A program made the translations under genes and the position numbers. This document shows positions 1 to 48,766 of a DNA stretch of 48,766 nt, in pieces. Numbering within the stretch: the stretch's first letter is position 1; every line of letters starts with the position of its first letter. The notes below the pieces were generated by a model that worked only from the letters and a program-made list of their open reading frames with translations, did no database searches and was not told where the DNA came from. The DNA comes from a virus: the IMG/VR virus record IMGVR_UViG_3300050821_001826, positions 1 to 48,766 of that record; one strand, written 5' to 3'.

Positions 1-248
1 GGTTGCAGACGCGCAGGGTAACGCTCTTGCTGGGGCGGAAGTGTATTGGTGTCTCCAGCCAGCCAGCACCTCCGTCAACCCACCTAGCCCCCTGGCGACT
101 GTCTATACCGATTCAACTGGCGACACACCTATCGTGCAGCCGGTTCTCACGGATGGATTCGGTCACGCCTTCGCTTACATGAATCCCGATGTGCTGTACA
201 CGGTAGTCATTTGGCACCCGCTTTTCGGATACAACCCTATCGTGCTTC
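1..248. repeat. Left copy of imperfect terminal repeat
   Basis: These 248 bases are repeated at 48519-48766 with seven substitutions and no gaps (positions 99, 112, 118, 163, 166, 175 and 196 of this copy). Six of the seven are synonymous in the reading frame that crosses the repeat; position 99 changes Thr (here) to Ile (right copy). The repeat shows that the sequence closes on itself into a circle of about 48.5 kb. The mismatches suggest that the two ends came from closely related variants of the virus rather than from one molecule. Confidence 0.9.
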
Positions 249-538
249 CCGATCAATCCATCGGCGGCGGCGGGGGTGGAGGGGCAGGTTTGACTCCGTT
301 CGCTGGGGTTCCGCAAGGGGCGATCAACGGAACAAATCAGACCTTCATCCTCACGAACGGCGGGACGCCGATCGCTGACGCGACTCCATCGCAGGTTACC
401 GCGTGGTTGAATATTCCATTGATTCAGGGGATCGGCTTTTCTGTGACCGGCAATGTTCTGACTTACGCCAGCCCGCCCCAACCTGCATCTGGCAGCGGAC
501 CCGCAGACGAAATCTATGCCCAAGGATTTTTCGTATGA
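2..538 (+). CDS. Tail-tip / receptor-module structural protein, 3' part
   Basis: The frame is open from the first base and has no start here; the start is at 48493, so the whole protein read round the circle is about 187 residues. The N-terminal half, with GNALAGAEVYWCLQP and a DGFGHAFAYMNPDVLYTV segment, looks like a carboxypeptidase-regulatory or Ig-like beta-sandwich. A glycine-rich linker (seven G in a row) follows. The C-terminal half carries a GAINGTNQTFIL...NVLTYASPP pattern that I recognise from many phage tail and baseplate proteins, where a short beta domain reads NG-x-N-x-x-F-x-L. There is no signal peptide. The stop overlaps the next ATG (ATGA), so it is translationally coupled to the signal-peptide cassette downstream. 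Probably a virion protein; its exact place in the tail is unknown. Confidence 0.75.
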   Translation, partial: VADAQGNALAGAEVYWCLQPASTSVNPPSPLATVYTDSTGDTPIVQPVLTDGFGHAFAYMNPDVLYTVVIWHPLFGYNPIVLPDQSIGGGGGGGAGLTPFAGVPQGAINGTNQTFILTNGGTPIADATPSQVTAWLNIPLIQGIGFSVTGNVLTYASPPQPASGSGPADEIYAQGFFV

Positions 539-2334
539 AAAAGATACTGATAACCGCGCTTTTCTTGTTTTCTCTGCCCGTGCTGGCGCAGAAGGTCAAC
601 CCTAACACGCAAATTGGCTGGCCCACCAACTGCTCCGTTGCCGGGTATGTCTACAGTTATCAGGCGAGGACCTGCGTCTTGAACGGTTCTTCCTCCGGCA
701 CGGTCACCTCTTTTTCTTCGGGAAATCTCTCGCCTTTGTTCACGAGTTTTGTAGCTACCGCTACCACGACACCTGCACTTTCATTCACCCTGAGCACGCA
801 GACCGCCTATACCGTTTTCGCAAATTGCACCAATGCAACTGCAGCCCCATCTTTTTGTTCGCTGATTGACGCGATGCTCCCTACGCAGGGTGGATTGACG
901 CCGGGTAGTTACACCAATGTCAACGCAACAGTGAACGCGCAAGGCATCATCACGGCAATATCTAACGGATCAGGTGGCAGCAGTGGAATTTCTGGGTTGA
1001 CAGCCGGGTATATCCCCAAAGCTGGATCATCGACCACCATCAACGCGAATAGCGCTCTGGATGACGGTGTGACAACTGCAAGCACGATCACATCGACGGA
1101 GCCGATTGCGATCACGGGCAGCACGCACGGGATTACGATTCCGGCGGGAACCGCGGTTTCGGGAGCTGCGAACAAAGTTGTCTACGCAGTCGATGCCACG
1201 AACGGTTACGCGGAGGTAAACGAAAACAATTCGGGTCTTTCGCGCATCTGTACGGCAGGCAATGCAATTTGTGGTAGTGGCAGCGGCAATATGAATGATG
1301 GCGGCGGTTCGACAACGGCAGGGTACTTCCCCATCACCAGCACCACCGCGCATGATTACACCGTGGACGCGAATCTTAATGATGGTCACACGGCAGCCAA
1401 CACCTTGACTTATGCCGGAACCGGCGGAATCAATGCCTCTGCCGGTCCTGTGGAGGGCACAGCGGGCATTTTTAATTCGCCTTCTGCTAATGCGTTGTCG
1501 ATCATCAACAGCGGAGCCAGTGTCGCGGTGTTCGACGAGAATAATACCTCGACCACACCAAAAACGAGCGTCTGCTATTTCCAGGCGATTCTATCAAGCA
1601 ACACGGAAGATTTGTCGTGTAATGGCGCGACGCTAAGCCCACTTGAAACAGTTGCCACGTTGACGACATTCGCTACTAATTCGGGCGGTGGTAATACCAT
1701 TAATGCCACGCAAATCAACGGCGGTTCTGTCCCAGCTTCTGCAAATGTTCTCGGCTCAAACAGCAGCAGCCAGCCCATTGCAGCGACAGCCGCGCAGATT
1801 GTTGCCCAGATCAGCACAACAGCGGTAACGAATGCAACGAACGCTGCGAATTTGGAGGGTGGCGCAACGTACGCCATCCCGTATCAGCTTGGGGTTGGCA
1901 GCACCTCCTTCTTCGCAGCAGTTGACAATGCTGTGGTTGTCACGAGCAGCAGTGGCCTACCATCTGAAAGCACGACGCTGCCGAGCGGATTGACGATTCC
2001 AAGCCCTACGGTGACGGGAACCCTGACCGGCGCAGCGGCAAATTTCAGTGGGAATGTCAGTGTCGCCGGACATCTCAATCAGAGTTCCGCCAATGAGTTT
2101 GCAGGCAGTTGTTCCATTGCAGCCAGCGCAACCTCATGCACCGCCACGATTGCAGGAGCTTTTACTGGAACGCCGCTTTGCTTCGCAAGCGCGCAGAGCA
2201 CAGGAGCTCTTAACAATGCAAATCTAATTGTGTGTTCACTTAGCGGAACGACTGTCACTGTGACCACATATTTGGCATTGAACAGCGATACGGCTCAGAC
2301 GGTGGGTTTCCTGCTCATCGGTAATCCCAATTAA
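535..2334 (+). CDS. Exported adhesin-like tail fibre protein A
   Basis: 599 residues. The ATG at 535 is chosen because it overlaps the upstream stop and begins a textbook Sec signal peptide (MKKILITALFLFSLPVLAQ): basic start, hydrophobic core, small-residue cleavage site. Longer forms of the frame lack this. The mature part is Ser/Thr/Gly/Asn-rich and low in charge, typical of beta-rich fibres. Residues about 55-98 carry a GTVTSFSSGNLSPLFTS block, a tail-fibre repeat seen in many phages, and the next gene has a close paralogue of it. The C-terminal 80 residues (AGSCSIAASATSC onwards) look like a compact beta domain with paired cysteines. A signal peptide is odd on a tail fibre, which normally assembles in the cytoplasm; either the protein is secreted before lysis or the segment serves another purpose. 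Function is inferred from composition only. Confidence 0.8.
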   Translation: MKKILITALFLFSLPVLAQKVNPNTQIGWPTNCSVAGYVYSYQARTCVLNGSSSGTVTSFSSGNLSPLFTSFVATATTTPALSFTLSTQTAYTVFANCTNATAAPSFCSLIDAMLPTQGGLTPGSYTNVNATVNAQGIITAISNGSGGSSGISGLTAGYIPKAGSSTTINANSALDDGVTTASTITSTEPIAITGSTHGITIPAGTAVSGAANKVVYAVDATNGYAEVNENNSGLSRICTAGNAICGSGSGNMNDGGGSTTAGYFPITSTTAHDYTVDANLNDGHTAANTLTYAGTGGINASAGPVEGTAGIFNSPSANALSIINSGASVAVFDENNTSTTPKTSVCYFQAILSSNTEDLSCNGATLSPLETVATLTTFATNSGGGNTINATQINGGSVPASANVLGSNSSSQPIAATAAQIVAQISTTAVTNATNAANLEGGATYAIPYQLGVGSTSFFAAVDNAVVVTSSSGLPSESTTLPSGLTIPSPTVTGTLTGAAANFSGNVSVAGHLNQSSANEFAGSCSIAASATSCTATIAGAFTGTPLCFASAQSTGALNNANLIVCSLSGTTVTVTTYLALNSDTAQTVGFLLIGNPN

Positions 2335-2343
2335 GGAGCAATC

Positions 2344-3945
2344 ATGCTAAGAAAACTCGCGCTCTCGCTGTTCATCATTTGCAGTGCGGTCACACACGCG
2401 CAAACGATGGCCGCAGTTTATTATTCTCCCAGCGCCGGAGTGTGGCAACCACTCACATCTGCTGCCGCATTCGGGCAAATTTCTACCGTACCGCCCCTGC
2501 AAATCCAGGCATATTGCCAAGCGAGTGCGGGGGCACAGTGGTCCCCCTGTAGTTTTAGCGGAGGAGGCGGCAGCGGCACGGTTACCTCGTTCTCAGCCGG
2601 GAATCTTTCGCCGCTATTCACTACCAGCGTTGCGACATCAACCACAACACCGGCTCTGACTTTTTCCCTGTCGAATGCAGCCCAGAATTCTGTGTTTGCT
2701 GGACCGGCATCAGGCGGAGCTGGAACGCCGAGTTACCAGACAGCACCGACCATCAGCGCAGCCAACATGACGAATTTTCCGACGTTCAACCAAAGCACAA
2801 CAGGAAGCGCTGCATCGCTGTCTGTATCCGGTCAGACTGGCCTCATAACCTTCACGGGAATAACCAGCACAAACCGCACACTGACCGTGCGCGATGCCGC
2901 AGACACAATCCTTGAACTTGGGGGCAGCTACACGCCAACCGGAACGTGGACATGGACAAGCTGCTCAAGTTGCGTGTGGCCCACTTTTAATCAGAACACC
3001 ACAGGCACGGCGGGGGGATTGTCCGGTTCTCCAGCCATCACCGTATCGAGTTGCACGGGATGCGGAGGATCTAGCGCCTGGAGCGCCATTACCTCTGGAG
3101 CCAACACGCAGACCGGGGCATTCTCAACAACAGCCCCGTGGACTTTCTCCGTCGCGGGCGCAGCCTCTACACCCGGTCTGAGCGTTACAGGAGCACCGTA
3201 CACTGGCGGATCGGCAACAACAAACTTCCCGCAATTCTATGTCAATGACGGAGCCGGGCCGACCACATTCTCAACTGCTGGGACTGAATTTGGACTCAAT
3301 TCTCCATCCGGATTTACAGGCAACATGGCGGATTTCCATGTAAACGGTGGCGGATCGATTTTCAAGGTGGATTACCAGGGCAACCTAGGACTCGGAGGAA
3401 CTACAGCAACATATTTTGACTTTGCTCAAGGGTCAAGCAGTGCCGCTGTTGGTTATTGTCCCACGGCGAACTCAATTTGCTTTCAAGCTCCCACATCAGT
3501 CACCTACCAGCTTCGCGTATTCGCAGGCTCTCCCGCTACTGGGTTTCCGCTCTACACCAACTCATCCGGCACGATGACGGAGACGATCACAGGCGTAAAC
3601 GGAACCCTCAATAGCGGTGTGGGTCTTCTGGGAACGCTGGCTGTGAATACTGTTCTCTCCTCAACCGTCGCTGCTTACGCTGGTCATTTCACGAATCTGC
3701 AAGTTGTTACCGCACTCGGTGGCACCTGCACCACGCTGCCACAGTTCAATGTGTTCGACGGGACTAGCAATGTGGGATCGACCGTGACGGCAAATGCTTC
3801 GACGCAGACCAAAGGCACAGGAAACAGCACTGCGCAGACCTTGACCTTCGCGGCGGGAGATGTGATCGGAATTTACATCTCGACAGCCGGTGGGACGTGC
3901 GTAGCGAATGACTTTATTGTTTCAGCGCAGTATTCAACTCCATAG
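2344..3945 (+). CDS. Exported adhesin-like tail fibre protein B
   Basis: 533 residues; the start is preceded by AAGGAG six bases upstream. It opens with a Sec signal peptide (MLRKLALSLFIICSAVTHAQ). Residues about 78-125 (GTVTSFSAGNLSPLFTTS, ending NSVFAGP) are a clear paralogue of residues 55-98 of the preceding protein, both at protein and at DNA level, so the two genes share a duplicated module. The FAGP-x-SGG-x-GTPSY motif is common in phage tail-fibre stalks. The middle contains repeated NFPTFNQ / WPTFNQN blocks, and the C-terminal 110 residues form a separate beta-rich domain with Cys pairs. Probably a second adhesin or fibre of the same exported cassette. The carbohydrate or receptor it binds cannot be read from the sequence. 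Confidence 0.8.
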   Translation: MLRKLALSLFIICSAVTHAQTMAAVYYSPSAGVWQPLTSAAAFGQISTVPPLQIQAYCQASAGAQWSPCSFSGGGGSGTVTSFSAGNLSPLFTTSVATSTTTPALTFSLSNAAQNSVFAGPASGGAGTPSYQTAPTISAANMTNFPTFNQSTTGSAASLSVSGQTGLITFTGITSTNRTLTVRDAADTILELGGSYTPTGTWTWTSCSSCVWPTFNQNTTGTAGGLSGSPAITVSSCTGCGGSSAWSAITSGANTQTGAFSTTAPWTFSVAGAASTPGLSVTGAPYTGGSATTNFPQFYVNDGAGPTTFSTAGTEFGLNSPSGFTGNMADFHVNGGGSIFKVDYQGNLGLGGTTATYFDFAQGSSSAAVGYCPTANSICFQAPTSVTYQLRVFAGSPATGFPLYTNSSGTMTETITGVNGTLNSGVGLLGTLAVNTVLSSTVAAYAGHFTNLQVVTALGGTCTTLPQFNVFDGTSNVGSTVTANASTQTKGTGNSTAQTLTFAAGDVIGIYISTAGGTCVANDFIVSAQYSTP

Positions 3946-3953
3946 GAGCCGTG

Positions 3954-4709
3954 ATGAAATTTCTTTTATCGCTGATTGTCTCTTCTGTTTTATTTATGCA
4001 GCCGGTGATGGCGCGCGCTCAGTTTGGGGGTAAAGCTGGGATGGGTGGAAAAGCTGGTACAGGAGGAGGGCCTACAGCGGCCGCGGCCCCTACCTTCGTC
4101 CAAGCGGCTTCTCCAGCCGAGAGCGCAGGCCAGACATCAATCACATTTACGTTCTCAACAGCGTTGACTGCTGGAAACAACGTTGTTTTGTGCCTTTTTC
4201 AATACTCTCAGACTCCAACGGTCAGCTTCAATCATGAAACGTGGACAGCCGACCCCGATAACGGAACTCCAGTTCAAAATATTCCGTTCGGTTCTAACTA
4301 TCTAAGTTGTTGGACATCGAGTGGAATAACAGGCGGTGAGTCCTCCATCGTCGCTTCTTGCACAGGCGGTGGTTGTATGGATTACCCAGCAGGGTGGTCC
4401 TTTGAAATCCACGGAGGGGTTTTAGATAAATCAGATTCTACTGCGACTGGAAGCGGAGTATCCCCAGCCTCCAATTCAATTACCCCTACGGCGAACAACT
4501 CACTAATAATTGGACTGTGTGTGGCCGCTACGACGGGAACTACCACCACCCCCGGTACTAATGTTGCGTGGACAATCCCTACAAACGGATCGAATACCAG
4601 TGGCGCGATGGAATACTTTTCACAGACCACCGCCGCGTCGGTAAATGCGCAATGTGGCATCAGTCCCACAAACACATGGATCGCGCACGTCTTGGACTAC
4701 CACCCATGA
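3954..4709 (+). CDS. Exported Gly-rich beta protein, function unknown
   Basis: 251 residues. AGGAG lies five bases before the ATG at 3954; an in-frame GTG at 3951 is too close to it. The start encodes a Sec signal peptide (MKFLLSLIVSSVLFMQPVMA, then RAQ). A glycine-rich linker follows (about residues 22-45, two GGKAG repeats). The rest is a single beta-rich domain with six or more cysteines, suited to an extracytoplasmic, disulfide-bonded protein. It resembles the generic secreted beta-sandwich proteins of environmental bacteria, but I recognise no family with confidence. Its stop overlaps the start of the next gene by ATGA, so it belongs to the same coupled cassette. Confidence 0.75.
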   Translation: MKFLLSLIVSSVLFMQPVMARAQFGGKAGMGGKAGTGGGPTAAAAPTFVQAASPAESAGQTSITFTFSTALTAGNNVVLCLFQYSQTPTVSFNHETWTADPDNGTPVQNIPFGSNYLSCWTSSGITGGESSIVASCTGGGCMDYPAGWSFEIHGGVLDKSDSTATGSGVSPASNSITPTANNSLIIGLCVAATTGTTTTPGTNVAWTIPTNGSNTSGAMEYFSQTTAASVNAQCGISPTNTWIAHVLDYHP

Positions 4710-7042
4710 GGAAGCTATTTTTCGCCATTGTCGCTTTGCTTTTTCCCGTTGCTGCCTACGCCACGACCGCACCCACATGCCTGTATCAGGACGTGCTTTC
4801 CGGTCCCGTGTCGGGCGGTGAGGGCGGCAACGGGATATATCTGAATATTTATGGCACAGGTTTCGGGGCCAGCCGCGGAAGTTCGACGGTCACGGTAAAC
4901 GGCGTGGCGCCGGCGCAATATCTTTACTGGGGTGCTGATCCAACGGGCGACCGCGACCAGATTGGGATTCAATTGTCTAGCTCTACAACCACGGGACCAA
5001 TCGTGGTCACAGTAGGTGGTCAGGCTTGCACGGGGCCAGGCGGAACGTCGAACACACTGACCTTTACTGTTGCAGGCGGCAATATATATTTCATCGGACC
5101 AGCGACGGATAACACCGCGTCTGTAAGCTGTACCTCATTGAAGTCGGGTGGGGGAAGTTATTCTTCACCGTGGGGTCTGACTAACCAGTGCGGAACCGAG
5201 GGGAGCTGTAGCGGCTATCCAGGCGCGTCCGGAAGTCGTACACCCTATACCTACTACAGTTGTCTCTCTAGCAATGACGCGCTGATCTTTCTCAATGGTG
5301 TTAACTATCCACAGTACGATGGTCGTGGTCTTCACGCTTCGCTGACTGTGGATGCAGGGAACGGCCAGACTCATAATATTTTGCAAGCGCGGCCCGGTGC
5401 GACGGTCACTCTCGGAAACAGTGCTAGTTCTGGTGCTCCCGAGTATGGGATTCTAGATGCGGCGAACGTAGACGCTCAATATTCTGGACTGACAGCTATC
5501 GGCGGGGAAGGCGGGGGCGGTGGTTCGTCTTTTCAAGGGACGGCATCATCGAGAGTTGTAGGGAACACGTTCGAGTGCCCTTACTGCTCGGGGCCAATCG
5601 GCGTGGTCGAGGCTGTACCAGAACTGGTCGGAAATTTCGTGACTCTGGCCGCGTCCTCAGTGAACCCGTCAAACAAAACCTTCCAGTGCATCTACGAAGA
5701 TTTCAATGGCTTTGAGGTTGGCTGGAATCGGATCTCCAGTGTGGGGTGCTACAACGGCTTCCAGGTCAACGAAAACTACTCGACCGGCTTCTACAATTTC
5801 TCCGTCCACGACAACGACATTGCCGACGTGAACGGCTGTGGCATCAATCTTTCAACCGTTGACCCCGGTTCTGGCTACGTGCAGGTATACAACAACATCA
5901 TTCATCATACCGGCATTCAGCAGTCGTCGGACGGCTCGACGGACGATCCTCATTGCGGTGTGTCGATGAAGGGATACGCGCAGCGCCCCCAAGCAACCGC
6001 GTACTCAAACTCTGGCACCGTGGCCACGATCACCACCGGCACGACTGATAATGCTTTCAGCAGCACGCAATCGGTAATCTTGGGTGGTTTCACAACAGCG
6101 ACGTGGTTTAACTGTCTCAATCCGACCCTGACCGCTTCAAGCAGCACGACGATTACTTTCGCCAATAGCCACTCAGCGACATCGGGTTCGGACAGTGGCT
6201 ACATCGGGCAAGCGACCTCGGCGTGCATCACTGGATACTCGGTCACGGGCACCTCCGGTCCGTGCACGCTATACACGGCAACTCTCGCGAATACCTTGAG
6301 CGCGGGCCAACCTGTGACTATCGAAGGAATGAGTGTCGGTACCTTTCTCAACGGGACCGCGACTATCTCATCGCGGACGAATAGCCAATTTGTCATCCCT
6401 TGTTCTGGGCATTCGGCGGTCGGATCGACGCCGGATTCTGCCTTGGCAATAGCTGGCGGAACCGCGCAAGTCTGGAACAATACTCTTTTCGACACCTCGG
6501 TGCTCATCAACACCGCGTCGGGCAGCGAAAATGCTTCGTGTGGTTTCCTGGTGCTCGATAACCAGCTTGAAGTGGTCAACAATCTAGTCGGCAATATCAC
6601 TTACGTCCCGGCCTACACCTACGCTAGCGTCTATAACCCCTACATTTGCACAGGGGGCGGTCCTTCGGGGACGATCACCGGCTCGAATAACATCTGGTAC
6701 TCGGTCAACACGCCGGGAAGTACGTCACCGGCCGGAAGCATCGGTACAATCGAGAACCCGGATTTTGTGAACTCGACCACCTGCTCACCGGGCTGCACCT
6801 GGACGAATTACCAGATTCAATCTGGCTCTCCTGCCATCGGCGAGAGCATCCAGTTTCCAGGGCCATATACGACTTACGGGAACGCGGCGCTCAGCTATTT
6901 GACGTGGGACTTTCAGCAGTTGACGCGGCCAGCGAATCCTGCGGCTATTGCGACGGGTGCGTTGGAATACTCGTCTGGGGGCGGGGGAAGCACGAACGCT
7001 ATCTACGATGGAATTTCGGGAATGGGAATAATAATCCAATGA
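4706..7042 (+). CDS. Exported TIG/IPT plus right-handed beta-helix protein, possible depolymerase
   Basis: 778 residues, starting at the ATG that overlaps the previous stop. A Sec signal peptide (MRKLFFAIVALLFPVAAYA) is followed at about residues 28-120 by a TIG/IPT Ig-like domain (IYGTGFGASRGSSTVTVNG). Residues about 190-430 have the Asn-rich, regularly spaced rungs of a parallel beta-helix (WNRISSVGCYNGFQV, NFSVHDNDI, YVQVYNNIIHHTG). An Ig-like insert at about 430-590 (AGQPVTIEGMS) is related to modules in the tail proteins. Helix rungs then resume (VWNNTLFD, VVNNLVGNI, SNNIWYS). Beta-helices of this type occur in pectate lyases, rhamnogalacturonases and phage tailspike depolymerases. No catalytic triad is certain. 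The neighbouring arabinofuranosidase suggests polysaccharide binding or cleavage outside the cell (inference). Confidence 0.8.
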   Translation: MRKLFFAIVALLFPVAAYATTAPTCLYQDVLSGPVSGGEGGNGIYLNIYGTGFGASRGSSTVTVNGVAPAQYLYWGADPTGDRDQIGIQLSSSTTTGPIVVTVGGQACTGPGGTSNTLTFTVAGGNIYFIGPATDNTASVSCTSLKSGGGSYSSPWGLTNQCGTEGSCSGYPGASGSRTPYTYYSCLSSNDALIFLNGVNYPQYDGRGLHASLTVDAGNGQTHNILQARPGATVTLGNSASSGAPEYGILDAANVDAQYSGLTAIGGEGGGGGSSFQGTASSRVVGNTFECPYCSGPIGVVEAVPELVGNFVTLAASSVNPSNKTFQCIYEDFNGFEVGWNRISSVGCYNGFQVNENYSTGFYNFSVHDNDIADVNGCGINLSTVDPGSGYVQVYNNIIHHTGIQQSSDGSTDDPHCGVSMKGYAQRPQATAYSNSGTVATITTGTTDNAFSSTQSVILGGFTTATWFNCLNPTLTASSSTTITFANSHSATSGSDSGYIGQATSACITGYSVTGTSGPCTLYTATLANTLSAGQPVTIEGMSVGTFLNGTATISSRTNSQFVIPCSGHSAVGSTPDSALAIAGGTAQVWNNTLFDTSVLINTASGSENASCGFLVLDNQLEVVNNLVGNITYVPAYTYASVYNPYICTGGGPSGTITGSNNIWYSVNTPGSTSPAGSIGTIENPDFVNSTTCSPGCTWTNYQIQSGSPAIGESIQFPGPYTTYGNAALSYLTWDFQQLTRPANPAAIATGALEYSSGGGGSTNAIYDGISGMGIIIQ

Positions 7043-8004
7043 AGAAACTGATCATTTTCGCTCTTGCCACTGCCTTGCACGCTCAGTCCACGGCCACGGT
7101 GACCTGTCCTGCCGCCTGTACGGTCACGGTGACAGCGACAACTGTCGTAACGCCGCCGGTTCCGCCAGCCACCTACGTCGGCCCATGCGACATTCCCGGA
7201 GTTTCCTGCGTTGCGGCTTACAACCTGGCACGTAAAGCTCGCAATGCGTACGCGGGCAGTTTCTTCACGGAGACGAATAATACCTTCGCAAAATTCTATG
7301 ACCAGATCAGTGTTAATGATCTAACCCCGTCTTGCTGCGGCCCCAACTGGCCGTCTGGAGCAGTACAGACAACGGTGGGATCGACTATTCCTCCGAGCGG
7401 GGTACCCGTGCCGATCGCACGAATCCTAAACGGCGAAGCCTACACCTATCACTACGGCGCAGCCAGCGGCATCCCGGTAGGTAATTCGTCGATCACAGAG
7501 TACATGGTGGTTGAGAACACCTCAGAAGGCGGCCAGGTTTCCGGGTGCTGCGGGAGTTTCAACGACTCCGAGAATCCTATTCACGAAGGATCCAAAGGGC
7601 AGATGTTCGGGCTGTCGCTGGCGGCGGGCGGGATGTGCACGGTCGGAACCGGGACTGGACCCTGGGCGGGGGTTGACCTGGAGCAAGGGAACTGCCTCTA
7701 TGGGCCGCCCCCGACAGCGAAATACCTCACGATTTTGGCGAAGTACAATGCGGCAACCGGAACGCTGACACTGAAATCCGGGGATGCCACGCAAGGAATA
7801 CTGACGACTCTTTACAGCGGGCCTCTGCCTCCTGGATACGCGGGGTTGAACCTTCAAGGGGCTGTCTCTCTAGGGATGGGCGGCGATGGGTCCAATTCGC
7901 CAATCAACTTCATTGAGGGGGCTATTATCGCAGGGGCTACCACGGATGCGGCCGATAACGCGTTGCAGCAGAATATCGTCAACTTTTACGGGATACAGCA
8001 GTAG
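7039..8004 (+). CDS. abfB-like: Exported GH54-type alpha-L-arabinofuranosidase (catalytic domain)
   Basis: 321 residues, starting at the ATG that overlaps the previous stop. A signal peptide (MKKLIIFALATALHAQ) and a Val/Thr/Pro-rich linker lead to GPCD...CVAAYNLAR, which matches the N-terminus of fungal GH54 arabinofuranosidase B. From memory of the Aspergillus kawachii enzyme, three landmarks are kept: the vicinal Cys176-Cys177 pair (here C170-C171), the nucleophile Glu221 in VDMEN (here E215 in VDLEQ) and the acid/base Asp297 in GGDNSN (here D283 in GGDGSN). The C170 to E215 spacing of 45 residues is identical. The C-terminal pattern (YEG...ENSVQENIV against IEG...DNALQQNIV) also agrees. 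The arabinose-binding CBM42 is absent. The family removes terminal arabinofuranosyl residues from arabinan and arabinoxylan. The protein is predicted to be secreted. Confidence 0.88.
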   Translation: MKKLIIFALATALHAQSTATVTCPAACTVTVTATTVVTPPVPPATYVGPCDIPGVSCVAAYNLARKARNAYAGSFFTETNNTFAKFYDQISVNDLTPSCCGPNWPSGAVQTTVGSTIPPSGVPVPIARILNGEAYTYHYGAASGIPVGNSSITEYMVVENTSEGGQVSGCCGSFNDSENPIHEGSKGQMFGLSLAAGGMCTVGTGTGPWAGVDLEQGNCLYGPPPTAKYLTILAKYNAATGTLTLKSGDATQGILTTLYSGPLPPGYAGLNLQGAVSLGMGGDGSNSPINFIEGAIIAGATTDAADNALQQNIVNFYGIQQ

Positions 8005-8021
8005 GGGGTTAGGAGAATGGC

Positions 8022-8297
8022 GTGGCAGACTTCACGCATGACCAATTCGGGCTGGGGCGGTTGCGCACTGACGTTGATCTATTGCGCTCAGACGTAAATC
8101 GCATCTCAGGTATCGTGGAGGGTAAGGATGGGATGCACATGCAGTTGACCAGGCTGATTTCCAAGCTCGATACCCAAGAAGAGACCCGCGACAAAGAGCA
8201 CAAAGCCAACACGACGCGGCCGAATATACTCATTGCCATTGCCGGTGCGGCGGCGGCGTGGATCGGGATTGCGCTGGCTGTCTGGCATCACCTGTGA
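8022..8297 (+). CDS. Small coiled-coil / C-terminal membrane-anchor protein
   Basis: 91 residues with a GTG start, six bases after AGGAG; an ATG at 8017 in another frame ends quickly. Residues about 10-62 are a charged amphipathic helix with heptad-like spacing (LRTDVDLLRSDVNRI). Residues about 67-89 are one membrane span (LIAIAGAAAAWIGIALAVW). This is the architecture of phage XhlA-like or spanin/holin accessory proteins, and it is the first gene of the lysis region. Holin or lysis-accessory function is inferred from architecture and place only. Confidence 0.7.
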   Translation: MADFTHDQFGLGRLRTDVDLLRSDVNRISGIVEGKDGMHMQLTRLISKLDTQEETRDKEHKANTTRPNILIAIAGAAAAWIGIALAVWHHL

Positions 8298-8303
8298 GGC
8301 CCT

Positions 8304-8552
8304 GTGAGCGAATGGACCGTAGACACTCTTAGGGAGCATTTGGAGACCATGCTCAAAGAGCGTGACCTCCGGTTTCAGCAGCGGTTCGAGGCAGGAGAGA
8401 AGCGACTCGACGGAATGAACGAATTCCGCCAAGCTCTGAATGACGCGCAGAAGACATTCGTCACGTGGCCTATCGTTGTGGCGTTTGTCGTAGCGGCCTG
8501 CGCTATTACGGGAACCGTAGTGGGTTTGCTGACGTTCTTTATGAGAAAGTAG
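8304..8552 (+). CDS. Small coiled-coil / membrane-anchor protein, lysis region
   Basis: 82 residues with a GTG start six bases after the previous stop. Residues 1-50 form a charged helix (LREHLETMLKERDLRFQQRF). Residues about 54-79 form one membrane segment (WPIVVAFVVAACAITGTVVG), ending in a short basic tail (MRK). It has the same layout as its upstream neighbour but no clear sequence similarity. Tandem genes of this shape often encode a holin/antiholin pair or a spanin-like protein; which applies here is not decidable from sequence. Confidence 0.68.
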   Translation: MSEWTVDTLREHLETMLKERDLRFQQRFEAGEKRLDGMNEFRQALNDAQKTFVTWPIVVAFVVAACAITGTVVGLLTFFMRK

Positions 8553-8555
8553 GCT

Positions 8556-8729
8556 CTAGCGGTGAATCGCAGCGCCGAATACTTCCCAACCGAGAATGCC
8601 TACCAACAGCCAGATGACGAGGTAGGAACTGAACGGCTTAAACCACGGCGTATTCGGAGCGTAATTGACCCAGCCTCCGAACAGAACGGCGATGATATAG
8701 ATCATCCAGAACAGAAGTTGCAAGGACAT
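8556..8729 (-). CDS. Small two-span membrane protein on the opposite strand
   Basis: 57 residues, beginning MSLQLLFWMIYIIAVLFGG. A strong Shine-Dalgarno site (GAAGGAG) lies six bases before the ATG. Two hydrophobic stretches (about residues 3-20 and 36-52, YLVIWLLVGILGW) are separated by a short polar loop with NYAPNTPWF. Small phage proteins of this kind, with an FGGW loop and a GW-x-VFG ending, are familiar near lysis genes. The plus-strand frame over the same bases (8562-8780) has low-complexity composition and no ribosome site and is its shadow. It is the only minus-strand gene in the late half, so it would act antisense to, or be transcribed independently of, the lysis genes. Confidence 0.72.
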   Translation of the reverse strand: MSLQLLFWMIYIIAVLFGGWVNYAPNTPWFKPFSSYLVIWLLVGILGWEVFGAAIHR

Positions 8730-8754
8730 GGCGTACTCCTTCTGAGCCTATTTG

Positions 8755-8946
8755 ATGCCTTCCGCGCCCAAACCGTCTGAGCCGAAACGCACTATTTGTG
8801 TCGCGCTGCCTATTCGCAACACGGACAGAGCCTTATGTAAAACCCACGGCGTGTACCTCGAGCGGCGCAAGGTGATATTTGACAGCAAACCGGTCTATTG
8901 CTGGTTCTGCCCCACTGGCGAGATAATTTGCAGAGAAAATGGTTGA
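8755..8946 (+). CDS. Small CxxH/CxxC zinc-ribbon-like protein
   Basis: 63 residues from the ATG at 8755; an in-frame TTG directly precedes it. The second half has CKTHG, a basic strand and CWFC followed by a later C, the spacing of a small zinc ribbon (CxxH...CxxC). The ribosome-binding site is weak, so the gene is only moderately supported. Its end overlaps the promoter-like sequence at 8943-8970. Confidence 0.45.
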   Translation: MPSAPKPSEPKRTICVALPIRNTDRALCKTHGVYLERRKVIFDSKPVYCWFCPTGEIICRENG

Positions 8947-8970
8947 TTTTGCGGGAAATAAGGCTAGAAT
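8943..8970 (+). promoter_or_regulatory. Sigma70-like promoter for lysis genes
   Basis: TTGATT at 8943-8948 and TAGAAT at 8965-8970 are separated by 16 bases, about 20 bases before the start codon at 8991. It could give independent expression of the genes from 8991 to 11894. It is a match to the consensus only. Confidence 0.5.
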
Positions 8971-8990
8971 CTGAGTGAAAGGCGAAAGCG

Positions 8991-9302
8991 ATGCAAGCAC
9001 TCTGGATATGGCTGAAGGGTAAGAACTGGAGCACGCACGCGATTGGTGCCACTCTCGGTAGCTTCGCGGTGTTCGTGACCAGCGATCCGCAGGCGCAGAG
9101 GTTCCTTATCTCTCTCTTGAAGGCCCATCCAGCCATCGCAGCGCAGGTCATCGCGCTCGCTGGCATCATCACGGCGTACAAGCGGTCCAGCACCCCGGCG
9201 AGCACGGTCGCTCAGGCTAGCGTGATCATGGACAAGCCCAACGCCCCCACCATCGCGCAGGTTGTAGCCGTAACCCCGCCGCCCGCACCCCCGGCTGCAT
9301 AG
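8991..9302 (+). CDS. Small membrane protein, holin candidate
   Basis: 103 residues; GAAAGGCGAAAGCG precedes the ATG. Two hydrophobic stretches (about residues 17-31, IGATLGSFAVFV, and 48-63, IAAQVIALAGIITAY) flank an amphipathic loop, followed by a flexible Ala/Pro/Val tail (VTPPPAPPAA). Two short membrane spans, small size and position upstream of the endolysin fit a holin, but no family signature is visible. Confidence 0.65.
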   Translation: MQALWIWLKGKNWSTHAIGATLGSFAVFVTSDPQAQRFLISLLKAHPAIAAQVIALAGIITAYKRSSTPASTVAQASVIMDKPNAPTIAQVVAVTPPPAPPAA

Positions 9303-9310
9303 GAGATAAT

Positions 9311-9529
9311 ATGCAAAATGTGAAGAGATTGGGAATGGATTGGCCGCGCCGGAGTTGCTCCGATCTATGGATTCCGGCCGAGAAAGCTATTCAGGACACG
9401 GTTAATTTGGTCGAAGATCTAGGAGCACATACACTTCTAACGGATGCCGTGATTTTGCTTGGTCAGGCCCGCGATAAAATTTCTGATTGGGCTGAGGAAA
9501 CCGGCAACGTCAAGCCAGAGGCTGCATGA
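9311..9529 (+). CDS. Small helical phage protein, unknown
   Basis: 72 residues; AGGAG lies six bases before the ATG. The core (AEKAIQDTVNLVEDLG, LLTDAVILLGQARDKISDW) predicts two or three amphipathic helices forming a helical hairpin. Small all-helical hairpin proteins of this type are frequent in phages and some have been shown to bind cyclic oligonucleotides, but I do not see enough to make that link. The stop overlaps the next start (ATGA). Confidence 0.65.
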   Translation: MQNVKRLGMDWPRRSCSDLWIPAEKAIQDTVNLVEDLGAHTLLTDAVILLGQARDKISDWAEETGNVKPEAA

Positions 9530-10248
9530 CCCTCCCTCTCACTCCCTCCCGATTCAAGCGCGGCGCACTACCCTCCCCCCGTCATCGTCTCGCCGCAGCC
9601 TGCCCGCATGTCGCAACCACTCCCACGCCCCCACAATGGCTATGGAAGCCCACGCAGTTGTCGTTCTGGGGCAACGCCGTGGATGGCGACTGTGTGACGG
9701 CAGAGGAAGCGTTCGCCAAGGGATGCGGACCAGCAGGCGTGTTCATCACCGATGCGACTGTCCAAGCGTGGGCCACGAAGAATAACGTGCTGAATGGTGC
9801 AGACCTGACGCAAGTTCTCGACCTGATGCAATCAGGCGGCTTCCCTCAAGGCGCATCCGTCTACGATGATGGCCCGTTCGTCTCTGTGGACTGGACGAAC
9901 GCAGCCCTGCTTCAGAACGCCATCGCGCAGGGACCAGTCAAGATCGGCATTGCGGCGGACCAGCTTGAAAATGCGGTTCCTGATCCTCCGGCCGATGGCT
10001 GGTTTGCGACGGGATTCGCGCAGGACAGCAACGAGGACCACTGCGTTTCGCTCTGCGGGTACGGTTCGATTGCATGGCTGGCCGCTCAATTGGGCGGTAC
10101 TTTCTCTGGGCCAGAAGATACTCCCGCTTATGCCCTATTCACTTGGGACTCCATCGGTATCATCGACGTGCCATCCCTTGTGGCTATCTGTTCCGAGGCG
10201 TGGCTCAGGAAACCGACAACTGTTATCGCAGCACAAGGAGCGTTATGA
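9526..10248 (+). CDS. Papain-like cysteine hydrolase, role unknown
   Basis: 240 residues. After a basic, Pro-rich N-terminus, residues 48-60 (FWGNAVDGDCVTAE) place a probable nucleophile Cys56 in the position of the papain-fold Q/N-x-x-x-x-G-x-C helix. DHCVSLCGYG puts His172 at the start of a strand, and YALFTWD (W207, D208) resembles the Asn/Asp-Trp element that completes papain-like triads. The order Cys-His-Asp and the spacing fit a C1/C39-like fold. The gene is coupled to its neighbours by ATGA at the start and lies within the lysis block. It might process a virion or host protein or cut peptide crosslinks; no substrate can be inferred. There is no signal peptide. Confidence 0.6.
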   Translation: MTLPLTPSRFKRGALPSPRHRLAAACPHVATTPTPPQWLWKPTQLSFWGNAVDGDCVTAEEAFAKGCGPAGVFITDATVQAWATKNNVLNGADLTQVLDLMQSGGFPQGASVYDDGPFVSVDWTNAALLQNAIAQGPVKIGIAADQLENAVPDPPADGWFATGFAQDSNEDHCVSLCGYGSIAWLAAQLGGTFSGPEDTPAYALFTWDSIGIIDVPSLVAICSEAWLRKPTTVIAAQGAL

Positions 10249-10751
10249 ATCGCAGATCGTTTCTGAAACTGTCATCGACTAGTGCCGCGATTGCGGTCCT
10301 TCCCCCAAGTCTTCTGTTCACCGGCTGCTCTGTCGCCCAAGTCGTTCTTGACGTAGAAGGCGTGCTCAAGGAAGCAGCAGCAATCACCCAAAACGCCGGA
10401 CAGACTGCATGGTCTGCTGAGCTAACCCAGGCCGCAGACGCTCTCCAAGCCGCCTATAGCGTCTGGGACCAGAGCACGACTTCGACGACCGGCCAAAAGA
10501 TTGCGGCCCTGCTCAATGCCCTCGTAGCGGCCACGGCGATCATCCTGCCGAACGACCCGTGGTCGGCGTTGATTAACGAGATGGTCGCGCTGGCTGACCT
10601 GGCTCTGAGCTTCTGGCCCGGTTCGACGTCGGTAACCTACAGCCGGAACCCTCACGTCGGTGCCGTGCTACCTCCAGTAAGCTACAAAGACGCGAAACGG
10701 CGCTGGAACACATTGGCGGTAGGACCGCTGGCGGGAGCTAAAATTAAATAG
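10245..10751 (+). CDS. Predicted Tat-exported lipoprotein
   Basis: 168 residues; AAGGAG precedes the ATG at 10245. The N-terminus reads NRRSFLK, a near-perfect twin-arginine motif, followed by a moderately hydrophobic stretch and FTGC at residues 25-28, an acceptable lipobox. Tat export followed by lipid attachment at Cys28 is therefore predicted. The mature part is Ala-rich and helical (about residues 40-130), with a final basic tail (KDAKRRWN). Phage lipoproteins are often superinfection-exclusion factors or outer-membrane spanins; Tat-dependent ones are rare in my experience. It has no Pro-rich spanin signature, and its function is unknown. It sits between the papain-like gene and the jelly-roll protein. 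Confidence 0.75.
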   Translation: MNRRSFLKLSSTSAAIAVLPPSLLFTGCSVAQVVLDVEGVLKEAAAITQNAGQTAWSAELTQAADALQAAYSVWDQSTTSTTGQKIAALLNALVAATAIILPNDPWSALINEMVALADLALSFWPGSTSVTYSRNPHVGAVLPPVSYKDAKRRWNTLAVGPLAGAKIK

Positions 10752-10761
10752 GAGTCTCCCT

Positions 10762-11436
10762 ATGCTTTTCTCAGCATCCTACGCTAATCTCGAAACCATC
10801 GTCCCCGGCATTGACATGAACCCGGCAGACATCAACCCCGGCGGTCCAGAGCCTACCTCTGCCACGGGGTTCACAGACGAGCCATGGAGCGGCGGCACAA
10901 CGGTAAGCATCAACGGGCCGCAATGGTTCGCAGGGCTATCCAAGCGCTCCGTGACGCCTCCGACGGGTCTCCTGCAATCCATCAGCCAGATTACCGTGAC
11001 CTATGACATCCGCCCCTCGCAGACAGCTTCCCTGTTCGCGCAGCTTCACGAAACGGATCTGATAATCGTAGACGCCAACGGGAATCGCTATAACGGCTCC
11101 TGCCAGAAGAATAACGAAGAGGGCGGCATGTGGCAGATCGTGAACGCCCAGGGGAATTGGGTGGACACGGGATTCAAGCCGGGATTGTTCACTCCAGACG
11201 TGTGGACGCCCGTCTCTGTGGTTTATCGGGTGAACTGGCAAGCGCTCACGTTGTCGGTCATCGGGATTACAGACGGGACCACGCCATTCCTGATTCCAGC
11301 AGCCCTGCAGAACGTTCCCGCTGTAAAGAATAGCGGCTGGCAGCCAAACCTTCTCGACATCCAGATTCAAGACACGCTGATTAAAGCCGGGAGCTACACG
11401 AGGGACATGAAGAATATCGGGATTTCTTTGCAATGA
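10762..11436 (+). CDS. Jelly-roll (concanavalin-like) carbohydrate-binding-type protein
   Basis: 224 residues; GGAG precedes the ATG. The second half alternates strands rich in Trp, Tyr and Asn (WTPVSVVYRVNWQ, LLDIQIQD, SYTRDMKNIGISL). This pattern is shared with polysaccharide-lyase and laminarinase-like jelly rolls, where a W-x-P-V-x-V-x-Y-x-V strand precedes the concave sheet. No catalytic residues can be assigned and there is no signal peptide. It may be a lectin-like virion or lysis-stage protein. The stop overlaps the endolysin start (ATGA). Confidence 0.6.
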   Translation: MLFSASYANLETIVPGIDMNPADINPGGPEPTSATGFTDEPWSGGTTVSINGPQWFAGLSKRSVTPPTGLLQSISQITVTYDIRPSQTASLFAQLHETDLIIVDANGNRYNGSCQKNNEEGGMWQIVNAQGNWVDTGFKPGLFTPDVWTPVSVVYRVNWQALTLSVIGITDGTTPFLIPAALQNVPAVKNSGWQPNLLDIQIQDTLIKAGSYTRDMKNIGISLQ

Positions 11437-11894
11437 CCCCTGCACCCGCGATCTCTGCTTTTTTGTCTCTCATCGGCTGGTCAGAGGGAGCCGATTACAA
11501 CACCATCGTGACTGGCATAGATGGCCCTACTACCTTCTCTGACTTCACAGACCATCCCTTTGCCCCGCAGTTCTCGAGACCGCCTGTAATCGTGCGCAGA
11601 AGCCCATTGCTCGAATCGACCGCCGCCGGCCGCTACCAACTCCTGTACCGCTATTGGGTGCCCTACAAGGCCCAGCTAGGGCTTACAGACTATTCCCCTG
11701 CTTCGCAAGACGCCGTGGCGCTCCAGCAGATGAAGGAGCGCGGCGCTGTGGCAATGATTACCGTGGGGGATATTCAGGGGGCGATCGCGGCTTGCTCGAA
11801 CATCTGGGCGTCGTTTCCGGGAAATAGTTACGAGCAGGGCGGAAAGTCTATGGGGGAGTTGCTAGATCAGTACGCTCTCTTCACGCAGCCCTAG
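11433..11894 (+). CDS. R-like: Endolysin, lambda-R-type lytic transglycosylase
   Basis: 153 residues, close to lambda R (158). The catalytic region FLSLIGWSEG aligns with AFLDMIAWSEG of lambda R and gives Glu18 as the general acid. Further matches are FTDHP, STAAGRYQLL (lambda STGAGRYQLL), SPASQDAVALQQMKERGA and CSNIWASFPG. The family cleaves the peptidoglycan MurNAc-GlcNAc bond, forming 1,6-anhydromuramic acid, at the end of infection. There is no signal peptide or SAR segment, so a holin is needed for release, and several small membrane proteins upstream could serve. The stop codon lies in the CTAG shared with the opposing gene. Confidence 0.95.
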   Translation: MTPAPAISAFLSLIGWSEGADYNTIVTGIDGPTTFSDFTDHPFAPQFSRPPVIVRRSPLLESTAAGRYQLLYRYWVPYKAQLGLTDYSPASQDAVALQQMKERGAVAMITVGDIQGAIAACSNIWASFPGNSYEQGGKSMGELLDQYALFTQP

Positions 11895-12100
11895 CCGATA
11901 CGGGGTGGGGCCGGTTTGAAAGGCCAAGCCATGATCTTGAACAAATATTGTGGCGGATCATCAGAAAATATCGCGCGTCCCGTCACAATGAAACGAACGC
12001 AGTTGCATCCAACGGTGAAGACGATGCAAGGCATGTATACGCACATTCTGATCGGTAGCGAAAGCACCCAAGCTAGCAAGAATATAATTCTCGTGCTCAC
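11891..12100 (-). CDS. Small membrane protein, last gene of the early operon
   Basis: 69 residues with a GTG start overlapping the preceding stop (GTGA) and AAGGAG seven bases upstream. Residues 4-35 are strongly hydrophobic (RIIFLLAWVLSLPIRMC), with several cysteines. The rest is basic and aromatic. No family is recognised. The plus-strand frame over the same bases (11916-12128) lacks a ribosome site. It ends in the same CTAG as the endolysin. Confidence 0.58.
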   Translation of the reverse strand: MSTRIIFLLAWVLSLPIRMCVYMPCIVFTVGCNCVRFIVTGRAIFSDDPPQYLFKIMAWPFKPAPPRIG

Positions 12101-12411
12101 CGCGATTCTCCTTCTCTGGGTGGGTTGATGGGGCGGAAGTAGGTCCAGTTGAGGCTTTTATATTGCTCTGCGGTGGCGTCACCTTTCCACGGTGTGTCGG
12201 CTACGTCACACACGAGCCAGGTACGAGACATGAGCCGCCACCTGCCAACCTCGTCGCGCCCTAGCTTAGGCAAGTTCTCCGGCGTGATCGGAGTCCAGTC
12301 CAGCAGGGCGAGCCGGGCTTCCAACTCAGCGATGCGTGATTTAGCCTCATCGCGTTCGTGAGTGAGATTATCTACGGTGTCGAGAATTAATCTTCTAACT
12401 TCCGGTTCCAC
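12097..12411 (-). CDS. DUF551-like hypothetical protein with N-terminal coiled coil
   Basis: 104 residues with a GTG start seven bases after AAGGAGG. Residues about 8-38 form a coiled coil (LTHERDEAKSRIAELEARLALL). Then comes W-T-P-I-x-P-E-N-LP with spaced Trp residues (RTWLVCDV, LNWTYFRPI), which resembles the DUF551-type domain common in phage early regions. Function unknown. Confidence 0.75.
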   Translation of the reverse strand: MEPEVRRLILDTVDNLTHERDEAKSRIAELEARLALLDWTPITPENLPKLGRDEVGRWRLMSRTWLVCDVADTPWKGDATAEQYKSLNWTYFRPINPPREGESR

Positions 12412-12449
12412 TGCTTGCCTCCTTCACACTCCGGGCCGCCAAGAGCGCG

Positions 12450-12614
12450 TCACGCTATTTCGTCTGCGGCTGCCCAAGGACAGCCAAATGAATCTTTAGC
12501 GGCCCTGGTCGCATCCATCAGCAACACTCGGCCCTCGATGCAGAGGTTGAAGATTGCGTTCCGGCAGCGTTCGCACTGTTCTAGGTGCTGGTCGAATTTA
12601 TCTTGTGGATTCAT
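12450..12614 (-). CDS. Small CxxC protein
   Basis: 54 residues. GAGGAA lies about eight bases before the ATG, which directly follows the stop of the upstream gene. HLEQCERC gives one Cys pair, with further Cys in FNLC and FGCPW, a possible small zinc-binding protein. Such H-x-x-x-C-x-x-C proteins are frequent in phage early operons. Confidence 0.7.
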   Translation of the reverse strand: MNPQDKFDQHLEQCERCRNAIFNLCIEGRVLLMDATRAAKDSFGCPWAAADEIA

Positions 12615-13211
12615 TCATTTCCTCGATTCGTCTGGATTAGCGTCTACGGCGGTTACGGGAATGGGGAGAAGTTCGGCAAGGGCTTGCATAATTTCCAGCG
12701 CACGCACCCGTAGGCAATGAACGCAAGTAGTGATGCCGCGCCTTATCCCAAAATCGATGTCCACGTTACCTGCCGACCACTTACTCAGACCGCAGAGAGT
12801 CTGTTTTCCGCGCACCAGGTGGGATGGCTCAAGGTCAGCAATATACTCCCCGCAATGGACACAGCAATGAGTGGCGCATCTTTCCCGCGCCTGTGCAGGC
12901 TCAGAGGCGGGAGCGGCAGTGTGATGCGAGCAAGCGCACTTGGCTCCGCAGAACTTGCACTGCTGGCGGCACCTGTCGTGCTGGCCGTGGAAACAGGCTG
13001 TGGAGGTATAAGCGTGCTCCGTCTCCGCGTCCGGCTGGGAACGATCGGCACGAGTTTCAATCAGCGCCGCCACATACCGGTTCTGGCAGTCGTTGTGTTC
13101 GGCCAGTTGCGCGGCCACTTCCCATACGGCCTCGGCAATGATGCATGGAGCCATTTCGGTATTGTTGCCTCTACACTCTTCCGCATAAGCTCGAATCTGT
13201 TTTGCGTTCAT
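12615..13211 (-). CDS. Multi-cysteine zinc-binding-type hypothetical protein
   Basis: 198 residues from the ATG at 13211, which has AAGGGAG upstream; the frame extends 47 codons further without a ribosome site. Residues 1-45 are helical (MNAKQIRAYAEECRGNN). The middle holds a dense Cys/His cluster (CFHGQHDRCRQQCKFCGAKC, CSHH, CCVHCG), and a later CVHC pair follows, so two or three zinc sites are likely. No enzyme motif is visible; it may bind nucleic acid. Confidence 0.72.
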   Translation of the reverse strand: MNAKQIRAYAEECRGNNTEMAPCIIAEAVWEVAAQLAEHNDCQNRYVAALIETRADRSQPDAETEHAYTSTACFHGQHDRCRQQCKFCGAKCACSHHTAAPASEPAQARERCATHCCVHCGEYIADLEPSHLVRGKQTLCGLSKWSAGNVDIDFGIRRGITTCVHCLRVRALEIMQALAELLPIPVTAVDANPDESRK

Positions 13212-13254
13212 AACTCCCTTTCCCTCTGTCTCAGATTGGTGATGAGCGGGATGG

Positions 13255-13449
13255 CTACAATCCAAGTTCTTTAACGACAGGCAATTTACGGCGCTTGGCT
13301 TCCGCAACGAGACGTTTGCCCATCTCTCGCACCACATCCTCGAATCCGCCATCCATCAGCGCTTTACAGAAACGACCAAACGAGTCGCTACCGTCTTTTG
13401 GATCGAACTGAATTGTGAGCGTTAACTTGCCCTTTTTCGATTTCTTCAT
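13255..13449 (-). CDS. Small basic protein, unknown
   Basis: 64 residues; AGGAGGAGAG precedes the ATG. The start is lysine-rich (MKKSKKGKLTLTIQF) and a beta strand leads into an amphipathic helix (FEDVVREMGKRLVAEAKRRK). A small DNA-binding or single-domain regulator is possible, but no family is recognised. Confidence 0.68.
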   Translation of the reverse strand: MKKSKKGKLTLTIQFDPKDGSDSFGRFCKALMDGGFEDVVREMGKRLVAEAKRRKLPVVKELGL

Positions 13450-13488
13450 CTTCCTCTCCTCCTCGTTTCAGGGTGCGGTGGGGGTCAG

Positions 13489-13851
13489 TTACTTTTTCAA
13501 TTCCAGCATCCTGATCCGCGCTATCAATTCCTGCCACTCGCGCTCAGTAACCACATGCAGGTCATCCACGCATTCATTCCGCTCGGGGACATACAAACAC
13601 TGATCCGTGCAAACCGTGGTGCCCGGCGAACAGGTATTGGCACAGTGCGCTGGCGTGATTTGCTGATGCTGATACTTCCCACATTGAAGGGTGCGTTCTT
13701 TACAACTCGGACGTGCCTCTTGGAATGACGACGCGTCATCACAGAATGGCAGGCATTTATCGCCTATCCACGCTTTACTGGGGCAATCCTTTTGGCCCCA
13801 CCCTGCCACACAACCCAGCGCCAAGGTCACTATTGCTGCGATTCTCTTCAT
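13489..13851 (-). CDS. Small secreted cysteine-rich protein
   Basis: 120 residues from the ATG at 13851, which overlaps the upstream stop (ATGA). The signal peptide (MKRIAAIVTLALGCVAGWG) is followed by a mature chain of about 100 residues with ten cysteines, including CANTCSPGTTVCTDQC, a knot-like disulfide-rich arrangement. The last 25 residues form a helix (EREWQELIARIRMLELKK). It could be a lipoprotein if Cys14 is lipidated, but the lipobox is poor. Export from an early operon is unusual; it may act in the periplasm, for example on superinfection (inference). Confidence 0.72.
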   Translation of the reverse strand: MKRIAAIVTLALGCVAGWGQKDCPSKAWIGDKCLPFCDDASSFQEARPSCKERTLQCGKYQHQQITPAHCANTCSPGTTVCTDQCLYVPERNECVDDLHVVTEREWQELIARIRMLELKK

Positions 13852-14120
13852 TGCTGCTCCTTGGGTTTCGATATTCTGTCCCAGATAAATTTCCAATTCA
13901 CGCTGCAATATCCCCCGCCAGCGTCATTGATGTATTCGGCCCATTGATGATTGGCATCGCTGCCTGAAATGGTGGTCCAAGTGACATTGTTCTTAAACCC
14001 CTTGGGGCACTTGGCGCAGACCCTAAAGCCGTCGCTAGAAATGTGCGGATGAGGCCATACCCATCCAGCCGATAAGCTTAGTACCGCGATAAACCACGTT
14101 GTCGCTGCGAATTTCTTCAT
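13848..14120 (-). CDS. Small secreted protein with four cysteines
   Basis: 90 residues; GGAGGAGTGAA precedes the ATG. The N-terminus is a signal peptide (MKKFAATTWFIAVLSLSAGW). The mature part has CAKCPKG, several Trp and a YCSVNW segment. It is coupled to the next secreted gene by ATGA, so the two form an exported pair inside the early operon. No family recognised. Confidence 0.72.
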   Translation of the reverse strand: MKKFAATTWFIAVLSLSAGWVWPHPHISSDGFRVCAKCPKGFKNNVTWTTISGSDANHQWAEYINDAGGGYCSVNWKFIWDRISKPKEQQ

Positions 14121-14147
14121 TTCACTCCTCCGCTCCAGGGGAGCAGG

Positions 14148-14612
14148 TCAAAGCTCGATTGGAATACGCAGCCACAATTCGATCTGATCCCACCGGTCCG
14201 TGATGTAGCTAGCCATTTTCAACATCAAATCTGGCTCCCGGATCGCAGGACACCACGCTGCTGTCAGTTTCCCAGCACCTGCTGCCCATCCGAGTTCGGC
14301 GTGGGCACTCTGACCGCAGGGGTTGACCAGAATGCAAGCGTCGCAACGTTTCAGAGCGTCCATGTCCCGATTGAAGCCTTCGACTGCGCGTGGATGCTCC
14401 AAACCTCGCAGGTAGCGGGGAACATCACCAGTCCAGAGCCGCCAGTCTGGATCAACTTCGGACCAGTGGAACCCTCCGTTTTCTCCATCTATCTCACCCC
14501 ATCCGCTTCCCGATCCCCGGAAATCGTAAACCTCATGGCCAAGTGCGCGGAGATTTTCGACCGCGATAGGCTGCCACTCACAGCGCCAGCTACTTGCAAC
14601 GTAAATCTTCAT
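14148..14612 (-). CDS. Nucleoside 2-deoxyribosyltransferase-like protein
   Basis: 154 residues. The N-terminal MKIYVASSWR strand and the C-terminal HAELGWAAGAGK motif, with the Glu that serves as nucleophile in this superfamily, fit the nucleoside 2-deoxyribosyltransferase / DUF4406-like Rossmann fold. Between them lie GHEVYDFRG and an acidic DMDALKRCDACILV strand. Family members transfer deoxyribose between bases or hydrolyse nucleotides, so a role in nucleotide recycling or base modification is plausible. Fold-level assignment is good; the reaction is uncertain. Confidence 0.75.
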   Translation of the reverse strand: MKIYVASSWRCEWQPIAVENLRALGHEVYDFRGSGSGWGEIDGENGGFHWSEVDPDWRLWTGDVPRYLRGLEHPRAVEGFNRDMDALKRCDACILVNPCGQSAHAELGWAAGAGKLTAAWCPAIREPDLMLKMASYITDRWDQIELWLRIPIEL

Positions 14613-14651
14613 TCAATCCCCTTCCTTTCTTCGCTCCGCCACATGAGACGG

Positions 14652-15035
14652 TCAGGTTCCTACTTCTCCGCGCTGACAGGCATCAACGCCTTGGTGCGTG
14701 GCCAGTAATGCCGCCACGTCCTCTACTGACCGGCAAATTCCGTACCGATGCCCTTCGCGTTCCACCTGGGCCTGAAAACTCTTCTGGTACTCAGATTGCC
14801 TACCCTTCGCGGCCTTTGTCTCAATCCAGTAGGCTTGGCTGAATGAGCACCAAGTCCCCTGATCATCCACGCCGCGTGTCCGAAACGCCAAAATGTCGGC
14901 CATGCCCTTGACGCCGAACCGCATGAAGCCGCCGGGAACTCTAGCGCCTCCTGTGGGCATCCGGAACGCCAAAATGTGCTCTGCCGCCAGCCAGTCCATG
15001 ATCTGTCGCAGTACCAGTCCTTCGGGTGTGCTCAT
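14652..15035 (-). CDS. VRR-NUC domain nuclease
   Basis: 127 residues, overlapping the previous stop by ATGA. GMADILAF supplies the metal-binding Asp, and YWIETKAAKGRQSEYQ supplies the E-x-K and Gln of the PD-(D/E)xK core. GICRSVEDV matches the end of VRR-NUC domains. Standalone VRR-NUC proteins are common phage nucleases that resolve branched DNA. Its place in the replication and recombination operon fits junction processing. Confidence 0.88.
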   Translation of the reverse strand: MSTPEGLVLRQIMDWLAAEHILAFRMPTGGARVPGGFMRFGVKGMADILAFRTRGVDDQGTWCSFSQAYWIETKAAKGRQSEYQKSFQAQVEREGHRYGICRSVEDVAALLATHQGVDACQRGEVGT

Positions 15036-15319
15036 CCCAACCGCCCTTCCGAAAGCGCCATCATGCGCTCAATCCGCTCGTCCCGCACGACAGCCTTGCG
15101 CAACCGCCGCGCTTCGGCCATGCTGATCTTCGGGTCGCGTTCCCTGGCGGCTTTGAGCAAGTCCTGTCTCCGCTCGTTTTCCCGATCCGCCTTAGCTCGC
15201 AGGCATTCTTTGCAGAGAATGTGGCCGTAAACCAAATGATTTAAGCCACAATCCACGCACCAACTCCCCGCGATTAGCCGCTTGCGTCGCTTGCGTGTTG
15301 CTTCCGTGCTTGGGTTCAT
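15032..15319 (-). CDS. Small zinc-finger protein
   Basis: 95 residues from the ATG at 15319 (overlapping the upstream stop), with AGGTGAGG upstream. CVDCG and CKEC about 15 residues apart form a zinc ribbon, flanked by very basic segments (RKRRKR; RRLRKAVVRDERIERMM). Likely a nucleic-acid-binding early protein; exact function unknown. Confidence 0.72.
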   Translation of the reverse strand: MNPSTEATRKRRKRLIAGSWCVDCGLNHLVYGHILCKECLRAKADRENERRQDLLKAARERDPKISMAEARRLRKAVVRDERIERMMALSEGRLG

Positions 15320-15630
15320 CGCCTCACCTGCTGCGCGGGGTTCGGGCATGTATCTTTATCGCGGTGAAACCACAACGGTTCGCCGATGTAAACCTTGGGA
15401 CCGCCGAACTGATCGGCTGTGGGATCGAGCACCCGCCCGTCAGAGAGCCTAAGAAACACGTGATTGGAACGCTGGAGCATGACTTCTTCGATTTCGGTGT
15501 GAACTCCCATCATGCCGAGCCAACCGGCGAGCGGATAGCAAACCATGGCGCACATCATGTCACCCTCGCGCTTTCCAATCAGGCCAGTGCGGAACCCCTT
15601 CGCGCATTGTTTAATCTTGGCGTCCGTCAT
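15316..15630 (-). CDS. Cys-His-Asp hydrolase-like small protein
   Basis: 104 residues; AAGGACGGGG precedes the ATG. Cys31 (VCYPLAGWL), His57 (SNHVFLRL) and Asp69 (RVLDPTADQFG) occur in the order and spacing of a transglutaminase/papain-like triad, and the sequence after DPTADQF also looks conserved. Such a small single domain is known from phage and bacterial hypothetical families. Enzymatic activity is inferred only from the three residues. Confidence 0.6.
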   Translation of the reverse strand: MTDAKIKQCAKGFRTGLIGKREGDMMCAMVCYPLAGWLGMMGVHTEIEEVMLQRSNHVFLRLSDGRVLDPTADQFGGPKVYIGEPLWFHRDKDTCPNPAQQVRR

Positions 15631-15660
15631 CCCCGTCCTTCTCTCTGCTCCGCGAGCCGG

Positions 15661-15897
15661 TCACTTGCGCCTTAGTGCTGAAACCACCACCGGCTCGTAA
15701 TAGTCAGCGCACATAACCACATCGGCGTAGTTGTATGGAATGTAAGTCTGCCTATCCCATTCGCGCACCATATCTTGAAGCGCTTTCTTCTCCGTGCGTC
15801 GTTTTGGCCCTGTCCAGTTCATGCGCTGATATTTTGGCCATTTCGCCCGCGCCATGAAGAACCGGCCTGTTCCGCGACAAACGTGAATCTCACCCAC
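15661..15897 (-). CDS. Hypothetical basic protein
   Basis: 78 residues from a GTG at 15897 just after GGGGAGGA; an alternative ATG at 15855 would give 64 residues. The core is basic and aromatic (KWPKYQRMNWTGPKRRTEKK), and the C-terminus reads YADVVMCADYYEPVVVSALRRK. No motif recognised. It directly follows the stop of the upstream gene. Confidence 0.62.
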   Translation of the reverse strand: MGEIHVCRGTGRFFMARAKWPKYQRMNWTGPKRRTEKKALQDMVREWDRQTYIPYNYADVVMCADYYEPVVVSALRRK

Positions 15898-15908
15898 ACT
15901 TCCTCCCC

Positions 15909-16346
15909 TCAGGCGCACACAGGGCGAATTTGTTTCGCGACCCAAGCACGCATACGCACCCACCTTTTCTCTGGTGTTATGCGCTCGGACTGCTTTGTCG
16001 TTTCGTTCCACCAATAATTGCACTCATCGTCATTCATCCAAACGATTTCTTGTACGAGTTGCGGAGCTACATCGAACGCGGCGGCGACCTGTTCCGGTTC
16101 GTCAGGGTCAAGCTGTTTCATGTCGATGCCACGCACCTTACCCAGAGCGCCGAGAGCACACACGTCGCCTTCCATAGTTTCAAGTTCGTGAGCGATGAGA
16201 GCCTTGTCGGGCATCGCGTCTAGCGCGGCCAGAAGTTCAGTGAGCAACTTTTGCCCCCTTCTGCCACGGGTAGCGCTCGCCACTTGACCACGCCATCGAA
16301 TCAGTGACCAGTTTTCGATATCTTCGGAATAGCCAGATCGACTCAT
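15909..16346 (-). CDS. Conserved phage early protein, unknown
   Basis: 145 residues from the ATG at 16346, with GGAGGTAG upstream. It matches a pattern I recognise from many phage genomes: SRSGYSED, LIRWRGQVASATRGRRGQ, LLAALDAMPDK, MEGDVCALGALGKVRGID, then a C-terminal PEKRWVRMRAWV helix. Family proteins are encoded in early regions, but I know of no established function. No catalytic motif is evident. Confidence 0.82.
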   Translation of the reverse strand: MSRSGYSEDIENWSLIRWRGQVASATRGRRGQKLLTELLAALDAMPDKALIAHELETMEGDVCALGALGKVRGIDMKQLDPDEPEQVAAAFDVAPQLVQEIVWMNDDECNYWWNETTKQSERITPEKRWVRMRAWVAKQIRPVCA

Positions 16347-16403
16347 AACTACCTCCAATACTTCCCCTTGATCTTCCGCAGCCACGAGAGCTGCGACAGT
16401 TCT

Positions 16404-16754
16404 TCAACCTCTTGCGTAAACGTCGCTCGGTACTTTCTTGAGCCGCAGGTATTCCATTTTCCGCGCAACCTGTGTCGGCGTCGGAAAGAAATCCTGCTCT
16501 GGATCGATCCGCAGCAAAGCAACCGCCTCAGCTACCTTGTCGACGCCCTTTTGAATTGCCAGTTGCTCGTAGTCGGCGAAATACTCCTCGACGCTCTCAC
16601 CTTGGTCTTGAGCCGGGTACCGGCGCGTCAGGCCCTCCATGATCGCCAGTAGGGTCGACGAGTCCTCTTTCGATAGCGATCTTTGCAAGGACGCGGCGCG
16701 CCCCGTCAATGCGTTCTTTAGCTGGGCTTGGCTTACTCTTTCCAGTTCTCCCAT
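16404..16754 (-). CDS. Probable helicase-loader-type replication protein
   Basis: 116 residues; GGAGGG lies six bases before the ATG. Helical throughout, it contains STLLAIMEGLTRRYPAQ and a C-terminal FFPTPTQVARKMEYLR segment, reminiscent of small phage replication/loader proteins that follow an O-like initiator. Its first 52 codons overlap the initiator gene in another frame, yet the strong ribosome site and protein-like composition support it. The functional call rests mainly on position. Confidence 0.65.
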   Translation of the reverse strand: MGELERVSQAQLKNALTGRAASLQRSLSKEDSSTLLAIMEGLTRRYPAQDQGESVEEYFADYEQLAIQKGVDKVAEAVALLRIDPEQDFFPTPTQVARKMEYLRLKKVPSDVYARG

Positions 16755-17472
16755 TTTGTCCCTCCAGTGTGTATTTGCGATCTTTCAGCCAGAACACGTT
16801 CACGAGTTCGCCGCGTTCCTGCGCCCGCTGACAGGCTCCCAAAAGGAACTCAGCGGCTCCCTTTGCGTCACACCCGGCAACCTTGGCCTCAGCCGCGATC
16901 ACTTGCGCGACGATCCTTACGTCCCCCGGCGTCCCGGCAAAGCCAGCCTCTTCCATGAGCCAGTTTGCGGCCATGAACTCGCCGTCGCCTCCGGTCGACC
17001 GTATGCGCGGAGGTACAGAGGGGCTTTTTAAATCTCCCTCTTCCTCTCCCTGTGTGGAAATTGTTTGACTGTCTTTGACATCGTTTGACGGTGTTTGACC
17101 TTCGCGCTCTCGCTGCTCACGCTTTTTGTCCCGGAAATAGGTCCGCCTCGCCTCTTCATCGCGGATGTTCCGGTAGTGCTCATAGTTGACGATCTGCCAT
17201 CCCCAATCCCGGCCCGAATCTATGGGGGTAATCCGCGCGCCGCTCTCAGCCTTGGATCGGCTCTTGAGGTCGGGATTCATCAATTCCTTGATGGCATGGT
17301 CGACAAGCTCTTGGGGTACATTCGTCCGCCGAGCGATGGCGTCGACGGTCATGTCGACCACCCCATCGCGATCCGCCAGGACGAGCATATCCATGAAAAC
17401 GTGGCGCACCACGTAGTCTTTAGCTATCGTGGAATCAAAGATTTGCGCGAAGATTTTGGCGAACACGTTCAT
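16597..17472 (-). CDS. O-like: O-like replication initiator
   Basis: 291 residues from the ATG at 17472, with AAAGGGT upstream. The N-terminal 90 residues have the form of a phage replisome winged helix (AKIFAQIFDSTIAKDYVVRHVFMDML, cut here to two parts: AKIFAQIFDS and YVVRHVFMDML), with MTVDAIARRTNVPQ as the likely recognition helices. Residues about 105-160 are a charged, low-complexity linker, and their DNA contains four 10-bp iterons. The C-terminal half (GTPGDVRIVAQVIAAEAK, AAEFLLGAC) is a helical domain. This order (DNA-binding head, linker containing the origin, interaction domain) is that of lambda O, which binds its own gene to recruit a loader and the host DnaB. Confidence 0.8.
   Translation of the reverse strand: MNVFAKIFAQIFDSTIAKDYVVRHVFMDMLVLADRDGVVDMTVDAIARRTNVPQELVDHAIKELMNPDLKSRSKAESGARITPIDSGRDWGWQIVNYEHYRNIRDEEARRTYFRDKKREQREREGQTPSNDVKDSQTISTQGEEEGDLKSPSVPPRIRSTGGDGEFMAANWLMEEAGFAGTPGDVRIVAQVIAAEAKVAGCDAKGAAEFLLGACQRAQERGELVNVFWLKDRKYTLEGQNGRTGKSKPSPAKERIDGARRVLAKIAIERGLVDPTGDHGGPDAPVPGSRPR
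17036..17101. other. ori: Candidate replication origin: four iterons inside the initiator gene
   Basis: TTTGAC occurs at 17064, 17074, 17084 and 17094, an exact 10-base period; read on the gene strand the unit is GTCAAA plus four bases. Next to it (17036-17060) lies a purine-rich stretch on the gene strand ending in a TTTAAAAAG tract. Lambda also carries four iterons and an asymmetric AT-rich tract inside gene O. Initiator binding and melting here are inferred. Confidence 0.7.
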
Positions 17473-17482
17473 ACGGTACACC

Positions 17483-17506
17483 CTTTGTCAAAGACAGTCA
17501 AGGACA
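17483..17506. promoter_or_regulatory. Iteron-like repeats and palindrome upstream of the initiator
   Basis: On the plus strand GTCAAAGACA (17487-17496) is followed by GTCAAGGACA (17497-17506), the same 10-base unit as in the intragenic iterons but in the opposite orientation. CTTTGTCAAAG (17483-17493) is a perfect 11-base palindrome next to the initiator's ribosome site. It may let the initiator repress its own gene or form part of the origin. Confidence 0.55.
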
Positions 17507-17510
17507 ATAT

Positions 17511-17594
17511 TTACCCAATTCTCCACCCAATCAGCAGCCCGGCCAACGCCAGAGCTACCACGATGCGCCAGTCGATACGGCCTAATGCGTCCAT
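17511..17594 (-). CDS. Tiny single-span membrane peptide
   Basis: 27 residues; GTGAGGAAAAG precedes the ATG. The sequence MDALGRIDWRIVVALALAG then LLIGWRIG is one clean membrane helix with a positive terminus. Small size limits confidence, but the ribosome site and fit between neighbours support it. Function unknown. Confidence 0.5.
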   Translation of the reverse strand: MDALGRIDWRIVVALALAGLLIGWRIG

Positions 17595-17633
17595 CTTTTC
17601 CTCACTTCTTGCGCTTACTCGGCGCGGTGGGGG

Positions 17634-17804
17634 CTAAACAATCTCACTGATCCTGTCGATTGCGGATTCCAGGGAATTATAGGCATCCTCTGAGGTTTCA
17701 GCCAGTTCGTTGGCCTCATCCGCCAATGAGCGCAGATCGTCACGAATCTTGCCCAAAGCCGTCAATTTCTTGTTAAGTTCGGCATTTATCTTCTTCAGAT
17801 TCAC
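17634..17804 (-). CDS. Small coiled-coil protein
   Basis: 56 residues with a GTG start six to seven bases after AAGGAG. It is almost entirely one charged helix with heptads (KINAELNKKLTALGKIRDD, LADEANELAETSEDAYNSL). A dimeric coiled coil is likely. No family recognised. Confidence 0.68.
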   Translation of the reverse strand: MNLKKINAELNKKLTALGKIRDDLRSLADEANELAETSEDAYNSLESAIDRISEIV

Positions 17805-17833
17805 AGTATTTCTCCTTACTACCCAGCGTGGGG

Positions 17834-18166
17834 CTACTTCGCTTTGAGTGCTGCGTCCAGATGTGCCTGCATGATGGCAAAGGCAATCTCAAAATCGTGC
17901 TCAGTGGAAGTCAGCGCGGCTAATCGTTGCCACTGCTTCGAGGTCAGTTCGAGTCGGATGCCAACCAATCCAGGCGGTGATACTTTCTTCGGCTTAGGCT
18001 TGCCAGCGTCACTCCTGCGCTTCCGTGCGGGTGCCTGAGACGCAGGCGGGGTGGGCGATTCATCCTCGCGCGACAACATGGATGGCGGTCCATACTCTAG
18101 GCCGAGCTTGCGGCGGCGCGCTTCCAACGCTTCGGGCGATCTTTCTACTTCTTGGGGGTCGGGCAT
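17834..18166 (-). CDS. Hypothetical protein with disordered basic linker
   Basis: 110 residues from the ATG at 18166, which overlaps the upstream stop (TGATG); GGAGGAG lies upstream. Residues 1-60 are charged and Pro/Lys-rich (SQAPARKRRSDAGKPKPKK), and residues 65-110 form a compact domain (VGIRLELTSKQWQRLAAL) ending in helices. It could be a small ribbon-helix-helix-like regulator, but this is uncertain. Confidence 0.65.
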   Translation of the reverse strand: MPDPQEVERSPEALEARRRKLGLEYGPPSMLSREDESPTPPASQAPARKRRSDAGKPKPKKVSPPGLVGIRLELTSKQWQRLAALTSTEHDFEIAFAIMQAHLDAALKAK

Positions 18167-18426
18167 CACTTCTCCTCCCAGAGCAGCGCTTTGACGACTG
18201 CGCGAAGATCAATTTCCTCGCGGATTTCCATCTTTAGCGCTTCGGTGTTCTCAAACTGCACCGCATCGTATTCGGGCAGGTAGCCATATTCCGGTTTAGA
18301 GTTTGGGCCGGTCAGCCCGTAATCCTTTTTGACTATAGGCACTACGTCAACGCGCTCAATAAGAACCCTATACTTCACAAAGGTGCGCTGCTTCACTGTT
18401 TTGTTTACCACTACCGTGTCTGCCAT
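18166..18426 (-). CDS. Hypothetical protein
   Basis: 86 residues from the ATG at 18426, with GAGGAG upstream. It begins MADTVVVNKTVKQRTFVKY, has a central YGLTGPNSKPEYGYLPEYD loop and ends in an acidic helix. Coupled to the next gene. No family recognised. Confidence 0.68.
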   Translation of the reverse strand: MADTVVVNKTVKQRTFVKYRVLIERVDVVPIVKKDYGLTGPNSKPEYGYLPEYDAVQFENTEALKMEIREEIDLRAVVKALLWEEK

Positions 18427-18449
18427 GTCTCTCCTCGCGCCCCTGCGGG

Positions 18450-18797
18450 CTAGTCGGTGTACGTCGGTACTACGGGTTTCTTGCCTTGCGTGTGCATTGC
18501 TAAAATGTGGCAGGCATAACAACCGCCCATTAGCGTGTTGCCTTGCGCTTCAGTCCATCCAAAGCGCCGTTTCGCGTGAAGATGAACCAAGTGCCAGCGT
18601 TCGTAGATCGATCCTCCAAAGGGCAGCGTGCCAGCCTGGTGTAGGGTATGCAGCGGCTTTCCGTCCTCGTCCCGAAGCTCACACATCCCTCCGCTGCGCT
18701 TGTACACCCGGTCGCGCTCGGTTAGCTTCTCGCCTGCGGTCGGTTGCCCTCTGCGGGTTCCCGGGCGCTTCTTGCGGATTGGAGAGCGGCGGATCAT
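18450..18797 (-). CDS. HNH-type endonuclease-like protein
   Basis: 115 residues. A very basic N-terminus (MIRRSPIRKKRPGTRRG) precedes GGMCELRDEDG, then ERWHLVHLHAKRRFGW, TEAQGNTLMGGCYACH and a final His. The Cys-x(n)-His-x(2)-His ... Asn ... Cys-x-x-Cys-His layout fits an HNH/zinc fold of the NinG or recombination-endonuclease kind. It sits next to the exonuclease/annealase pair, so a DNA-processing role is likely. The stop-start overlap with the exonuclease gene is ATGA. Confidence 0.72.
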   Translation of the reverse strand: MIRRSPIRKKRPGTRRGQPTAGEKLTERDRVYKRSGGMCELRDEDGKPLHTLHQAGTLPFGGSIYERWHLVHLHAKRRFGWTEAQGNTLMGGCYACHILAMHTQGKKPVVPTYTD

Positions 18798-19474
18798 CTG
18801 CCCGATGCCAACTTGCGCATGAACGCGATCTGAGCCTCAACTTCCGCTGAGAACTTGATGACCTCTTTCCTGATTTCCTCGATCCGCGCGTCATCTCGAT
18901 CCATGCGAATAATGAAGAACTGGAACTCAGCCGGGAGCCGGGAATCGTAACTCACAAAGTCAGCCCACGGGCGTCCGGTACAAGCCAGGTAAAACAGCAT
19001 TTGGTCCCGATGCTCTGGAGGTACCTGATTGGCCATCATCCAGTCGATGTGCGTTGTAGTATTGGGACATTTGATTTCAATGATCCCATCTTTGCCCACC
19101 AAACCATCTGGCGATCCGCCAGCAATGTCCGCCATTCCAGGCCACGGAACGAAGTCGATCTGCTCGACCAAAACCTGTTCTTCAATCTCATACCGCGCCC
19201 GCGCCGCGTTCTCTTGTTCTCGCCCCCAAAGCATAGCCGGAGAAACGTAGTGATCCTGTATCTGACCTGTCAGGATTTCGGCGATTTTCTCGGTCCGGTA
19301 GTTCTTGCGCTCTGCGGACTCCTCTTTGTTTTTCTTGTAATTCATCACTTCGGAGATGCGAGAGCCGGTCACTTTGCCGATGCGTTTCTCAAACCATTGT
19401 TCGGTCTGCTGGCGCGGGACTTCGGAGCGATCCAAAAAATCATATTCAGGGCCGGAGTAGTTAGCTGTTTCCAT
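18794..19474 (-). CDS. YqaJ / lambda-type exonuclease
   Basis: 226 residues from the ATG at 19474, with GAGGAG upstream. WFEKRIGKVTGSRI is the conserved N-terminal Arg/Gly motif of YqaJ nucleases. ML-WGREQENAARARYE follows, and SPDGLVGKDGIIEIKCP supplies the catalytic Asp, Glu and Lys of the PD-(D/E)xK site. QMLFYLACTGRPWADFVSYD matches the C-terminal core. The family digests 5' ends of double-stranded DNA to give 3' overhangs. It is paired with the annealing protein upstream, forming a Red-like recombination system for DNA repair and concatemer formation. Confidence 0.92.
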   Translation of the reverse strand: METANYSGPEYDFLDRSEVPRQQTEQWFEKRIGKVTGSRISEVMNYKKNKEESAERKNYRTEKIAEILTGQIQDHYVSPAMLWGREQENAARARYEIEEQVLVEQIDFVPWPGMADIAGGSPDGLVGKDGIIEIKCPNTTTHIDWMMANQVPPEHRDQMLFYLACTGRPWADFVSYDSRLPAEFQFFIIRMDRDDARIEEIRKEVIKFSAEVEAQIAFMRKLASGR

Positions 19475-20234
19475 GGCGCAGCTCCTCTTGACGTTTGACT
19501 TTGGCATCGGCAAAAGCCTTGGTAGAAGCACCATCCCCAATCGCCATAGCTTTCTTCTGAGCGTCTAGGTAGACGCGCTTCAACTCAGCCTCGGATTCAG
19601 CCAAGCCGATCTTGTCTACCCATTCCTTGCGTTCGGCATCGGGGAGCGCAGCGGTGCCTGTTGGCTTACCGTCCGAATCCGGCATGGCAGCGACCATTCC
19701 AGTGGCTCCGCAGAACGTGTACCGCTCAAGGTAGCTCAGTGTAGAAGCCTTAGCCTGAATCGCGTTCTTGCCGCCTGAGGCATCGGCTGGCGAAGAGAAC
19801 GTGGTAGGCGCTTGCTCATAGAGACCGTAGCGCAGAACGCAACTGACGGTGATTACCCCCTCTTTCTCAGAGAACGGGAAAGACCATGTGATTCCCCGCT
19901 CGGCCAGGGCCGGCATGACCGCGGTCGTGTACGCTGCAAGGTCCGCGAAATTGTAGGTATAACTCCCCGTGTTTGCCAGTCGGTTCTTCACAATCTGCGG
20001 AGGGTTCTTTTTGAAATCCGCCATGGCTTCTGCGAACGATCTCTCATCCTGCATCTCGGCCATCTTGCGCTGTCCGTCGAGAAACACGTTCATCAAGCGC
20101 TCGATCTTATCGGCGTCCAGGTTTGGGTTCGCGGCCAATCGGTCCATGACAGCCACAAGCGTGTGATTTTCCGGTGCCGGACGCGGCGCAAGCGAAGCGC
20201 TGCGTTTATCTTCAACTACGATTTCCGTGCTCAT
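19461..20234 (-). CDS. erf-like: Erf-family single-strand annealing protein
   Basis: 257 residues; GGAGACGAA precedes the ATG. Residues about 60-175 hold the Erf core (FAEAMADFKKNPPQIVKN, YNFADLAAYTTAVMPALAERG, SCVLRY, then ASTLSYLERYTFCGATG). The C-terminal third is a charged helical tail. The protein binds single-stranded ends produced by the adjacent exonuclease and pairs them with complementary strands. The two genes overlap by 14 bases. Confidence 0.92.
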   Translation of the reverse strand: MSTEIVVEDKRSASLAPRPAPENHTLVAVMDRLAANPNLDADKIERLMNVFLDGQRKMAEMQDERSFAEAMADFKKNPPQIVKNRLANTGSYTYNFADLAAYTTAVMPALAERGITWSFPFSEKEGVITVSCVLRYGLYEQAPTTFSSPADASGGKNAIQAKASTLSYLERYTFCGATGMVAAMPDSDGKPTGTAALPDAERKEWVDKIGLAESEAELKRVYLDAQKKAMAIGDGASTKAFADAKVKRQEELRHGNS

Positions 20235-20348
20235 TTCGTCTCCAATCTTGAATTGCGCCCCTCTTCAGCAGTACAGCCGGTCGTATAGGCTCCGTAGCAG
20301 GGTGTGAAGCGCAAACTTGTTAATCCTCCGGGCTGGTGGGATCGGGGG

Positions 20349-20735
20349 TCATGCGGGAACCTCGTCGGGAGCCATGATCGATCCGCAACGCCATTCGTAG
20401 ATGGGAACCTCGCGCTCGGGAATTACGGTCTCCTCTTGCGCAGGAATCACATGCTCTGGCTCGATCTTAGTTCCGATCAGTACGCGCTCACAGACCAATT
20501 CACGGTCTCCGTTGTAGTCCAAAACAACCTCACCACTGAATTCCCGGCGCAGAGTGAGAATGCTATTGTAATCATGTTTGCGCACATGACCAGCGGCTTT
20601 GGCGAAGGCTGCCAACTCTTCTTTCGAGCAACCGAATCGGTCCATCCTGCGCATGTTGGGCAGTGGCAAGTCTGGATGATCCTCAAAGAACTGCGCCATT
20701 TCCCGCAATCCTTTTATCAATTCAATGCGTTCCAT
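20349..20735 (-). CDS. Hypothetical early protein
   Basis: 128 residues; AAGG lies seven bases before the ATG. It starts with a helix (ERIELIKGLREMAQFFEDH), then LPLPNMRRMDRFGCSKEE and a beta-rich C-terminal half ending IPIYEW-type strands (REVPIYEWRCG). No family recognised. Downstream, 20235-20348 holds no sure gene; a possible 27-codon TTG frame (20231-20314) overlaps the Erf start. Confidence 0.72.
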   Translation of the reverse strand: MERIELIKGLREMAQFFEDHPDLPLPNMRRMDRFGCSKEELAAFAKAAGHVRKHDYNSILTLRREFSGEVVLDYNGDRELVCERVLIGTKIEPEHVIPAQEETVIPEREVPIYEWRCGSIMAPDEVPA

Positions 20736-20762
20736 TTTTGCCTTCGTTCGGGTGAGGGTGGG

Positions 20763-20885
20763 TTACTTGCGACGAGCGGCGAGTATCTTCGCCACATACT
20801 CGTAAAGGTGCTGATTTTTGAGTGCAGCCTCGGCCTTCAATCGCTGCAACAGATCATCTTCGATGGGGATATCGAGTCTCGCCAT
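20763..20885 (-). CDS. Ribbon-helix-helix DNA-binding protein
   Basis: 40 residues; GAGGAG lies three to four bases before the ATG. A short strand MARLDIPIEDDLLQRLKAEA followed by a second helix (YEYVAKILAARRK) is the Arc/CopG/ParD ribbon-helix-helix plan in its minimal length. Dimeric repressors of this fold bind short direct or inverted repeats. A TACGAT direct repeat over its own promoter suggests autoregulation. Confidence 0.75.
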   Translation of the reverse strand: MARLDIPIEDDLLQRLKAEAALKNQHLYEYVAKILAARRK

Positions 20886-20899
20886 GTGCTCCTCTTGAC

Positions 20900-20937
20900 T
20901 ACGATTAATACGATAGCACGTATTTCACGGAATGCAA
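20900..20937 (-). promoter_or_regulatory. Internal early promoter with TACGAT operator repeats
   Basis: On the minus strand TTGCAT (20937-20932) and TATCGT (20915-20910) are 16 bases apart, a sigma70-like promoter. On the plus strand TACGAT at 20900-20905 and again at 20909-20914 covers the -10 element with a 9-base period, suited to a ribbon-helix-helix dimer pair. Confidence 0.55.
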
Positions 20938-20940
20938 GAC

Positions 20941-21123
20941 CTATTTTCGACGAAAGAACGGAGCCAGCAACGTAGCCACGCCGAATACCGCTGCGAGTAC
21001 TGCCATGATGCGCGTAAACACATCCAGCGGATCGATGTAATCCACGTTCATGGGATGCGTCCAGTGGATGCCGTGTACGTCTGCGCGCTTCTCATCGTCA
21101 TCGCATGAAATGTGGATCGTCAT
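20941..21123 (-). CDS. Small membrane-anchored protein
   Basis: 60 residues from the ATG that overlaps the upstream stop (ATGA). The N-terminal half is polar and His/Asp-rich (TIHISCDDDEKRADVHGIHW). The C-terminal half has one membrane span (RIMAVLAAVFGVATLLAPF) ending FRRK. No family recognised. Confidence 0.65.
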   Translation of the reverse strand: MTIHISCDDDEKRADVHGIHWTHPMNVDYIDPLDVFTRIMAVLAAVFGVATLLAPFFRRK

Positions 21124-21425
21124 GGGGTCACGGCCTTTGCGAGTGCGGCGCGACATTCACGCAATCGAAACGATAGCCACTCAGGAATCTCCCTGCCATC
21201 CTCAGCGCTATCCAGTAAGCAATCGATGGCGTGGTACATATCCCACGAAGCTGCAAAGAGCGTGGCATTCGCGACTATCTCGGCGGTAGTGGTCTTGTTG
21301 ACGCGCACGTTAGGCTTCATTGGCTGCTCACCACTCGCATAAATGTAACGAGCGCCACTCTTGGCGAAGCCGAGATGGTATGGACCCGGCGTAAACGCAC
21401 ATTTGCTCACAACTGCCTCCTTCAT
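21120..21425 (-). CDS. Conserved phage early protein (TPGP-type)
   Basis: 101 residues. The FTPGPYHLGF opening, a YIYASGEQ strand and the EIVANATLFAASWDMYHAI helix match a very common phage domain with T-P-G-P-W at the start and a-N-A-x-L-I-A-A-A-P-D-M-Y-x-A-L in the middle. Its function is not established. The start overlaps the upstream stop. Confidence 0.75.
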   Translation of the reverse strand: MKEAVVSKCAFTPGPYHLGFAKSGARYIYASGEQPMKPNVRVNKTTTAEIVANATLFAASWDMYHAIDCLLDSAEDGREIPEWLSFRLRECRAALAKAVTP

Positions 21426-21619
21426 TCGGCTATCAAGAAATCATCATCATCTTCCGGCCAAGTGCTGCATGGACATTTAGGGTCATCACAATATTCGCGG
21501 TGACCGCTGCATTCAAGTCTCAGGAAATGGCGGCAATGCTCACCCTCGCCGAAATTGATGTCATCGATGTCGCCGCCACAATGACATTGCGACCAGCACT
21601 CAGGGCAATCGTGTGCCAT
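21422..21619 (-). CDS. Small Cys-rich zinc-binding protein
   Basis: 65 residues from the ATG at 21619, with GAAGGAG upstream. CPECWSQCHCGGD and later CSGHREYCDDPKCPC give many potential zinc ligands, and an acidic tail (EDDDDF) follows. This is a widespread small phage protein type of unknown function. Confidence 0.7.
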   Translation of the reverse strand: MAHDCPECWSQCHCGGDIDDINFGEGEHCRHFLRLECSGHREYCDDPKCPCSTWPEDDDDFLIAE

Positions 21620-21641
21620 CTCTGCTCCTTCGGGGGACGGG

Positions 21642-21809
21642 TTAGCGTGCGCATTTCTTGCTGCAATAGATGTCAGTATTGCAGCCGTTTTTTTCGACAA
21701 TCCAGCCAAACTTCTTGATAAATGCCACTATCGATGGGATAGGCTTCTCGGTTGCGATCCGAGCGCCAGTCTCCTTACCGCACATCGCGCATGACCAACT
21801 CAGATGCAT
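21642..21809 (-). CDS. Small zinc-ribbon protein
   Basis: 55 residues; GGAGAGAAATCAG precedes the ATG. CAMCGKE near the N-terminus and YCSKKCA at the end form a four-Cys ribbon around a short helix (PSIVAFIKKFGW). It is too short for many gene finders but well supported by ribosome site and Cys spacing. Confidence 0.7.
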   Translation of the reverse strand: MHLSWSCAMCGKETGARIATEKPIPSIVAFIKKFGWIVEKNGCNTDIYCSKKCAR

Positions 21810-21835
21810 TCTGATTTCTCTCCTTCGGGGTGGGG

Positions 21836-22750
21836 TTAGGATACAAACTCAGCGACCTCATCCCAGCGATTACTAACCTTGAGCAATTGGGATTTCTCGT
21901 CGTTCTCGTGCTGGAGTTTTCGCACGTAGCGCCGTTCGTCGCGCAAAGACTTGACTTTTGCTCGCACTAAATCCGACAGCACTTGGGGCTCTAATGCGTC
22001 CAGTTCCCACGATTCGTCGCCATGTTCGTTCAAATACCCTTGGAATCGGCTGTCTGTGGATTTTGCCGGGTTCGGAGGCGGATCGTACTGGTCGATCTGA
22101 TCGCGGTTCAAGGCAATGCGCGTGAATTGCAAACTTGCCGCAACGCCGTGGTGCCTCATGAACATCCTGATCCGTTCCTCAATATCACGGCTCATATCGA
22201 TGCCAGACGGATCGTGGTCTCCCAGGTGAATCACATGCGTTGATTGGCCGTCTTTGGCGTTCCTGATGAACCTCTGCGCCGCTCCCCACATCTCGGACTG
22301 CGAAGTGTATCCACGGCACGAGAAATAGGCCACGTCCAGCTCATTGCAGATGCGTTCAATCACACCGACCAGAGCATCTTTCTCAATCCACACTTCCGGG
22401 CGCACGGTTTGATCTTCCCATTTGTCGATGGCATACTGACTGGCAACAGCGCTGATAATCTGTTCCGGCGAATCCCAGTGCGAAATCGATCGAACATTGC
22501 GCGTGCGGTCTTCCAGAGCATCCCAGTCGATCAATCCGGCGAGTCGAGCGTCATTCACAATCGATCCGACACGCTTATACTCGCTCTGCTTATTGGCGAT
22601 TACGTCGCGGCTCACAAGCTGGTAATAAAGCTGCCGGAGAGTCAGAATGTAGCCCGCTGCCGTGTACTCGCCGATGATCGCGTTACAGGTCTCCACAAGC
22701 GCCAAAGAGTCGCCACGCAATTTAATATCCTGATACCTAATTCGAGGCAT
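21836..22750 (-). CDS. Toprim-domain protein
   Basis: 304 residues from the ATG at 22750. The N-terminal 90 residues (TLRQLYYQLVSR) resemble the winged-helix part of topoisomerase VI A-like proteins. Residues about 115-200 hold a Toprim fold: VWIEKDALVGVIE carries the conserved Glu, and VIHLGDHDPSGIDMSRDI carries the D-x-D motif. Standalone proteins of this type are found in many phages and are thought to act on DNA; their precise reaction is not established. The ribosome site (GAGGAG) lies very close to the ATG, so the exact start is a little uncertain. Confidence 0.82.
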   Translation of the reverse strand: MPRIRYQDIKLRGDSLALVETCNAIIGEYTAAGYILTLRQLYYQLVSRDVIANKQSEYKRVGSIVNDARLAGLIDWDALEDRTRNVRSISHWDSPEQIISAVASQYAIDKWEDQTVRPEVWIEKDALVGVIERICNELDVAYFSCRGYTSQSEMWGAAQRFIRNAKDGQSTHVIHLGDHDPSGIDMSRDIEERIRMFMRHHGVAASLQFTRIALNRDQIDQYDPPPNPAKSTDSRFQGYLNEHGDESWELDALEPQVLSDLVRAKVKSLRDERRYVRKLQHENDEKSQLLKVSNRWDEVAEFVS

Positions 22751-22798
22751 CACTCCTCACTTTCTCGCGCCGCGCCAGCTCGCGCAGGGCACGCTCTA

Positions 22799-22918
22799 CT
22801 ACGTCTTTGGCAGATCACGCTTGCACGCCGGGCAGATCGTCGCAACCTTCTTGCGCGGATACCACTCATGCGTGCAGAATGGGCATTTGCGGGGCTTGAG
22901 AACGGGTAGCGCCGTCAT
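22799..22918 (-). CDS. Tiny zinc-ribbon protein
   Basis: 39 residues, starting in the ATGA overlap with the upstream gene. CPFCTHEW and CPACKRD about 14 residues apart make a classic two-knuckle zinc ribbon with basic residues between (YPRKKVATI). Likely a small nucleic-acid or protein adaptor. Confidence 0.68.
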   Translation of the reverse strand: MTALPVLKPRKCPFCTHEWYPRKKVATICPACKRDLPKT

Positions 22919-23115
22919 GCGGGCCTCGTTGTTGGCGTGAGCGTAGAGAGAGAAACGCAAGTCTGACCCCGGTCAAGAGCGACCACAGCCATGCCCCTGA
23001 GTTGTCCGGCGCACATTTCACGAATGCAACCGACGAATCCGTTGCAAATCACCCAAGTCCCTACTTTGTAGCCGCGCTGGCTATCAAACTCTTCAAAGTC
23101 AACCACTGTTTTCAT
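22915..23115 (-). CDS. First gene of the early operon, small beta protein
   Basis: 66 residues from the ATG at 23115, with AGGGAAG upstream. Beta-strand-rich (YKVGTWVICNGFVGCI, MAVVALDRG), suggesting an SH3-like barrel. It is the first gene behind the strong leftward promoter, a position that in phages often carries small host-takeover proteins. No family recognised. Confidence 0.68.
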   Translation of the reverse strand: MKTVVDFEEFDSQRGYKVGTWVICNGFVGCIREMCAGQLRGMAVVALDRGQTCVSLSTLTPTTRPA

Positions 23116-23140
23116 CGCACTTCCCTCCAACACAATCCAC

Positions 23141-23167
23141 CTTATACGTACTAAGTAAATCTGTCAA
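23141..23167 (-). promoter_or_regulatory. Main leftward early promoter
   Basis: On the minus strand, consensus TTGACA (23167-23162) is followed after 15 bases by TATAAG (23146-23141), about 26 bases upstream of the first early start codon; a 17-base reading gives TAAGGT. CTTA (23141-23144) and TAAG (23152-23155) form inverted arms around TACGTAC over the -10, a possible operator. Confidence 0.75.
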
Positions 23168-23284
23168 GAGAATTCTGATTTATTTTCAGAGAGCCGCAAA
23201 AGACAATTAGCATTGTGCTGGTCATCACCCGAACCACTACAGATTGTGGTATTGACAAGCGCCTTAGAATAAAACCTACGAGCG

Positions 23285-23452
23285 ATGGTTCAAAGCAAAC
23301 TCAAACCGCAACCAGTTCGGCCGCACGCTTCCATTCCAATCACCAAATGCCCACCAAACGCGCACGGGCCGAAATGGAAAGCAGTTGCCTCCATGAAGAC
23401 GTTCCGCGAGCTTCAGTCATTGCGAGTATCTGATTTCAGGCCCAAGACTTGA
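23285..23452 (+). CDS. Doubtful small basic Pro-rich protein
   Basis: 55 residues. It has few acidic residues and a helix-like end (SMKTFRELQSLRVSDFRP). The ribosome-binding site is poor, and a competing frame (23215-23433) is no better. It may be the first rightward gene, or non-coding control DNA. Confidence 0.3.
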   Translation: MVQSKLKPQPVRPHASIPITKCPPNAHGPKWKAVASMKTFRELQSLRVSDFRPKT

Positions 23453-23529
23453 CAAGGTGTGGCATAATTATCTCGGTGTGTGTTTCACGATTCGCGGGCG
23501 TAGTTGATACCTGCGTCCGCGTTCTCTCT

Positions 23530-23805
23530 ATGACGAGCCATGAAAACCAACACGACCCAGCCCGTCCAGATTCACACGCTGCTCCGCGTCCAGACCCGCA
23601 AGCAGCCGCAAGCGATCCCTGTCTTCCAGGAGCATCTGGGGCGGTGGGTGAGAGCGGCGTAGAGCCTTCGATTTACGAGCTTATGGAAGTCGGCCAATTG
23701 TTTCCAACCTTCGACGCAGGCGGAAATATCAACGGTGTGGTCCGAATCGTGTCAAAGGACTATACGAACGACGAAAAACTGCGCTTTGTGCTCAGGAGCG
23801 CCTGA
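23530..23805 (+). CDS. Hypothetical protein upstream of terminase
   Basis: 91 residues. The N-terminal half is Pro/Ala/His-rich and probably disordered. The C-terminal half (VGQLFPTFDAGGNINGVVRI, then SKDYTNDEKLRF) looks folded. The ribosome site is weak, and an internal ATG at 23683 could be the true start. The stop overlaps the terminase small-subunit start (TGATG). Confidence 0.5.
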   Translation: MTSHENQHDPARPDSHAAPRPDPQAAASDPCLPGASGAVGESGVEPSIYELMEVGQLFPTFDAGGNINGVVRIVSKDYTNDEKLRFVLRSA

Positions 23806-24248
23806 TGCCAGCCGGTCGTCCGACTGATTATCGGCCTGAATACATAGAGCGCGCTAAAGAAATGTGCATTAGCGGCGCTACAGACGCAGAACTTGCTGAA
23901 GAATTTGATGTTAGCGTTACGACTCTCTATAATTGGCGAGCTAAATACCCGGAATTTCTGCAAGCCTTAAAGATTCCCAAAGAGATTGCAGATAATCGAG
24001 TTGAGCGTTCTCTATTTGAGCGAGCTACCGGCTACACGCGTGAATCAGTCAAAATATTCTGCAGTAAAGACGGTGCGATTACTCAAGTGCCATTTCTTGA
24101 GCACGTTCCTCCCGATCCAACATCTATGATCTTCTGGCTGAAGAATCGCAAGCCGGATCAATGGCGCGAGAAGTCAGAGCTCGAAGTAACCGGCAATCTA
24201 GCCGAAACCATCGCCGAGGCGCGCAAACGTGCCCGCACTCCTGACTGA
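23805..24248 (+). CDS. terS: Terminase small subunit
   Basis: 147 residues. AGRPTDYRPEYIERAKEMC opens the protein. GATDAELAEEFDVSVTTLYNW is a helix-turn-helix, and YPEFLQALK, the DNRVERSLFERATGY helix and VPPDPTSMIFWLKNRKPDQWR all match the common phage small-terminase family. The protein binds the packaging site and recruits the large subunit. The C-terminus overlaps the next gene by 20 bases. Confidence 0.9.
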   Translation: MPAGRPTDYRPEYIERAKEMCISGATDAELAEEFDVSVTTLYNWRAKYPEFLQALKIPKEIADNRVERSLFERATGYTRESVKIFCSKDGAITQVPFLEHVPPDPTSMIFWLKNRKPDQWREKSELEVTGNLAETIAEARKRARTPD

Positions 24249-25824
24249 GACCGACCTTCGTTCTGACATTGCTTCTTACTCGCGCGATCCGCTCGGCTTC
24301 GTGCGCTACGCCTATCCGTGGGGCAAGCCTGGAACATCGCTTGAGGATTCAGAAGGCCCGCACATCTGGCAAGCTGACATGCTCACGGCGATTGGTGAGC
24401 ATTTAGAGTCTGCGGAATGGGCCACACCGCTTCAGATTGCCGTCGCTTCTGGTCACGGTATCGGTAAGTCAGCAAACATCGGTCAGATCGTCAATTGGGC
24501 GATGAGCACGTGTGATGATTGCCGCGTTATCGTGACAGCCAACACTGGCGATCAGCTCAGAACCAAGACGATTCCAGAGGTCAGCAAATGGTTTCGCTTA
24601 GCTGCTAATTCTCACTGGTTCGATGTCGGAACGGAAACAATCAAGATACTCGATAAGCGCCACACGAAGAACTGGCGTTGCGATTTCCTGACCTGGAGCT
24701 TGGAGCGTCCCGAATCATTTGCCGGCCTGCACAACCGCGGCAAGCGTATCGTCGTCATCTTCGATGAATCTAGCTCTATTCCGCCTGAAATCTGGGAAGT
24801 TGTTGAGGGAGCTTTAACCGACGAAGATACCGAGATCATCTTCATTGCTTACGGCAATCCAACACAGAACACAGGCCGGTTCCGTGAGTGTTTCGGCAAA
24901 AACAAGCACCGTTGGCTGACCAGGCAGATTGATTCACGCAACGTCGAGGGAACCAACAAAGAGCAGATAGCCAAATGGATCTCGGATTACGGGGAAGACT
25001 CTGACTTTGTGCGTGTTAGAGTCAGGGGCGAGTTTCCGCGTGCTGGAAGTGCTCAGTTCATTGCATCCAATGTTGTGGCTGAGGCCCGCAAGCGCAACGT
25101 AGGCGATCAAGACAAGGCTTACAAGATACTGAGTTGCGATGTAGCGCGATTTGGTAATAACCAGACTGTCATCGGCTGGCGGCAAGGGCTCAGAGCCAAG
25201 ATCACCGACAAGATGCGCGGCAAGGACACGATAGAGACCGGCAAACAGGTCATCATGCGCATCATCCTCGAGCGGCCAAGGTCTGTGGTCATTGACGGTG
25301 ATGGCATCGGCGGCGGGGTTGTGGACTACGTTCGAGCTTATCTGCCTGAAGCGTGGAAAGCGGCTGGGCTAGAATGCTTTACGGATCGTAATCACATCAT
25401 CCAGTTACCGAAATGGTTCCACTTGGAGGAGTTTCACGGCGGGACAGGCGCAAGTGACTCGTTCATGTACTTCAACCGCAGGGCTGAGGTTTGGGGAAAG
25501 ATGCGGGACTGGCTGTGTACGGGTGAGATACCGGACGATCCGGAGTTAGCTGACGAACTGACCAGCCCTGAATATTACCACTCAAACAAGAACCAGATTC
25601 AGCTCGAGAAGAAAGAGGACATGGAGGCTCGAGGACTGTCTTCTCCCGACAACGGTGATATGCTGGCGATGACGTTCGGCGTGACGCCTGCGGCTAAGAC
25701 GCGCGATGAGGCGTTGATCGAGGAAATCGCGGCGACTACGGACCCGATTGAGCGGCATTTCAAGCGACTGAGAGAGACGGAACGGCGCGAGAAGGCAAAA
25801 CAACCCTTGCAATATTGGGAATAG
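24229..25824 (+). CDS. terL: Terminase large subunit
   Basis: 531 residues with a GTG start inside the small-subunit gene. The ATPase has Walker A at residues 74-81 (SGHGIGKS) and Walker B at 175-180 (VVIFDE), with GN after the next strand (AYGN) as the coupling motif. The nuclease domain has Asp304 (SCDVARFG), Asp356/358 (IDGDGIGGGVVD) and a late SPDNGDMLAM Asp. The protein powers DNA packaging and cuts concatemers. Whether packaging is headful or at a fixed site cannot be decided from sequence alone. Confidence 0.95.
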   Translation: MPALLTETDLRSDIASYSRDPLGFVRYAYPWGKPGTSLEDSEGPHIWQADMLTAIGEHLESAEWATPLQIAVASGHGIGKSANIGQIVNWAMSTCDDCRVIVTANTGDQLRTKTIPEVSKWFRLAANSHWFDVGTETIKILDKRHTKNWRCDFLTWSLERPESFAGLHNRGKRIVVIFDESSSIPPEIWEVVEGALTDEDTEIIFIAYGNPTQNTGRFRECFGKNKHRWLTRQIDSRNVEGTNKEQIAKWISDYGEDSDFVRVRVRGEFPRAGSAQFIASNVVAEARKRNVGDQDKAYKILSCDVARFGNNQTVIGWRQGLRAKITDKMRGKDTIETGKQVIMRIILERPRSVVIDGDGIGGGVVDYVRAYLPEAWKAAGLECFTDRNHIIQLPKWFHLEEFHGGTGASDSFMYFNRRAEVWGKMRDWLCTGEIPDDPELADELTSPEYYHSNKNQIQLEKKEDMEARGLSSPDNGDMLAMTFGVTPAAKTRDEALIEEIAATTDPIERHFKRLRETERREKAKQPLQYWE

Positions 25825-25832
25825 GGTTTATC

Positions 25833-26123
25833 ATGTGTGCGATGACCTTCCGTGACCGAGTTCGCAAATGGCTCAAGCTGGATGACCTGGCTACCACGGC
25901 CCAAGTGCAAGCCTCTGAACTTCGTCACAAGCAGCGTTCTAAAGCGTCCCATAACGCCCAGATGGGTATGCTGAATCGCATCGAGCAGAGGCTTATTAAC
26001 GAGCACATCGGCGGGCAGCCGCGGCAGAATGGGCAATCCTATTCAATCCCTGTTCTCGATTGGGACACGGTGCAGCAGATAGCCTTACATGATCTTGAGA
26101 CGAATCCGCAAAAGGAGCAATAA
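25833..26123 (+). CDS. Hypothetical protein after terminase
   Basis: 96 residues from the ATG at 25833; a second ATG lies three codons later. Basic helices (FRDRVRKWLKLDDL; ASELRHKQRSKASHNAQMG) precede a short beta/helix tail. The stop overlaps the next ATG. No family recognised; a minor head protein is possible. Confidence 0.7.
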   Translation: MCAMTFRDRVRKWLKLDDLATTAQVQASELRHKQRSKASHNAQMGMLNRIEQRLINEHIGGQPRQNGQSYSIPVLDWDTVQQIALHDLETNPQKEQ

Positions 26124-26437
26124 TGGCATTTAACTACCCGATTGGCAGTCAAGGCAAGCCCGAAAAGAAGCCCATGGCGAAGCAACCCAGCCCCGCCGTA
26201 GCCGAAGAGGAACCGCAGGGCGAAGAGGGCACGGATTCGCAAGACCCGCACGAAGTAGTTGCGGAGCACGGCCCAGCTACTGATGTGCATGTGCATCACG
26301 AGCACGCCACCGGGCAGCATACGGTCGAATCTGACCATGAAGACGGTCACAAGCACAAGTCTGAGCATGGAAGTTCCGGGGAAGCGCATCAGCACGCGAC
26401 TTGTCTCGGCGGCGAGTGCTCTTGCGGAGCAATGTAA
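26123..26437 (+). CDS. His-rich, Cys-tailed acidic protein
   Basis: 104 residues; AAGGAG lies five bases before the ATG. It appears disordered, with Glu/Pro/Gln in the first half and a histidine-dense middle (about 15 His in residues 50-92, e.g. VHVHHEHATGQH and HEDGHKHKSEH). It ends CLGGECSCGAM. Metal binding is likely. It lies between terminase and portal, among small head-related genes. Confidence 0.72.
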   Translation: MAFNYPIGSQGKPEKKPMAKQPSPAVAEEEPQGEEGTDSQDPHEVVAEHGPATDVHVHHEHATGQHTVESDHEDGHKHKSEHGSSGEAHQHATCLGGECSCGAM

Positions 26438-26449
26438 ACGAGGTAATCC

Positions 26450-26713
26450 ATGGACTTTAAGATGAAGGGTGAGGGCGTGGACATTGGTGCCACGCTTCAG
26501 GAGATAGACCGGCGACTGCTCGCCATCGAACAGAAACTCTGGCCTCCTCCGGCTGACGGATCGGGTACAGAGCGTTACGATCACTGGACGCAGCATTCAG
26601 ACGGCAAGGACTATCCTGGCTCTTACGGCGTGGGGCCATTGAAACCGTTCGCTGTGACGGACGCAGAACGCACGCGGGCCAACTGGACGCCTGATCCTCC
26701 CAAGAAGGCTTGA
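26450..26713 (+). CDS. Small hypothetical head-region protein
   Basis: 87 residues; GAGG lies about seven bases before the ATG. One helix (GATLQEIDRRLLAIEQKLW) is followed by a Trp/Tyr/Pro-rich tail (YDHWTQHSDGKDYPGSYG). The stop overlaps the next start. Function unknown. Confidence 0.7.
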   Translation: MDFKMKGEGVDIGATLQEIDRRLLAIEQKLWPPPADGSGTERYDHWTQHSDGKDYPGSYGVGPLKPFAVTDAERTRANWTPDPPKKA

Positions 26714-27180
26714 TGGAAGGCGTGACACACAAACTTGAACACGAATTAGTGCGGCTGATTAAGCACGTTCTGCGGCTGCTCGAATCTCCACACGGAACCG
26801 CGTATCAAACAGGAGTTTTTATGGCAATCGGCAGCATCGCACCGGGTACAACCGGACAATTCGCGGGCGTAATCCAGTTTCCTTCTGGTGTTACTGCGCC
26901 CACTGGCTACAATCCAACACTGACATGGAGCTCGTCTGATGATTCGATCACATTCGCTCCCGCAACCACTGACGCGACCAATGGCGCAGTGCCTCTCGCC
27001 AATCAGGTTGTCGCTTCGGTTCCGAGCAGTGACACATCTACCTCAGCGCAGGTAGCGTTCAGTTTCCTCGGCACAGATGGCGAAACGGTTATCAACTCGA
27101 ACGCCGTGTCATTTTCCATTCCACAAGCGCCTCCTCCGCCTCCATCGGAACCAACAGGAGTCGCTTCGCAGGTGGCCTGA
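26713..27180 (+). CDS. Ig-like domain protein with two possible starts
   Basis: 155 residues from the ATG at 26713. AGGAG followed by TTTTT and an in-frame ATG at 26821 gives a second, stronger start (119 residues). The extra 36 residues are an amphipathic helix (HELVRLIKHVLRLLES). The rest is a bacterial Ig-like sandwich (GYNPTLTWSSSDDSITFAP, ... STSAQVAFSFLGTDG) with a Pro-rich tail. Ig-like proteins often decorate phage capsids. Confidence 0.75.
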   Translation: MEGVTHKLEHELVRLIKHVLRLLESPHGTAYQTGVFMAIGSIAPGTTGQFAGVIQFPSGVTAPTGYNPTLTWSSSDDSITFAPATTDATNGAVPLANQVVASVPSSDTSTSAQVAFSFLGTDGETVINSNAVSFSIPQAPPPPPSEPTGVASQVA

Positions 27181-27503
27181 TGCCGTACCGCTCAGAAGCT
27201 CAAGCTGGGTACTTTCACACACACAAAGCCCAGCTTGAGCGTCAGGGCGTCGATGTGGACGAATGGGACGCTGCGACGAAAGGACGGCACCTGCCGAAGC
27301 GTGCTATGCACACAAAGACTGTGAATCTAGGCAGCAAGGGCAGTTTCAAAGAGAAACCCGGCGCCCTGCACGCGATGTTGCATGTGCCGCAAGGCGAGAA
27401 GATACCGGCCAGCGATCTCAAGTCCAAACCCGGCGATTCGCCATTGCTAAGACGGCGCAAGGCGTCAGCCAAAGGGTTCAAGGCGATGCATCATGGGGGT
27501 TGA
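27180..27503 (+). CDS. Small basic head-region protein
   Basis: 107 residues, start overlapping the previous stop. MPYRSEAQAGYFHTHKAQLE resembles the MP-x-R-S-x-A-Q-x-R opening of many small phage head proteins. The rest is Lys/His-rich (KRAMHTKTVNLGSKG). DNA or capsid association is possible. Confidence 0.68.
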   Translation: MPYRSEAQAGYFHTHKAQLERQGVDVDEWDAATKGRHLPKRAMHTKTVNLGSKGSFKEKPGALHAMLHVPQGEKIPASDLKSKPGDSPLLRRRKASAKGFKAMHHGG

Positions 27504-27710
27504 GTGAGCAAGATCCACCTTAAATCAGAAAATCCCCGCCATTTCCTATCGGACTCCAGCGGCGATCTGTACGAGGTAAGTAAGGAAATTGCAGATCAGT
27601 ACGCCAAATTCTGTCCTCGTACGACGGCAACCGTTGACCGCGTGGACGTGGAGAACAAAACGATCTGGTTCACTAATCCGCTACCCAAGGAAGTGAAGGC
27701 GGATGCCTGA
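27504..27710 (+). CDS. Small hypothetical protein before portal
   Basis: 68 residues with a GTG start directly after the previous stop. Two small beta/helix units (HFLSDSSGDLYEVSKEIADQ; VDVENKTIWF). The end overlaps the portal gene by eight bases, so they are probably coupled. Confidence 0.66.
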   Translation: MSKIHLKSENPRHFLSDSSGDLYEVSKEIADQYAKFCPRTTATVDRVDVENKTIWFTNPLPKEVKADA

Positions 27711-30363
27711 AACCACGCTGAACCCTCCTATGAACGACGACGAAGAGGCTGAGCCCACCGGCCCGCGTCTCACTCCTCTTCAATTCCCGCAAGGCTATAC
27801 CCCTGGACGCATTACGCCCTGGATGTGTTCACCTGAACCTATCTACGGTCCTGAAGAGTTGGGCGACTACATCTCCGCCATCGAAACCATGACGGAGAAT
27901 GTGAACAAGTGCGATGCGGCGGCGCGTATTTGGGAAGTGCTGCAGGCGTGGGAAATGAGGTTATTTAGGCGCAATTATCAGTTCTTGAATGTGGGCTGGA
28001 AGGGCTGGGGAATGTTTGGGGGTTCATCAGGTTCAAGCGGCGCTCAATCCGTGATGGCTGCCGGGAACGCCATGAAGCTGTTCTCATGCAACGTATTCGG
28101 CACGCGGCACAAAAAGATTACAGCTTTACTGTCGCGCGAGGTTCCCGGTACTACCGTGGTTCCTGTCGATGATGAAGACCCGATGGATCAGGCCGCGCAG
28201 GAAGAGGCTGAGAAGTTTCTGAAAGTGTTTCTGCATCAGGCCAATTTGAAGCATACCGTTACGCGCTCGGCAGGTCTGATGTGTACGGATGGACGCGTTG
28301 GGCTGTTGCTGTACACCGTGGCCGATCAGACACGCTGGGGCACGGAGATGCCGAATCGCAAGGAGGCTGTTTATGGAGAACCGGAAGCAAGTGGAGTTTC
28401 GCCCGAAACTGAGCTTGACGATGGGCAAGGAGGCGAAGGACAAGAGCCCGAAGGCGCTCTATCGGGCCAATCAAACAGTCTTTCGCTGGATGATGAATCA
28501 ATGGGGTCCGATTCCGGTGAGCAACCCGCAAGACGCGAAGTAGCCTTTGTCGGCGGCAAGCTGGAGTGGAAAGTCCCTCTCATGGCCGACGAAGAGGACG
28601 AGATGGGTTGGTGCCGCTATCAGCATGAGGTCTCGGTCAACAAACTCAAAGCGCAGTATCCTTGGATCAGGGATAAGATCGCCGCAGGCGGGAATGTCGG
28701 TGGAATGGACCAGATCGACCGATTGGCTCGTATCAACGTCCGGCTGGCTGTGCAGGCTTCGTCAAGCTCTGGTGAGGCGTACAAGAACGATTCGACGGAG
28801 ACCGTGACGTTTTACCGCCCCAGTGAGTTTGAGGGCATTGAGGACGATGACATTCGTGCTCTATTCGAGCAGACCTTCCCAGATGGATTGGAAGTTTGGC
28901 ACGCAGGTGGTAATTTCGCATTCTGCCGCAACGCAAGAATGTCGAAGCATGTGAAGTTCATTCATCCAGGACCTGGTGATGGGCAGAATCGGGAAGCATT
29001 GCTGACGAATTACCTGCCACTACAGAAAGTCCTGAACGCGAATATCTCGCTGATTGACCGCATTCACAGGAATGCCATCGGACGCCGTTTCGTCGCGGAA
29101 CCCTACATCGACAGCCAATTGATGAATGGTCAGTCCAATGATCCGGCCAAAGCCACTGCAATTGCCTTTGACACTTTACCACCCGGCACGAAGATCAGTG
29201 ACCTAACTGGCGTCGAGAACGTCCCGCAGCCCAATGATGCTATTTTCCAATTTGTGCAATGGCTGATTCAGGGCGGTCCCGAAGCGATGGACGGCGGATC
29301 ACCGGCAGCTTTCGGGGAGTCGGACGACTCGCAGGATCAAGGTGTATTCAAAACCACGAGATTGAAGAGAGATCAGGCATTACAGGTGTTTTCTCTGCCT
29401 TGGGGAGCCCTTTGTGAGGGTGTTTGCGCGATTTCGCAGATGGCTGTTGAATCTGCGGCTGAAAACCGTATTGCGGACTTCTCTGCATCACTGCCGGGAG
29501 AGAAAAAGCTGAAAATTGAGTTGTCTAAGCTACAGGGAAACGTATTGGTGCAGCCAGAATCCCTCGAAATCCCGCAAACGATGGCCGAGCAAGAAGAAGA
29601 GATGACGGAGTTGCTGAAGGACAGCGCGAACGTCGCTCTTTATCAGCAGATCATGCTCGACCCGCGCAATTTAGCTGTTTTTTCGCGGTTCCCGTCGCTC
29701 AAAGAGTTGAATATCCCCAACGCCGATCAGGTTGAAGCGCAACAGGGCGAATTTGAGATTTTGATGCGGTCTGGGCCGATCCCGAATCCGCAATTAGCGC
29801 CCCTGCAGCAGCAATTACAGGCGATTTTGAGCCAGATCAAAGAAGGCGAAACGCATCCCGAAGCACAGACGCCAGAAGGCCAGCAGGCGATGCAGGCATT
29901 GCAGCAGCAGGCCCAGCAGCTCGCACAACAGGCTCAACAGATGCCGCCGCTCATCTCGACTGTGCAACCGTCGCAGGACAACAGCGAGAATCACATGATC
30001 CACGCGGCGATTACGCTGGGGATGCTGACGAGCCCGACAGGACGCAAACTGAAGCACGGCGATGAGGATCAGCAGCAGATTTGGCAGAATTTAAAGTTGC
30101 ACTGGCAGGAGCACATGGCGATGCTCAAGCAGTTGCAGCCGCCGAAGGAAATGGAGTTCAAGGGCTCAGTGAGCATCGACCCGAGCAAGTTCCCACCCGA
30201 GGCGCAGACGGAGATGTTTCAGGCGATGGGCCTGCAGGTGCCGCCGTACGCACTGCAACCGCAGGAACAAACACACGAAATCCGGCAGACCAAAGAAGGC
30301 GTGGATGCTCAAGGCGTACCCGTGAAACAGGAAGTCTCTGTCGTGGGCAAACCTTTGAACTGA
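27703..30363 (+). CDS. Portal protein
   Basis: 886 residues, long as in podovirus-type portals. It lies between terminase and scaffold/capsid genes. After a disordered start, residues about 60-330 form the clip/wing region (NVNKCDAAARIWEVLQAW; a VTRSAGLMCTDGRVGLL strand). An acidic Gly/Ser insert lies at about 220-275. The crown/barrel end is Gln-rich (about 695-760, many QQ pairs), consistent with a helical barrel. The stretch VLNANISLIDRIHRNAIGRR is portal-like. The protein forms the dodecameric DNA gate of the head. The call rests on size, position and composition. Confidence 0.82.
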   Translation: MPETTLNPPMNDDEEAEPTGPRLTPLQFPQGYTPGRITPWMCSPEPIYGPEELGDYISAIETMTENVNKCDAAARIWEVLQAWEMRLFRRNYQFLNVGWKGWGMFGGSSGSSGAQSVMAAGNAMKLFSCNVFGTRHKKITALLSREVPGTTVVPVDDEDPMDQAAQEEAEKFLKVFLHQANLKHTVTRSAGLMCTDGRVGLLLYTVADQTRWGTEMPNRKEAVYGEPEASGVSPETELDDGQGGEGQEPEGALSGQSNSLSLDDESMGSDSGEQPARREVAFVGGKLEWKVPLMADEEDEMGWCRYQHEVSVNKLKAQYPWIRDKIAAGGNVGGMDQIDRLARINVRLAVQASSSSGEAYKNDSTETVTFYRPSEFEGIEDDDIRALFEQTFPDGLEVWHAGGNFAFCRNARMSKHVKFIHPGPGDGQNREALLTNYLPLQKVLNANISLIDRIHRNAIGRRFVAEPYIDSQLMNGQSNDPAKATAIAFDTLPPGTKISDLTGVENVPQPNDAIFQFVQWLIQGGPEAMDGGSPAAFGESDDSQDQGVFKTTRLKRDQALQVFSLPWGALCEGVCAISQMAVESAAENRIADFSASLPGEKKLKIELSKLQGNVLVQPESLEIPQTMAEQEEEMTELLKDSANVALYQQIMLDPRNLAVFSRFPSLKELNIPNADQVEAQQGEFEILMRSGPIPNPQLAPLQQQLQAILSQIKEGETHPEAQTPEGQQAMQALQQQAQQLAQQAQQMPPLISTVQPSQDNSENHMIHAAITLGMLTSPTGRKLKHGDEDQQQIWQNLKLHWQEHMAMLKQLQPPKEMEFKGSVSIDPSKFPPEAQTEMFQAMGLQVPPYALQPQEQTHEIRQTKEGVDAQGVPVKQEVSVVGKPLN

Positions 30364-30385
30364 TTTAACTTGTAGGAGACAATTC

Positions 30386-30712
30386 TTGGAAAAGCCTATA
30401 CCGAATGCCCATCTCCACGGATATGAGCCACCTGTTGGAGCACCGTACCCAGTTGGCGGAAATCGAACGCTGTTTCTCGTCGGTATCGAATTTCTGACGC
30501 AGGAAGAATGCGATGCCTTCATTGAAGCGATGAAAGATGAAGAGGAACAGCCTATGCAAACCATGTTCGCAGGAAGGCCGCTCAAGATTACAACCGAGGT
30601 TGATCTGGGATTCCTGCATGTTCATCCCGAAACACTACACGTTTGGGGAATGCTGCCAACTGGCGTGCGTACAGTAGACGGTAAATATGTAATCTTGAAG
30701 GATCACAGCTAG
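30386..30712 (+). CDS. Hypothetical head-region protein
   Basis: 108 residues with a TTG start seven bases after AGGAG. Beta-rich, with an acidic helix (TQEECDAFIEAMKDEEEQ) and an aromatic end (FLHVHPETLHVWGML). No family recognised; its place suggests a minor capsid or head-assembly role. Confidence 0.65.
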   Translation: MEKPIPNAHLHGYEPPVGAPYPVGGNRTLFLVGIEFLTQEECDAFIEAMKDEEEQPMQTMFAGRPLKITTEVDLGFLHVHPETLHVWGMLPTGVRTVDGKYVILKDHS

Positions 30713-30723
30713 GAGACAGAGAC

Positions 30724-30861
30724 ATGGAAATTTCATTTTGGGTAGCTTTACCGCATTTCACAATCGAAAATCCAGATCAAATAACGACTGGTTTAGTCGT
30801 TGCGGTATCACTGGCCCTAGTTTGGGCGGTACTTGGGACGATATTTTCAAAGGAGACATGA
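30724..30861 (+). CDS. Small membrane protein
   Basis: 45 residues; AGGAGACAGAGAC precedes the ATG. After MEISFWVALPHF and a short polar loop there is one hydrophobic span (TGLVVAVSLALVWAVLGTIF). Too short for most gene finders, but the ribosome site and placement support it. Function unknown. Confidence 0.6.
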   Translation: MEISFWVALPHFTIENPDQITTGLVVAVSLALVWAVLGTIFSKET

Positions 30862-30864
30862 GGC

Positions 30865-32202
30865 ATGGCAGACGGATCATTAGTACTCGAACCATTGGAG
30901 ACAGACGTAGACGGTGGCCAGCAAGACGGCGGGGATGGTGAGCAATCCACTGATTCTCAAGGGCTGGCTGGCAGCCAGCAGCAACATCAGGACGACCCCT
31001 ATTCCTCTAAAGCCAGCCGCGAGTATTCCGCGTGGCTCAAGTCCTTGCGTGATTCTGGCGACCCGGTAGCGGCCAAGTTTGCGCGTCTCGCCAAGGATAA
31101 TCACGGCGCGCAGTTTGCCCTGCGTCAGCTCGATCCCAAGGGCATTGACGGCGTGCGCGAGCGGTATGCGTTGATGGATTCGGTGATTCACACCGATCCG
31201 GAACGCGGAGAGCTGCACGGTGCGGAAGCAATCGCAGCCATGCAGGATGCCGTGCGCGAATACGCCGAGATTGATGAATTACTGGCGCAGGGTGATCCGA
31301 AAGCGCTTGAATCGCTGGGTGACGACTTCAATGCAGGGCTGGCGAAGCTCGCGCCCACGATCCTTGACCGCATCAAGGGCTCCGATCCTGAAGGTTATGC
31401 CGCCGCAGTCCTTCCTCACTTCGTCGATGCGCTCTCTAAGTCCGAACTCGTCTCGAATTTCAACGCCATGGTGGACGTACTTGAGGAAAAACCCCCGTCG
31501 TGGCTTACGGAGCAGCAAAAGACTGCATGGGCAGCCGATCAGCAGCGCAAAGTCGTTCAGTTGGCCGCTGGAATGGGAACCTGGCTCAATGCGCAGGCGC
31601 GCAAAGCTCAAGAACTGCCAAAACCGGGCGAACCGGGTAAGCAGAACGGCACCGGTAAGCAATTCCCCAATGAAGAGCAAACCTGGCGCAAAGAACAGCA
31701 GGAGTCGCATTGGAATACCAATATCACGCCGAAACTGGACGCACACGCTGCGGCGCGGTTCAATGAGCTATTCCGGCCCTACGCCACGCGGTTGAAACTC
31801 GATCCCCCGACTGCCAAAGCGCTCATGGGCGAGTTCTCGAAGCGGGTTGCGGGACAAGCCGCGAAGGACAAGGCGTACATCGGTCAGATCGGGCGTTATC
31901 GGGCGATGCGAAATCCTGATCCCGCCACGGTAGTCAATTACGCCAAAGTGAACTTCGATAAGCACGCGAAGTCAGTCATGGAAGCGCTGGTCAATGAGCG
32001 CTACAAGCCCTTCCTGAACGCGAAGGCGCGTCCGGCTGCTCCTACCAACGGAAACGGCGCACCGCCGGTCCGTGGCGTGCAGGATGTGTCCACGAAGCCA
32101 GCAGATGGAACCTATGATCCTCGCGCTCGGAGTCTGGATGAGATTCACGCGAAGATTTTCCATTTGAATAACGGAAAGACTGTGCGATGGGTGAGGGGTT
32201 GA
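30865..32202 (+). CDS. Scaffold protein
   Basis: 445 residues between portal and major capsid genes. The N-terminal 55 residues are acidic and Gln/Gly-rich. The bulk is charged helix (DLAKLAPTILDRIKG..., QKTAWAADQQRKVVQLAAG) with a disordered linker at about 250-275. The C-terminus (AKIFHLNNGKTVRWVRG) is a small basic helix-turn such as scaffolds use to bind the shell. Position and composition support the call; there is no protease signature. Confidence 0.78.
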   Translation: MADGSLVLEPLETDVDGGQQDGGDGEQSTDSQGLAGSQQQHQDDPYSSKASREYSAWLKSLRDSGDPVAAKFARLAKDNHGAQFALRQLDPKGIDGVRERYALMDSVIHTDPERGELHGAEAIAAMQDAVREYAEIDELLAQGDPKALESLGDDFNAGLAKLAPTILDRIKGSDPEGYAAAVLPHFVDALSKSELVSNFNAMVDVLEEKPPSWLTEQQKTAWAADQQRKVVQLAAGMGTWLNAQARKAQELPKPGEPGKQNGTGKQFPNEEQTWRKEQQESHWNTNITPKLDAHAAARFNELFRPYATRLKLDPPTAKALMGEFSKRVAGQAAKDKAYIGQIGRYRAMRNPDPATVVNYAKVNFDKHAKSVMEALVNERYKPFLNAKARPAAPTNGNGAPPVRGVQDVSTKPADGTYDPRARSLDEIHAKIFHLNNGKTVRWVRG

Positions 32203-32356
32203 CAATAGGGTTTATGATGGTTGGTAGCAAATAAAGGTTCGTGTCCCGGAGTCCCAGGCCCGGTCCAATAAGGGGTTAGCCCGCGAATCCTTATCAATGA
32301 GACACACAGCAGGAGTGCGCAACGCACTGCCTGACTTCATTGAATGAGGGATTCCC
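32199..32356 (+). promoter_or_regulatory. Leader region of the capsid gene
   Basis: TTGACA at 32199 and TATGAT at 32213 are only eight bases apart, so they are not a normal promoter pair. A hairpin lies at 32310-32333: CAGG-AGTGCG pairs with CGCACT-CCTG across a CAA loop, with one bulged base. GGTTCG (32237 onward) can pair with CGAATC before it. The capsid gene starts after GAGGG. It may set message stability or processing. Confidence 0.5.
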
Positions 32357-33754
32357 ATGCCGTTAGCCACAGAACTAGCAGTAGAAGCCATTGAGCTTGA
32401 GGCGTTCGTTGAGGAGATTCCCGATCTCCAGGCGCACTTCGATAAGCTCCAGACGCGCCTTGAAAAAGGCGGCAAAAAGATTCAGTGCAGCTTCAGTACC
32501 AACCGTGGTGGCGTGCAACGCGCTCCATTCTGGGCTGGCACTCGCGTGCAGGGCGGCGCTGGCATCCAGCAATTCGGCCTCGGCACATCAGCACCTATCG
32601 GCGGCGATACTTCCGCCGCGCCCTACGTTCCCGCATGGGGCCGTGGCACCGGTTCTCAGTTCGTTTCGATGTGCGCCTCGCCGGTCCGCTTCGTCAATGT
32701 CTGCGAAATCTCCAACCTCAGCCAGTACGCCACAGACGGCAAGGAACGGGGTCTGGTCAAGTTCTCCCGCGAGGAGATGGACAAATCTCTCCTGGCGTTC
32801 GACAACGGCGTTGAGGGCATCCTGAACCGCGACGGTTCAGGAACCATCGACCAAATTCCGCTTTCCGCGACCATCACCACAGGCGGATCGGGTGCACAGA
32901 CCTCCATCATTGCCGGAATCAACACCGCTGCTTCGTTCGTCGATCAGCAGCAGGTGCAGTTCCTCTCTGGCGTCGGTGGGACGCTGCGGGGCGGCGCTGG
33001 TGCTACCGCAACCATCAGCTACGTCGATCCGGTCACCCAAACGTTGTTCTTCTCGACGGCGCTTCCCTCTGGAACCGCTTTGGGCGACATTATCGTTGTC
33101 CAAGGTGCCACTGGAGCAGCGGGTTCAAGCGTCTACGGCAAGGATTACTGGATTCAGAACGGCAACGTCGGCACTTTCGGCGGCGTGAACATCGCCACTT
33201 ACCCAAGCCGTTTCTCGAGCCCGACCATCAACTTCGGCGGGTCTGGAACTATCGTCAACTCGACCGCGCAGCGCGTGCAGTCCATTCGTATGCGGGCGAT
33301 GGGCGATGATTTCGACAAGAACGAGAAATGCTTCTGGTACGCCAATCCACAGCAGGGTGTTTCTTTGGCCGGAAATTACTACAACCCCGGCTACACCCGT
33401 CTTGACGAAGGCGGCAACGAGAAGGTGCCTGACGTAGCCAAAAAGCACATGCAGGATACCTGGGCCGGCGATGAGATCGTGTGGAGCTCTACTGCCGAGC
33501 CTTCCCGCATGGACCGCATCGTGCCGGATGCCTTCACGTTCGGCGAATTGTTCCCCACGCGACTGCATGAGTGGACGCCGGGTAACCCGATTGCTGCAGT
33601 GCCGACAAACGACGGAAGCGGCGCAAGTAACGCAATCGGAACGACTTACTACGATTCTCAACAATTTGCATATGAACGGGCCTTCAATATTCTCTGTCCG
33701 GAAATGCGTCAACAGTTTTTTATTCAAGGACTTCCGGTTCCTGCTGATAGCTAG
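32357..33754 (+). CDS. Major capsid protein
   Basis: 465 residues directly downstream of the scaffold gene. It starts with a helix (ELAVEAIELEAFVEEIPDL). The remainder mixes strands and helices as in HK97-fold shells of the podovirus type: a GSQFVSMCASPVRFVNVCEI strand, an E-loop-like Gly-rich stretch and a C-terminal ERAFNILCPEMRQQFFIQGL. It lies in the usual place and has the usual size of a large, non-cleaved capsid protein. No fold-specific motif proves it. Confidence 0.82.
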   Translation: MPLATELAVEAIELEAFVEEIPDLQAHFDKLQTRLEKGGKKIQCSFSTNRGGVQRAPFWAGTRVQGGAGIQQFGLGTSAPIGGDTSAAPYVPAWGRGTGSQFVSMCASPVRFVNVCEISNLSQYATDGKERGLVKFSREEMDKSLLAFDNGVEGILNRDGSGTIDQIPLSATITTGGSGAQTSIIAGINTAASFVDQQQVQFLSGVGGTLRGGAGATATISYVDPVTQTLFFSTALPSGTALGDIIVVQGATGAAGSSVYGKDYWIQNGNVGTFGGVNIATYPSRFSSPTINFGGSGTIVNSTAQRVQSIRMRAMGDDFDKNEKCFWYANPQQGVSLAGNYYNPGYTRLDEGGNEKVPDVAKKHMQDTWAGDEIVWSSTAEPSRMDRIVPDAFTFGELFPTRLHEWTPGNPIAAVPTNDGSGASNAIGTTYYDSQQFAYERAFNILCPEMRQQFFIQGLPVPADS

Positions 33755-33771
33755 AAATGTTTCAACAAATG

Positions 33772-33808
33772 TGTTAATATGAGGCTATCTCGAAAGGGGT
33801 AGCCTCAT
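33772..33808 (+). promoter_or_regulatory. Hairpin over the ribosome site of the homing gene, with an internal promoter
   Basis: ATGAGGCTA (33779-33787) is the exact reverse complement of TAGCCTCAT (33800-33808). The 12-base loop holds the Shine-Dalgarno site (AAAGGGG) and the second arm holds the first two bases of the ATG. TGT-TAATAT (33772-33780) is an extended -10. Transcripts begun there would start near 33787 and lack the first arm. Confidence 0.65.
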
Positions 33809-34409
33809 GGAAACAAAGAAATGTCCTGATTGCGGAAAGGAAAAGCCGCTTGATCGTTTCGGAGCTTACAACCCGTACTACTGCAAAGATTGCCTCAATG
33901 AACGGCAAAAGGACTATCAGCGAAAGAAACGTCAAGAGCATCTGGCTGCAAATCCTCCTACCGTTAGGACGAGCAAGCCTTGCACGATGTGCGGAATCGA
34001 TAAGCCGTTGGAGCAATTCAACTTCGTCAACAAAGAACGAAATAGGCGCTCTTCATACTGCAAGCCCTGTCAGGGACAACGCGCCTACGATGATTTCAAG
34101 CGGCGCGGCGATCCTAATCGTGAAAGACTCAAATATCGCTGCAATAAATTCGGCACGACTGTCCAGTGGTACGATGGCGCACTCAAGGAGCAGGACGGGA
34201 AATGTGCAATCTGCCAACGTCCTGAGACTCATGCTGTGCTTAAGGGCGGAAAGGTACGCAGATTGGCTATCGACCATTGCCACAAAACCGGGCAGGTTTG
34301 TGGGCTTCTCTGCTTTCGCTGCAATACCTCAATTCGGCAGATCGAACTCAATGGTTCCGGCTGGGCAGAGCGAGCGGTTGCTTACCTTTCTAGACACGGA
34401 CGCCTATAA
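33807..34409 (+). CDS. Endonuclease VII-like homing endonuclease
   Basis: 200 residues. Two CxxC zinc modules (CPDCGKEKPLDRFG...YCKDC; CTMCGIDKPLEQF...YCKPC) precede a recombination-endonuclease-VII/HNH domain at about 120-195. GKCAICQRP, LAIDHCHKTGQVCGLLCFRCN and the terminal AVAYLSRH match that family, with the D-H-x-H-x-T-G catalytic stretch. Free-standing genes of this kind move into phage genomes beside conserved genes, here directly after the major capsid gene. Its expression appears limited by the hairpin at its start. Confidence 0.88.
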   Translation: METKKCPDCGKEKPLDRFGAYNPYYCKDCLNERQKDYQRKKRQEHLAANPPTVRTSKPCTMCGIDKPLEQFNFVNKERNRRSSYCKPCQGQRAYDDFKRRGDPNRERLKYRCNKFGTTVQWYDGALKEQDGKCAICQRPETHAVLKGGKVRRLAIDHCHKTGQVCGLLCFRCNTSIRQIELNGSGWAERAVAYLSRHGRL

Positions 34410-34462
34410 CCTCCCACCGCGGGGCGGCGCGTAATCCGCCCGGCATTTTGGAGACATGAGAC

Positions 34463-34894
34463 ATGCAAGAGACATTCCCACGCAAGCCGTTGCTAGACCG
34501 GATCATCGTGCGGGAAATACCCATTGCTGAGTATTACGAGCAGCCGAAAGAGGGCGACGTAGGTTACGTCCCTCTGGATGGCAGCGAAGTAGGTGCAGCG
34601 GCCTTCAAAGAGAAATCTGATCGCGGCGTCGTGGTTGCCGTGAGCGACAAGGTGGATGATGTTCACGTTGGCGATACAGTTTTCTTTGACGAGTTCGCGC
34701 TCTGTGATCCCGTGTTCCTGAACCCGGCGCACAAGAACCGCAGCGATTTGCCGAAATACTGGCAGATGCGGGTAGCGGATTTGAAGGGCGTACAGGTTCC
34801 ATCTACATCGCAGGTGAATGAAATCGAGTGCGCGTGTTGCGGGGACAAGATTCTAGCGCAGCATCAGTGCTTTGCGGTGACATCCCGTGTGTGA
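34463..34894 (+). CDS. GroES/Cpn10-like co-chaperonin
   Basis: 143 residues; GGAG lies upstream of the ATG. KPLLDRIIVREI and SDRGVVVAVSDKVDDVHVGDTVFF match the Cpn10 barrel (K-P-L-x-D-R-I/V and G-x-V-v-a-V-G-x-G). An insert takes the place of the mobile loop, and a C-terminal CACCGDK adds a likely zinc site. Phage Cpn10 variants such as T4 gp31 help the host chaperonin fold the capsid protein; the position after the capsid gene fits. Confidence 0.8.
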   Translation: MQETFPRKPLLDRIIVREIPIAEYYEQPKEGDVGYVPLDGSEVGAAAFKEKSDRGVVVAVSDKVDDVHVGDTVFFDEFALCDPVFLNPAHKNRSDLPKYWQMRVADLKGVQVPSTSQVNEIECACCGDKILAQHQCFAVTSRV

Positions 34895-35624
34895 ATGCCC
34901 TCCATGGTTCCAGGACGCACTGACCCGCATTGGCGGCACGAACCATTACGGCGAGTCCATCTTTAAGATCGTCTGGTCCACCGAACCGCAAATGACCATC
35001 GGCGGACGGTGGAAGGATGGTTTTGAAGGCTACAAGCGCGCGCCTTTGATCCCTGGTGAGCCGTGCTGGGCTTTACTGGTCTGGGAGCCTGCTGAGGTAG
35101 CAGGAGGGTCTTACGAATCGTGGCAGCGTGATTTCTGCGATGAGGAGACTGGTTTACTGCAGGTGGGCGGCTATCCCAAGTACGGAGCTTACCGCGTTCT
35201 GCAGAAGTTTCTGCATCGGGAGATTGAGCAGCAGGCGAAGGAAATTCAGCATTTCTCTTGGATTAAGGATAAAGAGAGAAATGTAATGGTTCCTTTCATT
35301 GAAAGAGAATTTTTGCAGGCCCAGAAGTTGAGAAGTTACCGCATGGAGCCGTGCGGATTCATGCTCGACGTAATGCTTCCTATGTTGATGGCGTGGCGTA
35401 GATTGTCGAACGCGCAAAAGACTGCAGCATTAAAGCAGCAGGAGCAAGAACGCAAGGATGCACACAGCAAGCGCGCGAAGGACGCAAGAGACGGTACCCG
35501 ACTCAGCAGAACTTCACGGAGTTCTAGGCTCGTGCAGAACCGGGTTGAAGTAATCGAACGGGGTATGAGACAGGCAATGGCCGCGGCCTCACAATGGGGT
35601 CTCGGAATCAGACTGGAGACATAA
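34887..35624 (+). CDS. Hypothetical late protein
   Basis: 245 residues with a GTG start overlapping the previous stop. The first half is Trp-rich and mixed alpha/beta (MTIGGRWKDGFEGYK, WALLVWEPAEVAGG). The second half is a long basic helix (TAALKQQEQERKDAHSKRAK) ending in a basic tail. No family recognised. It lies between the co-chaperonin and the connector genes. Confidence 0.72.
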   Translation: MCECPPWFQDALTRIGGTNHYGESIFKIVWSTEPQMTIGGRWKDGFEGYKRAPLIPGEPCWALLVWEPAEVAGGSYESWQRDFCDEETGLLQVGGYPKYGAYRVLQKFLHREIEQQAKEIQHFSWIKDKERNVMVPFIEREFLQAQKLRSYRMEPCGFMLDVMLPMLMAWRRLSNAQKTAALKQQEQERKDAHSKRAKDARDGTRLSRTSRSSRLVQNRVEVIERGMRQAMAAASQWGLGIRLET

Positions 35625-35625
35625 A

Positions 35626-36477
35626 ATGGCAAGTTTCAGCAATTTGGGGTTTGACGACCCAAAGACAAGAGCCGCCATGCGCGGCGCAAACCAAGAGAAC
35701 TTCAACACATTCTTTTCCAGCCACGCCATGCGTGAACCGAAGAGGATGATTTACATTCACACCGTCGCGCGAAAAAGCACGATCACGACCAGAATCCTTT
35801 TCCCTCGTCTGTATCTGCGTGGTTGCGAGAGCGGCGAGCGGTATGTGACCTGCTGCTCGGTTCCAGATCCCATTACGCAGGGTCGTCCGGATCAGGAGAA
35901 TGGTGGGGTTCGTCTTGATGAGCACGATGGTTGGCGGGCTGTGATTGATCTTCTGAATCCCCGCAACTTCAGCCGCGATCCGTTTCTCGGTTCCAAGAAC
36001 CCAGACTTTTTTGCTAACCGAGCTGGCACGAATCTTATCGCAGAGGGTTTTTGGCCATCCCTGCATGAGAAGCCGCCAGAGGATGAAATCAAGGTTGCCG
36101 AGCGAAATCGCGATGCGCATTACCGCTGGCTGACCAAGGAAGCGACTCGCCTTGCTGCTGTTTCGACCAAAGACCTCAATGAATTCTTACAGACCTATCC
36201 CGATACGCATATCGCGATGGATGGTCTCGGACTTTCGGCGACCTGGCACACCCTGAATGTGGTCCGTCAGAGCTGCCCGAATTGCGGTGATGAAATCAAG
36301 GCGAACGTAGCTTTTCATCGTTCGAGTGTCACGGAAAAACTCTGCGTGATTAACCCCAAGGAAGCCTATAAAGCGAAGGCGATCACGAAAGAGGAATACG
36401 AGGAATTAACGGGCTTGGACGAGAACGACAGCGTTCAGGTAAAGCGTGGTCCTGGCAGACCACCGAAGAATCAATAG
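35626..36477 (+). CDS. Hypothetical late protein with zinc knuckle
   Basis: 283 residues. The N-terminus is helical, and a long mixed region (MIYIHTVARKSTITTRILFP, PRLYLRGCESGERYVTC) follows. CPNCGDEIKANVAFH gives a CxxC site near the C-terminus, and the last residues are a basic tail (KRGPGRPPKNQ). Probably a minor virion or head-assembly protein. Confidence 0.7.
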   Translation: MASFSNLGFDDPKTRAAMRGANQENFNTFFSSHAMREPKRMIYIHTVARKSTITTRILFPRLYLRGCESGERYVTCCSVPDPITQGRPDQENGGVRLDEHDGWRAVIDLLNPRNFSRDPFLGSKNPDFFANRAGTNLIAEGFWPSLHEKPPEDEIKVAERNRDAHYRWLTKEATRLAAVSTKDLNEFLQTYPDTHIAMDGLGLSATWHTLNVVRQSCPNCGDEIKANVAFHRSSVTEKLCVINPKEAYKAKAITKEEYEELTGLDENDSVQVKRGPGRPPKNQ

Positions 36478-36478
36478 T

Positions 36479-36549
36479 CTTTGAGGGGCGCAGGCTGCGG
36501 GGCTTTTGGTCCAATGTCTCGCTGAGGGTTTTCGCAGCCTCCCTCAAAG
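36479..36549 (+). other. Long two-part stem-loop before the connector gene
   Basis: CTTTGAGGG (36479-36487) pairs with CCCTCAAAG (36541-36549), and AGGCTGCG (36492-36499) pairs with CGCAGCCT (36533-36540), leaving a four-base bulge and a 33-base loop. No T run follows, so it is not a standard terminator. AAGGAG for the next gene begins two bases after it. It may shape translation or processing. Confidence 0.6.
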
Positions 36550-36561
36550 TAAGGAGCAGTG

Positions 36562-37392
36562 ATGCAGGCAGCAGTCGGCGGGAATGTCAGATATGCCAAC
36601 CTTCAGAGTATCGCTGACCTCTTTCGCTTCTACATCAACGACACGGCCAACAATACCGGTGGTTCCGGTACGGGAACAGGAAATCAGGCTGGACTGATCA
36701 TGCCTAATTCCAATCCTGACTTGACCGTTTTGATGGACGCCGCGATTTACGAAGTGTTCTCCGATCTCCGTAACGTTGGCGATCCAGAGCTGATCCTCGA
36801 TAACTACATCCTGACCGGAATCCCCGCGCTGACGATTCAAGACCCGACTGTGCAGGTTTCGCTATCTTATGCGGGATTCTTCAACGGCTACACGTGGTCG
36901 AATGCGTGGAAACTGCCTATCGGTCTTACGCGCATGATTGCGATGTGGGAACGTCAATCGGGAACGATGAATAGTTTTCAGCCCATGGTCAATCCTCCAG
37001 CGGGGATCGGCGGGGGATATCAAGGAAACTACATGGGCTCCTGGGAAATGAGACAGGGACAAATCTGGATGCCTGGGGCGATGCAGCTTGTCGATTTGCG
37101 GATGCGTTGCCGGATTGGGTGGCCTGCGCCGATCTGGTCGAATAATTTGGATTTTACGACGACATACGTTCCGATTCTCGATTGCGGTAACGCTGTGGCG
37201 GCGAAAATGCGGTTGCTATATTCGACGAGATTTGCACCTGAGCAATACCCTCTCGCGATCCAAGAGGAAAAGCGTTTGATGGACAAGCTAAAACTCGAAA
37301 CTGTTCGTGCGATGCAGGCACAGGAAAACATGCGTCAACCATTCGGCGATGAAGCCACTGCCGACTTTAACATCGCTTGGAGTTGGATGTGA
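36562..37392 (+). CDS. Head-tail connector / adaptor-type protein
   Basis: 276 residues; AAGGAG lies five bases before the ATG. The first 35 residues are helical (LQSIADLFRFYINDTA) and a Gly/Thr linker follows. Then come helical and beta stretches (LMDAAIYEVFSDLRN, LPIGLTRMIAMWERQ) and a long C-terminal helix (QEEKRLMDKLKLETVRAMQ). The size and order after the capsid gene suit a short-tail connector such as T7 gp11 or P22 gp4. This is an inference. Confidence 0.65.
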   Translation: MQAAVGGNVRYANLQSIADLFRFYINDTANNTGGSGTGTGNQAGLIMPNSNPDLTVLMDAAIYEVFSDLRNVGDPELILDNYILTGIPALTIQDPTVQVSLSYAGFFNGYTWSNAWKLPIGLTRMIAMWERQSGTMNSFQPMVNPPAGIGGGYQGNYMGSWEMRQGQIWMPGAMQLVDLRMRCRIGWPAPIWSNNLDFTTTYVPILDCGNAVAAKMRLLYSTRFAPEQYPLAIQEEKRLMDKLKLETVRAMQAQENMRQPFGDEATADFNIAWSWM

Positions 37393-37499
37393 AATTAATT
37401 TTCTGGGCTGGTAGATGGTTTGAATCTCTCTTTCCACAAGGGAAATTTACACGAATGATTTATCGAACGACAAATCGAATAGTAGGAATACCACAGTAG
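37389..37499 (+). CDS. Tiny basic protein
   Basis: 36 residues with a GTG start overlapping the previous stop; GGAG lies seven bases upstream. The sequence is basic and aromatic (KLIFWAGRWFESLFPQ). Small size makes it tentative. Confidence 0.42.
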   Translation: MKLIFWAGRWFESLFPQGKFTRMIYRTTNRIVGIPQ

Positions 37500-37543
37500 G
37501 GCGAGGAGCCTGAATAACCTTAACTGTTTCCGAGGAGGAAACC

Positions 37544-38407
37544 ATGGCCGGTAATGGAATCGTACTTTTGCAAGTTTCAGAATTTACCCTTGCGGGCATA
37601 GATAACACGCGCCGCAAGATAATCGTCGAAGGTCAGGCCATCGTGGCCGAGGCTGTCAACTCACTCGCTACTCTGACCATCGTTGCTGGTGGCAGCGGGT
37701 GGGTCGCTAATGACCTTTTCACGCTTCCAGGTGGTACGGGGGGCGTTGGCAAGGTCGCCACGGTGACTGGCAGTGCGGCGGCTACCGTCTCAATTTCATC
37801 TGCTGGCTACGGCTATACCGCGGCCACGGGCGCAGCGGCAACGGCTGTGCTTCCCTCTTCCGGGACTGGTCTAACCATTACGACCACCGTCACGGCGGGC
37901 GCGGCTCCCATCCTCATCACTGGCTGGAAGATTGTCTCGAATGTTCTGACGTTCACCGCGGCCAATTCACTGACCACGGGGGGTGGACAGGCAATCACCG
38001 TGACCGGATTTACAGGTGCAATGTTCTATTTGAACGGAACCTACACCACTTCATCGGCCACGGCGACCACGATTGTCGTTCCACTGACTGCACCGAATGC
38101 TTCAGGGACGCAATATGCTCTGGCGGTCCTCCAGCCAAACTACACAACTGGCGGTCTACCGATCAGCTACAACTTTATCGGCGTGAACGGGACATCAAGA
38201 CCTATCGCTGGGATTGGGCCGCTCTCGACACCGAATCCGATCCAGTTCACCACAATGGCGGGGTCGGCGTTCAATTACGGCGTGAATGTCACAGGGACAC
38301 CGAACTTGATGAAGATTTCAAGCGGTGTCACTGAGGTATCGAACGGCGCGGCTGTGACTGCGGACACTATTCGGTTCCGGGCAGAGTTTGCAAATCAAGG
38401 ATTCTGA
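37544..38407 (+). CDS. Beta-rich virion protein with Ig-like module
   Basis: 287 residues; GAGGAGG precedes the ATG. The N-terminus (GIVLLQVSEFTLAGIDNTRRK) is followed by Gly/Thr-rich beta repeats. A module around residues 128-190 (GGQAITVTGFTG...LNGTYTT) resembles units in the 38407, 4706 and 47805 proteins. The C-terminus (ADTIRFRAEFANQGF) is compact. Likely a tail or head-decoration protein. The start of the next gene overlaps the stop. Confidence 0.72.
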   Translation: MAGNGIVLLQVSEFTLAGIDNTRRKIIVEGQAIVAEAVNSLATLTIVAGGSGWVANDLFTLPGGTGGVGKVATVTGSAAATVSISSAGYGYTAATGAAATAVLPSSGTGLTITTTVTAGAAPILITGWKIVSNVLTFTAANSLTTGGGQAITVTGFTGAMFYLNGTYTTSSATATTIVVPLTAPNASGTQYALAVLQPNYTTGGLPISYNFIGVNGTSRPIAGIGPLSTPNPIQFTTMAGSAFNYGVNVTGTPNLMKISSGVTEVSNGAAVTADTIRFRAEFANQGF

Positions 38408-41400
38408 TGCACGGAACCTCGGCAGGCGCGCCCGTTGTCTTGAGTGGACTGGGAGGCTTGGTCACTTTAGCCAAGCCCGAATCCGTTCCAGAGGGCGCGT
38501 CTCCGCGTACTTACGATGGTGATTATGATGTAGGTGGCTGGAAGACGCGCGCTGGTCTTACGAATGTCTACAACACTGTCGATGCCACGATTGGGCCAAA
38601 TGCGCCCACGTCAGCCAGTAGTTCCACGTGGAACAATCCGAGCAATATTCTGACCGCTCCAGGGTCTTATGCTTCATTCTCTCCGGTCAGTGCGATCAAT
38701 TCGCTCATCATCAGCAATTTCGTATTCGATATTCCCACATCGGACAGCATTGCAGGGCTTTTGCTCTCGCTAAATGCTTACACAAATTCTCAGGCCAGCA
38801 TCAGCGCACAACTGATGATCGGCGGCGTGCTAGTCGGGGTTCCGCGCGTCGTGGCGCTTCCGAGTTCTCCTGGGAGTATCACTTTGGGCTCGCTCACCGA
38901 CTTGTGGGGCGCTTTCCCAACTCCTGCGAACCTCAATAGCCTGACCTTTGCCATTCAGATTTCAGCTGTAGACGTGGGTTTTGATCTGGCTACAGTTTTT
39001 GCCGCAGGGGCTACTCTCTCCGTCGCGGTGAGCACGGGAACGTCCAATTTCCAGTTCATTACGCCGTTTACCGCACAGAATGGCGATGTGAAGAACCTGC
39101 TTTTGGACGCCGATGGAAATTTTTGGGTTGAGGACGTAACGAACAATCCCGGCGTTTTGACTTTAGCAACCAGCGGCATCACGCCGGGGAGCTATCAGGT
39201 TGGGGTGAATGGACCTGATGTTGAATATCTGGCCTGCACGAACCTTTCGACAGGTTCAGATATGTCTCTGCAGTACACCCCAAAGTGGATTGACCGAATT
39301 ACCCAAGTGGGACCGGGGGCCTCGCCGAACTTCACTCCCTTACAGGCAAGCACGGATACCTACGCCATTTCGACCATCACCCAACCCCCCGCGGTCACGG
39401 ATGAATATGGGAACGCTTTTTATGGGGGAGTCTATTTCCTGCAATCTGCCGGGCCGGGGTCTACAACACCGGGAAACATCATCACGGTCTATTACGGGGA
39501 TTCCGTTGCTGGAGGAACGGGGGCGCAGAATGCCGATCTCGTAGCAGCTTTTAATTCCGGTTATCCGGTGTACATCTACCTAACAGTAAGCGGAATTCCT
39601 GCGCCTTTCGGTCCTTTGACTGTTCAAGTGACGGCTGTGGGCGAAGCAAGTCCCCCAGGGCAGCCGCGGCAGTTCTATTACTTCACGTTCGTTACGACCT
39701 CAATTGCCTACACCTTCTACGCTGGGAGTGGTCACCCAAGCTATGAGGCGGCGTGGCAAAGGACTCTGGCGACCATGACGACCTCGGTTGCCGTGCCTGG
39801 GCTGACTGTCGGCAACGTCATCACGACAACCGGCGTATCTCCGAGCTCGTGGAATAACGTTTGGACGATCTCCCAGGCTCTCAATTCTTCCGCCATGGTC
39901 ATCACAGAGACGGCAGTGACGAGCGGCGTGGCGACCTATACCTACGCTCTCACGGGAGGTTCTATGGCGGCTCCCGTAGCCGGGCAGCTCGTGACCATTA
40001 CTGGGACGGACAATGCCAACGGAGCCTTAAATCTCGCCAATGCCACGATTGCGACGGCGACTGGTGGGAGCTCGGGAAGTTTTACCGTCGATGTGTCTCT
40101 TACGAGCAACTATTCAACGGTAGCGGAAGATGGTCAGGCGACTACCGCAGGAACGGAGTTTGATTTCGATCCCGGGGTCAATACCCTAGGAACCAGCACG
40201 AATCCGATCTATGGCAATGGAGCCGGGGGCACTCTGACTTTTGGTGGTCCAGCGGGTCAGTTTATCGCCACCGGCACCAAGCAGGGCGTCGTTTTCTTCA
40301 TTACTCGAAACGGCTACTATACCTGCCCCAGCCCACCCGTCACTTTTACAATTCCATCGAACACGACAGCGATTCAGGCTACTCAAATCCCCATTGGACC
40401 GCCGAACGTGATTGCTCGAGGGATCGCTTTCACGGAGTCCGGCCAGAACGGAACACCAGGCGGCAATTTCTTCACGTATGATACCCCTGTTAATTACATA
40501 GTTAATGACATAACATATACCGCAACGTCCTTGACTATTAACGACAATGTGACGACCTCAGCGCAATTCTTCTTTACCGATTTCGTTTTAACTTCTGCGG
40601 AAGATATTGAGGACTATGGATATAACTTGTTCAATCAGATTGAGATAGGTGATCCGGGATGGATTGCGGCTTATGACTCCAGGAACTTCTACGGCCAGTG
40701 CTGGAATAAAATTCAGAACTTTGTAAATTTGAGCTTCGATGGAGGGTATTTACCGGCTACTCGTCTTGCTCCTCTGGGCTGGACACAGCCTGATGCTTTC
40801 GGTTCTCTCGTCGTGAGTCCTAAATTCGGGGATGCCTACTACGTCGCAAACAACGGGCTGAAACTGGCTATCACCGCAACGGCCATGACCAGCGGCACAG
40901 CTACCTACACCTACGCCGGGACCAACAATCCATCTGCGGGCGATCCGGTGACGGTCACTGGCACTACCAATGGCAGCGGCGTTTTCAATGTCACAGGAGC
41001 CACAATCGCCACGGTGAATACAGGATCAATGACCTTCACGGTTACCGGGCTTTCAGGGACGTTCTCGAGCCAGCCTGAAACTGGAACCGCTTCTGTGACT
41101 GGTACTCTTCCCACCGCCGGTCTGATTTCGCAAAGTGCCTATCAGGACGTGTATCTCGAGCCGATCCTCAACAGCAATACGGCTTACTCAGTCAGGGTGA
41201 CGGCTTCTAATCCTTCCGGGATCACGGGCGGAAATTTGGTAATTTCCTTGACCGGAAGCGGGATCGTCTATGGAACCTATACTCTCCCGCTTGCGTCAAT
41301 GACCTCTGACTTACAGATTTTCACGGGAACCATTTTGGTAAACGAGTTTGCCGGAGTTGTGCCCCCCGCTCTTCTCCTGAATGTCTACGCATCGAACCTT

Positions 41401-42612
41401 GCACCCGGTGCGGATGTGCTGATTGATCGCGTTGAATTGTATGACACCGCAATTCCGGTTCTCACAACCACAGTCTATGGTTCCTACGCAGGACTTCCAG
41501 AGCAGGTGGATGCAGTGACCGGGGAAGTCGTTTTCACGTCAGAAAACCAGCAACCCGTTAACGGTGCAATGGTCATGTACGACACGTTTTATGCTTTGAA
41601 GGGTTGGGGTGGAACGAATCCCGGAAGTTCTCTGTATTCGCTTCAGAAATCGTCCAATCTCGAGCCTGCGCAGTGGGATGAGCCGGAAGTGGCACAACGC
41701 GCCGGGGGAGCAATCGGACCCTTGGCCTTTGATCTTGGTGAGCAGTGGTTTTTGGGTGCTTCGCGGGCCGGACTTTATCTCTTCGTCGGCGGTCAACCCG
41801 GCAAGATTATGCAGGAGATCTATCAGGTTTGGGATGCGATCAACTGGCCTTACGGGAATACAATCTGGGTCAAAGTCGATCTCACGCATCGCAGAATCTA
41901 TGTCGGCGTTCCGATGGCGACGCCTAATTTCTGGCTGCCTAATGCCCCTGTAAACGCAAACCCCACAACGCCGAATGTTATTTTGATGTGCAACTACCAA
42001 GGTCTCGACAGCGGTGAAGAATTGAAGTCGATGCCGCAGATGCACACGACGATGTTTGGGACTTTGAACGCTATTGACATGAGAAGGAAGTGGTCGATCT
42101 GGCAGATTCCTTCGCCTTACGGGAATTTCGTTTCGAGTCCCGACGACGTGGAGTTTTACATCTGCAACGGCAGAGGTAACTCCAAAGTTTACAAACTGGA
42201 CGACTCAGCAGAGACGGATGATGGTCTGACGATTGACTCTCTATATTGCACTGCTGGGCTTGTGGAATTATCCAAGCGCGCACAAACGCAGGGAATCGGC
42301 AACTACAGGTTGCGGTGGTCGTATCTTGTCGCGGCGCTTCAGAGTCTCGGCAATATCGGTTTGACGCTCTATCCGAATCGTTTGCTCGGGCCGGGAGATT
42401 CAACGGTTGGCTATAACACGTGGACTGCGCCCGGAGGAATCACACCTGGGAATCCGGCGATGAATGACGCAGAAGTTCCGCTGAACTTCGCGGCCACGCG
42501 CACCTATTTCGAGTTCAGGGAGAACGACGGTCATGGCTTCACGTTGAGCAATCTTGTTCTTAAAGCGCGTGCTGATGTGTGGAACCAAATCAGAGGCAGG
42601 ACAGGCGTATGA
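38407..42612 (+). CDS. Giant tail protein (hub / nozzle type)
   Basis: 1,401 residues, the largest gene. The opening (GLGGLVTLAKPESVPEGASP) resembles the start of podovirus tail tubular/nozzle proteins, where G-G-L-x-T and P-x-G-A-S recur. The middle holds two Ig-like modules (AGQLVTITGTDNANGALN; AGDPVTVTGTTNGSGVFN) inserted into a larger beta-rich core. The last 350 residues form a propeller-like segment with Trp/Tyr motifs (WGGTNPGSSLYSL, RKWSIWQIPSPYGN). It probably builds the tail channel. The stop overlaps the next start. Confidence 0.75.
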   Translation: MHGTSAGAPVVLSGLGGLVTLAKPESVPEGASPRTYDGDYDVGGWKTRAGLTNVYNTVDATIGPNAPTSASSSTWNNPSNILTAPGSYASFSPVSAINSLIISNFVFDIPTSDSIAGLLLSLNAYTNSQASISAQLMIGGVLVGVPRVVALPSSPGSITLGSLTDLWGAFPTPANLNSLTFAIQISAVDVGFDLATVFAAGATLSVAVSTGTSNFQFITPFTAQNGDVKNLLLDADGNFWVEDVTNNPGVLTLATSGITPGSYQVGVNGPDVEYLACTNLSTGSDMSLQYTPKWIDRITQVGPGASPNFTPLQASTDTYAISTITQPPAVTDEYGNAFYGGVYFLQSAGPGSTTPGNIITVYYGDSVAGGTGAQNADLVAAFNSGYPVYIYLTVSGIPAPFGPLTVQVTAVGEASPPGQPRQFYYFTFVTTSIAYTFYAGSGHPSYEAAWQRTLATMTTSVAVPGLTVGNVITTTGVSPSSWNNVWTISQALNSSAMVITETAVTSGVATYTYALTGGSMAAPVAGQLVTITGTDNANGALNLANATIATATGGSSGSFTVDVSLTSNYSTVAEDGQATTAGTEFDFDPGVNTLGTSTNPIYGNGAGGTLTFGGPAGQFIATGTKQGVVFFITRNGYYTCPSPPVTFTIPSNTTAIQATQIPIGPPNVIARGIAFTESGQNGTPGGNFFTYDTPVNYIVNDITYTATSLTINDNVTTSAQFFFTDFVLTSAEDIEDYGYNLFNQIEIGDPGWIAAYDSRNFYGQCWNKIQNFVNLSFDGGYLPATRLAPLGWTQPDAFGSLVVSPKFGDAYYVANNGLKLAITATAMTSGTATYTYAGTNNPSAGDPVTVTGTTNGSGVFNVTGATIATVNTGSMTFTVTGLSGTFSSQPETGTASVTGTLPTAGLISQSAYQDVYLEPILNSNTAYSVRVTASNPSGITGGNLVISLTGSGIVYGTYTLPLASMTSDLQIFTGTILVNEFAGVVPPALLLNVYASNLAPGADVLIDRVELYDTAIPVLTTTVYGSYAGLPEQVDAVTGEVVFTSENQQPVNGAMVMYDTFYALKGWGGTNPGSSLYSLQKSSNLEPAQWDEPEVAQRAGGAIGPLAFDLGEQWFLGASRAGLYLFVGGQPGKIMQEIYQVWDAINWPYGNTIWVKVDLTHRRIYVGVPMATPNFWLPNAPVNANPTTPNVILMCNYQGLDSGEELKSMPQMHTTMFGTLNAIDMRRKWSIWQIPSPYGNFVSSPDDVEFYICNGRGNSKVYKLDDSAETDDGLTIDSLYCTAGLVELSKRAQTQGIGNYRLRWSYLVAALQSLGNIGLTLYPNRLLGPGDSTVGYNTWTAPGGITPGNPAMNDAEVPLNFAATRTYFEFRENDGHGFTLSNLVLKARADVWNQIRGRTGV

Positions 42613-43163
42613 GTCTACCGGGCAATGACCTTCTCGCACTCATTGAGAATGAGAACCCGAAACTAGGGCAATATCTTCGCCAGTATCTCGTTCCGGCAAT
42701 TCAGCGCACAGCCCAGAATGCCGCTGTGTCTCTAACGGGCCAGATCAAAGCTCCCGCACCTCCGGAGTCAGTGGCTATCGTCAAATCGGGCGAATACCTT
42801 CATGTCCAGATCAATCACACTGCGCCGATTCAGAAAGGCGCACGCTATATTACGACGATTGCGACCAATCCAGCTTTCACGAATGCGCCGATCATTAAGG
42901 ATCACGCTTCCCGAGCTCCAGAGCCGTTTGTTTTGCCGACAAAGACCTCTGCAGGCGCAACGCAGAATTACTACGTGGCGGCACAGGTGCAATACCCCGG
43001 GGGACCGCCGTCTGCGCCAACTTATTACGGCGGCGCTGCACCGCTGGCGGTCACGATGGGGGGCAGCACGGAGATGGACTTGCTACCCGGAACAGGGTCG
43101 GGAACGGCGACTAACGGGGGTCAGGCGCTCGTGGGGCTTGGAAAAGCACAGGTGCGGTTATGA
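42609..43163 (+). CDS. Small tail-associated structural protein
   Basis: 184 residues from the ATG overlapping the previous stop. The N-terminal 45 residues are helical (ENPKLGQYLRQYLVPAIQR). The rest is beta-rich with Pro/Gly (QYPGGPPSAPTYYGG). The composition suits a virion protein. A homing gene follows its stop, separating it from the GNAT-like gene. Confidence 0.7.
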   Translation: MSLPGNDLLALIENENPKLGQYLRQYLVPAIQRTAQNAAVSLTGQIKAPAPPESVAIVKSGEYLHVQINHTAPIQKGARYITTIATNPAFTNAPIIKDHASRAPEPFVLPTKTSAGATQNYYVAAQVQYPGGPPSAPTYYGGAAPLAVTMGGSTEMDLLPGTGSGTATNGGQALVGLGKAQVRL

Positions 43164-43167
43164 CCTG

Positions 43168-43176
43168 TGATATATT
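43168..43176 (+). promoter_or_regulatory. Extended -10 promoter of the HNH/AP2 gene
   Basis: TGA-TATATT matches an extended -10 (TG-N-TATAAT-like) just before the HNH/AP2 start at 43183. It overlaps inverted arms ACCTGT (43163-43168) and ACAGGT (43189-43194). A transcript beginning here would be nearly leaderless. Confidence 0.4.
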
Positions 43177-43182
43177 CAATAA

Positions 43183-43698
43183 ATGCCTACAGGTAAATGG
43201 AATAGAAAGCTCAAGAGTATCCTCGTTCCGATTGGTCCATCCATCGCTTATGTGCCACTCAGTCGTGGATTTTGGTCCATCATTGATAGGGAAAACGCTG
43301 AAATGGTGGGTCAATTCAATTGGACGGCTACTCTCAACGGCTCTGGGGTGCCGCGTGCGATTGGTCACGCCGGAAAAGGTAGAAGTTACTCGATCTACCT
43401 TAGTAGATTCTTGGTTTCAGCGCGGAATCTTGATGTGGATCACAAGAATGGGAATACGCTCGATAATCGCCTATCAAACTTACGGCCAGCGACCAGATCA
43501 CAAAATTGCCGCAATAAGGGAGCTAGAAAAGGGCTTAAGGGGGCCTCATTCAATAAGGAAAAAAGGAAGTGGCGAGGTTCTATTCACATGAATGGAAAGT
43601 CTATTCACCTTGGCACGTTTGATTCCGAAAAGGACGCTCATGATGCATATTGCCGTGCAGCGGAGCGGCTTTACGGCGAGTTTGCGAGGTTCCATTGA
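43183..43698 (+). CDS. HNH homing endonuclease with AP2 DNA-binding domain
   Basis: 171 residues. The HNH core (NLDVDHKNGNTLDNRLSNLR) has the D-H, N and N-L-R residues of the T7/SPO1-type HNH family. The C-terminal AP2 domain (GASFNKEKRKWRGSIHMNG, then SIHLGTFDSEKDAHDAY) is the partner usually found with it. The gene sits inside the late operon and is probably a mobile insertion. No Shine-Dalgarno is obvious; the start may be leaderless. Confidence 0.9.
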   Translation: MPTGKWNRKLKSILVPIGPSIAYVPLSRGFWSIIDRENAEMVGQFNWTATLNGSGVPRAIGHAGKGRSYSIYLSRFLVSARNLDVDHKNGNTLDNRLSNLRPATRSQNCRNKGARKGLKGASFNKEKRKWRGSIHMNGKSIHLGTFDSEKDAHDAYCRAAERLYGEFARFH

Positions 43699-44081
43699 TC
43701 AGGGATTTATTGCCATCGGACATCCCCCAAATAAAAAAGATACACGAAGCGCAAGGTTTTTCGTATAATCTACCTGACCTTTCATCGCCACTGATCCTCA
43801 CAAAAAAAGTGCGTGTGGAAGGTGGGCGAGTCGTCGGAGCGTGTTTCCTGCGCGTGACGGCTGAGACCTTTCTCGTAGTTACGGGAAGCCCGGTAGAAAA
43901 GGGTACGACTCTAATGGAGTTGAACCCCGAGATTCTGCGAGAGGCTTACGAGAAGGGGCTTTCCGATATCGTCTGCGTCGTACCCCCTGAAATCTCAGAG
44001 TCTTTCGCTCCTGTGCTTGCCCGCTTAGGGTGGCAGCATGACCGGGACTGGCCTATGTGGTCGAGGAGCACAAATGCGTAA
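43695..44081 (+). CDS. GNAT-like protein in the virion gene cluster
   Basis: 128 residues from a TTG at 43695 that overlaps the HNH stop, with GAGGT five bases upstream. It begins with IRDLLPSDIPQIKKIHEAQG; FSYNLPDLSSPLILTKKV, GGRVVGACFLR and GLSDIVCVVPPE follow, and GWQHDRDWPMWS ends the family core. This set is common in phage genes next to tail and ejection genes. The fold is GNAT, but acetyltransferase activity is unproven. Confidence 0.75.
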   Translation: MIRDLLPSDIPQIKKIHEAQGFSYNLPDLSSPLILTKKVRVEGGRVVGACFLRVTAETFLVVTGSPVEKGTTLMELNPEILREAYEKGLSDIVCVVPPEISESFAPVLARLGWQHDRDWPMWSRSTNA

Positions 44082-44628
44082 CGCAGTAGCGCAGGGCAAT
44101 AATGCCTATAACAATTCGGTCAACACGGCGGCAGATTTGGGCGCGGATGCCTCTGGAATTAGCGCAACCCTTACACCATTTCTGACTGAAGAGATGCTTC
44201 ACCCAGAGGGTCTGGGGCAATCAGGTATCGCCGCCGAGACAGGCGCAGCCATGGGGGGCGCGGGGGGCGCTACTGCAGGATTGACGGGCCAAGCCGTCCA
44301 ACGGGCCGCAGCAAGCCGCAATGCCGGTGGCGTGAACGCGGCGCTCGATGCCATTGCGCGTGAGCGCACCAAGGCTAATGCGAACTCCTCTGAAAACATT
44401 GAAGCGGGGAATGAGCAATTAAAGCAGAAGCAGATGCAGGAAGGAGCGCAGGATCTTAACAGCATGTACGGCACCGATACCAGCGGAATGCTCAAAGCGG
44501 AGTCTTTGGAGCCCGAGGATATCAATGCTGAGACAAATGCCGGAAAATCTGGATGGTATCAGAATACAATCGCCATGATCAATGCGCTTAAGCCCGGCCC
44601 TGGTGGCGGTGGAGGGGGTGGCGGATAG
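44074..44628 (+). CDS. Internal virion protein, Ala/Gly-rich helical
   Basis: 184 residues from the ATG at 44074, with GAGGAG upstream. It is almost all helix, rich in Ala, Asn and Gln (AAGLTGQAVQRAAASRNAGG-type), with a final Gly run. Small proteins like this before the large ejection proteins are typical of short-tailed phages. It may be released into the cell with the DNA. Confidence 0.68.
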   Translation: MRNAVAQGNNAYNNSVNTAADLGADASGISATLTPFLTEEMLHPEGLGQSGIAAETGAAMGGAGGATAGLTGQAVQRAAASRNAGGVNAALDAIARERTKANANSSENIEAGNEQLKQKQMQEGAQDLNSMYGTDTSGMLKAESLEPEDINAETNAGKSGWYQNTIAMINALKPGPGGGGGGGG

Positions 44629-46005
44629 ATGGCTTCCGTTTGGGCACCGACGCAGACGAACGCTGGGCCTCCTCCGCCCGATCCCTCCGTGTGGGCGCAG
44701 CCTGATCCTGGCCTAGACCTTCATGCAGGATTAGCAAGGATATTTCCGCCTCCTCCGCAAGTCACGCTCGATCCTAATCCAGAGCATCAGATCGAAGGCC
44801 ACGAGCAGAACAAACTGCAGAGGGATTACCAGAAAGACGCAAGCCCATGGGGAACGCCAGAGAATCATCCCGGCATCGGAGGGAAGATTGCGCACGTTCT
44901 ATCGAAAGTAGGACAGATTGCTGGCGATGCCATAGAGCCCGGTCTGATGGCTAATATCCCCGGCACAGATCGCAACCGGCAGATGCAGGAAGGTGCGCTG
45001 GCGCGCGATATTTACACGGGCGAACAGGACGAAGCCAATCAAGCCCATCTCGGCGCGGAGACGGCGCAGGAGAATGAAACCACGAAGGAGATGCCGGGGA
45101 AAACGGAGAGCGAAGAGGGGTTGCAGAACGCGGAAACAGGAGAAGCGCAGGCGCGCGCTAAAGCGTTGACGAATCCTCCTGATGCCACTCCCGAAATTGG
45201 AACTTATCGTTCACTCGTAAAGATGGGCATGTCGCCATCTGAGGCGTTACAGGAAATTGAAAAAGATAAGGCGATGGCTCTGAGGCCGCAACAAATTCCG
45301 CCAGAGCAGCAGTACCTTACGGAGTATGTCAAAACCCATCCTGGATCGACGGTGGCGCAAGCGGAACATCAGTACATGCTGGACACGCAACGGCCCCCGC
45401 AAGCGCCAGCGGTGAATATGTTCGTTCCCGCTCCCGGTGGCGGCGAGACATTGCAGACGGTGCGCCCCGGTCAGACCGTGGCACCCGGAGCGCAGACGGC
45501 AGCAGGAGTAAATGCCGTCGATACGCCAACCACACAGCAACGGACGGCAGCGGGACGCGCTCAAACGGTCATTCAAATGGCTCCTGAAGTATTAAGTCGT
45601 ATCGACAGTTTAGGGCCAAAATTGGGGCCAATCGAAGGAAATTGGAACGCCTTCATGCAGGGCAAAGTTGGAATGGATGATCCCGATTTTGCTGCATTGC
45701 GTTCCGATCTTTTGATGATGTCGAGCGCCGTGGCTCTTGCTCATGCTCAAGGCCGTTTGCCAGAGAATTTGCGCGAGGAGTTTGATAACGCAATTAACGC
45801 GCCGAAGCAGACGCCAGAGAATTTGAAAGCTACGATCAACACCATGATCCCTTGGCTGCAGCAGATGCAGAATCAGGCACGGCCTAATGCTGGTGAAAAA
45901 CAGCCCACTGCGCAACCGCTAGGCGAAACTAGTAAGCCTGATGGAAACTACACGATGAACGGCAAGCAATATCGCGTTGAAGGAGGGAAGGTTTATGCCC
46001 ACTAA
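44629..46005 (+). CDS. Internal virion / ejection protein
   Basis: 458 residues starting directly after the previous stop. Pro/Gln/Glu-rich and helical, with long charged stretches (EANQAHLGAETAQENETTK) and a short folded end (NYTMNGKQYRVEGGKVYAH). No enzyme motif is seen. It is one of three consecutive likely ejection proteins. Confidence 0.68.
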   Translation: MASVWAPTQTNAGPPPPDPSVWAQPDPGLDLHAGLARIFPPPPQVTLDPNPEHQIEGHEQNKLQRDYQKDASPWGTPENHPGIGGKIAHVLSKVGQIAGDAIEPGLMANIPGTDRNRQMQEGALARDIYTGEQDEANQAHLGAETAQENETTKEMPGKTESEEGLQNAETGEAQARAKALTNPPDATPEIGTYRSLVKMGMSPSEALQEIEKDKAMALRPQQIPPEQQYLTEYVKTHPGSTVAQAEHQYMLDTQRPPQAPAVNMFVPAPGGGETLQTVRPGQTVAPGAQTAAGVNAVDTPTTQQRTAAGRAQTVIQMAPEVLSRIDSLGPKLGPIEGNWNAFMQGKVGMDDPDFAALRSDLLMMSSAVALAHAQGRLPENLREEFDNAINAPKQTPENLKATINTMIPWLQQMQNQARPNAGEKQPTAQPLGETSKPDGNYTMNGKQYRVEGGKVYAH

Positions 46006-47803
46006 ACCAGATTTCCTCGCCGACGCGCAACCCGCTAGGGATGATTTTTTGGCCGATGCTACGCCAGCGGATCAGCCGCAAAGTCAATCTCCTGCGCCCG
46101 AAGGATTTTGGCATTCTCTGGGTGCGACCTTTGGCATCACACCGGAGGCCGCCGCAGGCGACCAGCAAGACACCATGCAACATCCGGTTCGGAGCGTGTT
46201 GCAGCACGCTTTTGAAGCCGCAATTCCCGCAATACAAATGGGAAAGGGTTTATATCAAGGCATCAAACGGGAATCTGGAGAAGCAGGACAGGCCGTCAAT
46301 GCGTTGCGCGAAGGCAACCCATATTCTGCTCTTGTACACGGAGTCACAGCGTTGCCCTTCGTTGGACCGGCGATTGATCGCGGATCGGATCAGCTTGATC
46401 CCGGACAGAAATTGACAAAGGCTTCGTTTGGAACAGCGTTGGGAACAGCAGCGCAGGTTGCTCCTATGGTTCTTGGTGCTGCTGACACTGCGTTCCCTAC
46501 ACGACCGGGTTTGCCACCTCTCGGACCCGCGATGCGCTCCGCCGCCATTGGCGACCCAGACGCTGCGGCGCTTCGTGGTCTACGCGTGGGCGCAGGATCA
46601 CCAAGAGCCATATCCACAATCAAGGCAATGCAAGGCGCACGGCCTTTCCTGCAAGGAGCGCAATCATTGGAGGATGTGCAGGCCCGTATCCCCGGCGCGA
46701 AGAGTGAGATTTGGGGGCCGTACCAAAAGACGATTGATGCCATTGGAGACAAGCCGGTCGATGGTCCTGATGGCCCAACGACAGTGCGTGAATTGGAGAC
46801 AGAACGTCAGCAACTTTCCGCTATTAATCGCCAGTTGAAATCGAAGATTCCTAATCCAGAGGCGTTGAAGCTCGCAGAGCAAAAGGGCTTGAATCAGGCG
46901 CAGATGCTTCAACGCGAGCGCGCAGTGCAAAATGCTCTTGATCCCGTTCTGCGCGATGCGGGCATCCAACCGAAAGCGATTCGACAGGCATTCGGTCAAG
47001 TTTCGCAGATTGGCGAAAAAGTCAGCGGCAAAAGTACTCTCGCCGAGGCGAAACAACCGTATGGATTATCGAAGCTGCAAAATGTGAGTCTCACGAAGCC
47101 GTTGAGCAATGTCCCGCTTGCTGGAGATATTGCGCGCGACATCGCCGCCGGGCGTTATTGGTCAGCCAAACCAACAGATGTGGCCTTGCGTGAGGCGTTT
47201 CGTCCCAACGCGGCCAAACCTGATTTCGGTGCATACCAACCTCAGCGACAGTTAGGATCGGGATACCAATTTGGCGCGCCGCATCTCACGAAGCCAACCT
47301 TCACAACGCCCTCCCCCAATGCGCCACGGGGGTTCCTTCCACCGCAGGCGACGGAAGGCGAAGCACGACCTATGCTGCGTTACGCGCGGCCCTACCTCGA
47401 GCCAGAACCGCAAGGGATACGCACGCCAGCTCCACAGAAGAATCTTGCGCTTCCACCCAAGGCCTCCGCAGGAGAAGCCGGGCCTTATATCGCGTATCGT
47501 CCCACACCTCCGCCGGGTGAGATGACGCGCGTAATACCCTCTCGCCTCGAGCGTTTGAATATGCAACAAGGAGCGCCCTCATCGTCGGGCGTTCGTGGTC
47601 TTCTCCCTGCGCCTTTCGTGCCTACGCCGGAACCAGAACCAACCTTGGCGCATGTATTTCCGGCTGGGAGTGCATTTCGCGGAAATCCAGAAACCCCCGT
47701 CTATCCCCCGGGGAGCGCATTCCGTGCAAAAGTACCGAAGGGGTTCAATTTCGACGAACACCTAGAAGGTCTCTCAAAAGCGATGAAAAAGAAGGAGCAA
47801 TGA
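45995..47803 (+). CDS. Large internal virion / ejection protein
   Basis: 602 residues from the ATG at 45995, with AGGAGGG upstream; the frame opens earlier at 45977 without support. The N-terminus holds two copies of DFLADA (PDFLADAQPA, DDFLADATPA). A helical region with hydrophobic stretches (PFVGPAIDRGS, AAQVAPMVLGAADTAF) could penetrate a membrane. The C-terminal half is Pro-rich and disordered. Likely ejected with the DNA. No lysozyme motif is seen. Confidence 0.68.
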   Translation: MPTKPDFLADAQPARDDFLADATPADQPQSQSPAPEGFWHSLGATFGITPEAAAGDQQDTMQHPVRSVLQHAFEAAIPAIQMGKGLYQGIKRESGEAGQAVNALREGNPYSALVHGVTALPFVGPAIDRGSDQLDPGQKLTKASFGTALGTAAQVAPMVLGAADTAFPTRPGLPPLGPAMRSAAIGDPDAAALRGLRVGAGSPRAISTIKAMQGARPFLQGAQSLEDVQARIPGAKSEIWGPYQKTIDAIGDKPVDGPDGPTTVRELETERQQLSAINRQLKSKIPNPEALKLAEQKGLNQAQMLQRERAVQNALDPVLRDAGIQPKAIRQAFGQVSQIGEKVSGKSTLAEAKQPYGLSKLQNVSLTKPLSNVPLAGDIARDIAAGRYWSAKPTDVALREAFRPNAAKPDFGAYQPQRQLGSGYQFGAPHLTKPTFTTPSPNAPRGFLPPQATEGEARPMLRYARPYLEPEPQGIRTPAPQKNLALPPKASAGEAGPYIAYRPTPPPGEMTRVIPSRLERLNMQQGAPSSSGVRGLLPAPFVPTPEPEPTLAHVFPAGSAFRGNPETPVYPPGSAFRAKVPKGFNFDEHLEGLSKAMKKKEQ

Positions 47804-47804
47804 C

Positions 47805-48485
47805 ATGCCCGCGTTCAAAAATTCACCGTTCCAAAAGCCGCAACTCTTACAGAAGGGTGTCCCTGCTTACCTGATCGGCTCCTTCTCGCAGAAGGTCGGC
47901 AATACGCACCTTGGCCTACTCACTGACGCCATAGCGTCAAACGTGGCGACGGTCACAGGCACATATCTGAATGGACCGCTGCCTGTGATCGGATCGCTTA
48001 TTTCGATCATCAATTCGGCCAATTCATCGGGCGCGTTCAACGTGAATCGTGCCGTGATTACTGCGGTCTCCTATGTCGCGAGCACCAATATCATGACCAT
48101 CACTTTCGCGCTCACGGGAAGTAATCAATCTGCGACTGCTGACGGCGGCACGATTGACATTGAACCCGCTGAGGTTCCGGAGTCGATCTCGGCAACCTAT
48201 ATTTCGCAGGCTGTGCTCGCACAAGCACCCGAGGGAGATTCGCAGTTCACGCTGCCGTATTCCGTCAACTTCACGACGCTTCCCACTTCGGCCACGGTGG
48301 ATCTTCAGACTGCGATGAAAGCGAGTGATCCCTGGACCACGATTGTTCCTGGTATCGCAGTTGTAGCAGCAAGTGCGCAGACCATCGGACCGTTCGGGCA
48401 AGTGACACTGCAGCGCGGCTATCTCTATCGGTTTAACATTTCTGCGATCAGCGGTACCGCGGGTGTTGTTGCAAAGATTGGTTAG
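47805..48485 (+). CDS. Tail-tip virion protein with Ig-like module
   Basis: 226 residues; AAGGAG lies upstream of the ATG. Residues about 45-115 carry an Ig-like module (GSLISIINSANSSGAFN) related to those in the giant tail protein. The C-terminal half forms a second beta domain (DLQTAMKASDPWTTI, TLQRGYLYRFNI). It directly precedes the gene that spans the circle junction and likely attaches fibres. Confidence 0.72.
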   Translation: MPAFKNSPFQKPQLLQKGVPAYLIGSFSQKVGNTHLGLLTDAIASNVATVTGTYLNGPLPVIGSLISIINSANSSGAFNVNRAVITAVSYVASTNIMTITFALTGSNQSATADGGTIDIEPAEVPESISATYISQAVLAQAPEGDSQFTLPYSVNFTTLPTSATVDLQTAMKASDPWTTIVPGIAVVAASAQTIGPFGQVTLQRGYLYRFNISAISGTAGVVAKIG

Positions 48486-48492
48486 GTGAAGG

Positions 48493-48766
48493 ATGTCTTT
48501 ATCGAGGGATGACCGCTGGGTTGCAGACGCGCAGGGTAACGCTCTTGCTGGGGCGGAAGTGTATTGGTGTCTCCAGCCAGCCAGCACCTCCGTCAACCCA
48601 CCTAGCCCCCTGGCGATTGTCTATACCGACTCAACCGGCGACACACCTATCGTGCAGCCGGTTCTCACGGATGGATTCGGACATGCCTTCGCCTACATGA
48701 ATCCCGATGTGCTATACACGGTAGTCATTTGGCACCCGCTTTTCGGATACAACCCTATCGTGCTTC
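48493..48766 (+). CDS. Tail-tip / receptor-module structural protein, 5' part
   Basis: The ATG lies behind AGGTGAAGG and opens with MSLSRDDRWVADAQGNALAG. The frame is open to the window end and continues at base 249 of the window to 538 when the circle is closed. The 91 codons present match the left copy apart from Thr to Ile at the codon of base 48617. It is the same gene as the 2-538 entry. Confidence 0.85.
   Translation, partial: MSLSRDDRWVADAQGNALAGAEVYWCLQPASTSVNPPSPLAIVYTDSTGDTPIVQPVLTDGFGHAFAYMNPDVLYTVVIWHPLFGYNPIVL
48519..48766. repeat. Right copy of imperfect terminal repeat
   Basis: Pairs with 1-248 at 97% identity. In circular form only one copy exists, so one of these ends is redundant. 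Which variant belongs to the main genome cannot be told from the sequence. Confidence 0.9.

Follow-up and report, generated by a model that had tools for sequence, protein, structure and literature searches.

Why would a tailed phage place secretion signals on a whole run of genes at the position of its tail fibres? Tailed-phage assembly is regarded as a cytoplasmic process, and cytoplasmic assembly is assumed for podovirus tailspikes and T7-type fibres; export of receptor-binding parts before the particle is complete is, to our knowledge, foreseen in no textbook account of how these phages are built. Such a run, the cassette P1-P5, is present in a soil phage, in the window (the whole 48,766-nucleotide stretch of virus record IMGVR_UViG_3300050821_001826), the main features of which are as follows.

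48493-48766, plus strand: 5' part of the adaptor gene, which crosses the circular join
1-538, plus strand: 3' part of the adaptor gene, its stop overlapping the P1 start at 535 by ATGA
535-2334, plus strand: P1, fibre-like protein of 599 aa, 12 cysteines in the mature chain
535-588, plus strand: predicted signal peptide of P1, MKKILITALFLFSLPVLA, cut before Q (rule-based scorer)
2344-3945, plus strand: P2, fibre-like protein of 533 aa, 10 mature cysteines
2344-2400, plus strand: predicted signal peptide of P2, MLRKLALSLFIICSAVTHA, cut before Q (rule-based scorer)
3954-4709, plus strand: P3, 251 aa, a GGKAG repeat followed by a probable beta-rich domain, 6 mature cysteines
3954-4019, plus strand: predicted signal peptide of P3, MKFLLSLIVSSVLFMQPVMARA, cut before Q (rule-based scorer)
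4706-7042, plus strand: P4, 778 aa, 20 mature cysteines
4706-4762, plus strand: predicted signal peptide of P4, MRKLFFAIVALLFPVAAYA, cut before T (rule-based scorer)
7039-8004, plus strand: P5, 321 aa, GH54 alpha-L-arabinofuranosidase B catalytic domain, 10 mature cysteines
7039-7083, plus strand: predicted signal peptide of P5, MKKLIIFALATALHA, cut before Q (read from the translation)
24229-25824, plus strand: terminase large subunit, epsilon15-like (PHROG 2)
44074-44628, plus strand: untagged structural gene, the anchor for sampling relatives

All five N-termini of the cassette combine a basic n-region, a hydrophobic core and an A-x-A-type cleavage site. A rule-based signal scorer (threshold 2.5), tried out on established E. 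coli signal peptides and on cytoplasmic controls, gives them 5.0-7.0; for P5, the cut that it favours lies 4 residues beyond the end of MKKLIIFALATALHA. Neither a twin-Arg motif nor a lipobox is found in these N-termini, and the signals are therefore of the Sec/SPase I type. In the background (genes of at least 150 aa outside such cassettes) 3/201 bear a signal, which puts five consecutive signal peptides at about 7e-10 per position and rules out chance as their origin. The sequence-only reading had called five consecutive Sec signal peptides at 535-8004 and ATGA overlaps at three of the five starts, and it was right on both, with every start and stop as it gave them. The overlaps lie at 535, 4706 and 7039, and a Shine-Dalgarno-like AAGGAG precedes 2344 and AGGAG precedes 3954. 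The five tagged genes of that reading stand, but it omitted the untagged upstream gene (48493 to 538), which belongs to the same story. All five genes recur at 100% identity on a near-identical contig, IMGVR_UViG_3300021402_000022.

The translation of the upstream gene, joined across the window ends (97% identity between 1-248 and 48519-48766), gives an adaptor of 187 aa in all, and the gene is unbroken in L004 (7632-8195). The adaptor has no signal peptide. In the window and its relatives the cassette directly follows the structural genes and the adaptor, the same position as that of podovirus tailspikes and T7-type fibres: in Burkholderia phage BcepC6B, PBR31 and epsilon15 the tail and lysis genes flank the gene for the fibre or spike. 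A family search identified no lysis genes in the window, whose terminase large subunit is about 45% identical to those of cultured short-tailed phages.

P1 and P2 share a GTVTSF..NLSPLF repeat; segment 182-246 of P1 recurs in the fibre of the relative L015, and the C-terminal domain of P2 in signal-bearing proteins of L005, L006, L007 and L010. Read by eye, P4 may consist of an Ig/TIG-like start and a beta-helix-like body. Pfam and PHROGs gave nothing useful for P1-P4 (for P4, no family match of any kind), P1 found no match by tblastn in 50,697 phage records, and the AlphaFold models of P4 (pLDDT 33) and the adaptor (pLDDT 49) were too poor for a fold search. P1-P5 contain no recognised virion-attachment domain; the window's candidate for one lies on the separate, untagged adaptor.

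Cysteines in the mature chain add up to an even count in 64 of the 67 non-redundant signal-bearing proteins (p=7e-16; 30/32 in the anchor-sampled subset alone), against 49 of 104 untagged genes that share their contigs; the signal-bearing proteins have a cysteine density of 1.72%, the untagged ones of 0.73%. Cysteine parity serves as a marker of oxidative folding (Dutton et al., 2008, as cited in PMC7678975), and even, enriched cysteines in these predicted chains are a signature of extracytoplasmic disulfide folding. The signal peptides themselves are predictions of a rule-based scorer, and the N-termini could be look-alikes on cytoplasmic proteins, either a hydrophobic stretch used in assembly or a relic of captured host genes. 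This explanation is scarcely credible: the parity would be unexplained in a reducing cytoplasm, signal peptides are kept despite sequence divergence (the diverged relative of P3, L005:10559-11329, has a different one), and the residue past the cut matches the acidobacterial preference, Q following the predicted cut in 16/46 acidobacterial and 34/67 cassette signal peptides. Judged from sequence, with signal peptides in 5/5 genes, recurrence and cysteine parity taken together, cassette-type proteins are almost certainly exported.

The recurrence comes from relatives sampled via the neighbouring anchor gene and from cultured phages, and a search for the cassette in related phages, envisaged earlier, was productive in both. 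Of the 25 loci that were sampled through the anchor and have a fibre-sized gene downstream, about 22 contain signal-bearing fibre genes; at the tail-fibre position most relatives have 1-6 genes with a signal peptide, in podovirus-type and myovirus-type contexts. Among bacterial genomes the anchor protein had one match, on a Bryobacterales MAG contig with an untagged version, and none in 395 further genomes of that contig's phylum. The cultured Acidobacteriota phages Tunturi_1, Tunturi_2 and Tunturi_5 also have signal-bearing genes at the tail-fibre position, in runs of five in Tunturi_1 and six in Tunturi_5, where some are annotated “tail fiber,” “tail spike” or “virion structural protein”; the terms “signal peptide” and “mass spectrometry” are both absent from the Tunturi paper. 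Tunturi_3 and Tunturi_4 are without tagged fibre genes. Tunturi_1 and Tunturi_3 infect the same strain, which rules out that the host imposes export on all fibres. The window phage is no close relative of the Tunturi phages: its proteome has three weak matches in their regions, the best of them to an HNH endonuclease.

What follows the signal peptides in relatives bears on what is exported. The PBR31, BcepC6B gp18 and epsilon15 proteins consist of an N-terminal attachment domain and then a receptor-binding or beta-helix body, and homologous N-domains of the PBR31/BcepC6B type are present in L006 and L014. The mature N-terminus of the 1314-aa L014 protein aligns from about residue 2 of the BcepC6B tail fibre gp18, with a T7-gp17-type attachment domain, and that of the 905-aa L006 protein matches the PBR31 tail spike over 133 aa at 42%, starting at residue 3 of the spike. 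By contrast, neither gp18 nor the PBR31 spike has a signal peptide, and the epsilon15 tailspike likewise lacks one. The 1766-aa L015 protein consists of a signal peptide, the window's adaptor domain and a P1-like segment, thus fusing what in the window are two adjacent, ATGA-overlapping genes. In the L015/L024 fibre, the domain next to the signal peptide is a homologue of the adaptor domain (38.7% over 111 aa against L015, BLASTP E 1e-12), which also weakly matches the tailspike N-terminus of Xanthomonas phage PBR31 (E 7e-6, composition correction off). PHROG families matched by signal-bearing proteins are tail fiber, tail spike, collagen-like minor tail and hyaluronidase; some other signal-bearing proteins contain GDSL lipase, chitobiase C-terminal or carbohydrate-binding domains.

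The sequence-only reading had argued that fibres assemble in the cytoplasm and that the set is hence a secretome rather than fibres. That step finds no support in the attachment domains that immediately follow the signal peptides in relatives, in the usual fibre position of the cassettes, or in the window itself, in which no further receptor-binding candidate is visible outside the cassette. A phage secretome would consist of adhesins and glycosidases exported during infection and acting outside the virion, in the periplasm, at the cell surface or in the matrix around the cell, with fibre-like domains recruited for carbohydrate binding. The lipase, chitobiase and carbohydrate-binding domains and the shared Q-after-cut preference agree with it, and so, especially, does P5. 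This protein matches PF09206 (E 2e-31, 109.6 bits against a cut-off of 25) and keeps the catalytic residues in the alignment to 1wd3, as expected from its earlier description as arabinofuranosidase-like. E215 and D283 align with the known nucleophile and acid/base of AkAbfB (1wd3), and the vicinal pair Cys170-Cys171 with its active-site vicinal disulfide. P5 shares the catalytic domain of that enzyme but is phage-encoded, lacks the arabinose-binding domain and lies within a fibre cassette. It resembles ordinary secreted bacterial GH54 enzymes, and GH54 relatives with signal peptides are present on Acidobacteriota chromosomes. Besides the attachment domains and gene position, the cysteine density of the phage proteins, far above the 0.47% of the sampled host secretome, argues against this explanation, which we consider rather unlikely; if the proteins were purely secreted, the phage would encode a secretome of considerable size that acts on soil polysaccharide. 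Feeding of the infected host, also proposed earlier, found no support.

We prefer the reading in which the cassette would encode the fibre/spike-type appendage proteins of the phage. Their cleavable Sec signals would direct them to the periplasm, where they would be processed by signal peptidase I and fold with disulfide bonds. Heads and tails with the small untagged adaptor (48493-538) would be put together in the cytoplasm; at lysis the virions would pass through the periplasm and take up the waiting fibres/spikes, most likely P1-P4, and P5 would be part of the appendage assembly or a free exopolysaccharide-degrading enzyme. The fibres/spikes would join virions outside the cytoplasm, probably at lysis. 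Otherwise complete particles can accept P22 tailspikes or T4 tail fibres in vitro, so late attachment is feasible. We infer the docking on the virion, its time and the role of the adaptor; for adaptor-fibre docking the source is the fused L015 protein, and the adaptor is untagged in window-lineage phages. Against this mechanism, the time that virions and exported fibres spend in one compartment would be short, passage through Sec would require large trimeric fibres to be unfolded, P1-P5 show no recognised attachment domain, and P5 is like ordinary secreted enzymes. Taken whole, export followed by completion on virions outside the cytoplasm is an even call, and its extension to many soil phages, including cultured Acidobacteriota phages, with Sec-secreted, periplasm-oxidised fibres/spikes joined at lysis, falls slightly short of that.

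Exported fibre-type domains would meet the receptor ahead of lysis, and they could instead mask it, in the periplasm or on the surface, for superinfection exclusion or to keep progeny from binding debris; as a precedent, PblA/PblB of streptococcal phage SM1 reportedly end up on the bacterial surface. Such a role is improbable, since a single protein would suffice, whereas a cassette can comprise as many as six different proteins, enzymes among them, and no outer-membrane anchoring is seen in the sequences.

If export with late attachment is true, tailed phages have a two-compartment assembly route, used by some but not other phages of one host strain, and fibres that are exported, oxidised and attached late would change views on fibre folding and assembly. 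The route would also explain the use of disulfide-rich adhesins by phages of soil bacteria, and a signal peptide with even cysteines would become a sequence mark by which receptor-binding proteins could be picked out from unannotated soil-virus genes. The open-access literature yielded no account of a system of this form, in line with the earlier claim of novelty, and no virion proteomics for these phages. The filamentous phage proteins pIII and pVIII are virion proteins with Sec signal peptides that stay lodged in the inner membrane and enter particles as these are extruded, without lysis; they are alike in being tagged, but belong to a different virus group. Lys44 of Oenococcus phage fOg44 and the SAR endolysins are put outside the membrane before lysis via host Sec (PMC6116005). 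They represent the same use of host Sec by tailed phages ahead of lysis, but are lysis enzymes, one per phage, and neither fibres nor adhesins. The cassettes differ from known tailspikes and fibres in that whole sets are tagged, cysteine-rich and evenly paired. BcepC6B gp19 and PBR31 orf035 are partly alike: each is a signal-bearing “tail fiber” or “structural” gene beside the main fibre and before the holin, with even cysteines (4 and 2), but is a single tagged gene and not a run. Their N-terminal part is matched only by BcepC6B and PBR31 among the 50,697 phage records, and both records pass over the signal peptide without comment.

The sequence-only reading took P1-P5, five consecutive genes predicted to bear Sec signal peptides (tagged genes), for a phage-encoded secretome, on the ground that tail fibres normally assemble in the cytoplasm. 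Its starts, stops, ATGA overlaps (at 535, 4706 and 7039) and signal-like N-termini are all present in the sequence.

48493 through the window end to 538: adaptor, small untagged gene
535-2334, plus strand: P1
2344-3945, plus strand: P2
3954-4709, plus strand: P3
4706-7042, plus strand: P4
7039-8004, plus strand: P5, GH54 arabinofuranosidase
24229-25824, plus strand: terminase large subunit, about 45% identical to epsilon15-like short-tailed phages

On a rule-based scorer calibrated with classical E. coli signal peptides (3.8-6.8), a membrane-protein start (2.4) and cytoplasmic starts (below 0), the N-termini of P1-P5 score 5.0-7.0, and neither the upstream adaptor nor the next genes downstream reach the threshold. 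The background outside such cassettes is 3/201 genes of at least 150 aa. Elsewhere in the window two further genes are clearly above threshold, 10245-10751 and 13489-13851 (minus). The former encodes a protein of 168 aa whose N-terminus (MNRRSFLKLSSTSAAIAVLPPSLLFTGCSVA) is of twin-arginine, lipobox-like type, possibly a Tat-exported phage lipoprotein; the latter lies in a non-structural region where two adjoining small genes (13489-14120, minus strand; 120 and 90 aa) have signal-like N-termini.

Evidence for the predicted export that is independent of signal prediction comes from cysteine parity, as cysteines in exported bacterial proteins tend to be even in number, being paired in disulfides (Dutton et al. 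2008, cited in PMC7678975). Among proteins chosen without regard to cysteine count, the mature count is even in 64 of 67 non-redundant signal-bearing proteins from 27 sources (p = 7e-16), compared with 49/104 untagged genes of the same contigs; cysteine density is 1.72% and 0.73%, respectively. All of P1-P5 are even (12, 10, 6, 20 and 10), as are 30/32 proteins in the anchor-sampled subset alone (described below). Parity is weaker (13/21) and cysteine content just 0.47% in the tagged proteins of one sampled Acidobacteriota chromosome, so the cassettes are unusually disulfide-rich. On that chromosome (16/46) as in the cassettes (34/67), the residue that follows the cleavage site is most often glutamine, consistent with an acidobacterial host but no proof of one.

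The proposed search of related phage genomes showed that the cassette recurs: loci L005-L015, reached via P1 and P2, share its layout. To avoid choosing loci by their tagged genes, two untagged structural genes served as anchors, namely the gene at 44074-44628 of the window together with its relative in L015, and, from contractile-tail-type contigs, an 'LQWNP..NQE' protein. One or more signal-bearing fibre genes occur in about 22 of about 25 distinct anchor-sampled loci with a fibre-sized downstream gene, a sample not fully neutral because both anchors were first met in cassette-bearing loci; L036, L043 and L055 have none. The domain 'TPNIGLQIPAY..NW' stands behind a signal peptide in L013, L034, L039, L044, L053 and others, and lacks one in L032 and L036. 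The sampled set covers 37-61% G+C and at least two tail types. Five contigs with the same pattern (L028, L029, L034, L039 and L044) are of low G+C (37-41%), and their hosts may lie outside acidobacterial groups. In L021 an untagged adaptor gene (15193-16203) is flanked by two signal-bearing genes rather than preceding the run.

Several tagged proteins resemble virion parts. In L014 the chain directly behind the signal peptide aligns with the start of gp18, the BcepC6B tail fibre, and with that of tail fibres from Pelagibacter phages, and by its pattern would be a T7-gp17-type N-domain. In L006 it aligns from residue 3 of the PBR31 tail spike (42% identity over 133 aa); its alignment with the solved tailspike head-binding domain 7eeq is weak (E 0.07, not significant alone). 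The PBR31 spike and gp18 are untagged, unlike these counterparts: here a signal peptide is simply put before a virion-attachment domain. PHROG matches of signal-bearing proteins include tail fibre, tail spike, collagen-like minor tail and hyaluronidase families. A single L015 chain joins a signal peptide, an adaptor-like domain (38.7%, E 1e-12) and a P1-like segment (54%, E 9e-14), which makes the adaptor and P1 probable partners. P1-P5 come after the structural genes and, judged by size and position, the window shows no further candidate for receptor binding.

The main rival is that the set is purely secreted. The arabinofuranosidase likeness noted earlier holds for P5, which has a GH54 catalytic domain (PF09206, E 2e-31). 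Aligned to AkAbfB (1wd3, numbering verified by counting along the chain), its E215 and D283 fall on the known nucleophile and acid/base, and Cys170-Cys171 on the vicinal disulfide. Signal-bearing P5 relatives are present on Acidobacteriota chromosomes, and P5 might be secreted as a free enzyme. Signal peptides, recurrence, the disulfide signature and, in relatives, attachment domains behind signal peptides are shown at the sequence level; on the fibre reading, the proteins would be exported ahead of lysis, wait in the periplasm and be acquired by virions as the inner membrane gives way. Attachment at so late a stage is feasible, because P22 tailspikes and T4 fibres can be attached in vitro; if shown here, it would constitute a new assembly route.

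Signal-bearing endolysins are already known (PMC6116005), and two Proteobacteria phages each carry a single signal-bearing fibre-like gene with even cysteines, BcepC6B gp19 (L063:5917-6990) and PBR31 orf035 (L062:6142-6951). Their N-terminal part matches only these two phages among 50,697 phage records; the C-terminal domain of gp19 is likewise found at the end of an untagged tail fibre, that of the Phimunavirus PP90. For runs of exported fibre genes, the open-access papers searched gave no earlier description. The parts look tail-fibre-like, the route new.

Cultured examples exist. Acidobacteriota phage Tunturi_5, reached by a tblastn match, has six consecutive signal-bearing genes annotated as tail fiber, virion structural or hypothetical protein. 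Tunturi_1 has five within 10371-23028, one of them annotated tail spike, interrupted by a single small untagged gene, and Tunturi_2 is 99.7% identical to it over the one gene compared. In the non-redundant set, the Tunturi isolates give 8/8 even mature cysteine counts. The fibre regions of Tunturi_3 and Tunturi_4 contain no signal-bearing genes. The same strain supports growth of Tunturi_1 and Tunturi_3 (PMC11924767), so the host does not force tagged fibres; Tunturi_1 (L064) and Tunturi_3 (L066), the latter with untagged, Cys-poor fibres, form a natural matched pair. The terms 'signal peptide' and 'mass spectrometry' are absent from that paper.

The first and last 248 bases of the 48,766-base window (1-248, 48519-48766) are 97% identical, and the genome is therefore most likely circular or terminally repeated, at about 48.5 kb. 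Given the 7 mismatches, the ends may derive from two strain variants joined around the circle. The circular join splits the adaptor gene over both ends; it is unbroken on the near-identical contig L004. Within the structural module, an inserted gene (43183-43698) shares about 32% identity with L064:26102-26566, annotated in Tunturi_1 as an HNH endonuclease, and probably encodes a homing endonuclease.
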